In this document: piece after piece, positions 1-64,000 of the stretch
Numbering within the stretch: position 1 is the first letter of the stretch
How the letters are laid out: each line of letters starts with the position of its first letter
Source of the DNA: Deltaproteobacteria bacterium
GTDB lineage: Bacteria; Desulfobacterota; Desulfobulbia; Desulfobulbales; Desulfurivibrionaceae
Reading direction: 5' to 3'
Assembly: GCA_013349295.1 (NCBI GenBank)
Contig: DUZW01000009.1
Span: 20,924 to 84,923 of the forward strand
Length of the DNA stretch: 64,000 bases
The notes under the pieces: model-generated
The model's input: only the letters and a program-made list of their open reading frames with translations
Database searches by the model: none
Told to the model about the DNA's origin: nothing
Position numbers and translations under genes: made by a program

Positions 1-1219
1 CGGCATAATCCTTGCGGATCATGGTGTTGTGGGTGGGGATGATCACCACGTTGAGATTATAGATCTTCTTGAATTCCGCAGCTTCGGTATCCGCGGTACC
101 GGTCATGCCGGAGAGCTTTTCATACATGCGGAAATAATTCTGGAAGGTGATGGAAGCCAGGGTCTGATTCTCCTGCTCCACCTTTACCCCCTCCTTGGCC
201 TCCAGAGCCTGATGCAAGCCATCGCTGAAACGACGGCCAGGCATGGCCCTCCCGGTAAACTCGTCCACGATCACCACCTGACCGTCACGCACCAGATAAT
301 CCACATCCCTTTTAAAAAGGACATTGGCCCTCAAAGCCTGGTTCAGGTGATGCAGCCACTCGATATTTCGTGGATCATAGAGGTTCTCCACCCCGAGCAA
401 CTTCTCGCCCAAAGTCACCCCTTCATCGCTGAGGGATACCGATCTGGTCTTTTCATCCAGGGTGTAATGCTCCTCACTCTTAAACTTATGGATAAGCCGG
501 TTCACCCGCTCGTAAAGCTCGGTGGACATCTCAGCGGGGCCGGAGATGATCAGAGGGGTTCTTGCCTCGTCGATCAAGATGGAGTCCACCTCATCGACAA
601 TGGCGTAGTGGAACTCGCGCTGGCAAAAATCCTTGAGGTCGAATTTCATGTTGTCGCGAAGATAATCAAAGCCGAACTCGTTGTTGGTCCCGTAGGTAAT
701 ATCCGAGGCGTATGCCTCACGGCGGGCCGCATCATCCATCCCATGCAGGATGGAACCAACACTGAGCCCGAGAAAGCGGTACAGCTTGCCCATCCATTCG
801 GCATCGCGCCGGGCCAGATAATCGTTGACCGTGACCACATGCACACCGCGACCGGTGAGGGCATTGAGATACACAGGCAAAGTGGCGGCCAGGGTCTTGC
901 CCTCGCCGGTTTTCATCTCGGCAATCTTGCCCTGATGGAGGACAATGCCGCCAATAAGCTGCACGTCAAAATGACGCATGCCCAGGACCCGCCAAGCAGC
1001 CTCTCGGCAGACGGCAAAGGCCTCGGGCAAGAGGTCGTCAAGGGGCACCCCGGCAGCGAGACGCTCCCGGAACAGCACGGTCTTGGCCACAAGCGCGACG
1101 TCATCAAGCTTCTGGATCTCGGGCTCCAGCTGATTAATCGCCGCCACCAGCGGTTGAATGCTTTTGATAACCCGTTCGTTTTTGCTGCCAAAAACCTTTT
1201 TCAAAACAGAACCGAACAT
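1..1219 (-). CDS. secA: Preprotein translocase subunit SecA (N-terminal part, runs off the window edge)
   Basis: Reverse-strand translation [23 protein letters not shown]...[43 protein letters not shown]...[17 protein letters not shown], diagnostic SecA motifs. Confidence 0.96.
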
Positions 1220-1289
1220 ATTTCTACTCCAAGAGGTCAACATCGAAGGCCGGCCCAGAGGCACACCCCGACGCCATCAGCTTTTTTTT

Positions 1290-1408
1290 AAGGAACCGTT
1301 ACGAAATAACCTCAGCTTTCTTGATCATTTCGTTACGATTCGTTATGCCGTTTTGGCTGTCCACATGACGAAATTCATTACTCCAGCAAGGGTTGCGGAC
1401 AAGGCTTA
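1290..1408 (-). mobile_element. MITE-like palindromic repeat, divergent copy A (between GNAT gene and secA)
   Basis: Reverse strand TAAGCCTTGTCC...AAAACGGCATAACGAATCGTAACGAAATGATC...GGTTATTTCGTAACGGTTCCTTA matches the family consensus TAAGCCGTyGTTCaaaa...AACGGCATAAGGmGCCGTAACGaAAT...ATTwyCGTAACGGCTCCTA. Confidence 0.65.
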
Positions 1409-1876
1409 TCTTTCCCAGATCAGGGCCTCTTCGTTGCAATCCGGAAACTTTGGACACTGTATGCAATCACTCCACACCTTGTGGGGGAGTTCGTTTTTAT
1501 CAATATGCCTGAACCCGAGCCGCTGGAAAAAAGCGGGCTGATAGGTCAGGGTAAAAACCCTGGTGATCCCGAAATGATCGGCCTCGGCCAGACAAGCCTC
1601 GACCAGCTGCCGGCCAATCCCGTGACGCTGGGCTTCTTCCACCACTGCCAGGGAACGAATCTCCGCCAGATTTTCCCAGCAGACATGCAGGGCACAGATC
1701 CCGACCATTTTCCCGGCCGGGGAATCATCCGTCCCATCCTTGACAAAGACCTTAAAATCCCGCAGCTGGTCGTACAAGGAACTCAAGGAACGGCCCAACA
1801 GCAGGCCCTTGTTGGCAAAATGCTGCAACAGGGCATACATCACTTTCACATCGTCCATCCTGGCATCACGAATCAT
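1406..1876 (-). CDS. GNAT family N-acetyltransferase (short ArgA-like)
   Basis: MIRDARMDDVKVMYALLQHFANKGLLLGRSLSSLYDQLRDFKVF...EIRSLAVVEEAQRHGIGRQLVEACLAEA; acetyl-CoA binding motif R/Q-x-x-G-x-G/A. Confidence 0.85.
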   Translation of the reverse strand: MIRDARMDDVKVMYALLQHFANKGLLLGRSLSSLYDQLRDFKVFVKDGTDDSPAGKMVGICALHVCWENLAEIRSLAVVEEAQRHGIGRQLVEACLAEADHFGITRVFTLTYQPAFFQRLGFRHIDKNELPHKVWSDCIQCPKFPDCNEEALIWER

Positions 1877-2139
1877 GACGGTCTCACAAAAAAAGGAAAG
1901 CGGTCAAAGGTCCGCAAAAGCAAGCAACCGGCCACAACGCAACAACCGTTGCAATCGCGATTTTTTTTACGATTACAACAGTCATGACGGCTTCTCACAT
2001 TTTTCGGCCCACCCGGCAGGCGGAACCTGTTCGTTCTACCATACCCGCCCATAAAGAAAAAGATTTAGGATTACCATGCCACTCGCTCCATCCGGACGAT
2101 AACATTATCTTGTCAACATTACGGCTCCCCCTCAAAAAA

Positions 2140-2724
2140 TCAGGGGGCCTGGAGGCGGGACGCAGGCAGCAGGGCGATATAGGCCTTGACCTTTTCCTCT
2201 TTTTCCAGCTTGGCGATGAGCTGATTGGCATCGCCAAGCTTATCAAACTTACCCACATAAATCCGGATAAACGGATCATCCTTGTCCTCGGGCGGCACGG
2301 AAAAAGCCTCATAGCCACGACCGCGCCACTGGGCTACATCCTGTTGCGCCCTTTCCTGGTCGCGAAGAGCGGAAACCTGGATGGCAAAAAAAGAAGGCTC
2401 GGCCTCGGCCCATTCCGTTTCGGAAGCGGGGGCGGATTCCGGCTGCGCTCCGGTTGCTGGCGCCGAATTTTCCTTTTGCCCGGAAGAGGCGACGGGTTCG
2501 ACATCGACAGGAGTCGGCTGTCCCGGACGCAACGCTTCGGCAATTTTAGCCATCGGCGATTTTTCCTCTCCCGGGGTCGGCTGGAGAATAGTCTGCCCGG
2601 CCCATATGCCGATAATGAACATCCAAAAAAAGATACAGCCGGTGACCAGGGTCAGACTGAACATCCCCAACAACCCCAGCTCAAAACGGATAACAAATCT
2701 ACCTTTCTGGTTCGGTGCGTTCAT
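2140..2724 (-). CDS. SPOR domain-containing membrane protein
   Basis: N-terminal TM helix, Pro/Glu-rich linker, C-terminal FFAIQVSALRDQERAQQDVAQWRGRGYEAFSV..IRIYVGKF SPOR-like domain. Confidence 0.85.
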   Translation of the reverse strand: MNAPNQKGRFVIRFELGLLGMFSLTLVTGCIFFWMFIIGIWAGQTILQPTPGEEKSPMAKIAEALRPGQPTPVDVEPVASSGQKENSAPATGAQPESAPASETEWAEAEPSFFAIQVSALRDQERAQQDVAQWRGRGYEAFSVPPEDKDDPFIRIYVGKFDKLGDANQLIAKLEKEEKVKAYIALLPASRLQAP

Positions 2725-2782
2725 AAGCGGATTATCCGTTGCCGGGAAACACCGGGCAACGCCTCCTCATGCTGATCTTTAG

Positions 2783-2888
2783 GTAAACGGTCAGCAGCAC
2801 CGCATCTGCTTTGTCATCGGCCTGCCCGCATACTTGATGTATAGCGAACAGGCCTCTTCCGCGCATCTACGGCACTGCTGACCGTTTA
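2783..2888. repeat. 106-bp nested palindromic intergenic element
   Basis: Outer 14-bp perfect inverted repeat TAAACGGTCAGCAG (2783-2796) / CTGCTGACCGTTTA (2875-2888), inner GGCCTG...CAGGCC and CATAC-TTGAT-GTATaG. Confidence 0.7.
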
Positions 2889-2964
2889 CAGGCCGAGGTT
2901 AGCGGCAAGTGCGTAGCCCCGGCGGAACGATTACATCTTTATTTAACAGGACATGCCCCAGGCC

Positions 2965-4623
2965 CTACATGGATTCCGGAGCGCTCACCCCAATCAGGGC
3001 AAGACCGTTTCGCAAGACCACCCGCAAACCCATGGCCAGCCAGAGACGGGCTCGGCTCAATTCCTCATCCTCGGAAACAATCCGGTGCTTATTATAGTAA
3101 CTGTGAAACTGCCCGGCAACATCCTGGAGAAAGAAAACAAGCCGATGCGGAGCCAGATCAAGGGCAGCGCCCTCCACCAGAGCAGGAAAGGCTGCCATGG
3201 CCTTGAGCAAATGGGTCTCGTCCTCCAGGGTAAGCCTGGACAGCGGCGCATCCGCCAAGCTCCCCAAGGCAACACCCTTGGCCTCGGCCTGCCTGCGGAT
3301 GCTGTGCAATCGGGCATGGGCATATTGCACATAGTAGACCGGATTTTCCTGGCTGGTCTTGGTGGCCAGATCCAGATCAAACTCCAGCTGACTGTCCGCC
3401 TTGCGCATGAGAAAAAAGAAGCGGGCCACATCCGCGCCCACCTCATCGAGCAATTCGTCCACCGTCACGAAATTGGCCTTGCGGGTGGACATCTTCACCT
3501 GCTGCCCATCGCGCAACAGGGTGACGAACTGGTGCAAGACCACGGTCACCTTGGCCGGATCATACCCCAGGGCCTTGACCCCGGCCAGCACATCCGGCAC
3601 CGTGGCGATATGGTCGGAGCCGAAAATATCCACCATCCAGTCAAAGCCCCGACGAAATTTCTCCCGATGATAGGCCATGTCCGGCAGACGGTAGGTCGGC
3701 TCCCCGGTGGACTTGATGATCACCCGGTCCTGAGGCAGGTCAAACTCAGTGCCCTTGAACCAGACCGCACCGTCCTGATCGTAGGCCAGCCCCTTCTCCC
3801 GCAGGGAGGCGACCACATCGTCCACCAGGCCGTTTTCATAGAGGGAATGTTCGTTGTAGTAGTTGTCAAAAACAATGCCAAGGCGATGCAGGGTACCATT
3901 GATGTCGTCAAAGATCACCCGCTCGGCCTTGTTCTTGAATACCATGACATCCGGCTCATCCTTAAGAGCATCGCCATGCTCCTTGATGAGCTCCCCGGCA
4001 ATATCCCGAATATACTGCCCCTGATACCCGTCTTCCGGAAAGGTAAAGGGCAAGCCCAGAGTCTCAAGATACCTGGCCCGGGTGGATTCACCCAGCACCC
4101 GCATCTGCCGACCGGCATCGTTATAATAATATTCCCTGGTCACCTGATGACCGGTAGCCGAAAGCAGACTGGCGATGGCATCGCCCAAGACCGCCTGCCG
4201 CCCGTGTCCGACACTTAAAGGCCCGGTTGGGTTGGCGCTGACAAACTCGACCAGGACCTTCTTGCCCTGCCCGACCGCGCTCCGACCAAAGGCGGCATCT
4301 TGCGCGCAGACCTCGGGCAACACGGATTGCCAAACGGATTTATTGATGTAACAATTGACAAAGCCCGGCCCGGCGATCTCCACTCGGTCCAGCAGATCGG
4401 TATGGGGGGCAAGCATCTCCACCAACTGCGCGGCAATGGTCCTGGGGTTCTTCTTATCTTTTCCTGCCACCACCATGGCCAGATTGGTGGCCAGATCACC
4501 CTGGCCCGCGTGCTTGGGTTCATCAAGGGAATACCCCCCCGCCGCGGCAGCGGTCCAGAACCCCGCCTCAATCCCCTGGTTAAAGCAATCATCTATTAAT
4601 TTCTTCAGGCGTGTCTTGATCAT
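2965..4623 (-). CDS. argS: Arginyl-tRNA synthetase
   Basis: VEFVSANPTGPLSVGHGRQAVLGD, HQFVTLLRDGQQVKMSTRKANFVTVDELLDEVG, C-terminal LRNGLALIGVSAPESM. Confidence 0.97.
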   Translation of the reverse strand: MIKTRLKKLIDDCFNQGIEAGFWTAAAAGGYSLDEPKHAGQGDLATNLAMVVAGKDKKNPRTIAAQLVEMLAPHTDLLDRVEIAGPGFVNCYINKSVWQSVLPEVCAQDAAFGRSAVGQGKKVLVEFVSANPTGPLSVGHGRQAVLGDAIASLLSATGHQVTREYYYNDAGRQMRVLGESTRARYLETLGLPFTFPEDGYQGQYIRDIAGELIKEHGDALKDEPDVMVFKNKAERVIFDDINGTLHRLGIVFDNYYNEHSLYENGLVDDVVASLREKGLAYDQDGAVWFKGTEFDLPQDRVIIKSTGEPTYRLPDMAYHREKFRRGFDWMVDIFGSDHIATVPDVLAGVKALGYDPAKVTVVLHQFVTLLRDGQQVKMSTRKANFVTVDELLDEVGADVARFFFLMRKADSQLEFDLDLATKTSQENPVYYVQYAHARLHSIRRQAEAKGVALGSLADAPLSRLTLEDETHLLKAMAAFPALVEGAALDLAPHRLVFFLQDVAGQFHSYYNKHRIVSEDEELSRARLWLAMGLRVVLRNGLALIGVSAPESM

Positions 4624-4824
4624 TGTCTTTCTAGTCCGAAAAAATGTTTTTTAACAAACAAGGTGTCTTGCGTCATGATTGATCACGGAGCAGAACAATC
4701 ACAGCCGGCGTTTTCCCCATATCCGTAGCAACTACAGGGGCGCATCTCCACGAAAAAGGGCGGCGAAATCTCCCCGGTTATGCGAGCCGGCCGACAAAAA
4801 AAAGATACGGCAGCCGGTGACCGC

Positions 4825-6006
4825 TTAGTCGCTGTCAACATGAACCTGCCGGTTGCAAGAGCCGAAAAGGCAGAGAATCTCATAGTTGATGGTATCGGAC
4901 CAGCGGGCGATCTCCTCGGCCCTGATCTCCCCGGCACCTTGATGCCCGAGCAGCACAGCTTCATCTCCGACCTTGACCTCGGGAATATCCGTCACATCAG
5001 CCATGCAGGCATTCATGCAGATCATACCACGAACCGGCGCCCGCTGTCCTGCCAGTAATACCTCGGCCTTGCCCGCCATTCTCCGCAGATAGCCGTTATC
5101 GTAACCCACCGGCAGCACCGCAAGCCTGGTAGGCCGATCGGTCACATATCTGTGCCCATAGCTGATCCCCTGCCCTGCCGGAAACTCCTTGACCTGCAAC
5201 ACCGTGGTCGCAAAACGCATGACCGGCCGCAGGTCCAAGGCATAAGCCTTGTGCAGCCAGTCCGCCGGATAACAGCCATAAAGAGAAATACCCGGGCGCA
5301 CCAGATCACAGCGCATTTCGGGATAACGCAACAGGGTTGCCGAATTGGCAATATGCTTGATCGGCGCCTCGCCGGTGGCTTGCACACGACTCAAAAGTTC
5401 CTGAAACAAAGCAAACTGTTCTTCCGTGATGGCGTCGCCTTCCGTATCCGCCTTGGGAAAATGGCTTGCGATCCCGGAGAGATAGAGACTGGGAAACCGG
5501 CGCAAGGCAGCGAGGAACGGCTCAAGCTCGTGGGGAAGAATACCAAAACGCCCCATGCCGACATCGACCTTTATCTGCACCCCTTTCCGGCAACCACCCT
5601 TTGTCGCCTGCGCGGCAAGAGCCTCCATTGCCTCCAGGGTATAGACCACGGGGGTGAGGTCATGGGCCACCGCATCCGCCGCCCCCTGCCGGTCGACCCC
5701 GAGCATGACCACAATCTGTCCGGTTATCCCGGCCTGACGCAACCGCACCCCCTCTTCGACCTCGGCCACGCCGAAGGATGTGGCCCCGGCCTCGGTAAGT
5801 GCCTGGGCCGACGGGATAAGTCCATGCCCATAGGCATCGGCCTTGACCACTGCCAGAATGTCCACCGCCGGGCCGACCAGTTTTCGCACCTGCCGGAAAT
5901 TATGGCGCAGGGCGGCACGATCAACCTCCACTCTATTCCAGGAAGGTGTTCCCATACCAAAGCAACCCGTTGTTACAGCGAAGAGGCTTTGTTGAAATCG
6001 CAACAA
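4825..6006 (-). CDS. alr: Alanine racemase
   Basis: VVKADAYGHGLIPSAQALTEAGATSFGVAEVEEGVRLRQAGI...ISYGHRYVTDRPTRLAVLPVGYDNGYLRRMAGKAEVLLAGQRAPVRGMICMNACMADVT. Confidence 0.96.
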   Translation of the reverse strand: MLRFQQSLFAVTTGCFGMGTPSWNRVEVDRAALRHNFRQVRKLVGPAVDILAVVKADAYGHGLIPSAQALTEAGATSFGVAEVEEGVRLRQAGITGQIVVMLGVDRQGAADAVAHDLTPVVYTLEAMEALAAQATKGGCRKGVQIKVDVGMGRFGILPHELEPFLAALRRFPSLYLSGIASHFPKADTEGDAITEEQFALFQELLSRVQATGEAPIKHIANSATLLRYPEMRCDLVRPGISLYGCYPADWLHKAYALDLRPVMRFATTVLQVKEFPAGQGISYGHRYVTDRPTRLAVLPVGYDNGYLRRMAGKAEVLLAGQRAPVRGMICMNACMADVTDIPEVKVGDEAVLLGHQGAGEIRAEEIARWSDTINYEILCLFGSCNRQVHVDSD

Positions 6007-6068
6007 TCCGCGATTTCAACAGCTATTCCTTTGTCATTCTTTGATGTTGCGTGCCAGAGCCATGACCC

Positions 6069-6512
6069 TTACTTTTTTGCAGGCCCATCAGTTCTGCGCG
6101 CGTTCCACTCCTGCCAGATGAGCCTGCTCGACAACAGAAGCGCCCATCCGACAGCGAGATATATAACACTGACCACCAAGGGAGACACGGAGGAATTACG
6201 CAACAGGCGGCCGCCAAGCATCATACAGACAACCATCCCCCACATCCCCCAAGAGTATACCCCGCCAATACACATCCCGTCCGGGCGCGCCACGATCCGG
6301 GCGATATTCTTCCGGGCCGAGCGTCCAATAAGCCAAAAAGCCTTCAATGTGCCAAGCCCCAAGGCCAGCCCCAGAAACATCCAAGACAAAGCCTTGCACA
6401 GGAGGTAGCCCCGCACCATCAGGTACAGGCCGATAAAACTCCACATCAGGGCGGCAATCAGGAGATTGGTCCGGATAGTCGCCCCCGGCTTCAAGCGTGC
6501 CAACCAGCTCAT
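6069..6512 (-). CDS. Hypothetical membrane protein
   Basis: MSWLARLKPGATIRTNLLIAALMWSFIGLYLMVRGY... several predicted TM segments; start taken at 6512. Confidence 0.6.
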   Translation of the reverse strand: MSWLARLKPGATIRTNLLIAALMWSFIGLYLMVRGYLLCKALSWMFLGLALGLGTLKAFWLIGRSARKNIARIVARPDGMCIGGVYSWGMWGMVVCMMLGGRLLRNSSVSPLVVSVIYLAVGWALLLSSRLIWQEWNARRTDGPAKK

Positions 6513-6622
6513 GCATTCCCCTCCCGAAGCTGCCTTGCCATAGCGAAGTCCATCCCACATGCAAATAAATAGGCCTACCCCCAATGGTGGGAATAGGCCT
6601 AAACGCTTCACGGAATGTTCTG

Positions 6623-6728
6623 CAAGCCGTCAGTACAAAATAGCCTTACCATTGCACTGGCAAGGAACGGCATAAGAAGCCGGGACGGAATGTCTGAAAA
6701 AGCAAAGATTATTCCGCAACGGCTCCTA
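6623..6728 (+). mobile_element. MITE-like palindromic repeat, copy B (downstream of ferredoxin)
   Basis: CAAGCCGTCAGTACAAAATAGCC...GGAACGGCATAAGAAGCCGGGACGGAAT...ATTCCGCAACGGCTCCTA; inverted-repeat 3' half. Confidence 0.7.
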
Positions 6729-6737
6729 AATTTTACA

Positions 6738-6923
6738 TTACACCTCGGTGACGGTGAGGGCACCCTCGGGGCAAACCTCAACACAGGTCTCACAGCCCAG
6801 GCATTCGTCGGCATTCACAGCTTCGGCCTTGCCGTCAACCATCTCATACACCTGCGCGGGGCAAGCGTTTACGCACTCTGCATCACCGGCGCATTTATCC
6901 TTATCGATATCAATCTGCCACAT
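6738..6923 (-). CDS. 2[4Fe-4S] ferredoxin
   Basis: 61 aa; MWQIDIDKDKCAGDAECVNACPAQVYEM...NADECLGCETCVEVCPEGALTVTEV, two cysteine clusters. Confidence 0.93.
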   Translation of the reverse strand: MWQIDIDKDKCAGDAECVNACPAQVYEMVDGKAEAVNADECLGCETCVEVCPEGALTVTEV

Positions 6924-6957
6924 AATACTTCCTCCATATAAGGTTTAAAAAAATTGA

Positions 6958-7060
6958 TAAGCCGTCGTTCAAAAATTAACGATACCATTGAAATTCCAAG
7001 AACGGCATAAGGCGCCGTAACGAAATAGTCACGGTAATAATTATTTCGTAACGACGCCTA
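6958..7060 (+). mobile_element. MITE-like palindromic repeat, copy C (upstream of ferredoxin)
   Basis: TAAGCCGTCGTTCAAAAATTAACGATACCATTGAAATTCCAAGAACGGCATAAGGCGCCGTAACGAAATAGTCACGGTAATAATTATTTCGTAACGACGCCTA; 101 bp TA-to-TA. Confidence 0.8.
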
Positions 7061-7320
7061 AACAAGATCGAACTGCCACAGATCGGGGCAGAATATCGAG
7101 CCCATTGCTTCCGGAAAAAGATATAAAATTTCCCTTTCCCTCTAATGCACCAACATTTTTTTGTCAATAAAAAAGAATCCCCGGCGCAATGAGGGGCGCA
7201 CAAGGGGAAAAGACGATTCAGGTTGACCAGTTTGCTCTGATCTTTTAGGATACCAGCCGTTGTTTTTTTTGCAGGCATGCACCTGTGTTCTTCTTAATCT
7301 GTCCGGAAAAGGCCCATGTT

Positions 7321-7683
7321 ATGAGCAGCAAACCAAAAATCAAAAAAAAGACCACGGTAAGCCCCGAACTCAGGGCCCAGAAAAATGAAGAGGCCATGGT
7401 TGCCGGCATTCTGGAAGGAAGTCCGGACGGAATCGGCGTAGCGATTATCCGGCTGGAATGCGGCTGCCGGAAAATGGCGGCCGTTGACTGCAAAGGGGAG
7501 GCGGCCAGCAAGGTGGTCATCTACCGGGACGATGCCGAGAGCATCTGCGACGCATGCAAAGAGGATAACGGCGCCTTCGCCAGGGTGGTGACCCAATTCA
7601 TCCACTGGCAGGAACCGATCCCTGATGGCGCTACCAGAATGAAGATCGAAGCCAAGGTTCTCGGCAGCTACACCAGCCATTGA
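7321..7683 (+). CDS. Hypothetical protein with CGC / CxxC cysteines
   Basis: MSSKPKIKKKTTVSPELRAQKNEEAMVAGILEGSPDGIGVAIIRLECGCRKMAAVDCKG...SICDACKEDNG; lysine-rich N-terminus. Confidence 0.6.
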   Translation: MSSKPKIKKKTTVSPELRAQKNEEAMVAGILEGSPDGIGVAIIRLECGCRKMAAVDCKGEAASKVVIYRDDAESICDACKEDNGAFARVVTQFIHWQEPIPDGATRMKIEAKVLGSYTSH

Positions 7684-7753
7684 CCCGAAAGTCCTTGCCG
7701 CTTACCGGCTGAAGGTCGCCAGGCTCCCTCCCTTCCGCGATAGCAGCAGCGGA

Positions 7754-8245
7754 CTATTTTCCGCACACCCCAAGATATTTCCCTTTGGTTTTCACGACCT
7801 GTTTTGTGGAGTGCCCCTGCCCCTGGGTTGTCATGGTCATTGTGCTGTCCATGACAACGCCGGTGTAGGTGGCTACCCCGTCCCCTGTCATCTTCATCTC
7901 TCCTTCCGTGCAAACGGTGCGCCATTTGACCGTATTCCCCCGGCGCTCGATTTTGGTTGTTTTGCACTTATTATCGGTTTTCTGATCGGAAGCCGGGAGC
8001 AAATCGTCCTTGCTGATACATTTCACCACCGTAGAGTGCATGGTATTCCCCCGGGTCGAAACCGATAACCCCGGCGGAAGCTTCACTCCCGGCGGCAAAG
8101 CGGGCATCTGCGGCACTCCCTCCATCTGCATCTCCGAAGTGAACTCCCACTTTCCTTCGCGGATATCATCCGCACCGGCTGCAGCCCCCGCCAGAATCAA
8201 TACCGCCGATACGCCCAACGCTACTGCCCGCATTCTCTGCTTCAT
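7754..8245 (-). CDS. DUF3617-like periplasmic protein
   Basis: Signal peptide, REGKWEFTSEMQMEGVPQMPALPPGVKLPPG...CISKDDLLPASDQKTDNKCKTTKIERRGNTVKWRTVC. Confidence 0.75.
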   Translation of the reverse strand: MKQRMRAVALGVSAVLILAGAAAGADDIREGKWEFTSEMQMEGVPQMPALPPGVKLPPGLSVSTRGNTMHSTVVKCISKDDLLPASDQKTDNKCKTTKIERRGNTVKWRTVCTEGEMKMTGDGVATYTGVVMDSTMTMTTQGQGHSTKQVVKTKGKYLGVCGK

Positions 8246-8345
8246 CCACCCCCCTCCCATGTTATGACAAAAATTGCCCCACAGCCAAATCCAGTTCCAG
8301 CATGATGGCGATCAAAGCACTTGTCGACGCACGCCGGCAAAGGCC

Positions 8346-9758
8346 TCACCCCTTTGCCGCACGATACTCCCGCGCCTTGGCCACCAAAGCCGGCGCCCAT
8401 GTAGTTGTGCCCAGCGCATGGATATGGGTGTAGAGCGCCAGCACATTTTTGAACACCAACCCATCCCTTTTCTCGCAAAATCCAACTCCACGCTCCATCC
8501 GCAGAGCCAGCTGAACGGCCTCTCCGCCCCACTCTTCCACCCGGCTGTAGCGAAATTCGTGCCCCTTGATCTCTGTCCCCGCAGGATAATAAGGATTTTC
8601 CCCCTCAGCCACCAGCACGGTATAACCATGGGCTTGGGGTTTTTGCATCAGCCCGAACCGCACCGGAAAAAGACCAACCAGGGGGAAGGCCTCGTCACCA
8701 AGCACCATGCTTTCGCCAAGATAGATCAGGCCGCCACACTCCGCATAGATGGGCAGCCCTGCTTCGGCGGCTCTTTTAAGGGAGGCCCGGAAGGAAACAT
8801 TACCGGAAAGCGCACGGGCACTGGTTTCAGGAAAGCCCCCGCCGATATAAAGGCCATCAAGTTCCGGCAGCTCCGTGGCGGCCAGGGCATTGATCTCAAC
8901 CAGCTGGGCACCGCAGCGGATCAGCGCTTCCAGGTTTTCCGCATAATAGAACTGAAAAGCCGCATCCTTGAGGATGCCGATCCGCACCGGCTCTTCTACC
9001 TCCCTCGCTTCCGGGCGCTGAGTTTCCGGTTCGCCGGCGCAGAGGGCCATCATCTTTTCTATCCCGGCAAGATCAAGATAGCGCGTCGCCTTCCCGGCCA
9101 GTCCCTGCACTGCCGCATCGGCTCCCGCATGCTCCGGGCAGGGGGTTATCCCCAGATGCCGCTGCGGAAAAGCGTCTTCCTTGGAGCGGGGGATGGCGCC
9201 AAGCACCGGGATCCCCGTATAATGTTCCACGGCCTCCCGGACAAGGGCCTCGTGCCGGGATGTCCCCACCCGGTTTAAAATCACCCCGCCGATCTTCACC
9301 TCCGGATCAAACCGCTGGCAGCCCAAAACCATGGCCGCCATGGTCCGGGTGGTCTTGGTACAATCAACCACCAGCAACACCGGCAACCCCAGGGTTTTGG
9401 CCAGCTCGGCCGTGCTGAAGGTTCCTTCTGCATCTACCCCGTCATAGAGACCACGATTACCTTCAATGATAACCAGCTCCCGCCGGCGCACATGGGTCCG
9501 AAAAGAATGGGCAAGCGCTTCAGGTGGCATGAGATAGGGATCAAGATTGTAACAGGGAAACCCGGCGGCCAGGGACAACCAGCCTGCGTCAATATAGTCC
9601 GGCCCCTTTTTAAAGGGCACCACCCGACGCCCCTGCCCGGCAAAGGCCGCAGCCAATCCCACCGCAACGACGCTTTTCCCTGAACCTCCTCCCAACCCGG
9701 CAATCACCAGTCCTTTTACGGAACATTCTTCCTCTGCGGCCAAGCCCTTCCCTCCCAT
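8346..9758 (-). CDS. cbiA: Cobyrinic acid a,c-diamide synthase (CobB/CbiA)
   Basis: VKGLVIAGLGGGSGKSVVAVGLAAAFAGQGRRVVPFKKGPDYIDAGW...GLYDGVDAEGTFSTAELAKTLGLPVLLVVDC; GATase LYIGGGFPETSA...YAECGGLIYLG. Confidence 0.95.
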   Translation of the reverse strand: MGGKGLAAEEECSVKGLVIAGLGGGSGKSVVAVGLAAAFAGQGRRVVPFKKGPDYIDAGWLSLAAGFPCYNLDPYLMPPEALAHSFRTHVRRRELVIIEGNRGLYDGVDAEGTFSTAELAKTLGLPVLLVVDCTKTTRTMAAMVLGCQRFDPEVKIGGVILNRVGTSRHEALVREAVEHYTGIPVLGAIPRSKEDAFPQRHLGITPCPEHAGADAAVQGLAGKATRYLDLAGIEKMMALCAGEPETQRPEAREVEEPVRIGILKDAAFQFYYAENLEALIRCGAQLVEINALAATELPELDGLYIGGGFPETSARALSGNVSFRASLKRAAEAGLPIYAECGGLIYLGESMVLGDEAFPLVGLFPVRFGLMQKPQAHGYTVLVAEGENPYYPAGTEIKGHEFRYSRVEEWGGEAVQLALRMERGVGFCEKRDGLVFKNVLALYTHIHALGTTTWAPALVAKAREYRAAKG

Positions 9759-10035
9759 AGTTATCTTCTCCCGTGAATCACCATTCACGGTCATCCCGCG
9801 CACAGAAAACCACCTACCATACCCGGTGTCAAGCGGTTGCGAGAGCAGCACTGCGGCGAAAGCCGACATCGGCAAAGATTTTGACGAAGTTTTCGCCATA
9901 TGGTACTTTGCCCCACTTGCACACCGGCGCCGCCATGCTTATATATATTCCACTTTGAGACTTTGGCCGGTGCTTTTCGCACCAGGACTTTTTCTAAAAC
10001 ACTATCTGCTTGTTCTCGAGATTAAGAAACGGATT

Positions 10036-10136
10036 TAGGAGCGGTTACCGAATAATCATTTTTTACCCATTCCGTTACAGCTCCTTATGCCGTTTTTGCT
10101 ATTTAAATGGCCTGCTTATTTTGTTACAACGGCTTA
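10036..10136 (-). mobile_element. MITE-like palindromic repeat, copy D (upstream of TPR gene)
   Basis: Reverse strand TAAGCCGTTGTAACAAAATAAGCAGGCC...AAAACGGCATAAGGAGCTGTAACGGAATGGG...ATTATTCGGTAACCGCTCCTA. Confidence 0.8.
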
Positions 10137-10173
10137 CGATTTTCAACCATTTTGAAGAATGAGGACGCCCCCT

Positions 10174-10797
10174 ATGTCTGCCCAACAAGAAGATCTGCCT
10201 AAGATCATTGAAGAACTTGAACAAAAATGCATTGAACTTCCGGACAATATCGTGGCCCACCACCATCTGGCCTTGGTTTACCGCAAGGCCGGAAGGACAA
10301 ACGACGCCATGCGATCGCTCGAAAGATGCCTGAAAATAGACCCCCATGCCGTTGAGGCCCTCATCAATATCGGGGCCATGCACTTTGAACAGGGCGAACT
10401 TGACAAGGCCCTGGCCGCAAACCAGGCGGCAGTGCAGGTCAATCCGGCATTGGCCCAGCCCCACAACAATATCGGCCTTATCTGGCAACAAAAGGGGGAA
10501 AGCGACAAAGCCATTGCCGCTTACACCTTGGCCACGCAGAATGACCCGAAAATGCACATGGCCTGGATCAACTTGGCCTCGGCCCAGGTTATGGCCGGCA
10601 ATTTCGAACTTGCGGTCAATGCTGCCAAGGAAGCGGTAAAGCTTGAGCCGGACTTCCCCATGGCCCACAACAACCTCGCGGTGGCCCTTTATTACAATAA
10701 GGATTTTCAGGCGGCCAAAAAATCGCTGGCTAAGGCAAAGGAGCTCGGCTATGCGGTCGACCAGCGCCTTGTCGAGGCCATTGAGAACGAGCTGTAA
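10174..10797 (+). CDS. TPR repeat protein
   Basis: Multiple TPR units, e.g. AHHHLALVYRKAGRTNDAMRSLERCLKIDPHAVEALINIGAMHFEQGELDKALAANQAAVQVNPALAQPHNNIG. Confidence 0.88.
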   Translation: MSAQQEDLPKIIEELEQKCIELPDNIVAHHHLALVYRKAGRTNDAMRSLERCLKIDPHAVEALINIGAMHFEQGELDKALAANQAAVQVNPALAQPHNNIGLIWQQKGESDKAIAAYTLATQNDPKMHMAWINLASAQVMAGNFELAVNAAKEAVKLEPDFPMAHNNLAVALYYNKDFQAAKKSLAKAKELGYAVDQRLVEAIENEL

Positions 10798-10799
10798 TC

Positions 10800-11948
10800 A
10801 TGGCCAAAGACGCACAGATAAAGGTCAGCCCCTGGTGCCCATTCTGCGGCCAGGATGTGGGTCGCCCTCGGGAACCGGTACAGCGAAAGCTGGACGAATT
10901 CACCATGGGCGAATGCCAGTGCGGCGCGACATATACCTGCGATCCCACCGGCTTTAATGTAGGAGCGGCCATGGTCGAGGCCATAGTCCATGCCTGCGAC
11001 GACAACTGGGATCTGGCTTGGGAACTGCTTCCGGATGAGGATTACCTGACGGGCCGGATTGACAATTACGACGAGCAGACCCATCAGGTTTACGAAACCA
11101 AGAATGTCGACGGCCGCAAGGTGGCCGGCGTCCTCTATTTTGTCCGACTTAACCGGGAACTGGCCGCGCTGGCCAAACGTCTGCATACGGACAAGAATGC
11201 CAAGGACAGCACCCTGCTTGAGGAAGATCCGGCAAATGACCTCCCGGCAATGGAATCGGCCCGCGATCCCAAACGCAAAAAGAAACGGGCGGACAAAACC
11301 ACCGTCACCCAAATGGCGAAGACTCAAGACATCGATGGCTTGGTTGACCTTGCCTTCGACGATCTCAAGACCCTGCGCTTCATCCAACGTCTGCTCTATG
11401 ATCCTGACGAGAGTAACCGCTGGCAATACGCCCATGTCCTGGGCCAGGTCTGCCGGCGCCTCTCCACCCGAAAACCCGGAGCGGTGAGCGATCTGCTGCA
11501 CCGGCTGTTCGAGGCATGTTCCGATTCCGCAGCAGCTCACTGGGGCCTGCTGGAGTCCATCGGTTCAATCATTGCGGCACGGGCCGACATTTATGGTGGT
11601 TTTGCCAGGCACCTTCTCATGCACCGTGGAGTACCAACCACCAGGGTTCAGGTATTGTGGGCCCTGGGAACCATCGCGGAAAAACGTCCCGACATTGTCC
11701 GTGCCACCCCGTTTTACAGCCTGTTTCCCTTTGTCACCCACTCCGAACCAATCACCAGGGGCCACGCAGTCCGGCTTCTAGGACGGATTGCCGCAACCGA
11801 GGTGGAAAGCGAGATTGAAAAACTGACTGGCGACGAAGCCGAATTAACCATTTACGAGCAGGGGCAACCCGTGCGCACCACCGTGGCAGAACTTGCCAGA
11901 GAAGCACTTGCCCATCTGCACAGATCAAAAGAGCCAAAAAATGACTGA
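10800..11948 (+). CDS. HEAT-repeat-like protein with N-terminal zinc-ribbon-like segment (probably the DVU0298-type family)
   Basis: N-term SPWCPFCGQDVGRP...GECQCGATYTCDPTG; helical repeats RFIQRLLYDPDESNRWQYAHVLGQVCRRLS; ends where the next TPR gene starts. Confidence 0.65.
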   Translation: MAKDAQIKVSPWCPFCGQDVGRPREPVQRKLDEFTMGECQCGATYTCDPTGFNVGAAMVEAIVHACDDNWDLAWELLPDEDYLTGRIDNYDEQTHQVYETKNVDGRKVAGVLYFVRLNRELAALAKRLHTDKNAKDSTLLEEDPANDLPAMESARDPKRKKKRADKTTVTQMAKTQDIDGLVDLAFDDLKTLRFIQRLLYDPDESNRWQYAHVLGQVCRRLSTRKPGAVSDLLHRLFEACSDSAAAHWGLLESIGSIIAARADIYGGFARHLLMHRGVPTTRVQVLWALGTIAEKRPDIVRATPFYSLFPFVTHSEPITRGHAVRLLGRIAATEVESEIEKLTGDEAELTIYEQGQPVRTTVAELAREALAHLHRSKEPKND

Positions 11949-12507
11949 ACAGCAAAAACAGGAACCAAAGGAAGAAAAAAGCCAAGCCCAACTTGACTAC
12001 GAGGCAGGTCAGGAATTCCTCAAAAACCTCGAACCGGCTCAAGCCGCAAATGCCTTTCACAACGCGCTCATTGCTTTTGAGCTCGAAGGCAACGAAAACG
12101 GTATTGCCAATGCGGCGGATAAACTGGGCGATATTTGCGCGAAACGTGGCGATGTGGCGATGGCCCTGAGCCATTATGACCGGGCCTATGCCATTTGCCA
12201 GAAGCAGTCAGACCGCTTCAGCCTTTTCTCCATCGAAAAGAAAAAAGCCAAACTGATGTACGATGCCAAGGACTATGACCAGGCCATCCGACTGTATGGC
12301 GAAGTCCTTGATGAATACAGCGCCCTGCGAAATCCCCAGGGATCGGTGGATACGCTGGAGATTCTGGCGGAGATCTATCTGGCAAAGGGGGAAAAAGACA
12401 AGGCAGCGGATTCATACAGAACGGTGGCCGCGATACACAAGAGCTTCAAACACAGCCGGCATGCGGAAAAATACCTGGAAAAAGCGGCGGAGATCGAAAA
12501 AGGATAA
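11941..12507 (+). CDS. TPR repeat protein
   Basis: MTEQQKQEPKEEKSQAQLDYEAGQEFLKNLEPAQAANAFHNALIAFELEGNENGIANAADKLGDICAKRGDVAMALSHYDRAYAIC. Confidence 0.85.
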   Translation: MTEQQKQEPKEEKSQAQLDYEAGQEFLKNLEPAQAANAFHNALIAFELEGNENGIANAADKLGDICAKRGDVAMALSHYDRAYAICQKQSDRFSLFSIEKKKAKLMYDAKDYDQAIRLYGEVLDEYSALRNPQGSVDTLEILAEIYLAKGEKDKAADSYRTVAAIHKSFKHSRHAEKYLEKAAEIEKG

Positions 12508-12545
12508 ATAAAGGGTCGTGGGCAGATTGTCCCACCTGAAATATC

Positions 12546-13166
12546 CTATTTCTCCTTTGCAGCAATTGTTTCTTCAGTAACATCGCACGACAGCGACTGA
12601 TCAAGAATCACCGCTGCGATGGGCCAGCGCCTTACACCTTTTTCCTCGCCCGCCAACTGGACGGAAAGGTCGTGGAGTATTCGCTGCAGAGCGACAAGAT
12701 TGATCGTCGGGTAGGATTCTCCCGGCTCAAATCCGGAAAGGCCGCAGACATGCCCCTTGCCGTCAATCACTGTGGGAACCCCGTAAGTCCGGCAATTTAC
12801 CGGGCGCGCTTCATAACAAAGACAAAGTCCTTGGTCATCAAGAAGCGGACACCTGATCCGAGCTACGGCCGGATCAAGATGCGCAGCCATGATATGCTCC
12901 CATGCCTGCATGGCTTGGTGCGCCGCCGCTGCTATCTGTTCCCGCATTGGGGCAGCAAGCTTGCGAAAATGAGCTTGAAGATTGACCGCCTCAACAAGTG
13001 ATACATCAAAAACTGCGTGGCAGCAGTCCGCGCATCCTTTTTCGCAGGTGATCGCATCGGGGTGCACCTCGCGCACAGCCTTAAATGCCTGATCAATGGC
13101 GGCAAAAAGCTTATCCAACTCGTCATGCATGTCCGATCTCATTTGCCAAAAAACTGACAGGAGCAC
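12546..13166 (-). CDS. YkgJ-family cysteine cluster protein
   Basis: AITCEKGCADCCHAVFDVSLVEA...RCPLLDDQGLCLCYEARPVNCRTYGVP. Confidence 0.88.
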   Translation of the reverse strand: MLLSVFWQMRSDMHDELDKLFAAIDQAFKAVREVHPDAITCEKGCADCCHAVFDVSLVEAVNLQAHFRKLAAPMREQIAAAAHQAMQAWEHIMAAHLDPAVARIRCPLLDDQGLCLCYEARPVNCRTYGVPTVIDGKGHVCGLSGFEPGESYPTINLVALQRILHDLSVQLAGEEKGVRRWPIAAVILDQSLSCDVTEETIAAKEK

Positions 13167-13211
13167 TTAATCCCGTCAGGAAACACCTGCCTTTCCCTGC
13201 TGGGCGCATCA

Positions 13212-13247
13212 CAAAAAAAAATGCAGAGGAAGCCCTCTGCATTTTTC
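13212..13247 (-). terminator. Rho-independent terminator downstream of dsrABD
   Basis: Stem ATGCAGAGG/CCTCTGCAT flanked by A-run and T-run. Confidence 0.8.
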
Positions 13248-13270
13248 ATATTCACGCTGAAAAACCAATA

Positions 13271-13504
13271 CTAACGATGTTCTTCGTCCTTAGCCCGACC
13301 TTTTGCAGCATACATGGTAGTGCTGCCGCTGGACCAAAAATCCATTTTGCCTTCTTTTACCAGATCATTGGCCGCATTCTTCACTTCACGGGGCTTGGCG
13401 TCGGGATCACAGGCATAAAAATCCTTAACATAGAGCTGGGGCTTGGGAGCATTCAGCGCTTTCTCAAGGATGGCTGCCTTCAACTCGTCTTTGCTTAATG
13501 CCAT
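13271..13504 (-). CDS. dsrD: Dissimilatory sulfite reductase-associated protein DsrD
   Basis: MALSKDELKAAILEKALNAPKPQLYVKDFYACDPDAKPREVKNAANDLVKEGKMDFWSSGSTTMYAAKGR; follows dsrB. Confidence 0.95.
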   Translation of the reverse strand: MALSKDELKAAILEKALNAPKPQLYVKDFYACDPDAKPREVKNAANDLVKEGKMDFWSSGSTTMYAAKGRAKDEEHR

Positions 13505-13614
13505 GGTACTTACTCCTTTCGATAAGGGTTTTAGCAAGCACATCAACAATCAACAGAACAAGGTCAGCAGCTCATTTAAACTGCTGACCCTGCTTCTAAT
13601 GAAGACCGTTCACA

Positions 13615-14745
13615 TTACTTGATATGGCTGGTGAACTTGAACTGTGTAGAAGTTCTCCAGGTATCATACGCCAAGCGGTAGTCGTCAACGGATTTGATGG
13701 TGAACGGGATACCGGTCTTTTCGAAGAATTTCTCCCAGCCGATCCTTGCAGCCCACTCGCCAACACGCTCGTACTTACGAGCATCCTTGGCATAGGTCTC
13801 AAGGATATTCTTCACTGCGGCAACGGTTTCCGGCCAGCGCGGCGGGGTGTTGGGCAGGAAGGGGATAACCAATTTAGAGAACATCGGCATGGACCGGGAG
13901 TTGGAAACCTTGCCGCCAACCAAAATAGCGATACCATCACCTTCCGGATCAGCCAAAGGCATGGCCGGACACATGGTGTAGCAGTTACCGCAGTACATGC
14001 AGCGATCAGCGTTTACCTTTACAGATTTAACATCTTCACCCGCGCTGTTCTTCGCTGTAGCAGGCTTAACCGCGCCCAGAGGACATGCGGAGATGGCCAG
14101 GGGAAGCTCACAGAGACCGGTAATCGCATCGTGGTCGATCATCGGCGGTTTACGATGTACGCCGAGGATGGCGATATCGGAAGCATGTACCGCACCGCAC
14201 ATGTTCAAGCAACATGCCAGAGCTACACGAACCTGCGCAGGCAGCTTGTGAGTGATGAAGTAATCAAACAACTCGTCCATAACGGCCTTGACCACGCCGG
14301 AAGCGTCGGTAGCCGGGGTGTGGCAGTGAATCCAGCCTTGGGTATGCACGCAGTTACTTACAGATGCACCGGTGCCGCCAACGGGGAACTTATTGCCGCG
14401 GCTCTTCAGTTCATCAAGCAGAGGCTGAACCTTGGCTTTTGAATCGACCATGAACTCAACGTTGTTCCGAGTGGTCCAACGAACATAGCCATCACAATGC
14501 GCATCGGCTATGTCGCAGATCTCACGGATCAATTCGATACTGATGAGACGTGCAGCACCAACACGAACGGTGTAACACTCGTCTCCGCTTTCGCCTTTGT
14601 GCATCAAAACGCCGGGCTGAATGATCTCGTGATAGAGCCATTTGCCATAGTTCTTTTTAACAACCGGCGGAAAAAACTGCTCGTAATGTGGCGGACCGAT
14701 GTCTGTGATTCTGTCGGCCATCGGATTCGCTGGATCGTAACCCAT
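13615..14745 (-). CDS. dsrB: Dissimilatory sulfite reductase beta subunit
   Basis: [35 protein letters not shown]...[24 protein letters not shown]...[16 protein letters not shown]...[18 protein letters not shown]. Confidence 0.98.
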
Positions 14746-14808
14746 GATAATTCCTCCTTATATCGTAAAATCAGATAAGTTCAATTGTATCAGCAACAAC
14801 CAGGCACA

Positions 14809-16089
14809 TTACTGGGCGTTACGCTTACGGAATTCCTTAACATCACGCTCAAAACCGCCTTCAACCTCGTCTTCCTGCCAGAACACATAGGGGTTGGAAC
14901 GAGGCTCCTTGATATGTTGCGGAACGGGCGTAACTTCCATTACCTTCAGGAAGGTGGGCAGACCGACACGCATGATGGTCTCACCAACACGCTCACGGTT
15001 TTTGCCGACTTCCATCCACCAATCCCAGATCTTCTCGATCACTTCGATGACTTCTTCGAACTCAGTCTCAGGATTAACATCGATAAAAGGAATGGTCATG
15101 GTAGCGAACTGGGCGCCGTCAAGAATCGGGGCCTTGGCGCCGACACAGATGGTTGCTCCCTGCTTGAGACCGGGACGCAGCGCACGAGGCATTACGTTGA
15201 TGCAATGCATGCAACGGGTGCACTCGGAGTTGTCGATCTTAAGGGTATCGCCTTCCATCCACATGCATTCGGTGGGACAGAGATCAAGAACCTCTTTCTT
15301 GATGTCGAACTTGCCCCAATCCTTGCCGGAGTGAGCGCCGGCATTGGGAATGAACTCACCGCTGATGTAACCCTTAACCGCAGCCTGATCGATGCGGATG
15401 TCGTCGCGCCAGGTGCCGATAACAGCAAAGTCGGAACGGGCGATGGCGGCAACGCAATCGTTGGGGCAACCGGAAAACTTAAATTTGAACTTATAAGGGA
15501 AAGCCGGACGATGGATCTCGTCCTGGTAATGCATGGTCAGGTGGTGACAGAGAGCCTGGGTGTCATAGCAACCCCACTCGCAACGAGCCCGGCCAAGGCA
15601 GCACTCGGGAGTACGAAGGTTGGAGCCGGAACCGCCGAGATCCTGATTCAGATCGTGGGTCAGTTCGTAGAACAGGGGCTCCAGGTTCGGGGTGGTGGTG
15701 CCGAGAAGAACCAAGTCGCCGGTGGACCCGTGCATGTTGGTCATACCGGAACCGTATTTCTCCCAGAGGTTGCAGATGTCGCGAAGCTTCGCGCTGCTGT
15801 AAAACTTACTGGAAGGCTGGTTCAAACGTACGGTGTGAAAATGAGCCACACCGGGAAACTGATCCGGCACATCCGAGTACCGGCCGACAATACCGCCACC
15901 GTAACCGAAAACACCGACGATACCGCCGTGTTTCCAATGAGTAATTCTGTCCTTAAAAGACAGCTCAAGCTGACCCAAAATGTCAAAACACTCGGGTTTT
16001 TTCTCTGCCTGACGCTTCAGGTCAGTGACGAAACTCGGCCACGGGCCTTTTTCGAGCTCGTCCAACAAAGGCGTATCATGCTTCGGCAT
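14809..16089 (-). CDS. dsrA: Dissimilatory sulfite reductase alpha subunit
   Basis: MPKHDTPLLDELEKGPWPSFVTDLKRQAEKK...GSGMTNMHGSTGDLVLLGTTTPNLEPLFYELTHDLNQDLGGSGSNLRTPECCLGRARCEW. Confidence 0.98.
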   Translation of the reverse strand: MPKHDTPLLDELEKGPWPSFVTDLKRQAEKKPECFDILGQLELSFKDRITHWKHGGIVGVFGYGGGIVGRYSDVPDQFPGVAHFHTVRLNQPSSKFYSSAKLRDICNLWEKYGSGMTNMHGSTGDLVLLGTTTPNLEPLFYELTHDLNQDLGGSGSNLRTPECCLGRARCEWGCYDTQALCHHLTMHYQDEIHRPAFPYKFKFKFSGCPNDCVAAIARSDFAVIGTWRDDIRIDQAAVKGYISGEFIPNAGAHSGKDWGKFDIKKEVLDLCPTECMWMEGDTLKIDNSECTRCMHCINVMPRALRPGLKQGATICVGAKAPILDGAQFATMTIPFIDVNPETEFEEVIEVIEKIWDWWMEVGKNRERVGETIMRVGLPTFLKVMEVTPVPQHIKEPRSNPYVFWQEDEVEGGFERDVKEFRKRNAQ

Positions 16090-16548
16090 TGTCGATTCCT
16101 CCCTTACTAAGGTAAATTAAATAGGTTTCTAATAAATAAACCGTTCGCCCAGCATCGTTATTTCCAACTCGCAGCACTGAGGGGGCTTTCGAGGCAAGGC
16201 GATTGTAACTACATGTAAAATGTGAACAGTGATTCAGTCAGAGGACCATAGCCAGTGCCGCACTCTTTGTCAATAAAAAATGATATGTTTCCAGCCGGTG
16301 TTTTCATCTCCGCGCCCATTTCTTGTTTTCCTTAACCCACTGGCCTTACCGGTCTAATTTAGCGAGACATTACAAGGACCGCAACATCCTTTTTTGTGCC
16401 TGTTTTCTCCCGGTCGGACATTCCCACGAAGGTGTTTATCTCCTCTTTTTTTTCCTGTACATTGTAGGCACTATTCAGGAGCCGTTCTTGTCATTCAAAC
16501 GACGCCAAATGTATTTTTTTCAACGGCTAACTCGCGAGGAAGCTCCCA

Positions 16549-16853
16549 TGCCAAGACCCAAAAAAATACGTCACTGCGAAGGGCAGAGATGCGGCAAAGC
16601 CTTCAAGCCCGCCCGCATCCCTTTGGCGGAATTGAGCCACATCCCTCTTCTTCAGGATGAGCTGGAAGCCTTGCGGCTCTGCGATCTACAGGGCTTGACC
16701 CAGGAGCAGGCAGGAAACAAAATGGGAATTTCACGGGGAACGGTACAGAGAATTCTGACCTCGGCCCGGCACAAGGTTGCCCAGGCGCTGGTGGAAGGGG
16801 CTGCCCTCATCATCGAAGACAGCCCCGCACTCCAAAATGAGATGAAGAGGTAA
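16549..16853 (+). CDS. DUF134-family predicted DNA-binding protein
   Basis: MPRPKKIRHCEGQRCGKAFKPARIPLAELSHIPLLQDELEALRLCDLQGLTQEQAGNKMGISRGTVQRILTSARHKVAQALVEG; sigma-70 region 4-like HTH. Confidence 0.9.
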
Positions 16854-16855
16854 GC

Positions 16856-17260
16856 TCAGTGCCCTGCCCCATGACAGTTGCCGTGTCCCTGGCAGGCCTG
16901 GGTGGGATCCATCAGGATCAGCTTGTTTTCGACCATGCCCGCGACAACCTCGGCAACCGTTTCAAAGGCATGACGGGCGGCAAAATACACATCAATACCG
17001 ACTTGGGCGAATCCCTGTAACGGCCTCGCCCCCATGCCCGCCACGAGAACGACCTGAACACCATGCTCTTTCAGCATACCCACCGGCTCCATGCAGCCAC
17101 CGGCGCCATGCTCGACACTGACAACCGTATTCACGCCGACAACCTTGCCGTTTTCCAAGTCGACCAGGGTAAAGAGGTCGCAATGCCCGAAGTGCTCGGA
17201 ACGTTCACCCTCAAGTCCGCCAGGGTTGTTTGATGGAACCGCAATTCTTTTCTTGTCCAT
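16856..17260 (-). CDS. NifX/NifB-like dinitrogenase iron-molybdenum cofactor biosynthesis family protein
   Basis: KRIAVPSNNPGGLEGERSEHFGHCDLFTLVDLENGKV...GGCMEPVGMLKEHGVQVVLVAGMGARPLQGFAQVGIDVYF. Confidence 0.9.
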   Translation of the reverse strand: MDKKRIAVPSNNPGGLEGERSEHFGHCDLFTLVDLENGKVVGVNTVVSVEHGAGGCMEPVGMLKEHGVQVVLVAGMGARPLQGFAQVGIDVYFAARHAFETVAEVVAGMVENKLILMDPTQACQGHGNCHGAGH

Positions 17261-17309
17261 AAGCTGACTCCTTCCGTCTTCAGACGTGTTTCTTTTTTTC
17301 TTCCCTTTT

Positions 17310-18296
17310 CTATTCCGCGCTGGGCGCCGGCCCGAAAATCCTGTCGCTGAACTTCACATACCAGGCTGCGGACTGGACCTGAACGATATAAGATACCGCG
17401 ATCACCAGGGCAGCATCCGCCCCCTTGCTTCCGAAGGCATTGATGGCGATAGCCAGAGCGATGGAAAGGTTTCGCATCACCGTCCCGTACACCAAGGCGA
17501 TGGCATCGCCGCGATTAAAAAATACCCTGCCGACCATGGTACTCAGACCGAAATTAAACACATACATAATGAGCAGCGGCATAAAAATACCGCCCAGAAT
17601 TCCAGGATTCTCCGAGATTCCCTTAGCCTTCAGGGCAATGGCCACAAAAACAATACCCAGCACCCCCACCGTAGACAAGGAGGGGAAACGGGATGCCCAG
17701 GTTTGCTTGAATTCCTGCATCCCATATTTTCTCAAAAACATCTGCCGGGTAAGATAGCCCAGAAACATGGGCAAAAAAACAATGACAAGTATCTGTTTGA
17801 CCACCAGCATCAGGTCAATATCGACCCTGGCGCCCATGAGCCCCTGCACATAGAAAGGTGTGGCCAGCGACCCCAGGGTCAAACCGATGACGGTCATATT
17901 GACGGCGGCGGCCAGATTCCCCTTGGCAAATCCTGTCCAGGAAATGGTCATGCCGCTGGTTGGCAACAGGGAGGCAAGGAGCAGGCCCAGTGCCATATAA
18001 GGTTGGTCCCGGAAAAAAATAAGCCCCAGGCCATAGGCGATAAAAGGTACAACGGCAAAATTGACGACCTGGGCAAAAAGCTGCAACCTGACATTTTTGA
18101 TCCCGTCCTGCAAGGACCTGATGTTCAAAGTCACCATCATGGGGTAGACCATAAGAAAGGTGAATGGCAAAATCAGGGCCTTAAGCGCGTACAAAGATGC
18201 GGAAACAGCGCTGAGCCCGAACAAATATCCCGCCGCCATCATGGCCGGGATGAGCACAACCAACCGCTTGTTGAGTTTGATCAAAAAATTCCACAT
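17310..18296 (-). CDS. Bile acid:sodium symporter / ACR3-like arsenite transporter family protein
   Basis: Hydrophobic 10-TM-like protein: LLLASLLPTSGMTISWTGFAKGNLAAAVNMTVIGLTLGSLATPFY. Confidence 0.8.
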   Translation of the reverse strand: MWNFLIKLNKRLVVLIPAMMAAGYLFGLSAVSASLYALKALILPFTFLMVYPMMVTLNIRSLQDGIKNVRLQLFAQVVNFAVVPFIAYGLGLIFFRDQPYMALGLLLASLLPTSGMTISWTGFAKGNLAAAVNMTVIGLTLGSLATPFYVQGLMGARVDIDLMLVVKQILVIVFLPMFLGYLTRQMFLRKYGMQEFKQTWASRFPSLSTVGVLGIVFVAIALKAKGISENPGILGGIFMPLLIMYVFNFGLSTMVGRVFFNRGDAIALVYGTVMRNLSIALAIAINAFGSKGADAALVIAVSYIVQVQSAAWYVKFSDRIFGPAPSAE

Positions 18297-18611
18297 GGGG
18301 ATATTCCTCGCCTCATCAAATTAAAAAAAGCCAGTCATTCAGGTTGGTGCGTCGCATCAAGCATCCCGCGAAGCACCAGGAAGGATCAGCCGGAGAACCG
18401 TTTGAAATCATCTGGACACTTGCCGAGTTCAGCTCGATCCGAATCTTTCCGGTTCAAGCTGCTACCCTTTCATTCTTCCTATTTTTTTTAAAACTTCAGA
18501 GAAATGCACCGGCCTCATTATGTGCATATGCTCACAATAAGCCGGAGAAAACCGCGTGTCAAGCCGGGAATTAAGCAAAAAAGAAAACATTTAAACACCC
18601 ACCCGAAAGGT

Positions 18612-18645
18612 TTGACAGACAGCGCCAATCGCGATAGGCTATCGC
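18612..18645 (+). promoter_or_regulatory. Putative promoter with overlapping perfect dyad upstream of CoA-disulfide reductase gene
   Basis: TTGACA at 18612-18617 followed by GCGATAG-G-CTATCGC (18631-18645) about 55 nt before the start codon. Confidence 0.45.
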
Positions 18646-18698
18646 ACATTCGCGCGACCTAATCAACTATACTCACTCTTTATATAAGGACAGTTGCC

Positions 18699-20423
18699 AT
18701 GGGGAAAAAAATCGTAATCATCGGCGGTGTTGCCGCCGGACCAAAATCCGCCTGCCGGGTTAAACGCCTCATGCCCGATGCCGAGGTGACCATCATCGAT
18801 CAGGACAGCCTTATCTCCTACGGAGGCTGCGGCATCCCCTACTATGTTTCCGGCGATGTCTCCGATGAAAAGGAGTTGCGAAACACCAGCTTCCACATGA
18901 CCAGGGATGAGTCTTTTTTTCTCAAGGCCAAGGGGGTCACCGCCAGAACCAACACCCTGGTCCTGGCCATCGACCGCAGGGAGAAGCTCGTGCTCGTTGA
19001 AGATATCACCTCCGGCGTACAAGAAAGCATACCCTACGACAATCTGGTCATTGCCACCGGCGCCCGACCCAATGTCCTGCCCATTCCCGGCGCGGAACTG
19101 GACGGAGTCTTTACCATCAGCGATCTGCACAAGGCTATTGCCATCAAGGAGCGGATCGCCAGGGGCGAAGTGAGCCGCGCGGTGGTCATCGGCGGCGGCG
19201 CCATCGGCATTGAAATGGCCGAGGCCTTCACCGACCTGTGGGGAATCGACACCACCATCCTCGAGTTCATGCCCCAGGTTCTGCCCCGGCTGGTTGACTG
19301 GGATTTTGCCCGAATGCTGGAAACCCACCTCCGGGAAAGCGGGGTGACGGTGTTCACCGGCGAGGGTGCCTCGGCCATTGAAGGGAAAGACGGCAAGGTC
19401 TGCCGGGTTGTTACCCCCAAACGGACCCTGGAGGCAGATCTGGTCGTGATGGCCGTGGGCGTCCGGGCGAGAAGCGAACTGGCCCAAGCCGCCGGACTTC
19501 TCGTTTCAGCCATGGGCAATATCGTGGTCAACGAACGGATGCAGACCTCGGACCCAAACATCTACGCGGCAGGAGACTGTATCGAGGTGAAAAATATCAT
19601 CACCGGCAAAGGCTCCATAGCCCCCATGGGCTCGCTGGCCAATCGCGAAGGAAGAATCGTGGGGGACAATCTGGCAGGCATCCCCACCAAATACAAGGGC
19701 TGGATCGGCAGCTTCATCATGAAGGCCTTTGAACGCAGCATCGCCGCCACAGGCCTTTCCCTCGACGCGGCCTTGGCCGAGGGCTTTGCCGCCGCGGCCG
19801 TGACTACCGCCCAGTCCGACCGGGCTCATTTTTTTCCCAGCCAGGCCGTTATTCCGCTTCGTCTCATCTTTGACACCAAGACCCGCAAGGTTCTCGGCTG
19901 CCAGGGCTTCGGCCCCATGAGCGACGCAGTGCTGGCCCGAATCGATGCTGCCGCAGGCATCATCGGCCAAGGCGGCACCATCGACGACATCAGCCAGCTG
20001 GAAATGGCCTACGCTCCGCCTTTTGCCACGGCCCTCGACGCCCTGAACGCCACGGCCAACGTGGCCGACAATCTGGCCGCCGGACGGCTGCGCTACGTGA
20101 GCACCAGGGACTTTCTCAACTGGATGGACAATTTTTCCAGCCAACCGGACTGGGTGGCCCTCGACCTCCGCCACCCCAACGAGGCTGGGGTCTTTGTCAA
20201 AAAATACGGCAAGGACAGATGGCACTCCATCCCCTACATCGAAATCCGGGAGCGCTATCAGGAGTTGCCCAAGAACAAGACCATGCTCATCATCTGCGAT
20301 GCGGGCACCCGCTCTTCCGAAATCCAGATCATCCTGGATCATGTGGGGCTTGCCGACAATCTGGTTCTGGGCGGCGGCTTCAATCTCATCCGCAGAATGG
20401 GCGTGGACTGGTGGCCCAACTGA
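18699..20423 (+). CDS. FAD-dependent CoA-disulfide reductase-like oxidoreductase with C-terminal rhodanese domain
   Basis: KKIVIIGGVAAGPKSACRVKRLMPDAEVTIIDQDSLISYGGCGIPYYVSGDV; C-term ALDLRHPNEAG...IICDAGTRSSEIQIIL. Confidence 0.93.
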   Translation: MGKKIVIIGGVAAGPKSACRVKRLMPDAEVTIIDQDSLISYGGCGIPYYVSGDVSDEKELRNTSFHMTRDESFFLKAKGVTARTNTLVLAIDRREKLVLVEDITSGVQESIPYDNLVIATGARPNVLPIPGAELDGVFTISDLHKAIAIKERIARGEVSRAVVIGGGAIGIEMAEAFTDLWGIDTTILEFMPQVLPRLVDWDFARMLETHLRESGVTVFTGEGASAIEGKDGKVCRVVTPKRTLEADLVVMAVGVRARSELAQAAGLLVSAMGNIVVNERMQTSDPNIYAAGDCIEVKNIITGKGSIAPMGSLANREGRIVGDNLAGIPTKYKGWIGSFIMKAFERSIAATGLSLDAALAEGFAAAAVTTAQSDRAHFFPSQAVIPLRLIFDTKTRKVLGCQGFGPMSDAVLARIDAAAGIIGQGGTIDDISQLEMAYAPPFATALDALNATANVADNLAAGRLRYVSTRDFLNWMDNFSSQPDWVALDLRHPNEAGVFVKKYGKDRWHSIPYIEIRERYQELPKNKTMLIICDAGTRSSEIQIILDHVGLADNLVLGGGFNLIRRMGVDWWPN

Positions 20424-20449
20424 TTTCTCCAGCTTCCCCACGATGGAGG

Positions 20450-21022
20450 ATGACCGTCGGCCCAATCCCCATGGCGGTCACCCTCCTGTTCTGTCTGCTT
20501 ATCGCAGGGACGGCTTCCGCGACCAACGCCCAGGCAAAAACAAAAGTCCCCGCCCCTCAACCCGGCGCAGTCCGGGCCGTAGCCGATTCCGCCTATGGCG
20601 ACACCCTGGCCGCGCTGATCACAAACGCCAGACAACGCATTGATCTCTCCATGTTTCTCTTCAAAACAACCCCGGCCAGTGACAACCGACCGACAGGGCT
20701 CGTAAGGGATCTGGTGGCGGCCAGACAACGGGGGGTAACGGTCCGGGTTATCCTGGAATATTCCAAGCATGACCAAACGCTCAACCGGGCGAACCATGAG
20801 ACGGCCCAAGCCCTGAAAAAAGGCGGAGTCGCGGTTTTTTTCGACTCCGCCGGCCGCACCAATCATACCAAGCTGGCTGTCGTCGATCGACGTTACTGCC
20901 TGGTGGGAAGTCACAATCTCACGCAGTCGGCCCTCATGCACAACCACGAGTTTTCCCTGCTGCTTGACAACCCGGCCCTTGCCGAGGAGATTCTGGCCTA
21001 CATGGAGACAATCCTGCAGTAA
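20450..21022 (+). CDS. Phospholipase D-like domain exported protein
   Basis: Signal peptide; HKD-type motif NHTKLAVVDRRYCLVGSHNLTQSALMHNHEFSLLL. Confidence 0.85.
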   Translation: MTVGPIPMAVTLLFCLLIAGTASATNAQAKTKVPAPQPGAVRAVADSAYGDTLAALITNARQRIDLSMFLFKTTPASDNRPTGLVRDLVAARQRGVTVRVILEYSKHDQTLNRANHETAQALKKGGVAVFFDSAGRTNHTKLAVVDRRYCLVGSHNLTQSALMHNHEFSLLLDNPALAEEILAYMETILQ

Positions 21023-21047
21023 CATCCCTGCGTCAAGCTGCTGCTTT

Positions 21048-23759
21048 TCATTTCTTTCTCCTGACAATACGGACCTTTTTCGTCGCCCCGCCAGCCGTTC
21101 CGCTTCCTGGCGCAACGCGGCGCACCAGCACTTTCTTTTTCACCGGCACACCGACTGGCTCCTGCTCCGCAGCGCCGGTTCCGGCCAGAGGCCGGATGAA
21201 GGTACAGCCGGCCTTGGGGCATCGCAGGGAAGCCCTGCCATCAAGACTCTTTTTTTCCACCAGAAACGGCGAATCACAGACCTGACAGGGAATAGCATGG
21301 GGTTTGGACCAGGCCATGAATTCACAATCCTGTTCGGGACAGACATAGAAAATCTTCCCCGTGGGCGTATGCTTGGTCACCACGGTACCAGTCCGGCACA
21401 CCGGACAGAGCATCCCCGGCCCACCGTCTTTTTCGTAAGATGCTGAATGTCGGCATTCGGGATGCCCCGAACAGTACCAGTACTTACCGAAACGATCCTC
21501 CTTCAACAACAACGGCCTGCCGCAGTCGGGACACGCCTTGACAACCGACCCAGCCGTCGCTGACTCTTGCTCCACAACGGGAGAAACCCCAGCCCCTTCC
21601 GTCGGAGGCATCGGCTCGTCGATGGAAATCGCCGCCTCGGCAAACATCTTTTCCGCGGCAGCGGCAAGCTCGGGCGAAACGACCTCTTCCCCGGCCACAG
21701 GTTCATCCAGGGCAATGGACTCTTGCTCCTCCACCTGACCGGGTCCTACCGCTTCACCCTGAACCTCGCCCGTTTCGGCCACGTCGCTTACGGAACCATC
21801 CTCACCTCCCGCCGCAACCTGCGTCCCCGCCTCGACCGGCGGCGCAGGACCGGCAGCAGCCCCCATGCCCGCTTCCGGCACCGGCTGCACTGGCGCACCA
21901 GACTCCACAAGCGGCTCCGGAACGGGAAGCAGCGTCTCCTTTTCTGCCCGGGTCGAGGCAACCTCTGCCGCTGAATCCGGGGCCTTCACCGCCTCCCCTT
22001 CCTCCGGCAACCGAATAACACTGCGTGAACTGATGCCTCGTTTCTGAATGGCAACAGGCACCGCCATTTTCACCAAAACCTCGCCCCGCATCATCATGGT
22101 CTGGTCAAGCTGCTGCAGGGCAAAAGCCAGAGATTTTCTGCCGCTCACCGCCTCTTCGATGGTCTGGGCCAGATAGGCGGAAAGATGAACCCCCTTCATG
22201 GTCGGAAAAGCACGATTCATAACACCTACCAGCTTGATGGTGTTCTCGGCGCACCGGAAAGACCCGTCCGGCATTATCCGGAGATAATTGCTGTCGATCA
22301 TCTGCTGGAGCATGGCCACGGTCATTCCGTCGATCTCCAAAAAGAAATCGGCAAGATCGGCGGACAGCCCCTCAAAGCTGTAGTATTCAGGGGGGATACC
22401 AGTATTTTTTTCCGGAATAATCTGCACACAGCGGAGCGGTTGCCCCGGTTGCGCATCAGCCAAGGGAGAAGGCGGCGCCAAAAGTTCATGCTCCTGCAAG
22501 CCAGGATAGATGGCGAGAAAGCCTTTATCCGTCACAACCTTGGTGCTCCCCAGAAAAAGGCAGTATTCTCCCGCCTCCACCGTCACAGCGCGAAGCTCTC
22601 CTTGGGCCTCTTTCATCTGACTTGCCAAGGCTCTGGCCCAGACCAACCGATATATCTTGTCCTCCGCCGTTCCCAATTTCCCAGAAAGCTCTTCCGGGCC
22701 AAGCTCCGGCAGAGTGGGAAGGATCACCCCCCTGGTATTTGCCGGAATGATTTCCGACCCCAGACAATTCTTGCCCAGCCTTTTTTCCACCTGTTCCCTG
22801 ATCTTTGCAAACAAGGTTATCAAGCCATCCTGCTCCATCTCCGGAGGCAAAAATGCGGTAACAAGCCCCAGATGTCGACCATCCACCTCCACACCATAAT
22901 ACAAATTGCGGATCGCAGTCATTGCCGCCAAGGGCGAAAGCCCACCCTGCGCGACCCCATCCCGCAACAATTCCATAAAACAATAGGGCTCCGGCGGGGC
23001 AACAGCAAGCCGCGAACCCACCACTTCGCGAACCTGAAACGACTCATTGTTAAAGAGATTGATGGCGGCATGCACCTCTTTCTCGCTTCGGAGAAAACCG
23101 TCATCAGTGACCCCGTAAGCCTCATGCAGGCTGAGGATAGAATCCCCTGCCTCGCTGCTGATTTTGACCTTCACTTTCCATTTGGCGACCGGGGTGTACA
23201 TCCGAATCTCGGTTTCCCGCTCCGCCAGCAAAAAGAGAGCGGTGAGACTCGGATAATTGAGCGGCAGGCCACTGGGACCGGTGCGACTGCCGAGGAGACG
23301 TTGCAAATGCCTCCCCAGATAGGATTCAAAAAGCATCCTGACGTAGGTGGCCGAGCCCCTCTCCCCGCTGACCGGCTCCACCCGTCGAAAGGATTCCCTG
23401 AGCGCCTCTCCGGCAAGGCCGGTCAATGCGAGCCTCTTGGGTTGCGCACTGCCGGGGGCGACCGTGGCCCAATAGCCGCTGATCAGCCAGGACCAGAACT
23501 CCCCCCGCCAATCACCATCTAGGCCGAGATATATTTCCCTGCCCTGGCAAGCCAAAAGTCTGTCCAGAAAGAGCTTCTCCTTGGTTTCCGGAGCAAAATC
23601 AAAATGCGCCTTTTCCCGACGCATATGGTCCTTGGGAGAAACACAGGACGCCTTCGCAGGAGGTGCCTGCACGAGAAGGATATCAATCTCTCCGCCAAAC
23701 TGATCTTCCAAGGTTTTAGCCTTGGCCGCCGCCTCGACGATGACTACGGGATTTGCCAT
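21048..23759 (-). CDS. Topoisomerase IA-like protein with C4 zinc ribbons (apparently degenerate active site)
   Basis: N-term VVIVEAAAKAKTLEDQFGG; Toprim-like IYLGLDGDWRGEFWSWLISGYW; LYYGVEVDGRHLGLVTAFLPPE at the position of GYITYMRTDS; IYRLVWARALASQMKEAQ; C-term C4 ribbons CPDCGRPLLLKEDRFGKYWYCSGHPEC. Confidence 0.8.
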   Translation of the reverse strand: MANPVVIVEAAAKAKTLEDQFGGEIDILLVQAPPAKASCVSPKDHMRREKAHFDFAPETKEKLFLDRLLACQGREIYLGLDGDWRGEFWSWLISGYWATVAPGSAQPKRLALTGLAGEALRESFRRVEPVSGERGSATYVRMLFESYLGRHLQRLLGSRTGPSGLPLNYPSLTALFLLAERETEIRMYTPVAKWKVKVKISSEAGDSILSLHEAYGVTDDGFLRSEKEVHAAINLFNNESFQVREVVGSRLAVAPPEPYCFMELLRDGVAQGGLSPLAAMTAIRNLYYGVEVDGRHLGLVTAFLPPEMEQDGLITLFAKIREQVEKRLGKNCLGSEIIPANTRGVILPTLPELGPEELSGKLGTAEDKIYRLVWARALASQMKEAQGELRAVTVEAGEYCLFLGSTKVVTDKGFLAIYPGLQEHELLAPPSPLADAQPGQPLRCVQIIPEKNTGIPPEYYSFEGLSADLADFFLEIDGMTVAMLQQMIDSNYLRIMPDGSFRCAENTIKLVGVMNRAFPTMKGVHLSAYLAQTIEEAVSGRKSLAFALQQLDQTMMMRGEVLVKMAVPVAIQKRGISSRSVIRLPEEGEAVKAPDSAAEVASTRAEKETLLPVPEPLVESGAPVQPVPEAGMGAAAGPAPPVEAGTQVAAGGEDGSVSDVAETGEVQGEAVGPGQVEEQESIALDEPVAGEEVVSPELAAAAEKMFAEAAISIDEPMPPTEGAGVSPVVEQESATAGSVVKACPDCGRPLLLKEDRFGKYWYCSGHPECRHSASYEKDGGPGMLCPVCRTGTVVTKHTPTGKIFYVCPEQDCEFMAWSKPHAIPCQVCDSPFLVEKKSLDGRASLRCPKAGCTFIRPLAGTGAAEQEPVGVPVKKKVLVRRVAPGSGTAGGATKKVRIVRRKK

Positions 23760-24064
23760 GCACCTCTCCCCACAAATTTTCCAACCACAAAAGAGTCCTG
23801 TTTAAGAAAAAAACGTAAAGGTATTGCCTTTCCTTCACGAAAAACAGCATATAATCTGCAACGACTTTATACAATCAATTATGATGATCTTGCCGGAAGT
23901 CGTGACCCCGCCAACAAACGGTGGCCACCATTTCGAAAATCCGCAAAAACAAACGGTTGACTCTTTCACCTGAAAGACCGGCTGCTGCGTTTTTGAGCTT
24001 TTACGATTTCAACACTTATCCGCAAACTTTTTTTTGGCTTGCACCTTTTTCAGCCGGAGCCCCC

Positions 24065-26653
24065 ATGCCCGCCCTGCTCACTCTCCAAGGCATTGATGAA
24101 ACCCTCGATAACCTTGAGTTAAAGGAAGGAACCCTCAAAGCGGAACTGGCCAAAGTTATACGGTCCTATTTCGTTGACGAATCTTCCATACAGTCCATCG
24201 CCAGCATCCCCACCGATGAGATCGTCATCAAAATCTGGGGGCCCTGCCAGGATGAAGAACTCAAAGCCAAGAAGAAAAACTTCAGCTCCCTCAAGTCCGC
24301 GCTCAATAAATCCCTCAAGGATCTCGACAAGGCAGGAAAAAATCAGGCCGGCATCATTGTTGGCCGAGACAACGTCTTTATTGTTTCGGAAGAGCGCAAG
24401 GATGACCTCCTCAAACAGATGGGGCTTTCGCCAAACTCGCCGCATCTTCTTCACGACATGCTCGCGGCCTTCAAAAAATTCTTTTCCGAAAACATCAAAG
24501 AGCAGAACGTTCAAGAGGTCAAGGATCTGCTGGCGGAGTTTGAAGAAGCGCAAAAAAAATTAAAAAAGTTAGTCGGCCTTGAACCGGAAGCAGAGATAGA
24601 CGAAAAAGCCCCCGAAACTGCGGTGCCAAGCCCGGAGAAAGAAAGCGGAGAAAAAGACTCAACCGAAACCGTTGAACTCCTTGAGGGAGATGAATTTGAA
24701 GTTATTGAGGAAAGCGAAGAGATAGAGGTTCTCGACGAGGAGGAAATTGAAGAGATCGTAGGCGAAGAACGTGATGACATCCAACTCCTCGAAGAGGAGG
24801 TCGAAATCATCGATGCCGACGAGATCGAGGAGGTTCGCGAGGAAGAGGCTCCTCTTGACCAAGGCCTTGGAGAAGAAGAAGGCGGTCCGCCGGAGGAAGG
24901 TTGCACGGAAGAGGTTGAGGTTCTTGACGAGGACGAACTCGAAGAAATCGTGGGAGAGGAGCATGATGACACCCAATTCCTCCAAGAGGAAGTCGAAGTC
25001 ATCGATGCCGACGAAATCGAGGAGGTTTGCGAGGAAGAGGCTCCTCTTGACCAAGGCCTTGGAGAAGAAGAAGGCGGTCCGCCGGAGGAAGGGAGCACAG
25101 AAGAGGTTGAGGTTCTTGACGAGGATGAACTCGAAGAGATCGTGGAAGAAGAGCATGATGACACCCAATTCCTCGAAGAGGAGGTCGAAGTCATCGATGC
25201 CGACGAGATCGAGGAGGTTTGCGAGGAAGAGGCGCCTCTTGACCAAGGCCTTGGAGAAGAAGAAGGCGGTCCGCCGGAGGAAGGGAGCACTGAAGAGGTT
25301 GAGGTTCTTGGCGAGGACGAGATCGAAGAGGTTCTCGAAGAAGAGGCTCCTCTTGACCAAGGCCTAGGAGGGGAAGAATGCGGTCCGCCGGAGGAAGGAA
25401 GCACGGAAGAGGTTGAGGTTCTTGACGAGGATGAGGTCGAAGAGATCGTAGGCGAAGAGTGTGCTGACACGCAACTCCTTGAAGAGGAGGTCGAACTCAT
25501 CGATGCCGACGAGATCGAGGAGGTTCTTGACGAAGAGGCTCCTTTTGACCAAGGCCTTGGAGAAGAAGAAGGCGGTCTGCCGGAGGAAGGAATCACGGAA
25601 GAGGTTGAGGTTCTTGACGAGGACGAACTCGAAGAGATCGTGGAAAAAGAGCGTGATGACACCCCATTCCTCGAAGAGGAGGTGGAAATCATCGAAGAAG
25701 GGGATCTGGAAGAAATTGAAGGCGTTGCGGAACCGTTGGCGGAAAAGCTTCATCAGCCGAGCCCCCTGGAGGTTCTCTCAAAATACATCGAAGCGGAAGA
25801 AGCGATCAACCAGGGAGAGTTGCTCAGGGAAACCCAGGAGGAGTTTATCAATCAAATCCTGGAGCGTTTCATGCCGAAATTCATCAAGATTCCCGCCGGC
25901 GTCTATCTGGTCGGCAGCGCCACCCCCAAAGGGTTGGAACAACCCCTGCGGAAGGTCATGCTCCATGATTTCTACCTTGGCCAATCTCCCGTGACCAACG
26001 ACCTGTTTGACATGTTTGTCCGGGAAACCGGATACTTGACCGATGCGGAGGAAGCGGGCTACGGCATAGTTTTCGAAGGCCGCTGCACCAACAAAATAGA
26101 CCCGGAGACCGGCAGGGAAATCTTCAGCCTGAACAGGGGAACACTTGCCCGCCATGTGAGCGGGGCAAACTGGCGCCATCCGGCCGGTCCGGGCAGCTCC
26201 CTGGAGGGCAAACATAATCATCCCGTGGTACAGGTCAGCCACCGCGACGCCATGGCCTTTGCCGCTTGGGCAGGCAAACGATTGCCCACGGAGGAGGAAT
26301 GGGAAGCTGCGGCCCGCGGTGCAAGCGGCCAGCTCTTTCCCTGGGGCAATATGTGGCTGGCGGAGCTGGGTAATTTTGAGGCTACCTGCCTCGGCGGGAC
26401 AAGTTCCGTCGAGCATTTCGGGCGCAAGGCCATGAGTCCATTCGGCATCCATGATCTGCTGGGTAACGTTGCCGAATGGACCTCATCCCCCCATGCCGGA
26501 CAGACAGAGCCGCAGCCAGGTCGCTCAGTGGAGAAAATCTATATCATCAAGGGCGGATCCTGGATAACCGGAGGAACCGTGACCGCGGCATGGCGCCAGA
26601 TCGAACAGGGAAAATACTGGACAAACACCATCGGCTTCCGCTGCGCGGTATAA
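24065..26653 (+). CDS. Formylglycine-generating-enzyme-family (SUMF1/FGE-sulfatase) protein with long acidic tandem-repeat region
   Basis: C-term FIKIPAGVYLVGSATPKGLEQPLRKVMLHDFYLGQSPVTNDLFDMFVRETGY...PVVQVSHRDAMAFAAWAGKRLPTEEEWEAAARG...LGNVAEWTSS...IKGGSWITGG...IGFRCAV. Confidence 0.9.
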   Translation: MPALLTLQGIDETLDNLELKEGTLKAELAKVIRSYFVDESSIQSIASIPTDEIVIKIWGPCQDEELKAKKKNFSSLKSALNKSLKDLDKAGKNQAGIIVGRDNVFIVSEERKDDLLKQMGLSPNSPHLLHDMLAAFKKFFSENIKEQNVQEVKDLLAEFEEAQKKLKKLVGLEPEAEIDEKAPETAVPSPEKESGEKDSTETVELLEGDEFEVIEESEEIEVLDEEEIEEIVGEERDDIQLLEEEVEIIDADEIEEVREEEAPLDQGLGEEEGGPPEEGCTEEVEVLDEDELEEIVGEEHDDTQFLQEEVEVIDADEIEEVCEEEAPLDQGLGEEEGGPPEEGSTEEVEVLDEDELEEIVEEEHDDTQFLEEEVEVIDADEIEEVCEEEAPLDQGLGEEEGGPPEEGSTEEVEVLGEDEIEEVLEEEAPLDQGLGGEECGPPEEGSTEEVEVLDEDEVEEIVGEECADTQLLEEEVELIDADEIEEVLDEEAPFDQGLGEEEGGLPEEGITEEVEVLDEDELEEIVEKERDDTPFLEEEVEIIEEGDLEEIEGVAEPLAEKLHQPSPLEVLSKYIEAEEAINQGELLRETQEEFINQILERFMPKFIKIPAGVYLVGSATPKGLEQPLRKVMLHDFYLGQSPVTNDLFDMFVRETGYLTDAEEAGYGIVFEGRCTNKIDPETGREIFSLNRGTLARHVSGANWRHPAGPGSSLEGKHNHPVVQVSHRDAMAFAAWAGKRLPTEEEWEAAARGASGQLFPWGNMWLAELGNFEATCLGGTSSVEHFGRKAMSPFGIHDLLGNVAEWTSSPHAGQTEPQPGRSVEKIYIIKGGSWITGGTVTAAWRQIEQGKYWTNTIGFRCAV
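24724..25690 (+). repeat. Tandem 192-bp (64-aa) acidic coding repeats, about 5 copies, one with a 78-bp deletion
   Basis: The CCTCTTGACCAAGGCC anchor recurs at about 24851, 25043, 25235, 25349 and 25541 (spacings 192, 192, 114, 192). Confidence 0.9.
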
Positions 26654-26727
26654 AAAAAGGAGCAAGGTCAAGGTTAAAGGTACAAGGAAGAGGTAAGCTT
26701 TTTCCTTTCGCCTTTAGCCGTTAGCCT

Positions 26728-27822
26728 TTAACCTTTCGCCTTGGGCCTTGCCCCTAATACTGTATCAATCAGCTCCTCGCTCACCGCATCGGTGACAACA
26801 ACCTTGCCGATCTCCGTGGGCAGCACAAAAAATGGACGTCCGCCCACGGTTTTTTTATCTGTTTTCAGAAACGACTTGATCTGTTGCGGGGAAAATTCCG
26901 CTGGGATTTTCACGGACAGGCCGTAATCGGCGATGAGCTGGCACACGGCGTCCGCCTGCTCCTGGGCAAAAATCCCCTTGCCCACCGCCAGCCCGCAGGC
27001 TGCCACCATCCCCAAACCAACAGCCAAACCATGGGCCATGGCATAGTTGGAAGCGGCCTCCACCGCATGCCCCAGTGTATGACCGAAGTTCAAAATACGA
27101 CGCAGATCAGCCTCGCGCTCGTCCGCGGCCACCACAGCGGCCTTGATCTCGCAACAGCGGGCAATCACCTCTTCAAGTACCGTAATATCCCTGGCCAGGA
27201 TGGCCTCTCGTTGTTCGACAAGATACCGAAAAAACTCCGCGTCATATATCACCCCATATTTGATCACCTCGGCCAGTCCGTTCAAAAGCTCGGCCGAGGG
27301 AAGCGACATGAGAACATTGCTGTCGATGTACACGCAACGAGGCTGATAAAAGGCGCCGATCAAATTCTTGCCTTCGGGGATATCAACTCCGGTTTTCCCC
27401 CCCACCGAGCTGTCCACCTGAGCAAGGAGAGTAGTGGGAATCTGGACAAAAGGGATACCCCGCATGTAAATGGCGGCAAGAAAGCCGGTGATATCTCCGG
27501 TTACTCCGCCCCCAAGGGCGATGAGCGCATCCTTCCGGTCCAGCCCCATCTGAGCAAGCCTGCTGGCCAGCTCAGCAACCGTGGCCAGATGCTTACTTGC
27601 CTCGCCTTGAGGAAAGGTGATGAGTTCAGCGGAAACACCTGCCGCGGTCAAAGAGGCCATGAGTCTGCCGCTCACCAGTTCCGCGACATGGGAATCAGCC
27701 ACCACCACATACCGCTTGGCTATGGCGCGCTGCTTGAGATCCGCACCGATTGCCTCCAAGAGGCCATTTTCGATCAAAATATCATAACCCCTGTCGCCGA
27801 GGCCAACCCGTACTGTCCGCAT
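26728..27822 (-). CDS. aroB: 3-dehydroquinate synthase
   Basis: DALIALGGGVTGDITGFLAAIYMRGIPFVQIPTTLLAQVDSSVGGKTGVDIPEGKNLIGAFYQP...LNFGHTLGHAVEA. Confidence 0.97.
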   Translation of the reverse strand: MRTVRVGLGDRGYDILIENGLLEAIGADLKQRAIAKRYVVVADSHVAELVSGRLMASLTAAGVSAELITFPQGEASKHLATVAELASRLAQMGLDRKDALIALGGGVTGDITGFLAAIYMRGIPFVQIPTTLLAQVDSSVGGKTGVDIPEGKNLIGAFYQPRCVYIDSNVLMSLPSAELLNGLAEVIKYGVIYDAEFFRYLVEQREAILARDITVLEEVIARCCEIKAAVVAADEREADLRRILNFGHTLGHAVEAASNYAMAHGLAVGLGMVAACGLAVGKGIFAQEQADAVCQLIADYGLSVKIPAEFSPQQIKSFLKTDKKTVGGRPFFVLPTEIGKVVVTDAVSEELIDTVLGARPKAKG

Positions 27823-27932
27823 ATCCTTATCCTTCCGCCTTTCGGAGTCTCGACTCCACCTTGATTCCCAGACTTTTAACTTCTTCGTAAATCGACCTAC
27901 CCTATAAAAAATCGCATAACATTGCAACCTTC

Positions 27933-27960
27933 TTGACAAGTCCGGCAGGATCACTAGACT
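27933..27960 (+). promoter_or_regulatory. Putative sigma-70-type promoter of the H1-like gene
   Basis: TTGACA-N16-TAGACT upstream of AGGAGGGG RBS and ATG at 28013. Confidence 0.55.
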
Positions 27961-28012
27961 GAATACAAGAATGCTCCAACAGACAACACCGATTTACAGG
28001 AGGGGAGAAACC

Positions 28013-28525
28013 ATGGCAGCCAAGAAAGACAAATCCGTATTGACCGAAGCAGGGAAAAAAGTAGGCAAAGCCTTGGCCAGATCGGGCCATACGGCAGAAA
28101 AAACCGGCAACAAGATGAAAAAAGCAGCGGAGAAAATCGTAAAAGAGGCCGAAAAAACAGTGGAATCCGCCATCGGCAAGGTTAAAGCTGAGTTGAGCGG
28201 CTTGCCTGCTCAAACGAAACTTATGCCCTTTGGGTATAAAAAAGAAGTGAGCGAACTCACCCATAAAAAAACAACCTGCGCGACGCCTGAAAAAGGCCCC
28301 TTATTTAAACCAAGCAAAAGCATGACCGTGGAAGGCCAGATCGGCTTCCTGGCCGGAGACATCTTTATGTATCTGAGCGAAAACGGCCCGACCCCGGTAG
28401 CAAAAATCACCAGCGTCATGGAAAACCGAGGCAGCCTTGCGCTCCTTGGCGCGGCGCTGGGATGGCTGGCCCGGGAGGCTAAGATATCCTTTTCCAAGGA
28501 CGGTTCCAAGGTCTCAGTCATCTGA
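28013..28525 (+). CDS. Lysine/alanine-rich histone H1-like N-terminus plus C-terminal winged-helix-like domain protein
   Basis: MAAKKDKSVLTEAGKKVGKALARSGHTAEKTGNKMKKAAEKIVKEAEKT...; C-term GQIGFLAGDIFMYLSENGPTPVAKITSVMENRGSLALLGAALGWLAREAKISFSKDGSKVSV (DUF2582-like wHTH). Confidence 0.7.
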   Translation: MAAKKDKSVLTEAGKKVGKALARSGHTAEKTGNKMKKAAEKIVKEAEKTVESAIGKVKAELSGLPAQTKLMPFGYKKEVSELTHKKTTCATPEKGPLFKPSKSMTVEGQIGFLAGDIFMYLSENGPTPVAKITSVMENRGSLALLGAALGWLAREAKISFSKDGSKVSVI

Positions 28526-28572
28526 ACCCAGCTTGTCATCAGGTTATTACTCCGAAGGTTAACTATCAAACC

Positions 28573-28927
28573 GTCATTCCCGCGAAGGCGGGAATCCATG
28601 CTTGAGAATGAAAAAACAAGCCGCCGTTTATATTCTGGCAAGCAAATACAACGGCACCTTGCATATCGGCGTAACCAGCAATCTAACCCAAAGGATTTGG
28701 CAGCACAGGGAGGACCTGCTTGAGGGTTTTAGCCGAAAATACACTGTCCATTTTCTCGTGTATTACGAATTGCATGAGGAGATGCCCACAGCGATTTTAT
28801 GTGAAAAACAGCCCAAGAAATGGAACAGACAATGGAAGATAAACTTGATCGAAAAGAGTAATCCGGAATGGAAAGACTTATGGCCAGAATTGAGCTGAGC
28901 ATGGATTCCCGCCTGCGCGGGAATGAC
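28573..28927. mobile_element. Candidate mobile/REP-like module: GIY-YIG gene bounded by 28-bp inverted palindromes
   Basis: GTCATTCCCGCGAAGGCGGGAATCCATG (28573-28600) and CATGGATTCCCGCCTGCGCGGGAATGAC (28900-28927) are inverted, 27/28 identical; the ORF fills the interval. Confidence 0.65.
28602..28898 (+). CDS. GIY-YIG domain endonuclease-like protein
   Basis: AAVYILASKYNGTLHIGVTSNLTQRIWQHREDLLEGFSRKYTVHFLVYYELHE...CEKQPKKWNRQWKINLIEKSNPEWKDLW; alternative ATG at 28608. Confidence 0.88.
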   Translation: MRMKKQAAVYILASKYNGTLHIGVTSNLTQRIWQHREDLLEGFSRKYTVHFLVYYELHEEMPTAILCEKQPKKWNRQWKINLIEKSNPEWKDLWPELS

Positions 28928-29026
28928 ATGATTGCCAGGCTGGACGGAATTTTTTTCAACTCTTGATTCTCGCCCCCGATCTGGTCGGTGGCATGACGTG
29001 ATTGCCGGACCAAGCAAAATATCCAC

Positions 29027-29070
29027 AAAAATGGGGGGAGATGCCGAAAGGCATCTCCCCCCATTTTTTT
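29027..29070. terminator. Strong bidirectional intrinsic terminator (sat 3' side)
   Basis: AAAATGGGGGGAGATGCC-GAAA-GGCATCTCCCCCCATTTTTTT. Confidence 0.9.
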
Positions 29071-29098
29071 CATATACAAAAACTCAGGTACAGCGATA

Positions 29099-30376
29099 TT
29101 ACATCTTGGCGCCGGAAGCAGCACCCTGCATCTTAACCTCTACCTTCTCGGTCAGACCCTGGTAGTACTCCTTCAGGATAACGAGAACCTCGTCGCGGCC
29201 GAAATGCGGTACAATCTCGGCGCCCTCGGAAAGGGCCTTACGCAGCTTGGTACCGGAGAGGATAACGCGATCCTCCTTGGAGTGCGGGCAGGTACGCAGG
29301 GAAGCCATACCGTCGCACTTGTGGCAGTAGAAGGTCCAGTCGATCTTCAGCGGCTTACAGATCAGAGCCTTGCCTTCGGCCAGATTCTGAGGAATCTTGT
29401 CGAAGATGGTCTGAGCTTCGAACAAACCGTAGAAGTCGCCAACACCGGCATGGTCACGACCGATGATCATCTTGGTGATGCCGTAGTTCTGACGGAAGGT
29501 TGCATGGAGCAGAGCCTCACGGGGACCGGCGTAACGCATATCCAAGGGGTAACCGGCCTGGATGACGTTGTCTTTTACAAAATAGTGCTCAACCAGACAA
29601 TCGATAGCCTTTACGCGAACCTCAGCGGGGATATCGCCTTTCTTCAGGTTGCCGATCAGAGAGTGGATCAGAACGCCGTCACAAACCTCGATGGCGATCT
29701 TGGCCAGGAACTCATGGGAACGATGCATGGGGTTACGCAGCTGCAGGGCAGCAACGTCGGACCAGCCGCGCTCTTCGAACATGGCGCGAACTTCAGCAGG
29801 GGTCAGGTAAACGCCCTTGTACTTGGCAGGATACTCGCCCTCGGAGAGAACCTTTACCGGACCAGCCAGGTTCACTTCCTTCTGAGCCATAACCATCTTG
29901 ACGCCCGGATGATCTTCCATGGCGATCTTCCAGAACTTGTCGTCGGCAGACTCCTCGCCTTCGCCCTTGAAGACCTTCTCACACTCCCACTTCTTGTCAG
30001 CCTCGCTCATCTCGAACTTCTCGGTGATCTTCATGGTGGCGTAGATCTCGCCGTCAGCCTCAAGAGCAACCTCGTCGCCGACCTTGATCGCATCGGCATC
30101 GGCCTTGGAAACGTCCAGAGTGATGGGCAGGGGCCAGAAGGTGCCGTCAGCCATGGTAAAATTCTCAACAACGCCCTTCCAGTCAGCCTTGTTCATGAAG
30201 CCGTTCAGCGGAGAAAAACCGCCGATGCCCATCATGATCAAGTCGCCTTTTGCCCGAGCGCTGATCTTGATCTTCTTGAGGCCTTTGGCCTTTTCCTGCT
30301 CAGCGGTACGCTCGTTGCCGTGCAGCAAGCAGCATACCAGACCTTTTCCACCATGGGGAGCGACTAACTTAGACAT
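29099..30376 (-). CDS. sat: Sulfate adenylyltransferase (ATP sulfurylase)
   Basis: [29 protein letters not shown]...[18 protein letters not shown]...[38 protein letters not shown]. Confidence 0.98.
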
Positions 30377-30713
30377 GATCAAGTCTCCTTTGTATAATGA
30401 TAAAGATAATATTGAAAGAATGCACAATTGCACAATGAACACGGATTCAGTTTGACCGTCAGGTATACGGGAGGCCCAAATAATTGTCAAGGAAAAATTC
30501 TTCGACCAAAAACAAAGGCGCCCTTCCGCCATGTTCCCGGCTTGGGGCGATTTTTCATTTTACGGGAAATATGACCAGGGGAAAAAAAGAGGAGAGAACA
30601 AACTGATTATTCACTGCAAATGGACGCACCTATAGCGTCCACTGCCGATCATTTTTTTTAGCACCGGCAGCACAGGGACAACACACAAAAACACGCAGGA
30701 CTCGAACTACGAG

Positions 30714-31118
30714 TTACGCCTGCTCGTCGAACAGCAGACCGGACAACTCTTGGAGTTTTGCCCGAAGCATCATAGCATCTTCCGAGGGAAACTGTTTTAT
30801 CAGCTTGCCGCTCTGCCGATCCGTAATCTGCACCACGACCTCATTGGGCTTTTCCTGAACCTTAAAATTCAGTCTGGTATTGCCCAGGGAATCGAGGCGC
30901 CGCTGCATCTCCTCCACCGCCTTGGCAACCTCCTTGGCGTCGGCAGGCTTTGGTTGCGATTTGGCATGCAGCTCTTTTTCTCCCAAACCAGACCGGGACG
31001 ACTCACTGCCCTTGGCCACCGGAGAGACTTGGGGTTTCACCTTGTCCTCCCGTTCCACGGCCGCAGGTGTTACCGTCACGCCAACTCCCTTGATTTCGGT
31101 GTTTACGCTGGCATCCAT
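30714..31118 (-). CDS. flaG: FlaG family flagellar protein
   Basis: VEEMQRRLDSLGNTRLNFKVQEKPNEVVVQITDRQSGKLIKQFPSEDAMMLRAKLQELSGLLFDEQA. Confidence 0.9.
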   Translation of the reverse strand: MDASVNTEIKGVGVTVTPAAVEREDKVKPQVSPVAKGSESSRSGLGEKELHAKSQPKPADAKEVAKAVEEMQRRLDSLGNTRLNFKVQEKPNEVVVQITDRQSGKLIKQFPSEDAMMLRAKLQELSGLLFDEQA

Positions 31119-31153
31119 GACATCATACCTCCACTATTTTATTCCGCCTTCCC

Positions 31154-31582
31154 CTATGTTCTACTGCTGAGATATCTGGGCCGGGGAACCAGGCCCTTTT
31201 TCATATTATACCCCAGCAATGCCTCTTTCCCCTTACGCATTGCCAGGAGCTGTTCCTGCACTTGCAACTGCTGCCTTGCGATAAGCTCTTGCAGCACAAT
31301 CTCCTCGGCCAACAGCTGCTGAATAATTTTCCGGGCAACGGCTATGCACCCTGTAGTCTCTTGCCCGCAAGCGGCTAGTTTCTCAAGAATCCTGGCAATC
31401 CCTCTGAAGGCCCGCTCCCTGTTCTGCCGCCAGGAAAAAAGGTCCTTACAGTTTCCAGCAAGAAGCGCCGCCTGCTGCGCCTGCTGCATGGCGGCAAACT
31501 CGGTCGCCGCCCGGCGAAAATCCTCGGACAGAGTGCTGGCGGATAAATCGCCCATTACTTCGCTCGAAACCGAGTTCTTCAT
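31154..31582 (-). CDS. FliT/FlgN-like flagellar accessory protein (position and helical content)
   Basis: 142-aa helical protein between flaG and fliS; no clear signature motif. Confidence 0.5.
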   Translation of the reverse strand: MKNSVSSEVMGDLSASTLSEDFRRAATEFAAMQQAQQAALLAGNCKDLFSWRQNRERAFRGIARILEKLAACGQETTGCIAVARKIIQQLLAEEIVLQELIARQQLQVQEQLLAMRKGKEALLGYNMKKGLVPRPRYLSSRT

Positions 31583-31609
31583 CTCGCTCCCCCTTCTGCC
31601 GCTTGCCTA

Positions 31610-32155
31610 CTAGATGGAAACAGAGAGTCCACCCATGGCTACCTGAGGCTGATGCACCTCATAATCTGTCCGTTTGTTCCCCCTTGGAGCAATGACCGGA
31701 CTCGCCGGCGGAGCCGCCGTCACAGCACCATCCTCGCTGCTGACCCCTGATTTTTTAACGGATTCCAACTCCACGCCCGACTCCCGCATGGCGGTCTCCT
31801 CCCAAATCGTCTTGAGTCGCTCCAAGTAGGTCCGCGCCAGACGCAAAACCTTCACATCCTCGGACACCGAAACCCTGGGGAGTTCCACCAGAATGGCCCC
31901 ATACAGACCCCGCAAAAATTGGGCGGACTCGGAATTATCCTCGGACTTGATTGAGGCCTGCAGTTCGGTGATGATCGCAATGGCTTTGCCCAGATTCTCC
32001 CCGCGTTTCTTGGAGGTATGTTCGCGGATTCCTTCCTCGGCCAGTTCGAGATGAAGCAAAACCCTTTCGTACAACATATGAATCAGCTTCACGGGCTGAA
32101 TTTCCGCCTGCTTTTCCGTTGTCCGATAGGCATCCAGCACTTTTTGCCCTACCAT
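31610..32155 (-). CDS. fliS: Flagellar export chaperone FliS
   Basis: VLDAYRTTEKQAEIQPVKLIHMLYERVLLHLELAEEGIREHTSKKRGENLGKAIAIITELQASI; start may differ. Confidence 0.88.
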   Translation of the reverse strand: MVGQKVLDAYRTTEKQAEIQPVKLIHMLYERVLLHLELAEEGIREHTSKKRGENLGKAIAIITELQASIKSEDNSESAQFLRGLYGAILVELPRVSVSEDVKVLRLARTYLERLKTIWEETAMRESGVELESVKKSGVSSEDGAVTAAPPASPVIAPRGNKRTDYEVHQPQVAMGGLSVSI

Positions 32156-32207
32156 GTGCACATCCTCCTCATCAGGTTGAAATTGTTGCAAACCGCCAAT
32201 CTTCTCA

Positions 32208-33590
32208 CTATTTGTTCGAACTGCCGGACAACATGTTGCTCAGGCTGTCGAACTGGCCCGTCAAATAATTACCCATAGACTTCATCTGACTCATGTATCG
32301 ATCCAGCTCAACAAACTGCTTGGTCAAGATTTCATATCTCTTATCAAGCCGCTGAGTCTGCGCCTCGATACTCAGATTCAAATCATCAATTCTGGTCTGA
32401 GCCCCTGTTTTTTCCGCGGCGATCTGTCCGGAGCCGCCGGTTGCCTCCCGGAGATAATCGTTGACCGTATCGGCAAAGCCACTGATCCCCTTCTCCTGAT
32501 CACCTGTAAAAAAAGCGGAAATACTGTCAGGCGTGGCTGCAATAGCCGCTGACAACACATCCTGATTAATAGAGATGGTGCCGTCGCGGTTGAACTCAAG
32601 GCCAAGATCGAAAAACGTGGTCACTTTCTTTGCACTATCCGCGTCAACACTCTTGGTCATCAGATTCTGCAGGGCATAGGGCAAATCGCGCAGGGTAGTT
32701 CTCGCCAGGATACCAAAGCTGCCCTTTTCCGAATCATATTTCGTGTTGTTGGAAATCTCCTGAACCACATCGTTATAGGCGGTTACAAAACTGGTGATCT
32801 TCTCAGCCAGGCCGCTGTTATCCGAGGCCACCGCAATAGAAACATCCCCAATTTTCTGGAAATTCAAGGTCACCCCAGGCATGACATCATCTACAGTGTT
32901 AGAGCCCCGGTAATAGGTAACATTGTCAACAACCAATTTTGCATCAAGCGCTTCGGCATTGGCCTCTTGCCGTTGCATGGCCATGAGATCCGGAATCTCA
33001 GCGATGGAAATACTATTGGTGCTCCCAGGTGCATCAGCCTGCAACATCAACTGATAGCGTTCGCTTCCGCTGCCGGTATCGATCACCTTCGCGGTCACCC
33101 CGGCATTGTTCTGATCGCTATTGATGAGGTCCGCAAGATCACTTAATTTCGTATCAGCCGGCACCGTAACTGATACTTCTGCCCCCCCCAGAGAATAGCG
33201 AAAAAGCCCTTCCACGGTATTGACCAGGCTGTCTTTTTCGGACATCCCACTGGCGAGCCAAGCACTTTTTGAAGCAAGGCGCTCAACGGAAACAGAACCA
33301 CTCTGCTCAGCTGTCCCAGAGATGACCGTGGCCGTCGCCACCGATTCATCAGAGCTGGTCACGGTCCGGTTGAAATAGGTGGAAGAAAGAGAAAGATCCA
33401 GAGCCGCGCTCTTCATGGTCAACAACAAGTTGTTGACCACGGTAAACTCGTTGAGCTGAACCCCAAGCGCGGTTACCTCGTTTTCCTTGCGAGTAATAAG
33501 CTCCTTATCCACAGCCTTGAGCTGATCAAGAATGCTCTGCAGCTCAAGACCGGAACCGACGCCCAGCGTTGAAATTGTGCCTGTTGCCAT
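32208..33590 (-). CDS. fliD: Flagellar filament capping protein FliD
   Basis: GTISTLGVGSGLELQSILDQLKAVDKELITRKENEVTALGVQLNEFT...; C-term LDDLNLSIEAQTQRLDKRYEILTKQFVELDRYMSQMKSMGNYL. Confidence 0.95.
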   Translation of the reverse strand: MATGTISTLGVGSGLELQSILDQLKAVDKELITRKENEVTALGVQLNEFTVVNNLLLTMKSAALDLSLSSTYFNRTVTSSDESVATATVISGTAEQSGSVSVERLASKSAWLASGMSEKDSLVNTVEGLFRYSLGGAEVSVTVPADTKLSDLADLINSDQNNAGVTAKVIDTGSGSERYQLMLQADAPGSTNSISIAEIPDLMAMQRQEANAEALDAKLVVDNVTYYRGSNTVDDVMPGVTLNFQKIGDVSIAVASDNSGLAEKITSFVTAYNDVVQEISNNTKYDSEKGSFGILARTTLRDLPYALQNLMTKSVDADSAKKVTTFFDLGLEFNRDGTISINQDVLSAAIAATPDSISAFFTGDQEKGISGFADTVNDYLREATGGSGQIAAEKTGAQTRIDDLNLSIEAQTQRLDKRYEILTKQFVELDRYMSQMKSMGNYLTGQFDSLSNMLSGSSNK

Positions 33591-33821
33591 GGGAGAATCC
33601 TTTTAATGCCTTATTGCCTGCAGGCGAATTGAACTTCCTCACCCATTATTCATATCGGCATCCCCAATTGCGTTCTTGAATATTTTCACAAAAAAAGAGG
33701 CGACAGCTGTTTCCAGCCACCGCCCCTGTTGAGGTTTATGCCTTGCTCCGAGATCGGTCCGGGATGTCCGGCCCCTGTTGTGTTTCCCTTGAGCCTTTCA
33801 CCTCGGACCTTTCAGCTCACC

Positions 33822-36800
33822 TTACCCCTGCAGCAAGCTCAAAACGTTCTTCGAGCTGGCATTGGCCTGGGCCATGGCAAAGGAGCTTGCCTGGTTCAGG
33901 ATCTGCATCTTGGAGAAGTTTGCAGCCTCCTCGGCAAAGTCAACGTCACGGATGCTGGACTCAGCAGAAGCGATGTTAACCTTGGTGGCACTCAGGTTGG
34001 AAATGGTGGAGGTCAACTGATTCTGTACGGAACCAAGATCAGACCGCACCTTATCCAAGCCCTTCAAGGCCGCATCGGCCACCGAGATGGCGACTTGAGC
34101 GCCTTCCTGGGTCAGAACGCTGATACTTGACAGGGTATTCCGCGAGGACTCACCGAGGGAAGTGGCAGAAAAAGTACCACTGTCCGCATTGGAACCCAGG
34201 ATGCTGCCGGCCTTGAGGACGGAACCACCCTGCAAGGTCATATCCGCGCCCAGGACCACATCGGCACCGGTAACCACGTCGTTGCTCAGTACGGTGCCGG
34301 CGGCATAAGAAGTGCCGTCATCACCGGTAACGCTGGTGGTGAGATAGGTGCCCTTGGTAAGGGTACTGCCTGCGGCAATGGTCGACCCCTTGACCACGTT
34401 CATTTCGGTGCCAGTGGCTACGGTTTCGTCGTTTTCCAGGGTGATGGAACCGCCAAAACTGGAACCGTTGGTGAGTACCGAGTTGTCGGCAATTACCGAG
34501 CCGGAGGCCACAGTGAAGTCCCCACCGGTAACATTGATGTCGGTGGCCAGGGTTACGCTGCCGCCCACGGTGGAGCCGGCATTGATGGCCAGGCTGGCGC
34601 CACCGACCAAGGTGGAGCCGGACTTAATGGTACCATCGCTGCCCATGGTCATATCGCTCAGGGTAGTCACCTCAGCGCCGACACTGGAACCGGCCTTAAG
34701 AATACTGCCGGTGAGGAATTTGGAACCGGTCTGCAAGGTCATCGCCTGGGTGAGCAACATATCGTTGGTGGAGGTGATCTCGGCACCAACATCGCTGCCA
34801 GCCTTGAGCACCGACGTCGCTGTAATCTTGGAGCCTTCCAGCAAGGTCATGTCCTGGGTCAGGGTTGTAACTCCCTTGGTAGTAATCTCCGCAGACACAT
34901 ATGAATTTGCTTTCAGGATGCTGTCTGCCGTCAATTTGGAGCCAGCATTCATGGTCATGTTATCGGTCGTAACCACCAAGGCATTTGTGGTAATGTTCGC
35001 CCCCAGATACGACTTTGCAGTAAGCGACGATAAAGTTGCCAGTTTCGACCCTGCAAGCAGGGTCATATCGTTACCAGCCGCCATTGCTCCCGAGAAATTC
35101 GCCCCGAGCTGCGAGCCAGCGGCCAAGGTGCTTGCCGCCGCCAGCTTAGACCCGGTCTTCAAAGTCATGTCGTTTGTTATGGCCAGAATATTGCCTGAGA
35201 TAGCCGCGTCCACATAGGAGCCGGCAGTTAAAGTACTACCGCTGGAAATACGCGAACTTCCCTTGAGAGTCATGTCATTTGACAGAGTTATTGCACCAGT
35301 TGCACCTGAGCGAGTTGTGAAATTTCCGCCAACGGAAGAGCCGATGGCGAAAGTATTGGTGCCTGAATCAGCTGCAGTCCCGAAACTAGATCCAGCGACC
35401 GCTGTGATCGAGCCATTGGTCAAGGTAACACCACCGGAGACTATCAGATCTGCGGTCAAAATTCCGCTCTGACCGTCGAACGCATTGGTGCCGAGATTGG
35501 TCCCTGCCTTCAGCACCGTACCACTGGCCAGGATACTACCCTGAGTAAGGACGCTGTCTGCCGTTGTAGTAACAATCCCCGAAATGCTTACGGCTTGCCC
35601 TCCAAGCACGGTACCGGCGCCGATAGTCGCACCTGAGTCCAAAACACTGCCCGCCTTCAGCAAGCTCTCCTGGACGGTTGAAGCGGTAAGACCACTGACG
35701 GTAACCGTTCCACCCATTACCGTATTTTTGGCAATGATACTGCCGGAATTGATCACAGATCCAGCCTTAAGAGTGCTGTCCGTGGTGGTGCTCACTGTGG
35801 TGGCGTCGGTAGAAGCCACCGCCCCCCCGAGAACGGTCCCAGCGGCAATGGACGAACCGGCAGTAAGGGTTGAACCGGCCTTGAGGAGACTGTCGCCGAC
35901 GGTGGCGGTGGTCGTCCCATTTTGTACAAATGTCGCCCCTAAAACTGTGCCCGCAGCGAGGACAGACGAGGCGTTCACCGAAGAACCGACCGTAACCAGG
36001 CTCTCGGCGGTAGTGTTGGCAGTAGTGGCATTCAAGGTGACCGTGCCGCCCAGCACCGTATTGGCGGCGATGGTTGAAAGCGTGGCCAGAGTAGAGGTAT
36101 CCTTGATCAGACTGCTGCCCACGGTGCTAACGGTGGTAGTCTTGACGGTAGTCGAGGCACCAAGTACGGTATTGGCCGCCAGAACAGTATCTGCCTTCAG
36201 GATACTGCCGGTGGCGACAGTACTGGCGCTGGTGGTTATGGCGGTGGTGCCGATGGTCACATCGCCGGTGAGATCGGAGCCGGCCGCCAGTTTACTGTTG
36301 GTTACAATCTTGGAGCCGGCGGTCAGGGTTGAATCCTGGGTGGTGATGATCGAGGCATTGGTGAAATTGGCTCCGGTCAACGCATCATTGGTAGTCCAGC
36401 CGGCGGCCAGGGTAGAATCCTGGGCCAGCGTCGATCCCGTCTTAAGAATAGATACAGCCGTTGTCGGCGCAGTGTCACCTTTCACCTCCAGATTACTGGT
36501 AAGCGAGATGGCCGCACCGCCGCCGATGTCGCGAACCAACACGTCCGAGGAACCCTCCTGATTGAGCATAATCTTGCCCAGGGTGGAAAGGTCGCCCCCA
36601 CCAAGAACATTCTGAGTAGCAGCATCACCGGTCACCTTGATTGCCCTGCCATCGGTGGATGTAAGGGTAAGATAGCCCCTGGTGTCAGTGCTTGCCACCA
36701 CCCCGTGCTGGGTGGTTTTCTTGTTGATCGTACTGACCAGCGCTGCATTGCTGTCATTCTGCTTAACATTGAACGACCCGATTGACACACCATTGATCGC

Positions 36801-37562
36801 AAAATCGGCACTGGTGGTGCCTGCGCTGATCGCCCCGGCAGAAGTAGACGAAACAATCGCCTTCGCGGTAATCCCGAGATCGCTACTCAACTGATTGATC
36901 TTATCGGCCAGCCCTCCGAGGCTGTTTTCACGGGTGTTATCATAGGCAATGTCGGTCGCCGATATCACAAAATCCTTATTCTGAAGACCACTATAAAGAC
37001 TGATCTCGACGGTCCCTTCACTGGACACGTTCATGAAGGAAGAAGTAAGATGTCCAATCTTGGCGGACTCCGCCGAATCGATGGAGATATTGACCGTTTC
37101 CCCTGCATAGGCGCCAATCTGAAATGCCTTATTGGTAAAAGCGCCCGAAAGCAGTTTCTGACCGTTGAAGGCGGTGGTTTTGGCAATCGAATCCAGTTCT
37201 TCGAGCAGCTTGTTGATGTCGGACTGGATCGCCTTCCGCGTATCAGTGGTCTGACCATCTTGGGCAGCCTGGATCGACTTCGTCTTAATGGTGTTGACGA
37301 TATTGATCGATTCCTCCAAGGCGCCGTCAGCAGTCTGAACCATCGAAATACCATCGCCTGCATTCCGTATACCTTGACCGAGGCCGAGGGACTGGGAACG
37401 TAGAGCATCTGCAATCGACATACCGGCTGCGTCATCGGCAGCCTTGTTGATCCGCAGACCGGATGAGAGTTTTTCGAGAGAGGCTGACAGACCACTATCA
37501 TTCTTGATCATGTTCTTATGAGCCGTCATTGCCGCAATGTTGGTGTTAATTCTTAATGCCAT
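33822..37562 (-). CDS. fliC: Flagellin with exceptionally long repetitive central domain
   Basis: N-term MALRINTNIAAMTAHKNMIKNDSGLSASLEKLSSGLRINKAADDAAGMSIADALRSQ; C-term LTSTISNLSATKVNIASAESSIRDVDFAEEAANFSKMQILNQASSFAMAQANASSKNVLSLLQG; about 1246 aa. Confidence 0.97.
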   Translation of the reverse strand: MALRINTNIAAMTAHKNMIKNDSGLSASLEKLSSGLRINKAADDAAGMSIADALRSQSLGLGQGIRNAGDGISMVQTADGALEESINIVNTIKTKSIQAAQDGQTTDTRKAIQSDINKLLEELDSIAKTTAFNGQKLLSGAFTNKAFQIGAYAGETVNISIDSAESAKIGHLTSSFMNVSSEGTVEISLYSGLQNKDFVISATDIAYDNTRENSLGGLADKINQLSSDLGITAKAIVSSTSAGAISAGTTSADFAINGVSIGSFNVKQNDSNAALVSTINKKTTQHGVVASTDTRGYLTLTSTDGRAIKVTGDAATQNVLGGGDLSTLGKIMLNQEGSSDVLVRDIGGGAAISLTSNLEVKGDTAPTTAVSILKTGSTLAQDSTLAAGWTTNDALTGANFTNASIITTQDSTLTAGSKIVTNSKLAAGSDLTGDVTIGTTAITTSASTVATGSILKADTVLAANTVLGASTTVKTTTVSTVGSSLIKDTSTLATLSTIAANTVLGGTVTLNATTANTTAESLVTVGSSVNASSVLAAGTVLGATFVQNGTTTATVGDSLLKAGSTLTAGSSIAAGTVLGGAVASTDATTVSTTTDSTLKAGSVINSGSIIAKNTVMGGTVTVSGLTASTVQESLLKAGSVLDSGATIGAGTVLGGQAVSISGIVTTTADSVLTQGSILASGTVLKAGTNLGTNAFDGQSGILTADLIVSGGVTLTNGSITAVAGSSFGTAADSGTNTFAIGSSVGGNFTTRSGATGAITLSNDMTLKGSSRISSGSTLTAGSYVDAAISGNILAITNDMTLKTGSKLAAASTLAAGSQLGANFSGAMAAGNDMTLLAGSKLATLSSLTAKSYLGANITTNALVVTTDNMTMNAGSKLTADSILKANSYVSAEITTKGVTTLTQDMTLLEGSKITATSVLKAGSDVGAEITSTNDMLLTQAMTLQTGSKFLTGSILKAGSSVGAEVTTLSDMTMGSDGTIKSGSTLVGGASLAINAGSTVGGSVTLATDINVTGGDFTVASGSVIADNSVLTNGSSFGGSITLENDETVATGTEMNVVKGSTIAAGSTLTKGTYLTTSVTGDDGTSYAAGTVLSNDVVTGADVVLGADMTLQGGSVLKAGSILGSNADSGTFSATSLGESSRNTLSSISVLTQEGAQVAISVADAALKGLDKVRSDLGSVQNQLTSTISNLSATKVNIASAESSIRDVDFAEEAANFSKMQILNQASSFAMAQANASSKNVLSLLQG
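34230..36450 (-). repeat. Degenerate GS-rich coding repeats in flagellin central domain
   Basis: Repeating units about 34-38 aa such as NDMTLKTGSKLAAASTLAAGSQLGANFSG / NDMTLLAGSKLATLSSLTAKSYLGANITT. Confidence 0.85.
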
Positions 37563-37779
37563 GGTATTTTCCTCCATCCATGTTTTGGTGTTTAGGGAAA
37601 TCCTTTTCCCTGCTGAAATTACTCGTTTCGAACTGCATTAACCCTTTTGCTATCCATCCCGAAGTGTAACCTTAGATATTTCTTTTACAACCCAGCGGTC
37701 ACCTCCTTTGGGGAGCCAGCCCCCTTCAAGAGTTAGACACATTTGCCCCACAGAGCAGAGTTATCCTATTTCAATCTAC

Positions 37780-37806
37780 CTATCGGCCAGACTTAACAGT
37801 ACTTGA
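37780..37806 (-). promoter_or_regulatory. Putative sigma-28 (FliA) promoter of fliC
   Basis: Reverse strand TCAAGTAC-N11-GCCGATAG, close to TAAAGTTT-N11-GCCGATAA. Confidence 0.65.
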
Positions 37807-37853
37807 ATGTTTTTTGATTTTGTTTTGGTATTACTTACAGGTCTCCTCCCGAC

Positions 37854-37894
37854 AAAAAAAGGTCCTCTCCGGAACTAAGTTCCGAAGAGGACCC
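37854..37894 (-). terminator. Rho-independent terminator downstream of the Maf glycosyltransferase gene
   Basis: Reverse strand GGTCCTCTTCGGAAC-TTA-GTTCCGGAGAGGACC-TTTTTTT. Confidence 0.9.
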
Positions 37895-37928
37895 GTGGGC
37901 AGAAGAAGATCCGAGAAAGATTCCCTAG

Positions 37929-40900
37929 TTAACCAAGACGTTCCCTCAGTTGACGATAAGCTTCATGGGCGGCTTCCAGCTGATCCATGGCCAAGTAACA
38001 ATCTCCTATTTTCTTTAACACATGAAGTTGTTCCGGCCGGACGATGAAATATTGCCTGTAGGCGGCCAGGGCATCGGCAGGTTGTTGGCCGCCAAGGAGC
38101 AGATCGCCAAACTCTTCCCAGTGCCCGGCAAGGGAGTGGTCTAGGGCCACCGCACGTCCCAGGGCCGCCACCGCCCGGTCAAAATCTTGACAATTAAAGG
38201 CAGCCTCGAAAATCGCGACCCAGGTTGTTGCTTCGTCCGGGCAGAGCTCGACAGCCCGCTCGAAATATGCCAGGGCCTCGGAATAATCGGCCTGCCCGAA
38301 ACGCAACTGCCCTTGGGCCAAAAAAACAGCCGCCTTTTTGGCCGGCGCAACAATGGCGGCCAGCTCGGTATTCGCGATCAATGCCCCGCCAAAAAATCCC
38401 AACAAATCGGCCAAATCATCCGCCGACTCCTGCCGGGACAAGACCCGATCCAGCTCGACATTGACTGCTTGAACCAGATCCGGATACTCCTGTGTATAGG
38501 CAAGCGCCTTCAGTAACATTCGTAGGGCGACCAGTCGGTCATTTTGCCGCCATTCCCGATAAAACCAAAGATAACGCCCGGCAAGCCCAAAGCGACAGGC
38601 CTTGATCTGCTCAGCCCAGGCAGGATCAAGCTTCTCGGCCCTGGCAAAATAGTCTTCCATTTTTATCAACTGGTAGCGATGGGCCGCGATGGCACCCAGA
38701 TAAAAAGACAATTCCGCCGATTGATCCGGCTCAGGGCAATTGGCCGCGATGGCCTTTTCCAACAGGACGTGATCGCCGTTTTCAAAATACAGCCGAAGCA
38801 GTTCCAGCACGGTCTCCCTGTCATCTCCCTTTGATTTGGCGAGTTTCTTGAGTAAAAAATCCTCCCGCTGGAGATGGCGATGCAAATTTTTCACCTTCTG
38901 GGCGAAGGGTGCCAGAACCTGCCAACGGAAGCGGCTGATCACGACAAAGCGATTGAGTGACCTGTTCAGGCATTCAAGGTATCGATCCGGCTGGTCAGCC
39001 AGATCTTTGACCTCATGGTTCAAACGCTCACTCAAGCACAAGCCTTCTCTGGTAGCCTCTTCCAGCAAGGTCCAGACCTTGGCCTTATCCAACCGCTCAT
39101 TTAATGCATCCAACGCAAGAAATTGCCGCTGCAAAGACACGGGAAGGGTTTCGAATTTTCGGCAGATGGAGCCCTGCGCCAGCAACTTGGTGATTTGCGT
39201 GGTGAGCTTTGCGACCATATCATCCAAGCTGGACATGTCCTTTTCGACAATGGCAATATCTTTGTTCATGCGCGCAAGTGCGTCGATCATCTGTCGCCGA
39301 CCGGGCATCCGGCCACTGCCTTCCGCTTTCTGAATGAGCACAGCGACATCAATCTCCCTGTCGCAATAACGGCTCAGCACCTCCTGCAATGGCAATTCTT
39401 CCGCGCCCTCCAGCCGGACGCCGCCCTCGGTGGCATTGATAAATTGCCGGTCCTTTTCCGCAGTCATGGCCTGCTCCAAGTGGTGCTTGAACCCGAGAAA
39501 GCTCCGCGAAGTCGGCACCTTGCCACCGCCATAACCATCGGCGAAGAGGATTTCCTGTCTGGCAAAAAGTCCCTTCTGACTATCATTGGTCGTCAGCGAG
39601 GCGTGCAGAGCATGGCTCCCTTGCTCACTGAAAGCCAGATCCTGTCCGACAAAAACAATGGGTGAACACCCCAAAAGACTGGCGGCGAGGAAGTTCATGT
39701 GGGCAACGGTGCCGGCACCGGTGGTAAGGATCTTGCCGCCCAGGAGATGATTGAGCCACATTTCCATATGGCCGGCCATGAAGGTCCAGTACACCTGACG
39801 CGCCGGGAAATTTTTTGTCACTGATGAGGTCACCCATGCGCTGCATACCAAGGAAGTATTGGTCGCTTCTGGGGCGACCGCAACAATTTTTTCAAAGGTG
39901 ATATCATCCATATCGATACAGGAAGTGAAGTCCGGAGTTACTCCGTGGGCAAGCAGGGCGGGCAACACAGTATCCGCGGCAATGATTACCGCCTTGCCTT
40001 TGGCCTGGGACAGCAGGTGGATATTTTTGTTCAGCGAAGGGCCGCCGGCCACGATGATGGCCGGGACTCCGGCAAAGGTATCCTTGAGATGTTCGAGTAG
40101 CTGCTGGTGATGAATAGCGCTCAGGTGGCGGAGCCGATTGTTGATAAATTTTGCGCCATGAACAGTAGTGGTATTGCCACCGGTATTATAGGCATTCCCA
40201 TACTTAAATATCTCATCGTAAATAGCCATGTAAGTCTCCGGAGCAATCCGAAAACAAGGAGTATGCCGGAGAATATAAAAGCTTTCCAGTTGCAGAGCAC
40301 GGGACATTGGGGCCAGAAACGCAAGGGCATCAATATCCGGGCCAATAGCGATGCTTACCCGGCGATTGGTGATGAGGAATGTTAAGTCGAGGGCATGGAG
40401 CGCTTGGATAAAAATACCGGTTTCCGGCTCCAACACCGCGAGATGGTGAATATGCTTGCGGCTGTGCAGCATGGCCAATGGGCTGTAGCCCAAGCCCATG
40501 CCGATAAACATCACCACCCCGGCGGCGTTCTCCGGGACCAGGTTGTAATAGTCGGCCAACTCGGCAAGAGGCGATCTGGTGTCGTGGAGGAAAATTTCCT
40601 CCCCATCTTCCTTCCTGACTATTAGATTCTGATTGCCGTCTTCAGCCGGTTGGAACTCACCCAAGGGTTCGTCGGCATAGTCCATCACCGTTTGCCATAC
40701 TTGAGGATGATGCTCTTTCAACAGAGCCAAATTATCCTCAATGTAGTCTTTCGGCTTGGTGAAATCTACAGCAACAGACAATGCTGCCTGGGAGGGTTGC
40801 GAGATCTGGAAGCCGCTGAGGGAGAGACTGCCTGTAACTTTTTCGCTGAAATCGACAAACGAAAAACCGAAACTAGCAACCGCATTTAAAGTCTTATCCA

Positions 40901-41363
40901 AATCATTAGCAGGATTTTCTGCAGCAGGGTAACTCCGATGCCACTGCTCCGGTTCGACCTTTAAGATAAGGCGGAACTTTTCACCCCAGCTCCCTTCCGG
41001 AATTGCAATGGGGGCACCGATATAATGCCAGCGGGTAACTGGCGGCTCCGAGGTCACCCAAAAAAAACAACGCCCCCCTTTGAGATGCAGGCCATCGCCC
41101 CGCAAAAAAAACTCCACTTCTGCGCCCCGAAGATCTAAGTGCGCTTTTTTATCCCAACAGGGATAAACCAGAAGAGCCAGGATGGAATGAGGAGATTCCG
41201 GGGTATCGATACTCCAGCAGGAGTCATCGGCCCATATCCAGGGCCGGCCATCCGGCCCCCCTTGGGGTTCAAAATTAGCGGCATGAAAAATATGATCCGG
41301 ATAGGAGCCAATATACTCATAGCTCCTCCAGGCAGAAAGCGTTGGGATAGCAGCACTTCTCAT
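37929..41363 (-). CDS. Motility-associated factor (Maf/DUF115) glycosyltransferase with C-terminal TPR region
   Basis: IHLLSQAKGKAVIIAADTVLPALLAHGVTPDFTSCIDMDDITFEKI...LASLLGCSPIVFVGQDLAFSEQGSHA; C-term TPRs FGQADYSEALAYFERAVELCPDEATTWVAIF. Confidence 0.9.
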   Translation of the reverse strand: MRSAAIPTLSAWRSYEYIGSYPDHIFHAANFEPQGGPDGRPWIWADDSCWSIDTPESPHSILALLVYPCWDKKAHLDLRGAEVEFFLRGDGLHLKGGRCFFWVTSEPPVTRWHYIGAPIAIPEGSWGEKFRLILKVEPEQWHRSYPAAENPANDLDKTLNAVASFGFSFVDFSEKVTGSLSLSGFQISQPSQAALSVAVDFTKPKDYIEDNLALLKEHHPQVWQTVMDYADEPLGEFQPAEDGNQNLIVRKEDGEEIFLHDTRSPLAELADYYNLVPENAAGVVMFIGMGLGYSPLAMLHSRKHIHHLAVLEPETGIFIQALHALDLTFLITNRRVSIAIGPDIDALAFLAPMSRALQLESFYILRHTPCFRIAPETYMAIYDEIFKYGNAYNTGGNTTTVHGAKFINNRLRHLSAIHHQQLLEHLKDTFAGVPAIIVAGGPSLNKNIHLLSQAKGKAVIIAADTVLPALLAHGVTPDFTSCIDMDDITFEKIVAVAPEATNTSLVCSAWVTSSVTKNFPARQVYWTFMAGHMEMWLNHLLGGKILTTGAGTVAHMNFLAASLLGCSPIVFVGQDLAFSEQGSHALHASLTTNDSQKGLFARQEILFADGYGGGKVPTSRSFLGFKHHLEQAMTAEKDRQFINATEGGVRLEGAEELPLQEVLSRYCDREIDVAVLIQKAEGSGRMPGRRQMIDALARMNKDIAIVEKDMSSLDDMVAKLTTQITKLLAQGSICRKFETLPVSLQRQFLALDALNERLDKAKVWTLLEEATREGLCLSERLNHEVKDLADQPDRYLECLNRSLNRFVVISRFRWQVLAPFAQKVKNLHRHLQREDFLLKKLAKSKGDDRETVLELLRLYFENGDHVLLEKAIAANCPEPDQSAELSFYLGAIAAHRYQLIKMEDYFARAEKLDPAWAEQIKACRFGLAGRYLWFYREWRQNDRLVALRMLLKALAYTQEYPDLVQAVNVELDRVLSRQESADDLADLLGFFGGALIANTELAAIVAPAKKAAVFLAQGQLRFGQADYSEALAYFERAVELCPDEATTWVAIFEAAFNCQDFDRAVAALGRAVALDHSLAGHWEEFGDLLLGGQQPADALAAYRQYFIVRPEQLHVLKKIGDCYLAMDQLEAAHEAYRQLRERLG

Positions 41364-41532
41364 AGGGCCTCCAGGTGATACAGCATCAAGCTGAGATAGT
41401 TTGGCAATAGCGAGAGGTTAAAACTTTTTCAACCACGCCCCGTCCTTTGGTCGCCCTCAGGCTGTCGAAACCGAATTATTCAACAGTCTGCTTGATGATC
41501 AAAGTTTTTGTATCCATTATTTCCAGCAGACC

Positions 41533-42939
41533 TCACCCCTCCCCCTTGCTCTCATTGGAGGTAACAAAGGTAAAGGTCTTCACCAGTTGCTCATCGGAAA
41601 AACCAAGGTTCATTTTGTCATTGATCCGCTTCAGATGACCGCGCACCGCCTCCTGCAATACATCATCCGGGATATTCGTCATATTGAAGCGGAGATCTTG
41701 CCGGTCTCCCATCTTCAACAGATATTGCTCGAAATCATCGGCAAACCCCTTTTCCTTGGCTACTTCAAACATGGGGGTCCCCGGCTGGGGCAGGAGATAG
41801 CCGGTACTGGGATAGATATCAAGCTCGTAGCACACGTCAAAGGTCTGCTTGAGTGTTTCCAGAGTTTCCTCAGGATATCCAAGAACAATGCTGGTGAATG
41901 AGGCTATCCCAGCCTTGTCCAACGCCCGTTTCTGCCGTGCAAAGTCCTCGACCTTAAGCTTCTTGTTCATGGTTTTGAGGATCTCGGGACTCCCGGATTC
42001 CAAGGAGTAACCAAAACTGACACAACCAATTTTTTTTAAATCGTGAAGGAGGTCCATATCATCCTCGGTAAAGAGGTTGGAACGGATGTCTGCGTTCCAG
42101 TAAAACTCCATGCCGCTCTCCTTGGCTACCTCAACAAAATCCTCCACCTGCTTTTTATTAAAGAAGGTCAGCTCGTCAAAAAAGTTGACGTAGTTAATCC
42201 CGTATCTTTTCCGCAACTCTCTGACTTCAGAAAAAATTGATGCGGCGGAACGATAACGGTAATGCGTATATTGAAAAACGTGGTAACAGAAAGTACAGCG
42301 AAACGGACATCCTCTGGCCGTGTTGACCACAAAAGGCCTGATCTCATCCTTGGCGATGGGATATGGTTCAGGGACATCCTGCATCGCTTTACTCAAATAC
42401 CGATCCATATCAAAAAGGTCCCAGTTCGGAAACGGGATAGTATCCACATCTTCGATGATTGCATCATAGCCGGTATCGATAAACCTATCGCCATCCTGAA
42501 AGACCAACCCCTTCACTCCCGCAAGAGAATCTCCGCGCTCCAAAGCCTGAAGGATATGCACCATGGTGGCCTCCCCTTCTCCCTTTACCGCAACATCCAC
42601 TTCCGTATGCGTAAGCAGAAATTCGGAAATCGCCGAGGCGACAGAATTCCCTGCGACAATGCAGGCCTCCGGGTTTGTCTTTCTAGCAATAGCAGCAATT
42701 TGTTTGACATATTTATAGCCGGAAACCAAAGTTCCGGTGGCGATGACATCGTAGTGTTTTTTGCGAAGCAAGGCCTCTATCTCCGCATCGGAATGCCGGT
42801 GAGCTTCGATATCGATAACGTCGAAATCATATCCGGCTCTCTGTACAGCGGTCGCCACATAGGCAATGCCGGTCGGGAAATAGGCCTTGTCCAAATTAGG
42901 GCGTACACAAGGGACAATAAATACGATGTTCATTCTCAA
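41533..42939 (-). CDS. B12-binding-domain radical SAM protein
   Basis: IVFIVPCVRPNLDKAYFPTGIAYVATAVQRAGYDFDVIDIEAHRHSD...VVNTARGCPFRCTFCYHVFQYTHYRYRSAASIFSEVREL (CxxxCxxC). Confidence 0.93.
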   Translation of the reverse strand: MRMNIVFIVPCVRPNLDKAYFPTGIAYVATAVQRAGYDFDVIDIEAHRHSDAEIEALLRKKHYDVIATGTLVSGYKYVKQIAAIARKTNPEACIVAGNSVASAISEFLLTHTEVDVAVKGEGEATMVHILQALERGDSLAGVKGLVFQDGDRFIDTGYDAIIEDVDTIPFPNWDLFDMDRYLSKAMQDVPEPYPIAKDEIRPFVVNTARGCPFRCTFCYHVFQYTHYRYRSAASIFSEVRELRKRYGINYVNFFDELTFFNKKQVEDFVEVAKESGMEFYWNADIRSNLFTEDDMDLLHDLKKIGCVSFGYSLESGSPEILKTMNKKLKVEDFARQKRALDKAGIASFTSIVLGYPEETLETLKQTFDVCYELDIYPSTGYLLPQPGTPMFEVAKEKGFADDFEQYLLKMGDRQDLRFNMTNIPDDVLQEAVRGHLKRINDKMNLGFSDEQLVKTFTFVTSNESKGEG

Positions 42940-42964
42940 GCTCCTTTGCAGAAATTATTCTCAA

Positions 42965-43723
42965 TCAAAACCTCACCGGAATTCCCTTGCTATACAGGTA
43001 ATCCTTGGCTGCCAACGGGGTTTGCTCGGTAAAATGAAATATACTGGCGGCTGCGACTGCTGCTGCGTTCCCAATAGTCAAAGCCTTGTACAGATCCTCA
43101 TAGATCCCTGCCCCTCCCGAGGCAATCACCGGAATATCCACTGCTTCACTCACCTGCTGAATCAGCACCAGATCATAACCCTCCATGGCGCCATCCCTTT
43201 CAATACTGGTAAGCAAAATCTCGCCTGCACCCAACCGGGCTGCCTCCTTGACGAAGACAACCGGATCAACACCGGTAGCCCTGTGCCCTGAATGGGTAAA
43301 AATTTCATACCGCCCAGAGGCCTGCTTCCTGACATCAATGGAAACAACAACACATTGAGAGCCAAATCGCTGCGCCACCTCCCTGATTAGCTCCGGGTTG
43401 CGCACCGCCTCGCTATTAATGGCGACCTTATCCGCACCTACATCGAGCAACCGCCGGACATCATCAAGTGACCTGACCCCGCCACCCACAGTAAGTGGCA
43501 TAAAGCATTCATCCGCCAGATCGTCAATCAGCTCAAAATCCGGATCCCGCTCCTCGCGCGTGGCAGTAATGTCGAGAAAAATCAACTCGTCGACCTCGCG
43601 CATGTTATACACGCGAATTGCCTGCATGGCGCTACCAACTCCCCGCCAGCTGTCGAATCCAACCCCCTTGACCAGTTCAAAATCCCTGTAGAGCAGGGTC
43701 GGCATGATCCGTACCTTGAGCAT
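42965..43723 (-). CDS. HisF-like cyclase subunit (glycan amidination paralogue)
   Basis: MRIMPTLLYRDFELVKGVGFDSWRGVGSAMQAIRVYNMREVDELIFLDITATREERDPDFELIDDLADECFMPLTVGGGVRSLDDVRRLLDVGADKVAINS. Confidence 0.9.
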   Translation of the reverse strand: MLKVRIMPTLLYRDFELVKGVGFDSWRGVGSAMQAIRVYNMREVDELIFLDITATREERDPDFELIDDLADECFMPLTVGGGVRSLDDVRRLLDVGADKVAINSEAVRNPELIREVAQRFGSQCVVVSIDVRKQASGRYEIFTHSGHRATGVDPVVFVKEAARLGAGEILLTSIERDGAMEGYDLVLIQQVSEAVDIPVIASGGAGIYEDLYKALTIGNAAAVAAASIFHFTEQTPLAAKDYLYSKGIPVRF

Positions 43724-43731
43724 ATTGTCTC

Positions 43732-44349
43732 CTACAAGGCCAGAAAATTACGCAACAATTGAAAACCGGCGCGTTGACTTTTTTCCGGGTGAAACTGGAC
43801 CCCGAAAATATTCTTTTCTCCAACAATCGAAGTAAACCCGCCGCAATAGGGGGTAGTGGCCAAGCGATTCTCCGCCCGTTCACAGACAAAATGGTAGCTG
43901 TGAACAAAATACAAATCCTTTCCGGGTCGAATCCCTTGCAGGAGAGGCGAATCAACCTCGGGGCACACCTCATTCCAGCCCACATGAGGAATTCGCACGG
44001 ACGGGCTGTCCTGCTGCAACCGAACAACCTCCCCCCTGATCCATCCCAGGCCACGATGCTCCCCAAACTCGTAACTCTTATCCGCCAGAAGCTGCATACC
44101 AAGACAAATCCCTAAAAACGGGATCCCTCGATCCAGTACGCGTTCCGCAACCATCTCGTCCAACCGCCGCTGACGGATATTCTGGATAGCATCCCCAAAA
44201 GCTCCGACCCCTGGCAAAATAATGCAATCAGCATTTTTAATCTCCGCTTCGGCACAGGTAATCACCGGATTAGCCCCGCATTCTTCCACCGCGCGAAATA
44301 CCGAATCAACATTCCCCATACCGTATTCAAGAATAGCGACCTTTTTCAT
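43732..44349 (-). CDS. HisH-like glutamine amidotransferase (glycan amidination paralogue)
   Basis: VAILEYGMGNVDSVFRAVEECGANPVITCAEAEIKNADCIILPGVGAFGDAI...GIPFLGICLGMQLLADKSYEFGEHRGLGWIRG. Confidence 0.92.
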   Translation of the reverse strand: MKKVAILEYGMGNVDSVFRAVEECGANPVITCAEAEIKNADCIILPGVGAFGDAIQNIRQRRLDEMVAERVLDRGIPFLGICLGMQLLADKSYEFGEHRGLGWIRGEVVRLQQDSPSVRIPHVGWNEVCPEVDSPLLQGIRPGKDLYFVHSYHFVCERAENRLATTPYCGGFTSIVGEKNIFGVQFHPEKSQRAGFQLLRNFLAL

Positions 44350-45518
44350 GAATTATCATCATTGATGCGGGTGAGATTGCCATGCTTGTCCTTGACCAAA
44401 CGACCATTGGCATCACGGACAAAAAGCTTCTTATTGGTGAATCGGTCACAAATCCGAATAAACTCCTCGACAGTCATATCCAGAGGCGCCAGTATTTCTT
44501 CCAGAGATTTCCCCAAATATTCCCATGGGAACTTACCATCATGCTTTTTCACAAGCTTGATTCCCTGGACTCGGGTCAATCGATCACGGCGAATGTGCAG
44601 GCAGGAAATATCCGTAGCCCGTCCAAAGGCAAATTTGAGAAATTTAAAATAGTCGTGGATTCCGGTCTGATGATTGTCCAGATTTTCATAGTTCACGACT
44701 GATCCTTCAACGGTCTTATGATAGGTCGTAAATCCATGCGCTTGGGCCAACAGGGCGTTGGCATAGCCATCCCATGGAATAAAATACCCAAGAAAAATGC
44801 CGGTCACGCCAACCCGTTGCAAATCCACATCCGAGGGATAGGTGTATTGGATGAGGTGTTTTGGTTCGATCCCATCCTCCAGCAGCAAATCGCTTACCCG
44901 CAGCCCCAACAGGCCGCCGAATTCCTCCAGCCAGCGCCTGGTCAACACCTGATCACTCACCGCAGCCGCAGGCCCGCCATACTCGTTTTGCGAATTTTCT
45001 CCCCAAATGATCAGAGGAACATTAAATTTCACCGCAAAATGAATGGGAATTGTAAAAATGGCCACATGCTCCGGCCAGGAAATATCTCCAATCTGTGTCA
45101 AGGCGAGTCGATTGATCTTTCTCCTGATCGCAGGGTTAACCGACATCTCCACATAATCAACGCCAAGATTCTTTATATTTTCGATATTTTGGCGACCGAT
45201 CTCGGAAAGCATATCGGTTGAAGCAGTTACACAAAGAGGATTCATGCCAAGCTCAAGTATCTTGATTACCTGGGCATGACTATCCTTTCCTCCACTCACC
45301 GGAATGATGCAGTCATAATTGCTCCCGTCCTTTGAGCGATAACGATCCAGGATGGACATAAGCTCTCTTTCACGGGCATCCCAGTCAATTACCTGACGAT
45401 TCTCAAAATTCCTGCAGGCGCTGCACACGCCGTCCTGATCAAGATGAAGATCGGGCTTGGTCTCAGGCATTACGCAACGCGTACAATAGTGAATATGTTT
45501 TTCCATAATAGTCTCCAT
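44346..45518 (-). CDS. N-acetyl sugar amidotransferase (PseA/WbpG-like)
   Basis: HYCTRCVMPETKPDLHLDQDGVCSACRNFENRQVIDWDARERELMSILDRYRSKDGSNYDCIIPVSGGKDSHAQV. Confidence 0.92.
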   Translation of the reverse strand: METIMEKHIHYCTRCVMPETKPDLHLDQDGVCSACRNFENRQVIDWDARERELMSILDRYRSKDGSNYDCIIPVSGGKDSHAQVIKILELGMNPLCVTASTDMLSEIGRQNIENIKNLGVDYVEMSVNPAIRRKINRLALTQIGDISWPEHVAIFTIPIHFAVKFNVPLIIWGENSQNEYGGPAAAVSDQVLTRRWLEEFGGLLGLRVSDLLLEDGIEPKHLIQYTYPSDVDLQRVGVTGIFLGYFIPWDGYANALLAQAHGFTTYHKTVEGSVVNYENLDNHQTGIHDYFKFLKFAFGRATDISCLHIRRDRLTRVQGIKLVKKHDGKFPWEYLGKSLEEILAPLDMTVEEFIRICDRFTNKKLFVRDANGRLVKDKHGNLTRINDDNS

Positions 45519-45538
45519 TCAGAATCCCACAAAAACGG

Positions 45539-46189
45539 CTATCGTTTCTCCATCAGAAACCAGGTGAGGTCATCCAAGGGAAAGTTCAAATCCCCATGAT
45601 AGACAAAACCGTAGTCAAGAAGTCTCAGGTCGGAAAAACGCGTCAACATCTCTCCGGCAAAATCACGTTTGAACAGCCGGCCGCTGTGACCCCGGTAGCT
45701 TACCTCCACCGGTGTGGGGTTGTAGTATTCGATCAGACAAACGTAGCGCCGACTCGCCGCATGGAGCCGGTCGTACACCTGGGGCAGCATCTCGGGATTG
45801 ACATGAATGAGCACCCCGGAGATAAAGGCAAGGTCGTACTGCCGCTCCGGAGTAAAGTCCAAGATCGACTGGTGAAGCACCTGAGTCTTGCCCCACTGCT
45901 CAAGCACCGCTGCCGCCTGTTCGTTGATCTCGATGGCGGCCAGATCCATGGAGGGAAACATCTGGTGCAGCACCCGAAGGTTGTTGCCGATATTGGCGCC
46001 AAACTCAATGGCAGACTCCACCCCGCTGGTGCGCGCCATGATACGGGCAAACAACGCCAGCCGTGCTCCCAGCTCCTTGGGGGTCGGATTACGGCCGATA
46101 TACTGGTCACCGAACTCCCCGGCCCAAAAGGCCTCCTGTTCCGTTTGAAAAGCGGTCATGGTATTCTCCTCTGCCTTATTTGTTTTCAA
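45539..46189 (-). CDS. Pseudaminic acid biosynthesis-associated methylase
   Basis: TEQEAFWAGEFGDQYIGRNPTPKELGARLALFARIMARTSGVESAIEFGANIGNNLRVLHQMFPSMDLAAIEINEQAA. Confidence 0.88.
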   Translation of the reverse strand: MKTNKAEENTMTAFQTEQEAFWAGEFGDQYIGRNPTPKELGARLALFARIMARTSGVESAIEFGANIGNNLRVLHQMFPSMDLAAIEINEQAAAVLEQWGKTQVLHQSILDFTPERQYDLAFISGVLIHVNPEMLPQVYDRLHAASRRYVCLIEYYNPTPVEVSYRGHSGRLFKRDFAGEMLTRFSDLRLLDYGFVYHGDLNFPLDDLTWFLMEKR

Positions 46190-46911
46190 GCAATCTCACC
46201 AGTCATACGAAGGGCCTGATGCATGGCCTCGGCAGTGCGCCAGTCTTCCAAGGTATCGATGTCCTGCACCAGCCGACGCGGCAGCACCACGGGTCTCGCA
46301 TCACATGCGTAGATCTTCTTATCCCGCCGGAAGCGGGCAACATCGAGCCAATAAAACTGCCCGGCATCATGGTATGCCTCGGGCAGATCGTTGGAACGGG
46401 TCAACTCGTGCTCCGGCCACAGCATGGCCAGCCTGCCATCCTGGCCGATGGTCAGGGCGCGGAACGGCGAAGCAGGGTAACTGGCCACCGGAAATACCGA
46501 AGCCGCATCGGTCTGCTGCATCAGCTCATACCCCTGCCGCAAAAAACCGGCTCGGACAAAGGGCGCTGTTGCGTATAGACAGCAGACTCGCTCCGGCTTC
46601 GTTCCCTCTCCGGCCAACCACTCCAGAGCGTGAAGCACCACCTCGGCGGTGGGAGTAAAATCATCGGCAAGCTCGGCTGGCCGGACAAATGGGACCTCTG
46701 CCCCATATTGCCTGGCAACTGCGGCGATCTCCTCCGAATCGGTGGAAACGATGATCCTGGCAAAAAGCCCTGAAGCCTCAGCCGCCTGGATGGACCAGGC
46801 AAGCATCGGCTGACCGGCAAATGGCCTGATGTTCTTGCCCGGAATCCGCTTGCTACCACCTCGGGCCGGGATAATCGCAATATTCATGGCAAGCCTCCGA
46901 TCATCTCCCAA
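46186..46911 (-). CDS. pseF: Pseudaminic acid cytidylyltransferase
   Basis: MNIAIIPARGGSKRIPGKNIRPFAGQPMLAWSIQAAEASGLFARIIVSTDSEEIAAVARQYGAEVPFVRPAELADDFTPT. Confidence 0.93.
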   Translation of the reverse strand: MGDDRRLAMNIAIIPARGGSKRIPGKNIRPFAGQPMLAWSIQAAEASGLFARIIVSTDSEEIAAVARQYGAEVPFVRPAELADDFTPTAEVVLHALEWLAGEGTKPERVCCLYATAPFVRAGFLRQGYELMQQTDAASVFPVASYPASPFRALTIGQDGRLAMLWPEHELTRSNDLPEAYHDAGQFYWLDVARFRRDKKIYACDARPVVLPRRLVQDIDTLEDWRTAEAMHQALRMTGEIA

Positions 46912-47939
46912 CCGAGCGGCGTTCCCTTGGGGATGTCCCGACAGGCCCGCCGGCCCAACACCTGGCCAAGATACTTTGGCGCCAGCCCATGTCCTGGTCG
47001 GATGGAGCGGATCTTCTCCGGGGTGAGAACCTCACCGGCCCGAACGTCTTCCACCACGAACAACGACCTCCGGAAGGCCCTGCTCTTCTCTTCAGAAGCG
47101 GACGGCTCATAGCAAACTCGTCCCAGAGCCTGCTCGGTCTCGCGCACCGCCGCCACCATGGCCGCAAACTCTTTCGGTGCAAGAGAGAAGGTGCTGTCCG
47201 GGCCACCCGCCGTCCGGTCCAAGGTAATATGCTTCTCTATAATCGCCGCTCCCAACGCCACCGCAGCCACCGGGGCAACAAGCCCAATGGTGTGGTCGGA
47301 CAGTCCGGCCACTACTCCAAAGGCCTCGGCCAGATGTGGGATGGTACGCAGATTCATGTCCGCCGCCTGCGCCGGATAGGCGCTGGTGCACTTGAGCAGG
47401 GCGATGCCGCCTGCCCCGGCCCGCCGCAGGGTAGCCACCGCCTCATCTATCTCGGCAAGAGTGGCCATGCCGGTGGACATGATCACCGGCTTACCGGTAC
47501 CCCCGATCCGTTCCAGCAATGCATGATCCACCAATTCAAAAGAAGCAACCTTGTGGGCCGATACCTCCATGGACTCCAGAAAATCCACCGCCGTGGCATC
47601 AAAGGGGGTGGAAAAAAGGGTGATCCCCACTCGGTCGGCAATCTCCTTGAGCTTCGGCTGCCATTCCCAGGGGGTATACGCCTCTCCGTAAAGGTCGTAC
47701 AGGGTGCGCCCCTCCCAGATGGTCCCCTTGATCCGAAAGTATTCGTTGTCACAGTCAATGGTCAGGGTATCCGGGGTATAGGTCTGGAGCTTCACCGCAT
47801 CGGCGCCGGCCTCCTTGGCCGCCTCAATAATCCGCGCCGCCTGGTCGAAATCCTGACCGTGGTTGGCACTCATCTCGGCGATGATATAGATCGGATGACC
47901 GGTGCCGATGGCCCGACCATTGATAGTGATCTCAGTCAT
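46884..47939 (-). CDS. pseI: Pseudaminic acid synthase
   Basis: IYIIAEMSANHGQDFDQAARIIEAAKEAGADAVKLQTYTPDTLTIDCDNEYFRIKGTIWEGRTLYDLYGEAYTPWEWQPKLKEIA. Confidence 0.95.
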   Translation of the reverse strand: MTEITINGRAIGTGHPIYIIAEMSANHGQDFDQAARIIEAAKEAGADAVKLQTYTPDTLTIDCDNEYFRIKGTIWEGRTLYDLYGEAYTPWEWQPKLKEIADRVGITLFSTPFDATAVDFLESMEVSAHKVASFELVDHALLERIGGTGKPVIMSTGMATLAEIDEAVATLRRAGAGGIALLKCTSAYPAQAADMNLRTIPHLAEAFGVVAGLSDHTIGLVAPVAAVALGAAIIEKHITLDRTAGGPDSTFSLAPKEFAAMVAAVRETEQALGRVCYEPSASEEKSRAFRRSLFVVEDVRAGEVLTPEKIRSIRPGHGLAPKYLGQVLGRRACRDIPKGTPLGWEMIGGLP

Positions 47940-49452
47940 GTTGATTCCTTTCCAGCCGTAATGACACCGCCGGGATACCGCACCGTTCCGTTTCAGCCTC
48001 TGCGACGAAACCGGCCTTGGTAAAAGACCTCAGCGAGGCATAGTTCTCCTTTTTGACCAAAGCGATGATCCGCCCCACTCCTTGCTCCTCCCGAAACAGT
48101 CGGGCACAGGCCGTTCTTATCAGGACGCTTCCCAACCCCTGTCCGCGGAGGCCAGGAGCCAGATTCACCGAGATCTCCGCCATACCCTCGCCCAGATCAA
48201 ATCGCACCAGGCCCAGTTTGGCGGTGTTCGAAAGCGCAGCCAACCAGAGGCGACAATCCGGAGCAGTGAGTTTCGCGGCCAGCCACTGTTCATGGCCCTC
48301 CGGACTGATGGCCTCGGGACGGAAGGAGTTCTTCCGGGTCTTCGGATCATTGGCCCACTGGAGCAGCACATCTTTGTCCTGCCAGCCGGCGGGATGCAAT
48401 GTCATCCCCTTCGCCAGCAGAGCAGTGACCACCCGCCCGGCACCACGTCCATCCACCAGCCTGCACCCCGTGACGGCCTGGGCCTGACGTTGCCCGCCAT
48501 CGTGCAAAAATTCCCGCAACCGGCTGGCCAGCGCATCCGGACCAAGGGCGTCATGCCAACCCAGCGTCATGGCCACCCTCTGGCGAGCAAGCTGACTGGC
48601 ATTCTCCTTCTGATTGTCCGCCGTGACCAGAGTCACAAACGGCACCCCCACAGAGGCCAACTCGTAAGTAGTGGTGCCTGCCGCAGTCACAACAACATCC
48701 GCCCAGCGCATCAAGGCGGCCATATCAATCACGTCCCGCGCCAACTCACACCGAAATGGCAGGCTGGCCGTCAACCCGGCAAGTATCCCTGCATGCGGAT
48801 TGGCCGCCCCCACCACCACCTTAACCTCCAACCCGTCAATATCACTGGTAGCCAGGGCAGAGAGCACCCGGGCACTCACATTGTGCTGGTCCGCGCCGCC
48901 CATGGTGACCAACACCCGCTTAGCCACCACCGGAAATAAACGCTCTTCGCCGGAGCGCCGAAACTCCCGGCGCAGCAGGGCGTAACGCGGCCCCAGCAAC
49001 CTGGTCGCCTCGGGAGGGCAATTGTAGGGAATATTAGGGGCGTAGAGATTCTGATTGAGCAGCGCATCGCAGTGGTAGTCGGCCAATTGCCCCAAGTCAT
49101 CAATCACCAGCAGTTGCCAACCGGCCTCCCGCAGCCCCTGCTGGTAAACACCGTCAAAATGGTAGCCATCCAGCACCATCCAGCCCGAGGAGACATGCGG
49201 AGACAATTGTTCCCCAGCCAATCGGCGCATGGCCGCAAGGTCTGCCGGGTCAGGATAACCACCTGCCAAATCGAGCAGAACAGCTCCTTCCGATTCTATC
49301 CTCCGACGCAACGGTTCCGGCTCGATCCTGCCTGCAAAAAGTACCTCACCACCACGATCACGCCACTCCTCGGCCAACGCCAGGCAACGCATGACATGGC
49401 CGGTGCCCATGGCGCCGTCCGCATCGGCCCGAATCACCAACCTGCCGATCAT
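47932..49452 (-). CDS. pseG: PseG (UDP-sugar hydrolase) fused to a PseH-like GNAT acetyltransferase
   Basis: N-term MIGRLVIRADADGAMGTGHVMRCLALAEEWRDRGGEVLFAGR...VLVTMGGADQHNVSARVL; C-term GNAT MTLHPAGWQDKDVLLQWANDPKTRKNSF...LRGQGLGSVLIRTACARLF. Confidence 0.92.
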   Translation of the reverse strand: MIGRLVIRADADGAMGTGHVMRCLALAEEWRDRGGEVLFAGRIEPEPLRRRIESEGAVLLDLAGGYPDPADLAAMRRLAGEQLSPHVSSGWMVLDGYHFDGVYQQGLREAGWQLLVIDDLGQLADYHCDALLNQNLYAPNIPYNCPPEATRLLGPRYALLRREFRRSGEERLFPVVAKRVLVTMGGADQHNVSARVLSALATSDIDGLEVKVVVGAANPHAGILAGLTASLPFRCELARDVIDMAALMRWADVVVTAAGTTTYELASVGVPFVTLVTADNQKENASQLARQRVAMTLGWHDALGPDALASRLREFLHDGGQRQAQAVTGCRLVDGRGAGRVVTALLAKGMTLHPAGWQDKDVLLQWANDPKTRKNSFRPEAISPEGHEQWLAAKLTAPDCRLWLAALSNTAKLGLVRFDLGEGMAEISVNLAPGLRGQGLGSVLIRTACARLFREEQGVGRIIALVKKENYASLRSFTKAGFVAEAETERCGIPAVSLRLERNQHD

Positions 49453-50633
49453 GCACCCAGCTCCTGTCGCAGGACATGCACCACCCTGACCACATCCGTC
49501 TCTTCCATGCCCTGATGCAAAGGCAGAGTCAAAATACAATCGTATGCAGCCTCGGCAGTTGGACAGAGGCCCGGAGCAGTGTGGAAGGCGTCCTGATAGT
49601 AAGGGTGCAGATGCACCGGCAGGTAATGGACATTGGCTCCGATTCCCTGTTGCCGCAACCCGGCGAAGATCCGGCCCCGCACTCCGCTGTCGGCAAGACG
49701 CACAACGTAGAGATGATAAGCGTGTTCATCCCCCGACCGCACTGCCAAAGGTCTCACCGCCGTAACATTAGCCAAATCCGTGTCGTAGGCGGCGGCCAAC
49801 TTGCGCCGTTTTTCCAGCCAACCCGGTAGCTTGGCCAGCTGACTCGTTCCCAGGGCGGCCTGCAGGTCGGTGAGCCGGTAGTTGTAGCCCAGTTCCACCA
49901 TCTGGTAGGCCCAGGTACCGACCGTCTCGCGCTGGCGATGATCGGTATCGATGCCGTGGTTGCGGAAGCGCCGCATCCGGGCGGCCAATTCACGATTATC
50001 GGTGACCACCATGCCCCCTTCGCCGGTGGTGATGTGCTTGACCGGATGAAAGCTGAACACCGTGAGGTCGGCCAGGGTCCCCACCCGCCTGCCTCTGTAC
50101 GACCCGCCCAGACTGTGGCAACCATCCGCCACCAGGGCGAGGCCATGGACCCGAGCAAGATCGCGGAGTGCATCATAGTCACAGGGTTGACCGGCATAAT
50201 CCACCGCGATGATCGCCCGGGTTCTGGGGGTGATTTTGAGTGCCACGTCGGCTGGGTCGATAAGCAGGGTATCCGGATCCACGTCGGCGAAGACCGGAGT
50301 CCCTCCCTGATAGACCACACAATTGGCCGTGGCCGCAAAGGTCATGGCCGGCACGATCACCTCATCCCCAGGACCGATGCCCAAGGCGTGCATCGCAGCA
50401 TGCAAAGCCGCGGTACCGCTTGACACCGCCACCCCATACTGCGCACCGCTAAATTCGCAAACCGCCGCCTCGAACCCGCCCACCTTGGGGCCAGTGGTCA
50501 GCCAGTCGGAACGGAGCGCCTCCATCACCGCCGCGATATCGTCCTCATCGATCTGCTGCCTGCCGTAAGGCAGAAAAGCTGTCGAGGTCTCAGATGTGGG
50601 AGGCATAATCGCAGTATCCAGCCGTTGTTTCAT
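49449..50633 (-). CDS. pseC: PseC UDP-4-amino-4,6-dideoxy-N-acetyl-altrosamine transaminase
   Basis: LPYGRQQIDEDDIAAVMEALRSDWLTTGPKVGGFEAAVCEFSGAQYGVAVSSGTAALHAAMHALGIGPGDEVIVPAMTFAATANCVVYQGGTPVFADVD. Confidence 0.95.
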   Translation of the reverse strand: MKQRLDTAIMPPTSETSTAFLPYGRQQIDEDDIAAVMEALRSDWLTTGPKVGGFEAAVCEFSGAQYGVAVSSGTAALHAAMHALGIGPGDEVIVPAMTFAATANCVVYQGGTPVFADVDPDTLLIDPADVALKITPRTRAIIAVDYAGQPCDYDALRDLARVHGLALVADGCHSLGGSYRGRRVGTLADLTVFSFHPVKHITTGEGGMVVTDNRELAARMRRFRNHGIDTDHRQRETVGTWAYQMVELGYNYRLTDLQAALGTSQLAKLPGWLEKRRKLAAAYDTDLANVTAVRPLAVRSGDEHAYHLYVVRLADSGVRGRIFAGLRQQGIGANVHYLPVHLHPYYQDAFHTAPGLCPTAEAAYDCILTLPLHQGMEETDVVRVVHVLRQELGA

Positions 50634-50655
50634 CGAAATCCCCAAAATCCGGTTC

Positions 50656-51975
50656 TCACGCCACCGCCCGCGCCGGAACCCCATGATCTACATCCGTTGC
50701 CCGATTGTCTTTTTGCTCCGCCTCACCGAATACGATTTGGCGCAGCTCATCCACAGTAAGCCACTCTTCGTTGGCATCGCTGGTGTAGACAAAGCCTTCT
50801 GGCATTTTTACCGCCTCAACGTAATTCTTCCGTTTCCACCATGAATGACTCGGCATGACCACATACATCCCTTTATATTTATAGGTATTGCGGCCTTCAT
50901 CCTCACCGGTGAGCGCTTCGTGCAACTTTTCACCATCCCTGATCCCGATATGCTTGACCGCGCATTCCGGAGCAATGGCCTCAGCCAAATCCATAATCCG
51001 CATACTGGGAATATTCGGCACAAAGATTTCACCCCCCTCCATGTACCGGAATCCCTGAAGAACCAGCTCCACAGCATGATCAAGGGTGATCCAGAAACGG
51101 GTCATCCGTTCATCGGTAATGGTGATCGTACCACTTTCCTTTTGCTGTAGAAAAAGTGGGATAACACTCCCCCGGCTGCCAATAACATTGCCGTACCGCA
51201 CACAGGCAAAACAGGTTCCCTCGGCACCAGCATAGGCGTTGCCTTGGACAAAGAGCTTGTCGGAACAGAGTTTCGTGGCGCCGTACAGATTGACCGGATT
51301 GACCGCCTTATCCGTAGAAAGAGCGATCACCTTTTTGACTCCGGCATCAATGGCCGCATTAATGACATTCTGGGCCCCGTGGACATTGGTCTTCACCGCC
51401 TCGAAGGGATTGTACTCGCAGGCCGGCACCTGTTTGAGGGCGGCGGCATGGACCACCATGTCCACCCCGCGCATGGCCCGCAGCAACCGCTCCCCGTCAC
51501 GGACATCGCCGATGAGAAAACGCAGCCGTTCATCGTCCTTGAACTCTATGCGCATCTCGTGCTGCTTAAGCTCGTCGCGGCTGTAAATGCGGATGGCCTT
51601 AGGATTGAGTCGATCCAGCAGGTAATGGCAGAAGTGCTTGCCGAATGAACCGGTGCCTCCGGTGATCAAAATCGTCTTGTCCGACCAGTCGATGTCAGGA
51701 CAAGACGAATCCGAACCTTTAAGGGTCTCCCTGACGGACTCAATGCTTCGTTTCTGCTTATACACCTGCTCCTTGATCTGCAAAAACGTTTCAAGATCTT
51801 GCTGCGAGTAGCGCCGTTGTCCACCATCTGTTTTTTCCGGATTTATAAAGTCCGCAAATTCCTTCTGCCAATATCTGATGGTGGACACAGGAACCCCCAA
51901 CTCCAAACCGACCTCCTTGATTCTGTATTTCATCGCATGCCTCATTTGTTTAGGGGAAACAAATTCAATGGCCAC
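50656..51975 (-). CDS. pseB: MerR-type HTH domain fused to PseB UDP-GlcNAc 4,6-dehydratase
   Basis: N-term MKYRIKEVGLELGVPVSTIRYWQKEFADFINPEKTDGGQRRYSQQDLETFLQIKEQVYKQKRSIESVRETLKG, then IDWSDKTILITGGTGSFGKHFCHYLLDRLNPKAIRIYSRDELKQHEMRIEF in one frame. Confidence 0.93.
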   Translation of the reverse strand: MAIEFVSPKQMRHAMKYRIKEVGLELGVPVSTIRYWQKEFADFINPEKTDGGQRRYSQQDLETFLQIKEQVYKQKRSIESVRETLKGSDSSCPDIDWSDKTILITGGTGSFGKHFCHYLLDRLNPKAIRIYSRDELKQHEMRIEFKDDERLRFLIGDVRDGERLLRAMRGVDMVVHAAALKQVPACEYNPFEAVKTNVHGAQNVINAAIDAGVKKVIALSTDKAVNPVNLYGATKLCSDKLFVQGNAYAGAEGTCFACVRYGNVIGSRGSVIPLFLQQKESGTITITDERMTRFWITLDHAVELVLQGFRYMEGGEIFVPNIPSMRIMDLAEAIAPECAVKHIGIRDGEKLHEALTGEDEGRNTYKYKGMYVVMPSHSWWKRKNYVEAVKMPEGFVYTSDANEEWLTVDELRQIVFGEAEQKDNRATDVDHGVPARAVA

Positions 51976-52367
51976 CCGGCGTTGTTTCCCTTGTGTTGAT
52001 CATATCGACCGAGATACAAAAAAGCTAAACTAAAATCTTTCGCTAGCTTCATGTTTTACCTTAAGCAAAAAGGATGCCAAGAAAACAAGGAAAATATTTC
52101 CCATGGCCAATCAACGAAACACAGGCTTTCTTGCGACAAACCGCGTGGTTATCGCCACACAAATCCTGACCCCGGAGCGGAAAAACGTCAAAATCATGAC
52201 AGACTATCCCATCTCGATGCCAGAGAATGAACATGAAACTTTCAGACAACAACCTTGTTTCTTGCTGGACAAGTGGTTAACTTTATGAAAGAATAAAAAG
52301 AGAAATGTAACTCTGGGGATAAACCTTTCTGCGGATCTTCCATCATCCGTGCTGGGAGGAGGACATT

Positions 52368-52685
52368 ATGGCGCCGGAAATTATCTCTGCGATACAGACC
52401 ATTCCACCATCGGCCATTGCCCCCGGGTTTTCCAGAACCAACACCTCGGAGAGCCAGAGAGCTTCACAGAATTTACGGCAAGCACAGAAAGAACGAATGG
52501 ATGCAAGCCAAAGAACCCGGGATGCCCAGGCGGAAGAGCAACAGGCCCAGAAAAACCTGCAGGCCGCCCAGGCCGAAGAACGACAGGCCGCCGAGAAAGT
52601 GCGCTCGGCCCAGAATGAGCACCAGAAAGCCACCCGCCCAACGCCCTCACAGACAAGCGGCAAGATAATCAACGTATTGGTTTGA
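52368..52685 (+). CDS. Small Gln/Ala/Glu-rich coiled-coil protein, unknown function
   Basis: SESQRASQNLRQAQKERMDASQRTRDAQAEEQQAQKNLQAAQAEERQAAEKVRSAQNEHQKA; upstream GGAGGA RBS. Confidence 0.55.
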   Translation: MAPEIISAIQTIPPSAIAPGFSRTNTSESQRASQNLRQAQKERMDASQRTRDAQAEEQQAQKNLQAAQAEERQAAEKVRSAQNEHQKATRPTPSQTSGKIINVLV

Positions 52686-52781
52686 CAGTGCTGGTTCTGA
52701 CCTGAACGGATTACACCGCAAACGCCTCCCCTTTCACCGCCCATCGAGCGAACAAACTCCTCTGCCTTTTATTGTTGCTGA

Positions 52782-53215
52782 ATGAACTCCGAGTCGGACC
52801 AGACTAGACCAAGCGCAAAACAACAGACTTCCAATGGGAAGAGAATCATCATCGCAAAAGCAGAAAAACCGGCAGCTCGCCTGGTTCCGCTTCGCGAGAC
52901 GGGACAGAAAATTCGCTTCGGACTGATGCAGGGTGAGGTAAAAATCGCTAAAGATTTTGATGCCCCCTGCCCGAAGACGCACTGACTGGATTTGAGGGTG
53001 CAAAATGAGGTTACTGCTCGATACCCATGTGCTGCTCTGGGTGATGACAGACGATACCGCCCTTTCGCAAAAAGCAAGAGATACAATCAGCAAAACAACC
53101 GTGGTCTATGCCAGTGCGGTATCCATCTGGGGAAATCAGCATCAAAGCAGCCTTAGGTGTGAAAAGCACGGGGCGCTTAGCCTTCCGCCCCATCAGAATT
53201 CTCGGTTTCAGCAAA
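52782..53215 (+). pseudogene. Decayed Phd/YefM antitoxin - VapC (PIN) toxin module
   Basis: NGKRIIIAKAEKPAARLVPL..IRFGLMQGEVKIAKDFDAP (frameshifted C-tail) then MRLLLDTHVLLWVMTDDTALSQKARDTISKTTVVYASAVSIW with a +1 frameshift before EISIKAALGVKSTGRLA. Confidence 0.75.
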
Positions 53216-53958
53216 CCCGGCCAGCCTCTTCCTCCCCAACAGCCAGACCGCGACGATACTCACCTCATAGAGCACTATTAGCGGAAAAGCCATGAGGCAC
53301 TGGTTGATCACGTCCGGGGTGGGGGTAAGAATGGCGGCAATGACAAAGGAAAGCAGGACGGCATACTTGCGGTGCCTGTTCAGGAAGGCCGCATTCACCA
53401 CTCCCATTTTAGCCAACAGCACCATGAAAATAGGCAGTTCGAAGATAACCCCAAAGGCAATGAGCAAACGCAGGCAGAGGGAAAAATATTCCTTTACCGT
53501 GGGCATGGGGCTCAGGAAATCGTTGGAATAGCCGAGCAGGAATTTGAAGGCCGGAGGGAAAACCACGAAATAACCGAAGGCCGCCCCGCCGAAGAAGAAA
53601 AGCGAAGAGAGCAGGGTGAAAGGCAGAATCACCCGTTTTTCATGCTGATAGAGACCAGGAGCGACAAAACGCCAAAGCTGGTAAAAGATCACCGGACTGG
53701 CAAGGAGAAGACCCGAAACCAAGGAAAGCTTCAGATAAAAAAAAACCCTTCCTGATACGAGGTAAAGATCAGACTGGAGCCTTCAGGCATGGCCTCGCAC
53801 AGGGGTTTGAAAAGCAACTGGCCAAGCTCTTTGCTGTAGGAATAGGCCAAGGCAAATCCCACCACCGTGGCAAGCACTGAATTGATCAGACACTTGCGCA
53901 ACTCAGTCAGATGTTCCGTAAGAGCTTGTTTTTGAAAATCATCCATACCCGACACCAA
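53177..53958 (-). CDS. tatC: Sec-independent translocase TatC, interrupted by an apparent frameshift at a T9 run
   Basis: N-part MDDFQKQALTEHLTELRKCLINSVLATVVGFALAYSYSKELGQLLFKPLCEAMPEGSSLIFTSYQEGFFF (53731-53958) and C-part (Y)LKLSLVSGLLLASPVIFYQLWRFVAPGLYQHEKR (53177-53735) in different frames. Confidence 0.88.
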
Positions 53959-54180
53959 AACCGTTTAGCTTAATAGAGGTTCTTGCGACCTCCGAAAAAA
54001 TCCTTTGACAGACACAAGAAAAACCTGCCAAAAACTATGATTGAAGCGCAAACTAAGGAGTTATCTCGCGCTCATTAAGGTCCAAGCAATACTACCCCTT
54101 CTCTTCAGCCCGGTCAAGAAAGAGCACCGGCAAAAACAGGCGCTTGCATCGTCCGAAAAAAGTCGTTAATATTTTAACCC

Positions 54181-55056
54181 ATGATCGGCAAAAAATCCCC
54201 ACAGTTCGCTTCAGGCGCAGCCCTGCTGGCTAATCCCATCCTCCCGCTGGCTCGCATTATCCAGATGCTTTATATTACCGGCCCCTTTGAACGAATCGCC
54301 CCGATTCTCGAGGAACTCACCGAGCCGGTGGAGATAGCGACCAGCACCTACCAGAACCCCAAAGAACAACTGCTACCCTACCTTGACGACCTCAGGATTT
54401 TCGAGCAGCTTAAACATTCAGGTCAAGAAGAAACACTGGTTTTAGAGGAAACTCTGGAGCCCTTGGACCAGTTCGAATCCCTCGAGCTGGAGGTAAGCCA
54501 GCGCATCCTTATCCGTGAACTGGAAAAGATCAACAGCCTGTTATGCGGACCTTGCGACTGCACGCTCTGCTGCCTGGGTCCGAGCACAGACATGAATCAG
54601 GTTTTCTTTGAGATTCCCTTACAAGACAACGAAACCGACCTTTTCAATATCCCAAGGATCGACACCAAGGAAAGCAGACAAAGCGATCCCCATGCCGAGC
54701 CGCCGCTCATGGTCGAAGGTGCGCCATTTTTCCAAAGGCAAGCCGCCCTATACCACTGGGACAAAAACTGGAGTCTTATCCTGCCGAAAGCCGGCGCCTG
54801 TCCCAACCTTGAGCAGTCCACCGGCGGATGCGCCATATACCAAGACAGGCCGGATACCTGTAGACGACCGCAGATTTTCCCTTACGCACTTGAACGCAGA
54901 CCGGAACACGATGCCGATGGAAGATCGGCATATATCGCCCAGAGGAAACTGCTGGCTGTCTGGGATTGCCCCTACGTGCAGGAGCTTCGTGAGGAAATCG
55001 ACGCCTACGCCCAACTCTGCGGGCTCACGCCGATCTTCAAATTGAACAAGGACTGA
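54181..55056 (+). CDS. YkgJ-like cysteine cluster (zinc/iron-chelating) protein
   Basis: CGPCDCTLCCLGPSTDMNQVFFEIPL...GACPNLEQSTGGCAIYQDRPDTCRRPQIFPYAL. Confidence 0.8.
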   Translation: MIGKKSPQFASGAALLANPILPLARIIQMLYITGPFERIAPILEELTEPVEIATSTYQNPKEQLLPYLDDLRIFEQLKHSGQEETLVLEETLEPLDQFESLELEVSQRILIRELEKINSLLCGPCDCTLCCLGPSTDMNQVFFEIPLQDNETDLFNIPRIDTKESRQSDPHAEPPLMVEGAPFFQRQAALYHWDKNWSLILPKAGACPNLEQSTGGCAIYQDRPDTCRRPQIFPYALERRPEHDADGRSAYIAQRKLLAVWDCPYVQELREEIDAYAQLCGLTPIFKLNKD

Positions 55057-55078
55057 GAAGCCCAACCACACCCACGCT

Positions 55079-55783
55079 TCACTGTGCGTCCTTTTCTGTC
55101 GCGCTCAGTGCATCCTTGATTTGCATGTTCAATTTCCACAGGGGGGTTATCTTTCGAATCCTTTTCGGCGGCAGCACGTCCCACAAAACCCTCCGATCAG
55201 CATGACCACCTGGATTGCTCAGGGAAATACCATCAGGAGTTATAAAGCCATTGAGCCGGACATCCCAGGCGGCAGGATCAATTTCCTGATCAAGCAGCTG
55301 CTCATTCTCTCCCACTCCGTAAGCCTCCGCTTCAGGAGAAAGCCCATGCAGCTCTGCGAGGATGGCGACCGCGAGGTCGAAAAAACCCTTGCCCTCGCCG
55401 ACAAAATATCCAGACGGCCCGACCGCCAGGCAATCGGTAATCAAAAGACCGACAGGCTTCCGGCAAAGCTCTTCCACCGCAACCCGACGACCGTATTGAA
55501 CCAAGCCCTTGTAGCCCACGGCATAACTCAAGTGCTTGTAGGGTATCTCATACGGCACCAGAAGATAGAACCCCTCCTTCAAACCAGGAGCCGGCACCAA
55601 TAGCTCCTTACCGTCCGTCAGGACGTTTATTCTGATCTGCTGCAATCTCGCGGTGGGTCCTACAAATATCCGTTCAGCATCCCGATATCTCTCAAGACGC
55701 CGCACCACTTCCGCGGACTTTCCGGAAACTTTCCCCTCCGGCGCATCAAGGAACTTCGCCCTCACCTCTTCCTTAGTAATCAT
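55079..55783 (-). CDS. 5-formyltetrahydrofolate cyclo-ligase family protein
   Basis: MITKEEVRAKFLDAPEGKVSGKSAEVVRRLERYRDAERIFVGPTARLQQIRINVLTDGKELLVPAPGLKEGFYLLVP...VGPSGYFVGEGKGFFDL. Confidence 0.75.
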   Translation of the reverse strand: MITKEEVRAKFLDAPEGKVSGKSAEVVRRLERYRDAERIFVGPTARLQQIRINVLTDGKELLVPAPGLKEGFYLLVPYEIPYKHLSYAVGYKGLVQYGRRVAVEELCRKPVGLLITDCLAVGPSGYFVGEGKGFFDLAVAILAELHGLSPEAEAYGVGENEQLLDQEIDPAAWDVRLNGFITPDGISLSNPGGHADRRVLWDVLPPKRIRKITPLWKLNMQIKDALSATEKDAQ

Positions 55784-55805
55784 GAACCACACTTCTGTTT
55801 TTAAC

Positions 55806-55840
55806 AAAAAAAGCCGACAGGCTGATTCCTGTCGGCTTTG
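55806..55840 (-). terminator. Rho-independent terminator downstream of the D-Ala-D-Ala carboxypeptidase gene
   Basis: AAAGCCGACAGG-CTGATT-CCTGTCGGCTTT. Confidence 0.8.
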
Positions 55841-55861
55841 ATTCTGTTCTGGCTGTCGATT

Positions 55862-56998
55862 CTACAAATGAGCTTTTTTCTTTTGCCCGGTCAAGGTCAA
55901 CATGGCGTACTGGTCCTGCCCTTTTACCACGTTCTTCTGGTTAACCTGCGAAACCTGCACACCACCAGTGACATCCTCATGCTGGCGTAAGGCCATTTCC
56001 TGTTTGGCAAAACCATGTTCAACCAAGGTGGCGATATCATCCCACATGGAGGCACTGCCCAGCAATGCCACGATAATAGCTTGACCGTTACGCTGGAATT
56101 TGCCGACATAGGTTTTTCCTGCTGCCGCCGTATAACCCGTTTTCCCCCCAACCGCACCGTCCAGAGTCCACAACGCCTTGTTGTGGCTCCGCAGCAACTT
56201 GCCGTCACTGGTGTGCACCTGGACAGTGGACATGCGCTCGGCAAACTCAGGATTATGCATGGCCCGGTTAAAAACCGTGGCCAGATCACGGGCCGTTGTC
56301 TGCTGGCCTTCCCTGGTTAAGCCATTGGCGCTCTTACAAATGGTATTTTGCGCACCAAGGGCCTCGGCCTTTTTGGTCATCAATCGAGCAAAGGCTGGTT
56401 CGGAACCGGCAACCTTTTCCGCCAAAGCCACACTGGCATCATTTGCCGAAGCAAGCAGGACAGCATTAATCAAATCAGAGGCTTGATAAGACTGCCCTTT
56501 TTTCAAATAGACCTTTGAAGCCGGCATGTTTGCCGCATAAGCGCTGGTGGGGACCATCTCCTTATTATTAAGACTTTCAACGGCAATGAGTCCGGTGATG
56601 ATTTTAATGGTGCTGGCGGGCTGACCCGGGCGGTCTGCACTGCGGTCGTACAAGACCTTGCCGGTTTTAGCGTCCATAATATACGCACTGCGGCAGGTCA
56701 ACTTACCCTGCAACTCCGAGGAAACCTCGGTTGGAACAGTGTACGATTCCGCCACTTTTCGCTTCAACTCTTGCACGGAAACACGTGCGGCTACTTTTGC
56801 GTGCCTTTTCTGCTTTTTCGCTATCTTTCCCTTTCGCTGATCAGGCGCAACCTTATGAGTTGAACGCAAAGAGACAACCTTTGCTTTTTCCGCTTGATTT
56901 TTCACAGTTTTCGCATGAAGTTGCGCTCCTGCCGGAGAAGCCAGTAAACAAACAAACAACGCAACAGAGAGAAGCCGTCGGGAAAAAAAAGAAGCCAT
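55862..56998 (-). CDS. D-alanyl-D-alanine carboxypeptidase (PBP5/6-like)
   Basis: SAYIMDAKTGKVLYDRSADRPGQPASTIKIITGLIAVE...LLASANDASVALAEKVAGSEPAF...GAVGGKTGYTAAAGKTYVG. Confidence 0.95.
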   Translation of the reverse strand: MASFFSRRLLSVALFVCLLASPAGAQLHAKTVKNQAEKAKVVSLRSTHKVAPDQRKGKIAKKQKRHAKVAARVSVQELKRKVAESYTVPTEVSSELQGKLTCRSAYIMDAKTGKVLYDRSADRPGQPASTIKIITGLIAVESLNNKEMVPTSAYAANMPASKVYLKKGQSYQASDLINAVLLASANDASVALAEKVAGSEPAFARLMTKKAEALGAQNTICKSANGLTREGQQTTARDLATVFNRAMHNPEFAERMSTVQVHTSDGKLLRSHNKALWTLDGAVGGKTGYTAAAGKTYVGKFQRNGQAIIVALLGSASMWDDIATLVEHGFAKQEMALRQHEDVTGGVQVSQVNQKNVVKGQDQYAMLTLTGQKKKAHL

Positions 56999-57328
56999 AG
57001 TGAACCCATTTTTCGCTTAAAAATTTTTTTCTAAAAAAAGCTTATAATTTCAATTTAATAGATCTTTATTCAGCTATAATTTATCCGCAACTAAAAAATC
57101 AAGTTTTTTTTGAGGTTTCAAACCCATCTCGTTGATTTATTGTTTTTTACATTCACCAAATATTACCAGGACCATCTGCGATGGCAGCCGCGCCATACAA
57201 ATGAGCGCACCCCAACAAACAAGAAAACAGCCAAAAGAAGCCCACAAAGGTTCTTCCCACCTTTCTTATCGATCAAAATCGCTTTTCAATTAAAAAATGC
57301 GACCGCATATCTCCGTGAGTACCACACC

Positions 57329-58979
<1,651 letters not shown>

Positions 58980-59438
58980 CTACGCATGTGTTCCTACAAC
59001 CCACAAAATCCCAAATTCCGTGCCAAACATGCAAAGACCAGTCTCGCCAAACAGGGTTTCCGGAGAAAATTCGGCAAGTAAGCGGGCTTGAGGAATGGCC
59101 AGAGAGGCCTTGCCCCCCGGATCCAGCTTGCCCAACAAACTGCCGATGGCCATATTTGCCGTTTCCGCCGCCGTATCCTTGAGCTGTCCGTCCCGCACCT
59201 CATCCTCATCAACCCCGAGAAAATTCACGGTGATATTCTTAGCAAGCTCCCATGGAAAATAAAAAAGAAAATTGCCATTAGAACCGCCGGAATAACTGAT
59301 TGTGGCCTCGATGAACCTGCCGCAGCCAAGTTCTCCCTTTCCCGGCGCCTCTTCAAGCGGCTCCAAAAAAGTGAAAAACATGGTCTCAAAGACCTCTGAA
59401 AAAGTTTCGAATATAACCCGCCGCAAGTTCTCGTCCAT
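58980..59438 (-). CDS. cheX: Chemotaxis protein CheX-like phosphatase
   Basis: FETFSEVFETMFFTFLEPLEE...ISYSGGSNGNFLFYFPWELAKNITVNFLGVDEDEVRDGQLKDTAAETANMAIGSLL. Confidence 0.75.
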   Translation of the reverse strand: MDENLRRVIFETFSEVFETMFFTFLEPLEEAPGKGELGCGRFIEATISYSGGSNGNFLFYFPWELAKNITVNFLGVDEDEVRDGQLKDTAAETANMAIGSLLGKLDPGGKASLAIPQARLLAEFSPETLFGETGLCMFGTEFGILWVVGTHA

Positions 59439-59544
59439 TCAGTCATCCTCCCCAAGCACTTTTCCTGATTCACAACCATCTGCAATCTGCACCAACGCTC
59501 CGGGCATCCTCTTCTATTGATGGTTGCCAATGGATCGCGGAATC

Positions 59545-59623
59545 TGAGCCGTCACGATGCGGCGCTGCCTCCATTACTGTTAACGGCGACGATCAAGAAA
59601 GCACTCATTCGTAACGGCGCCTA
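59545..59623 (+). mobile_element. Degenerate/truncated MITE-like repeat, copy E (between cheY and cheX)
   Basis: TGAGCCGTCACG...GATCAAGAAAGCACTCATTCGTAACGGCGCCTA; shares GATCAAGAAAGC and the 3' edge with copy A. Confidence 0.5.
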
Positions 59624-60058
59624 AAAATCACTCTCTTCACCAGTCTCTTCGCCCGGATTCTCTTCCAGTCTGTGTTCATAAGCCTTTTCCAGCACATCGT
59701 AGAGAATAGCCTTGATGGTCTCAGGCTGAAACGGCTTTTTCACATAGCCCGCAACCCCGTGCTTTTGCGCCTCTTCCTTACGGGCATCGCTGGCCTCGGT
59801 GGTGATGAAGATCAGGGGAATTTTTCGAAGATCCTCGTCTTCACTGATTTTTTTCAAGAGCTCCATTCCACCCATTTCCGGCATGTTGATGTCTGACAGA
59901 ATGACATCAATCCAGGTTTCCGCCAAAATAGCCAGAGCCTCTTTGCCATTGGCCGCCTCATGAAACTCCCCGACAGGCACCCCGGACATGCTCACGGTTT
60001 TCTTGATCACGGCCCGCATGGTTTCAGAGTCATCTGCCACCAAAATATTGAAAGCCAT
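59621..60058 (-). CDS. cheY: CheY-like response regulator
   Basis: MAFNILVADDSETMRAVIKKTVSMSGVPVGEFHEAANGKEALAILAETWIDVILSDINMPEMGGMELLKKI...TTEASDARKEEAQKHGVAGYVKKPF. Confidence 0.93.
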   Translation of the reverse strand: MAFNILVADDSETMRAVIKKTVSMSGVPVGEFHEAANGKEALAILAETWIDVILSDINMPEMGGMELLKKISEDEDLRKIPLIFITTEASDARKEEAQKHGVAGYVKKPFQPETIKAILYDVLEKAYEHRLEENPGEETGEESDF

Positions 60059-60187
60059 CGCCCTCTCTCCCGCTTCCGTTAATTATTCCATCTTGGGCAT
60101 TCGCCGCTTTCCGCGCGCCCTGTTCCCCGGTTGCACCACTCAAGCCATCTGGCTGTTGAATAATCCGGAGATGAATTTAATCCTTGC

Positions 60188-60494
60188 CAAGCCGTTGTTC
60201 AAAAAACAATGCCCCATTGGAATATGGGAATCGACATAAGGAGCCGTAACGCAATAGCTAAAAAAGTACAGGTTATCTCTTAACGGCTCCTAAGCCTTTA
60301 CCAAAAAAATTAAGCAATTGTGATCCCAGAAACGGCATAAGGAGCCGTAACGCAATAGCTGAAAAAGTACAGGTTATCTCTTAACGGCTCCTAAGCCTTT
60401 ACCAAAAAAAATAAGCAATTGTGATCCCAGAAACGGCATAAGGAGCCGTAACGCAATAGCTGAAAAAGTACAGGTTATCTCTTAACGGCTCCTA
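60188..60494 (+). mobile_element. Three tandem MITE-like palindromic repeats, copies F1-F3 (period 101 bp)
   Basis: cATAAGGAGCCGTAACGCAATAGCT(g/a)AAAAAGTACAGGTTATCTCTTAACGGCTCCTAA repeated with starts at 60235, 60336 and 60437. Confidence 0.92.
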
Positions 60495-61337
60495 AATATT
60501 AAAAAGCTCCTGCGCCCGATCGATCTCCGTGAGAAGATTGGCCATACACAGCTCAAGGTGCATGGAGGTAATGCCAAACCTCTTCAAGCCCCCCCCCTGC
60601 ATTTTCACCGATAACCCATCAGCTCCGACGCCGATCCCCATGCTGATAACCAAGGCATTGGCCAAGGCCACGATCGCGGTAAGGGAATCCTTTTCCAGGG
60701 CATCAGGATCATGATGCTGCAAAACAGCCAGCTCAATCTCCTTGGGAAAGTCCCACTGGCTCATGATCATGCCCCCCAGCTCGGCATGGGTTGCTCCCAA
60801 CAGCTCCTTCTCCGCCTCGACAAAGGAACAGCTGTCCTGAACCACCTTCATCATGATATTTTTAAAATCATCGGCGACAAAACTACTCAAAAACCGTTTA
60901 CCGATATCATGCAAAAGCCCTGCGGTATAAGCGCTTCCTGGGTCCACATCCTTGACGTACTTGACCAATTCCTTGGCCATTATGCCAACGGCAATGGAAT
61001 GCTTCCACAGTTCCCCCTGGTCCAGCTTGTAGCCTTCTCCGGCGGCGCCTTTATAAAAACGGGCGCTGCTGCTGGTAACAATGATGTCCTTGAGTATGTC
61101 GTTGCCAACAATAACCAGGGCCTCATCAAGGGAAGCAACCTTGCGGGGCAGACCGAAGTACGCGGCATTGCAAATCTTTAATACATTGGCCGTAATCACC
61201 TGATCGTATTGAATAACCTCGGCCAAAGCGGCGGCACTCACCTCCGGGTCGTTCAACATCTCCGAAACCCGCTGAGCCACCTTGGGAAAAGGCGGGACAT
61301 GCTTCACCAGGGAAAGAATCTCATCCAGACGGCTCAT
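60492..61337 (-). CDS. HDOD domain protein
   Basis: LPPFPKVAQRVSEMLNDPEVSAAALAEVIQYDQVITANVLKICNAAYFGLPRKVASLDEALVIVGNDILKDIIV...GLLHDIGKRFLSSF. Confidence 0.93.
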   Translation of the reverse strand: MSRLDEILSLVKHVPPFPKVAQRVSEMLNDPEVSAAALAEVIQYDQVITANVLKICNAAYFGLPRKVASLDEALVIVGNDILKDIIVTSSSARFYKGAAGEGYKLDQGELWKHSIAVGIMAKELVKYVKDVDPGSAYTAGLLHDIGKRFLSSFVADDFKNIMMKVVQDSCSFVEAEKELLGATHAELGGMIMSQWDFPKEIELAVLQHHDPDALEKDSLTAIVALANALVISMGIGVGADGLSVKMQGGGLKRFGITSMHLELCMANLLTEIDRAQELFNI

Positions 61338-61813
61338 AATTCAAACTCCCCTCTTCCTGAAACCTTCAAGTGGGTAATCCCCGTCCCGATTTCCAAACTC
61401 ACCGTGCGGTTTCCTGTACCACCGACATCTTCCTTGGCCAGCATGATCTGATTCTTCCAAAACATTTTCCGAAGAACAGCCTGATTTCGCTTGCCGATAT
61501 TAAAGATCCCGGCGTTATCCATAATTTGCGACCCGCCAACCACCTTGACGATCAAACGAGTTTTAATGGCTCCGAATTTATACGTTTCCTTGAACAACCG
61601 GGGAATACCGGTATCCGCAAACATGAAGGGCTTGGCCTCCGCCTTCTCCTTATCAAGAGAAGAATCCGGCAGCATATAATGCAGCATGCCCCCGACCTTT
61701 GCCACCGGATCCCAGATCACGACCCCGATACAGGAGCCGAGAGAATAGGTGATCAGGACATCGTCCGGCTTATTGCTGACCTTCATGTCTGAAATGCCAA
61801 CGATTATCTTCAT
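61334..61813 (-). CDS. cheD: Chemoreceptor glutamine deamidase CheD
   Basis: ISDMKVSNKPDDVLITYSLGSCIGVVIWDPVAKVGGMLHYMLPDSSLDKEKAEAKPFMFADTGIPRLFKE. Confidence 0.95.
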   Translation of the reverse strand: MKIIVGISDMKVSNKPDDVLITYSLGSCIGVVIWDPVAKVGGMLHYMLPDSSLDKEKAEAKPFMFADTGIPRLFKETYKFGAIKTRLIVKVVGGSQIMDNAGIFNIGKRNQAVLRKMFWKNQIMLAKEDVGGTGNRTVSLEIGTGITHLKVSGRGEFEL

Positions 61814-61870
61814 GCGCTCCCTGTCCTGTAACCGTCATCGCCTTAGGCCCTTCACCCCGGGCAACGGACT

Positions 61871-62731
61871 TCATCGTTTCAGATATGCGGTCGCATCAAT
61901 CTGGGTAAAATTATGTTTCAAACCGCTGATACTTTCGGAATGGCCGATAAAAAGATACCCGCCCGGGGTAAGAGCCTGATAAAATTTACTCACCAGCTCC
62001 TGTTGCGTTTCCCGGTTGAAATAGATCATGACGTTTCGGCAGAAAATGACATCAATGGCCTCACGCCAAGGAAAATCGCCCATAAGATTGAAACGGTCAA
62101 AATGCACCATCCGTCGAAGATCTTCCTTCACCTTCACATAGCCATCGGAGCTGCCCACCCCTTTCTGAAAATATTTTTTCAAAAAGGGCTTGGGGACCTT
62201 TGCAATCCTTTCGTCGGCATACACTCCCCTTTTCGCTTGCGCCAAAACCCTGGTGGAGATATCCGTAGCCATGATACGGTAGCGCACCCCTGGATGCTGA
62301 CCGAGAAAATCATCCACCACCATGGCCATGGTGTATGGCTCCTCCCCGGATGAACTGGCGGAGGACCAAAGCAGAAGCTCCTTATTTTTCCCCCGTCCCT
62401 CCTTGACAAAGGCGGGCAAAACCGTGGAGCGCAAGATGTCAAAATGAGAGCTTTCCCTGAAAAATGAAGTGAAATTGGTGGACACGCTGTCGATGAGATG
62501 AACAAGCTCCTCCCCGGTAGTGTCGTGGATGACATAGTCATAGTACTCTTTAAACGACTCTATCCCGGTGGCCCGCAACCTCTTGCCCAAACGGGCGTTC
62601 AGCAGCTCTTTTTTCCCAGCCTTCAGAAAGATTCCGGTTTTTTCATACACCAGATCGCTGAATTTCTGAAACAACCCATCGCTGAGCTGCTGATAGCGAA
62701 TTCCCCCTGATCCGTCACTGTTCAATACCAC
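61871..62731 (-). CDS. cheR: Chemotaxis protein methyltransferase CheR
   Basis: SVSTNFTSFFRESSHFDIL...ELLLWSSASSSGEEPYTMAMVVDDFL...DVIFCRNVMIYFNRETQQELVSKFYQALTPGGYLFIGHSESI. Confidence 0.96.
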   Translation of the reverse strand: MVLNSDGSGGIRYQQLSDGLFQKFSDLVYEKTGIFLKAGKKELLNARLGKRLRATGIESFKEYYDYVIHDTTGEELVHLIDSVSTNFTSFFRESSHFDILRSTVLPAFVKEGRGKNKELLLWSSASSSGEEPYTMAMVVDDFLGQHPGVRYRIMATDISTRVLAQAKRGVYADERIAKVPKPFLKKYFQKGVGSSDGYVKVKEDLRRMVHFDRFNLMGDFPWREAIDVIFCRNVMIYFNRETQQELVSKFYQALTPGGYLFIGHSESISGLKHNFTQIDATAYLKR

Positions 62732-62923
62732 AAAGCCGCTCCCTTGTTATCCCGGCAGATAAGTCACTCGAATCTGCCTATTGATATCGCTCTTTTCCGA
62801 CCTGCGATTCAGGGAATGCTCGCAGCAAATCAATCCCCACAGCCAAGCCCCACTGGTTCTGCCCCGCCCCCCTCAAGGGCAACGCACACACCTCTTCAAA
62901 AAGCTTTTTTACCGTAACTTGTA

Positions 62924-63433
62924 TTACTGGGAGGCAAAGTGCTGCAAAAGCCCCTCGCCGACAACCCTGTCCACATCGAGAAGAATTTTGACCTCGCCCT
63001 TGACTTTCGCCATACCCAGGATATTCTCGGTTTCAGACGAAGAACTGAGGGATGGCGGAGGCTCTATTTCACCGGCAGCGATGTTCAGAACTTCCGAAAC
63101 AGAATCCACCACCATGCCGACCTGCACCGGAGCTGTTTGACCTTGAACCTCGACAACGATCACACAGGTTCTTTCGTCATATTCCTTATGACTCATGTTG
63201 AATTTAAGCCGCAGATCCAACACTGGAATCACCTTGCCCCGCAAGTTGATCACCCCCTTGATATAGACCGGGGTATGCGGTACAGCGGTAATCTCCATGA
63301 CCCCGATTATCTCCCTGACACTGAGAATTCCGACGCCGTAATCCTCTTTTCCCAAGGAAAAAGTGAGGTATTTCCCTGCCAGTTCCGCCCCTTGGCCTAA
63401 ATTCTGCACTACGCTTGCTGCTTCCATCAACAT
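62924..63433 (-). CDS. cheW: Chemotaxis coupling protein CheW
   Basis: LTFSLGKEDYGVGILSVREIIGVMEITAVPHTPVYIKGVINLRGKVIPVLDLRLKFNM. Confidence 0.95.
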   Translation of the reverse strand: MLMEAASVVQNLGQGAELAGKYLTFSLGKEDYGVGILSVREIIGVMEITAVPHTPVYIKGVINLRGKVIPVLDLRLKFNMSHKEYDERTCVIVVEVQGQTAPVQVGMVVDSVSEVLNIAAGEIEPPPSLSSSSETENILGMAKVKGEVKILLDVDRVVGEGLLQHFASQ

Positions 63434-63706
63434 CCTCCTTTTTCATGAAAGACCCACAGGGGCGACTCCTCAGCCCATGGGGATGAAAACATTCCCCAAA
63501 TTTCCGCTGGTTGCAAAAAACTCAGTAACTATCCGGTCTGATACCGGAATTGAACAAAAACACGGGATGATAACTGTTCCGCATTACCAGAGTCGCGCGT
63601 GTCGATTGTCGGCAAAAATCACCGCCAACGCGGCCTGCAAAGTGCACTATTGCACATGAACATGCCGATGACAAAGCAAATGTGGTGCTGCCGAACAATT
63701 ACAAAA

Positions 63707-64000
63707 TCAATCCGCCTTGTTGGCAATAACGCCACCAAGATCAAGAATAAGACCAACCCTGCCATCTCCGAGAATAGTCCCTCCGGCAACGCCGGGGACA
63801 TCAAGACCGCCGAGATTTTTGATCACGACCTCCTCTTTGCCCAGGAGTTCGTCAACCATCAAAGCACGACGCCTGCCCTCATTCTCAACCACAACGACAA
63901 TGGCGTCACAAGGATCCGTATAGGTGGATTCCACGCCAAAAACTTCATACAACCTGATGATGGGCACCAGATCTCCACGCACCAACAGGTTTTCTCCCCG
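63707..64000 (-). CDS. cheA: Chemotaxis histidine kinase CheA, C-terminal end (partial, runs off the window)
   Basis: RGENLLVRGDLVPIIRLYEVFGVESTYTDPCDAIVVVVENEGRRRALMVDELLGKEEVVIKNLGGLDVPGVAGGTILGDGRVGLILDLGGVI. Confidence 0.8.
   Translation of the reverse strand, partial: RGENLLVRGDLVPIIRLYEVFGVESTYTDPCDAIVVVVENEGRRRALMVDELLGKEEVVIKNLGGLDVPGVAGGTILGDGRVGLILDLGGVIANKAD

Follow-up and report, generated by a model that had tools for sequence, protein, structure and literature searches.

A recently active family of gene-less palindromic elements that insert behind TAA without target duplication

In this work we have examined a dispersed palindromic repeat in a stretch of 64,000 nucleotides (the window) from a deltaproteobacterium of the family Desulfurivibrionaceae, whose assembly comprises 2.9 Mb in 66 contigs. 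A profile made from 77 diverse copies, several window copies among them (an earlier alignment consisted of 7 window copies), found seven complete or almost complete copies in the window with E between 1e-17 and 1e-22, while the best match of the same profile to the reversed window had only E=0.7. Copy A (1290-1395, minus strand) is degraded in its left part and has the right end ..AACGGTTCCTTAA, profile positions 14-105 matching at 1381-1290 (E=2.5e-17). Copy B (6626-6729, plus strand; profile match 6624-6729) is 104 bp long, stands behind the target trinucleotide CAA at 6623-6625 and ends in CTCCTAA. Copy C (6961-7061, plus strand; profile match 6958-7061, E=2.8e-21) is 101 bp long, has its target TAA at 6958-6960 and ends in CGCCTAA, and copy D (10035-10133, minus strand; profile match 10035-10136) is 99 bp long with its target TAA at 10134-10136. 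The remaining three form a plus-strand tandem array: unit F1 (60191-60293; profile match 60189-60293) follows a CAA at 60188-60190, unit F2 (60294-60394; profile match 60293-60394) is joined to F1 at CTAA|GCC, and unit F3 (60395-60495; profile match 60393-60495) ends in a CTA which is at the same time the TAG stop of a minus-strand HDOD/HD-domain gene (60492-61337). The window also holds two decayed copies. Copy E (59545-59624, plus strand) follows a target-like TGA; its profile match is weak (E=0.04, right end only), yet both ends are present, the left as GCCG and the right as CGTAACGGCGCCTAA. The other, at 16475-16530 on the minus strand (E=0.003, left half), has its left hairpin fused to the right end (TTA|GCCGTTG...AACGGCTCCTGA). 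It was absent from an earlier sequence-only reading of this DNA, all of whose listed copies were recovered by the profile search and by inspection of the sequence. The fused copy looks like a deletion between two AACGGC repeats, and comparable internal deletions are seen at the site of the F array in genomes G003, G005, G010 and G013. A known RNA family was considered and rejected, as no curated Rfam family matched in the window. Separately, positions 5988-6053 are a section of another dispersed repeat (hairpin AAATCGC..GCGATTT), which has matches of 81-91% at numerous sites in almost every genome of the genus.

The repeat is widespread outside the window. The host genome has 51 matches to the core at three or fewer mismatches, against one for the reversed pattern, and 34 copies were counted in the 2.4 Mb scanned of a sister genome (G008), against none in the reversed sequence. 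All 16 other genomes of the genus, each a sister species, carry the core. Elements are about 101-103 bp long, and beyond the genus they occur patchily and across phyla: the core was found in 8 of 398 genomes of an even phylum-wide sample, and an exact-pattern scan of GTDB genomes gave at least 116 stretches, with Desulfobulbaceae, Desulfocapsaceae, Desulfurivibrio, Geobacter, Holophagaceae, an Acidobacteria MAG and a Methylomirabilota MAG as carriers among the matches listed. The last of these (G038) holds at least 40 copies that are 97-100% identical over all 106 bases searched, with 40 of the 87 candidates scored. The host copies are older than this burst, with a median similarity ratio of 0.66. 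Mis-binning is a conceivable but not an obvious explanation for the copies in G038, because their flanks have 65% GC, which is the GC content in the MAG's own name. The repeats are a real and recently active family of gene-less mobile DNA in sediment and groundwater bacteria. The sequence-only reading had proposed a non-autonomous mobile family that encodes no protein, and this is supported: copies occur throughout the host genome, sister species have empty sites, and one MAG shows a recent burst. Some further variants were observed. A mini version of about 54 bp with the outer arms only (TAAGCCGTTGCAAAAAAATGACATGGCCATGTTATTTCGTAACGGCTCCTAA) lies at L062:1357-1410, and at L073:4254-4455 and L094:4623-4848 another small repeat (GAGAGGCTCTTGCAAAATGA.. 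/ ..TTTTGCAAGAGCCTC) sits inside the element's loop. The core motif also occurs on two IMG/VR viral contigs (L205:597-615 and L206:7123-7141), possible vehicles between phyla. Plasmid and phage collections gave no match to the repeat and, with those two contigs as the sole viral occurrences, carriage by plasmids or phages was discarded as an explanation.

Where exactly does the element begin and end? Over 113 copies conservation starts at (C)TAA|GCCG and stops at CTCCTAA, with sharp edges. The sequence-only reading had placed both boundaries at TA dinucleotides, as expected of a TA target duplication. That frame is wrong, because the base following the right TA is A in 97% of the 113 copies and conservation stops only there; the unit is GCC...CTAA. 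Sister genomes contain the empty sites which that reading had proposed to look for, and the gap in them is zero. At least a dozen sister genomes read ..TTGATAA|ACAAGATC.. at the site of copy C, where the host, to which this insertion is specific, carries 101 extra bases, GCCG..CGCCTAA. The site of copy B is CTGCAA|ATTCTACATT in sisters and CTGCAA[GCCG..CTCCTAA]ATTTTACATT when filled, and that of copy D is ATCGTAG|ATCC in G008. F1, by comparison, is an old insertion common to sister genomes. At least five insertions went into targets other than TAA, namely CAA (copy B, L110 and L102), TGA (L162) and TCA (L102), and all of them keep the CTAA end. Since the right TAA is constant even there, it must have come with the element, and what is targeted is the left triplet; and since CAA, TGA and TCA targets are filled by elements ending in TAA, the target is not duplicated. 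Among 190 copies, a triplet other than TAA stands on the left only in 63 and on the right only in 7, and in 22 near-identical G038 copies the left triplet is TAA in 18, TGA in two and TAG in two, while the right one is TAA in all 22. The unit GCCG...CTCCTAA inserts 3' of a (T/C)AA-like trinucleotide, TAA being preferred, without duplicating it, and brings its own CTAA end.

On these sequence comparisons a target duplication, be it of TA or of TAA, is rejected, and this weighs on two explanations. The first, offered by the sequence-only reading, is a miniature inverted-repeat element (MITE) mobilized by an IS630/Tc1-mariner transposase with duplication of TA. TA does stand near both ends, and IS630-type DDE_3 genes (PF13358) are present in some carriers, 6 of 8 outside the genus and 4 of 17 inside it. 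However, the A behind the right TA and the empty CAA, TGA and TCA sites, filled by elements that still end in TAA, contradict such a duplication, and there is no PF13358 in the host, in 13 of the 17 genomes of the genus or in the MAG with the burst (G038), although MAGs may be incomplete. Allowing for this incompleteness, we consider an IS630/mariner origin refuted by the boundary, empty-site and DDE_3 data, and give it next to no chance. The second is a MITE moved by a DDE transposase with a 3-bp duplication of TAA. TAA flanks most copies on both sides, empty sites whose target is TAA are compatible with either model, and the outer arms are imperfect inverted repeats. Against this, the CAA, TGA and TCA targets are not repeated at the right, the left triplet is variable and the right one fixed even among near-identical copies, and the ends are asymmetric (GCC on one side and, reversed, GGAGCC on the other), so that a 3-bp duplication appears improbable.

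The insertion rule also has a bearing on the tandem arrays. The commonest tetranucleotide to the left of the element is CTAA (62 of 190 copies). The element's terminal CTAA is therefore itself a favoured target, which leads to head-to-tail stacking. Of the 17 genus genomes, 13 contain joints of the form CTAA|GCC, at periods of about 88 to 107 bp, and no head-to-head neighbours, that is of opposite orientation, were found within 60 bp. The array F1-F3 sits on an old insertion of which remnants are found in many sisters, and G008 has a two-unit array at the same place (G008:C1:310321-310526). In both the window array (60188-60495) and that of G008, neighbouring units agree at about 98% in their right halves, whereas units 1 and 2 agree at no more than 58-63% in their left halves. 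It looks as if the right hairpin had been homogenized locally.

The element folds into two adjacent hairpins, P1 (GCCGTT/AACGGC) and P2 (GGAGCCGT-A-ACGAAAT/ATTTCGT-A-ACGGCTCC), spaced by a nearly constant ATAA, which precedes P2 in 168 of 190 copies. The idea that the left target changes along with the first base of P2 was set aside, as the cases were too few. Complementarity between the left and the right arm, P3, links both loops (e.g. AATAACTTG/CAAGTTATT). Because the RNAalifold consensus blended two alternative foldings, pairs were counted on these named structures. Standard pairs of P1 and P2 make up 91.8% of cells, with changes on both sides at 13 pairs vs 5.6 in shuffles, and in the structure containing P3 102 cells are changed on both sides vs 65 in shuffles, figures in which cells are not independent events and template switching within the palindrome could mimic compensatory change. 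The consensus of the burst has a DNA fold z-score of -8.2, copy C one of -3.7 and F1 one of -3.0, while copy D reaches only -1.9. Could the repeat then be a structural element, such as an RNA, a terminator or a nucleoid element, which is inherited vertically and does not move? The covarying stems, the intergenic position of the copies and the sites common to sister species would suit this idea, but the exact empty sites, the patchy occurrence across phyla and the burst of at least 40 near-identical copies in a single genome refute it, and we attach practically no weight to it.

What enzyme could move such an element? Y1 systems are described as having subterminal hairpins, a short target of fixed sequence on the 5' side of the left end, a tetranucleotide equivalent to it that closes the right end, and a guide at the foot of a hairpin (PMC6006769, PMC8266576); ISDra2, for instance, inserts 3' of TTGAT (PMC2806898). 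The present element resembles the IS200/IS605 type in that it enters 3' of a short, fixed motif which is not duplicated and that its folded end hairpins are under structural constraint. We infer with moderate confidence that this non-autonomous mobile family is moved in trans by a single-strand Y1 HUH transposase, either of the IS200/IS605 type or of the REP-associated (RAYT) one. A Y1 protein encoded elsewhere would bind the folded strand and cut it at both ends, on the left 3' of the (C)TAA in the target and on the right 3' of the terminal CTAA, before joining the excised strand to the 3' side of another TAA. A guide that pairs with CTAA could be provided by TAAG, which stands at the 5' foot of P2. 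A Y1-like manner of working is what we favour; membership of the IS200/IS605 or REP groups is not claimed, because a cognate enzyme and a parent element were sought and not found. No autonomous relative with a Y1 tnpA and the same ends was seen in the loci and genomes scanned, nor any autonomous version with an internal gene in a search that covered 2.4 Mb of G008 and roughly 1 Mb at other loci. A pair of solo ends 1.9 kb apart in L062 was rejected as an autonomous copy, as it encloses ordinary genes and a complete copy. Y1 genes (PF01797) are present in 15 of 17 genus genomes and in 7 of 8 other carriers, and within the genus copy number rises with the number of Y1 genes (rho 0.63, p 0.007). 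This correlation is a weak one, since two carrier genomes of the genus have no Y1 gene and Y1 genes are common in non-carriers of the order too, which also makes order-wide co-occurrence uninformative as evidence. RAYT genes normally lie among their REPs; the repeat was found beside none of 53 Y1 genes within about 1.5 kb. In G008 12 copies have the same orientation as the G-rich strand and 22 the opposite one, a difference which is not significant and whose direction is unexpected for a lagging-strand bias.

It is conceivable, though we think it rather unlikely, that another duplication-free enzyme is at work: a Y2 or rolling-circle transposase, a bridge-RNA-guided recombinase of the IS110 type or an RNA-mediated route. 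Precise insertion into a short core common to the sites, stacking head to tail and a 3' end consisting of a hairpin and CTAA would fit these as well, as would the conserved pseudoknot-like loop pairing and the recent copies exactly behind stop codons. Set against this, no linked gene of such kinds was noticed.

The family can be compared with several known systems. Non-autonomous elements derived from IS200/IS605, with parents such as IS608 and ISDra2, likewise insert 3' of a fixed short motif without duplication and have their right end in an equivalent motif and subterminal hairpins (PMC6006769, PMC2806898). In our case, by contrast, no parent IS with matching ends was found, the 101 bp are taken up entirely by the two hairpins, which lie directly against the cleavage sites and have complementary loops, and the target is TAA, often a stop codon. 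The hairpins of IS608 lie less close to the cleavage sites than those described here. REP, BIME and REPIN sequences, the substrates of TnpA-REP (RAYT), are likewise short, intergenic, of high copy number, built of two hairpins and found in tandem arrays; a tetranucleotide precedes their hairpin, usually GTAG where our element has TAAG (PMC8266576, PMC3116915). The two tetranucleotides have the same last two bases, which in GTAG select CT (PMC8266576). REPs are species-specific in sequence (PMC6006769), whereas the present core is identical across genera and phyla. The present elements also differ from REPs in being clean insertion units with a fixed CTAA end and in that none of the 53 Y1 loci offers a RAYT gene flanked by the repeat. 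Palindromes of the ERIC or Correia type are gene-less, intergenic and about 100-130 bp long, and a TA target duplication is usually ascribed to them; our family shares the former properties and lacks the duplication. Its insertion rule likewise separates it from IS630-type MITEs. The Chunjie MITE of Geobacter uraniireducens, also small, non-autonomous and from a related bacterial group, is described as 235 bp long with direct repeats and terminal inverted repeats (PMC10969869), and by this description differs from our element. No description of the repeat was found in the open-access literature searched.

We now turn to the sites that the element occupies. In G038 all 22 near-identical copies examined stand behind a stop triplet, and for 17 of them this triplet closes an ORF that has the orientation of the element and at least 60 codons. 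Twelve of these 17 ORFs have Pfam matches (e.g. transketolase, SAICAR synthetase, DAHP synthase, KduI and amidohydrolase), all four TGA and TAG cases included. With gene calls weighted by third-position GC, 11 of 17 G038 copies lie at a stop vs 15% of other TAAs outside genes (p 6e-6); with plain longest-ORF calls there are 5 of 17 and the excess is not significant (p 0.13). Copies outside G038 show a slight excess at stops (15 of 126 vs 8%). In 16 of these 126, the terminal CTA is the stop of a converging gene, as at window positions 60492-60494. Does the element home to stop codons? Selection against disruptive insertions, together with a TAA target, may be enough to explain the excess, and true targeting seems to us a doubtful proposition. 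If it were targeting and not selection, this would be a mobile element which fits genes with a double hairpin as a new 3' end, perhaps a terminator or an mRNA stabilizer, and which has spread between phyla.

What we have, then, is a mobile element without a gene, well delimited and recently active, which distant phyla share in almost the same form. Its rule of insertion, 3' of TAA, without duplication and with its own CTAA, makes the transposase identifiable by a single-strand cleavage test. As its favoured target is often a stop codon, the element can give genes hairpin 3' ends without breaking them, and this is a testable route for mobile DNA to reshape transcript ends.

Follow-up and report, generated by a model that had tools for sequence, protein, structure and literature searches.

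A sulfate-reducing bacterium encodes, in the 64,000-nucleotide stretch of DNA analysed here (the window), a giant flagellin that is probably a Campylobacterota-type flagellin whose outer domain has been swapped for a hexapeptide beta-solenoid of about 757 residues, giving a Maf-glycosylated thick filament. The parts of this proposal that can be read from the sequence are the flagellin ends, the repeat tract, the insertion site, the conserved locus, and the promoter-like and terminator elements (Table 1). The observation made in the initial annotation is confirmed, and its interpretation is partly supported.

The flagellin gene and its locus

The gene runs on the minus strand from an ATG at 37562 to a stop codon at 33822-33824, exactly where a giant flagellin of about 1246 residues with canonical ends had been annotated, and its product has a predicted mass of 123 kDa. 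The Flagellin_N and Flagellin_C domains are both intact, at the two ends of the protein. Another in-frame ATG is present upstream at 37577, but it overlaps the ribosome-binding site (GGAGG), which favours 37562 as the start. Judged by its ends and its flagellar gene context, the protein is a bacterial flagellin.

Table 1. Features of the flagellin locus in the window, in order of position.
Feature	Position	Strand	Evidence
FlaG	30714..31118	-	
FliS flagellin chaperone	31610..32191	-	profile match
FliD filament cap	32208..33590	-	profile match
Terminator 3' of flagellin gene	33696..33727	-	predicted
Giant flagellin gene, 1,246 aa	33822..37562	-	coordinates and Pfam ends
Flagellin_C, D1/D0 C-terminal helices (aa 1160-1244)	33831..34085	-	Pfam PF00700, 9.4e-27
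Hexapeptide-repeat solenoid domain (predicted fold), aa 371-1127	34182..36452	-	hexad statistics, Pfam, profile matches
C-terminal units, less regular, also hexad-rich, aa 978-1127	34182..34631	-	hexad statistics, unit alignment
Type B units (DMTLxxGSKLxxxSxLxAGSxLGA), aa 763-977	34632..35276	-	unit alignment
Irregular middle segment, possible hinge (putative role), aa 669-762	35277..35558	-	unit alignment
Type A units (...GTVLGG), aa 371-668	35559..36452	-	unit alignment
Class-specific conserved region, homologous to D2-type region of Campylobacterota flagellins, aa 144-370	36453..37133	-	alignment and profile matches
Flagellin_N, D0/D1 N-terminal helices (aa 5-143)	37134..37550	-	Pfam PF00669, 2.5e-45
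Ribosome-binding site GGAGG	37571..37575	-	sequence
Sigma-28-like promoter TCAAGTAC-N11-GCCGATAG	37780..37806	-	sequence match only
Terminator at maf end, upstream of flagellin	37860..37894	-	predicted
Maf/PseD-like flagellin glycosyltransferase with TPRs	37929..41363	-	PF01973 8.3e-36, Maf_flag10_N 1.7e-7
Pseudaminic acid locus and amidination genes: WbuZ, HisH, WbuX, Pse methylase, PseF, PseI, PseG-PseH, PseC, PseB-like	42965..51975	-	profile matches

Downstream of the N-terminal helices, residues 141-375 are 48-56% identical to those of 14 relatives, and the aa 144-370 region gave profile matches to 9ygu, 9yh1 and 6x80. These structures are H. pylori FlaA and FlaB and C. jejuni FlaA, respectively, whose D0/D1 and neighbouring outer region can be aligned with the giant flagellin, although they are only about 490-575 residues long as compared to 1,246 here. 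The Campylobacterota homologues (about 483-511 residues) are without repeats, with 0-3 hexads at each of 19 loci compared, and about 800 residues in the giant flagellin replace about 60-80 of theirs.

The locus order Maf-flagellin-FliD-FliS-FlaG-sat is conserved among relatives, and from its flanking elements the flagellin gene probably forms a transcription unit by itself. With a relaxed scoring scheme, sigma-28-like sites reaching at least 12 out of 16 lie upstream of 42 of 62 family genes, as compared to 5.5% of shuffles; a strict sigma-28 pattern gave no match, and a sigma-54 scan was not clearly above chance.

A predicted hexapeptide-repeat solenoid

The 757-residue repeat tract contains about 20 degenerate units of 31-56 residues, most of them 34-38, with pairwise identities of 14-57%. 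The initial annotation had described about 750 residues of 34-38-residue units, and these dimensions hold. We rejected a generic 34-38-residue repeat as the basic unit, however; the true period is about 6 residues, with two coils per unit and the hexapeptide-repeat signature L/I/V-x-x-G-S/T-x. Similarly, the annotated unit NDMTL...GSKL...LGA is present at aa 763-977, but it represents just one of two unit types, the second in order; units of the first type (aa 410-668) end in ...GTVLGG. Repeat analysis, which had been suggested as a check, found periodicity beyond chance: 80 hexads occur in runs of at least three (shuffle mean 9.9, maximum 28, in 500 shuffles), and there is a spectral peak at 6.2 residues with a height of 22.7 (shuffle maximum 12.1). 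The tract follows the tandem [LIV]-x-x-x-[STAV]-x hexad pattern of the hexapeptide-repeat (LbH) superfamily.

The Pfam model Hexapep scores 40.3 bits on the giant flagellin against a cut-off of 27, and 17 of 18 relatives match Hexapep and LbH_EIF2B, which are left-handed beta-helix models (Pfam, E up to 1), so the insert likely folds as a beta-solenoid. This supports the beta-solenoid-like domain that had been annotated, which from these profiles can be specified further as a solenoid of hexapeptide repeats. Flagellins aside, the PDB matches listed for the family profile are all hexapeptide LbH proteins, the best being LpxD (5e-8). Gly occupies hexad position i+3, which played no part in selecting the hexads, in 56% of the 2,035 hexads of the family, as compared to 13% overall. 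LbH proteins such as LpxA, LpxD, GlmU and the gamma-carbonic anhydrases share this profile similarity, with L/I/V at i, G/N/D at i+3 and S/T at i+4, but they are enzymes with short helices, whereas the flagellin has about 40 predicted coils, no catalytic His, and a place inside a filament subunit.

Structure prediction, another suggested check, gave a weak AlphaFold2 model for the window's own insert (block pLDDT about 45-65, pTM 0.32) and a better one for L081, a shorter relative from the same genus, whose solenoid is mostly at pLDDT 80-94 and has a short strand roughly every 6 residues. The five L081 models differ, with mean pLDDT from 77 to 55. In VIA the full-length L081 model shows a scaffold like that of H. 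pylori FlaA (Z 29.7, 414 aligned, rmsd 4.4), and flagellins alone are among its best 50 matches. LbH chains are unlisted in the VIA results for either L081 or the window insert, which does not exclude LbH likeness, and a BFVD search was uninformative about the handedness of the L081 solenoid. AlphaFold2 over-predicts beta-solenoids for perfect repeats (PMC11795689); the flagellin repeats, unlike those, are diverged. Our fold assignment draws mainly on the sequence and on the better model of L081.

Outside the flagellins, the low-confidence window insert model has its best structural matches among right-handed helices: pertactin (Z 15.2, 305 aligned, rmsd 6.2) and TibA (Z 13.5, 250 of 274 residues aligned, rmsd 4.5), with Ag43/UpaB also matched. 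The left-handed reading from sequence is in conflict with these matches. They raise an alternative that we consider unlikely, though the most credible of the rivals, in which the insert is a right-handed beta-helix like those of autotransporter adhesins (pertactin, TibA, Ag43) and the flagellum is mainly a glycosylated surface for adhesion or self-aggregation. The insert, like the solenoids of the glycosylated adhesins TibA (which is hyperglycosylated), AIDA-I and Ag43, is Ser/Thr-rich and adjoins a dedicated glycosyltransferase, and it is acidic. The structural match is nevertheless weak, coming from a model with block pLDDT of about 45-65; right-handed helix families in Pfam (E up to 1) are unmatched among the 18 relatives, in 17 of which LbH models match; and there are no autotransporters among the listed PDB matches of the family profile. 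The adhesins also differ in using type V secretion, in having another sequence repeat, and in being without flagellin ends.

It is more improbable still that the insert is a flexible, glycosylated Ser/Thr/Gly/Ala-rich linker without a stable fold, its repeats serving only as acceptor sites. The low-complexity composition (T 18%, S 14%, G 13%, A 13%), the low confidence of the window model and the solenoid bias of AlphaFold2 would all fit such a linker, but a strict hydrophobic period of 6 is conserved across about 50 diverged sequences, Gly is enriched at an unselected hexad position, a curated hexapeptide model scores above its cut-off, and charged residues are few. An enzyme domain is very unlikely: the insert has hexapeptide similarity to LpxD/LpxA/GlmU, and enzymatic flagellins are known (PMC7643111), but the similarity is at the repeat level only, and the window's solenoid contains no His or Cys (there are very few in those of relatives), which argues against both an LbH acyltransferase, with its catalytic histidine in the helix, and a flagellinolysin-like protease, with its HExxH zinc motif.

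Glycosylation genes and candidate glycan sites

The glycosylation locus annotated next door is borne out by profile matches, the flagellin's locus having genes both for a Maf-family transferase and for Pse biosynthesis (PseC/G/H/I/F, a Pse methylase, and the amidination enzymes WbuX/HisH/WbuZ). The PseD model matches the Maf/PseD-like protein at 7.5e-39, which is below that model's cut-off. Campylobacter and Helicobacter flagellins carry pseudaminic acid. Hexad flagellins and Maf co-occur in 14 of 16 versus 3 of 22 genomes (Fisher p 7.5e-6), and inside the genus in 7 of 7 versus 0 of 10. After phylogeny correction on a gyrB/rpoB tree, support for the coupling weakens to a trend (about 5.7 concordant versus 0.5 discordant pairs, median p 0.125). 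Desulfurivibrio alkaliphilus AHT2, described as non-motile, has a 933-residue hexad flagellin and no Maf match.

The repeat Ser/Thr residues had been proposed as O-glycan sites, and this needs to be divided. In hexapeptide helices the small hexad position, i+4, faces the interior, so the conserved Ser of the 'GS' motif, which occupies i+4, is a poor candidate and is more likely structural; Ser/Thr at i+1, i+2 and i+5, or in T-rich stretches, would be better candidates. Known Maf targets are near apolar residues or within low-complexity stretches (PMC11339370).

Relatives and a proposed filament architecture

The same design is present at 56 Desulfobacterota loci, isolates included, with complete proteins of 792-1,428 residues, and in most cases a glycosyltransferase gene is its neighbour. 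Within one genus hexad flagellins span 808-1,246 residues. Repeat number, which had been suggested for comparison between strains, differs between species. An insert-only profile matched 4 of 148 genomes across the phylum, all in flagellin-sized frames (811-835 residues) or the window gene, and at this strict cut-off there was no non-flagellin carrier. A change from type A to type B units near mid-insert occurs in the window, L046, L097, L098 and several others. By the motif used it is not general, and we rejected a two-half architecture as a family rule; an out-and-back rod therefore stays conjecture.

No DNA-level tandem repeat is detectable in the giant flagellin gene, which makes it unlikely that the assembly is collapsed or duplicated here. 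Recent tandem duplication was rejected for this gene, as none was found; five relatives (L045, L050, L051, L052, L061) do show it. Although the assembly is fragmented (66 contigs, 88% complete), there is very little chance that an artefact or pseudogene conceals a much shorter true gene, because there are no near-identical repeats to misassemble, the frame is open with an intact C-terminus, the distant relative L046 has the same 1,246-residue length with near-identical unit spacing, and isolate genomes (Desulfurivibrio AMeS2, Desulfobotulus alkaliphilus, Desulfospira joergensenii) carry long members.

Giant flagellins are already known from Bermanella marisrubri and Oleibacter marinus (Thomson et al. 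2018), with Desulfotalea psychrophila also listed, and in two marine bacteria they build filaments no thinner than 30 nm (PMC6248924). Like the flagellin studied here they exceed 1,000 residues and have a huge insert between normal ends, with growth by internal duplication proposed, but their inserts are described as duplicated DE regions and a DX insert found only in flagellins, and the main text of that paper does not mention hexapeptides, solenoids or glycosylation (PMC6248924). The hexapeptide-solenoid insert is apparently new: a search confined to open-access rather than subscription papers found no report of hexapeptide, left-handed helix or solenoid flagellins. The outer-domain-sheath flagella of EHEC H7, EPEC H6, Achromobacter and Sinorhizobium have enlarged surface outer domains, which their authors linked to viscous habitats (PMC8931119), but those domains are of conventional size (flagellins of about 545-570 residues) and form dimer or tetramer sheaths seen by cryo-EM.

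In the reading we prefer, the solenoid would replace the small outer domain (D3) of a Campylobacter-type flagellin. The chain would be exported unfolded, its D0/D1 ends polymerising into a normal filament core, and the about 40 coils of the insert would fold one rung after another, forming either a single stiff rod, roughly 19.5 nm long, or two, reaching about 10 nm if out-and-back, that would project from every subunit. Before export the adjacent Maf enzyme would probably add amidinated pseudaminic acid to outward Ser/Thr. The outcome would be a thick, acidic, sugar-coated filament whose thickness varies with repeat number. Candidate benefits are stiffness or load-bearing in viscous sediment, protection from phage or proteases, and adhesion; our preferred guess is a protective, stiffening coat.

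The outer domains of flagellins are hypervariable, and few have been characterised structurally. More tentatively, sulfate reducers may have a widespread class of flagella coated by 10-20 nm hexapeptide beta-helical spokes that are glycosylated by a co-inherited Maf, with flagellin and maf exchanged jointly as alternative alleles at one locus and thickness tuned between species by repeat number. The 792-1,428-residue series offers a natural test of outer-domain size against filament diameter, stiffness and glycosylation, and hexad flagellins a test of whether a Maf transferase moves along with the domain that it targets. Long rods displayed on a self-assembling filament are also a possible scaffold. 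It seems that in this whole lineage of environmental anaerobes a repeat fold familiar chiefly from enzymes serves as a filament coat.

The window flagellin and its repeats

The minus-strand frame 37562-33822 encodes a flagellin of 1,246 amino acids, a giant with canonical ends as the initial annotation had described it (see the table of features). A GGAGG site lies 8 bases before the start codon at 37562, an alternative ATG (37577) falls within this site, and terminators lie on both sides of the gene. The proposed 34-38-residue units are present, but the basic period is rather about six residues: aliphatic residues in the insert have a dominant period of 6.2, and hexads (L/I/V-x-x-G-S/T-x) occur in runs at about 8 times the shuffled expectation. 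Each unit is therefore best read as six hexads, making two coils of a three-sided solenoid. An irregular segment separates two unit types. The repeats have diverged (14-57% identity), and no DNA-level repeat is detectable in the gene. The repeat region is acidic (pI 4.4; 29 basic and 45 acidic residues) and lacks His and Cys, a composition that makes an enzymatic role unlikely.

Features of the window flagellin, its locus and the rest of the window
Feature	Position	Strand	Details
Flagellin_N	aa 5-143		Pfam 2.5e-45
Flagellin_C	aa 1160-1244		Pfam 9.4e-27
Hexapep	between Flagellin_N and Flagellin_C		Pfam 2e-10, 40.3 bits (cut-off 27)
LbH_EIF2B	between Flagellin_N and Flagellin_C		Pfam 2.8e-7, below cut-off
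Repeat tract	aa 371-1127		about 20 units
First unit type	aa 410-668
Second unit type	aa 763-977
Sigma-28-like site	37806-37780	-	upstream of the flagellin
Pse genes of the locus			PseC, PseF, PseG-PseH, PseI, Pse-associated methylase, WbuX, HisH, WbuZ
PseB-like dehydratase	50659-51975	-	Polysacc_synt_2 aa 102-373; MerR_1 aa 17-86, 1.9e-16
Tandem repeat	60202-60504		three copies of 101 nt, 80-85% identical to the first, mostly intergenic
910-aa frame	23921-26653	+	C-terminal FGE-sulfatase-type domain aa 652-909

Elsewhere in the window, the approximately 650 N-terminal residues of the 910-aa frame have no Pfam match at E 0.001, and Rfam gave no match anywhere.

A family of hexad flagellins

Using the conserved stretch that precedes the repeats as a query against 84,980 species genomes, we found 56 loci in Desulfobacterota (Desulfobulbales, Desulfobacterales and relatives) and 19 in Campylobacterota. 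Hexads are well above shuffles in all 48 complete Desulfobacterota proteins longer than 700 residues, which range from 792 to 1,428 aa; an additional member, L075, has its frame broken by a stop at 639 aa. Proteins from the Campylobacterota loci (483-511 aa when complete) contain 0-3 hexads. By global alignment, the insert occupies window residues ~345-353 to 1153, replacing about 60-80 residues. Isolates carrying it include Desulfurivibrio sp. AMeS2, with two tandem hexad flagellins (1,195 and 1,209 aa), Desulfobotulus alkaliphilus, Desulfospira joergensenii and Desulfamplus magnetovallimortis. Tandem growth is recent in some lineages (copies in locus L061 are 89% identical over 245 bp) and the layout is old in others (L046 also has 1,246 aa, with nearly the unit spacing of the window flagellin). 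Another kind of giant insert is found in L031 (G032:C79), a flagellin of 1,158 aa that has hardly any hexads and shares its contig with three Maf-family genes.

Fold of the insert

When 18 family members were scanned singly (E up to 1), 17 matched Hexapep and 17 matched LbH_EIF2B, and none matched a right-handed helix family. Apart from flagellins, the family profile matched hexapeptide proteins in the PDB, such as LpxD, LpxA, GlmU and gamma-carbonic anhydrases, at 5e-8 for the best of them. In 2,035 hexads of the family, L/I/V fills position i and Gly makes up 56% of residues at i+3 (13% overall). Ser/Thr account for 76% at i+4 (a position within the search pattern, where S/T/A/V/C/G were allowed), and i+5 is often Thr/Val.

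The best AlphaFold2 model of L081, an 808-aa relative from the same genus, has a mean pLDDT of 77.3 (22 sequences), its solenoid region being mostly at 80-94 with short strands about every six residues; the other four models score lower (64 to 55). The flagellin portion of L081 matches H. pylori FlaA (Z 29.7, 414 residues aligned). A model of the window insert (aa 141-1165, 18 sequences) was poor (mean pLDDT 59.6, pTM 0.32). Its best non-flagellin matches are the right-handed helices pertactin (Z 15.2) and TibA (Z 13.5), at odds with the sequence, which suggests a left-handed fold. AlphaFold2 can produce confident but unrealistic solenoids from perfect repeats (PMC11795689), a concern that the divergence of the window repeats lessens without removing. 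We consider the predicted beta-solenoid likely, and tentatively favour a left-handed coil over a right-handed one.

Possible coupling to Maf, and the predicted filament

The order Maf - flagellin - FliD - FliS - FlaG - sat is kept in related genomes. The content of this site varies within the window's genus: L128-L131 have a hexad flagellin and a maf gene close by, and other loci have a flagellin of about 600 aa (L127, L137, L138) or 490 aa (L139) and no maf. Scoring PF01973 over cut-off in 38 genomes, some incomplete so that copies may be hidden, we found maf in 14 of 16 with a hexad flagellin versus 3 of 22 without; in a fourth of the latter, G029, the match falls below the cut-off. For the window's genus alone the counts are 7/7 and 0/10. 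On a gyrB+rpoB tree, hexads change state 13 times and maf 14 times, and independent pairs are mostly concordant (about 5.7 to 0.5), although a sign test did not reach significance (median p 0.125). Desulfurivibrio alkaliphilus AHT2 (G019; L014, L134), described as non-motile, carries its intact hexad flagellin (933 aa; C1:1659266-1662064) away from the usual locus and has no Maf match.

Sigma-28-like sites scoring at least 12 of 16 precede 42 of 62 family genes, versus 5.5% of shuffles. The Pse, WbuX, HisH and WbuZ genes predict an amidinated pseudaminic acid. The PseB-like frame, with its N-terminal MerR-type DNA-binding domain, is an unusual fusion of regulator and sugar enzyme.

D0/D1 would form the usual filament core, with the insert standing outside it. 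Solenoids have about 18.6 residues and 0.48 nm per coil, so the 757 residues would make about 40 coils, 19.5 nm long if straight or about 10 nm folded back. Both insert ends must return to D1, which makes two rods running out and back an appealing possibility, one that the two unit types would match. Maf targets are found close to apolar residues or within low-complexity sequence (PMC11339370), so the repeats suit Maf, which is reported in work cited there to act before export. If repeat Ser/Thr carry O-glycans as suggested, outward residues are the likelier sites; the conserved GS serine occupies the small inward position. The source genome also encodes an ordinary flagellin (L002, contig C45; open frame 293 aa), so a mixed filament is possible; most relatives have flagellins of about 285-300 aa, with or without a giant one. 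In the source genome, a FlgL-like hook-filament junction protein with Flagellin_N (L003, C4:34193-37591) has a frame that is unusually large at 1,248 codons.

Neither giant flagellins nor thick filaments are new: a giant flagellin was listed in 2018 from the sulfate reducer Desulfotalea psychrophila, which belongs to the same broad group (PMC6248924); the main text of that paper mentions no hexapeptide, solenoid or glycan. Our searches of the open-access literature turned up no description of a flagellin insert made of hexapeptide repeats or folded as a beta-helix. Filament thickness, handedness and glycosylation are predictions from sequence and models for this flagellin, and what is new would be a family-wide hexapeptide solenoid and its apparent coupling to Maf.
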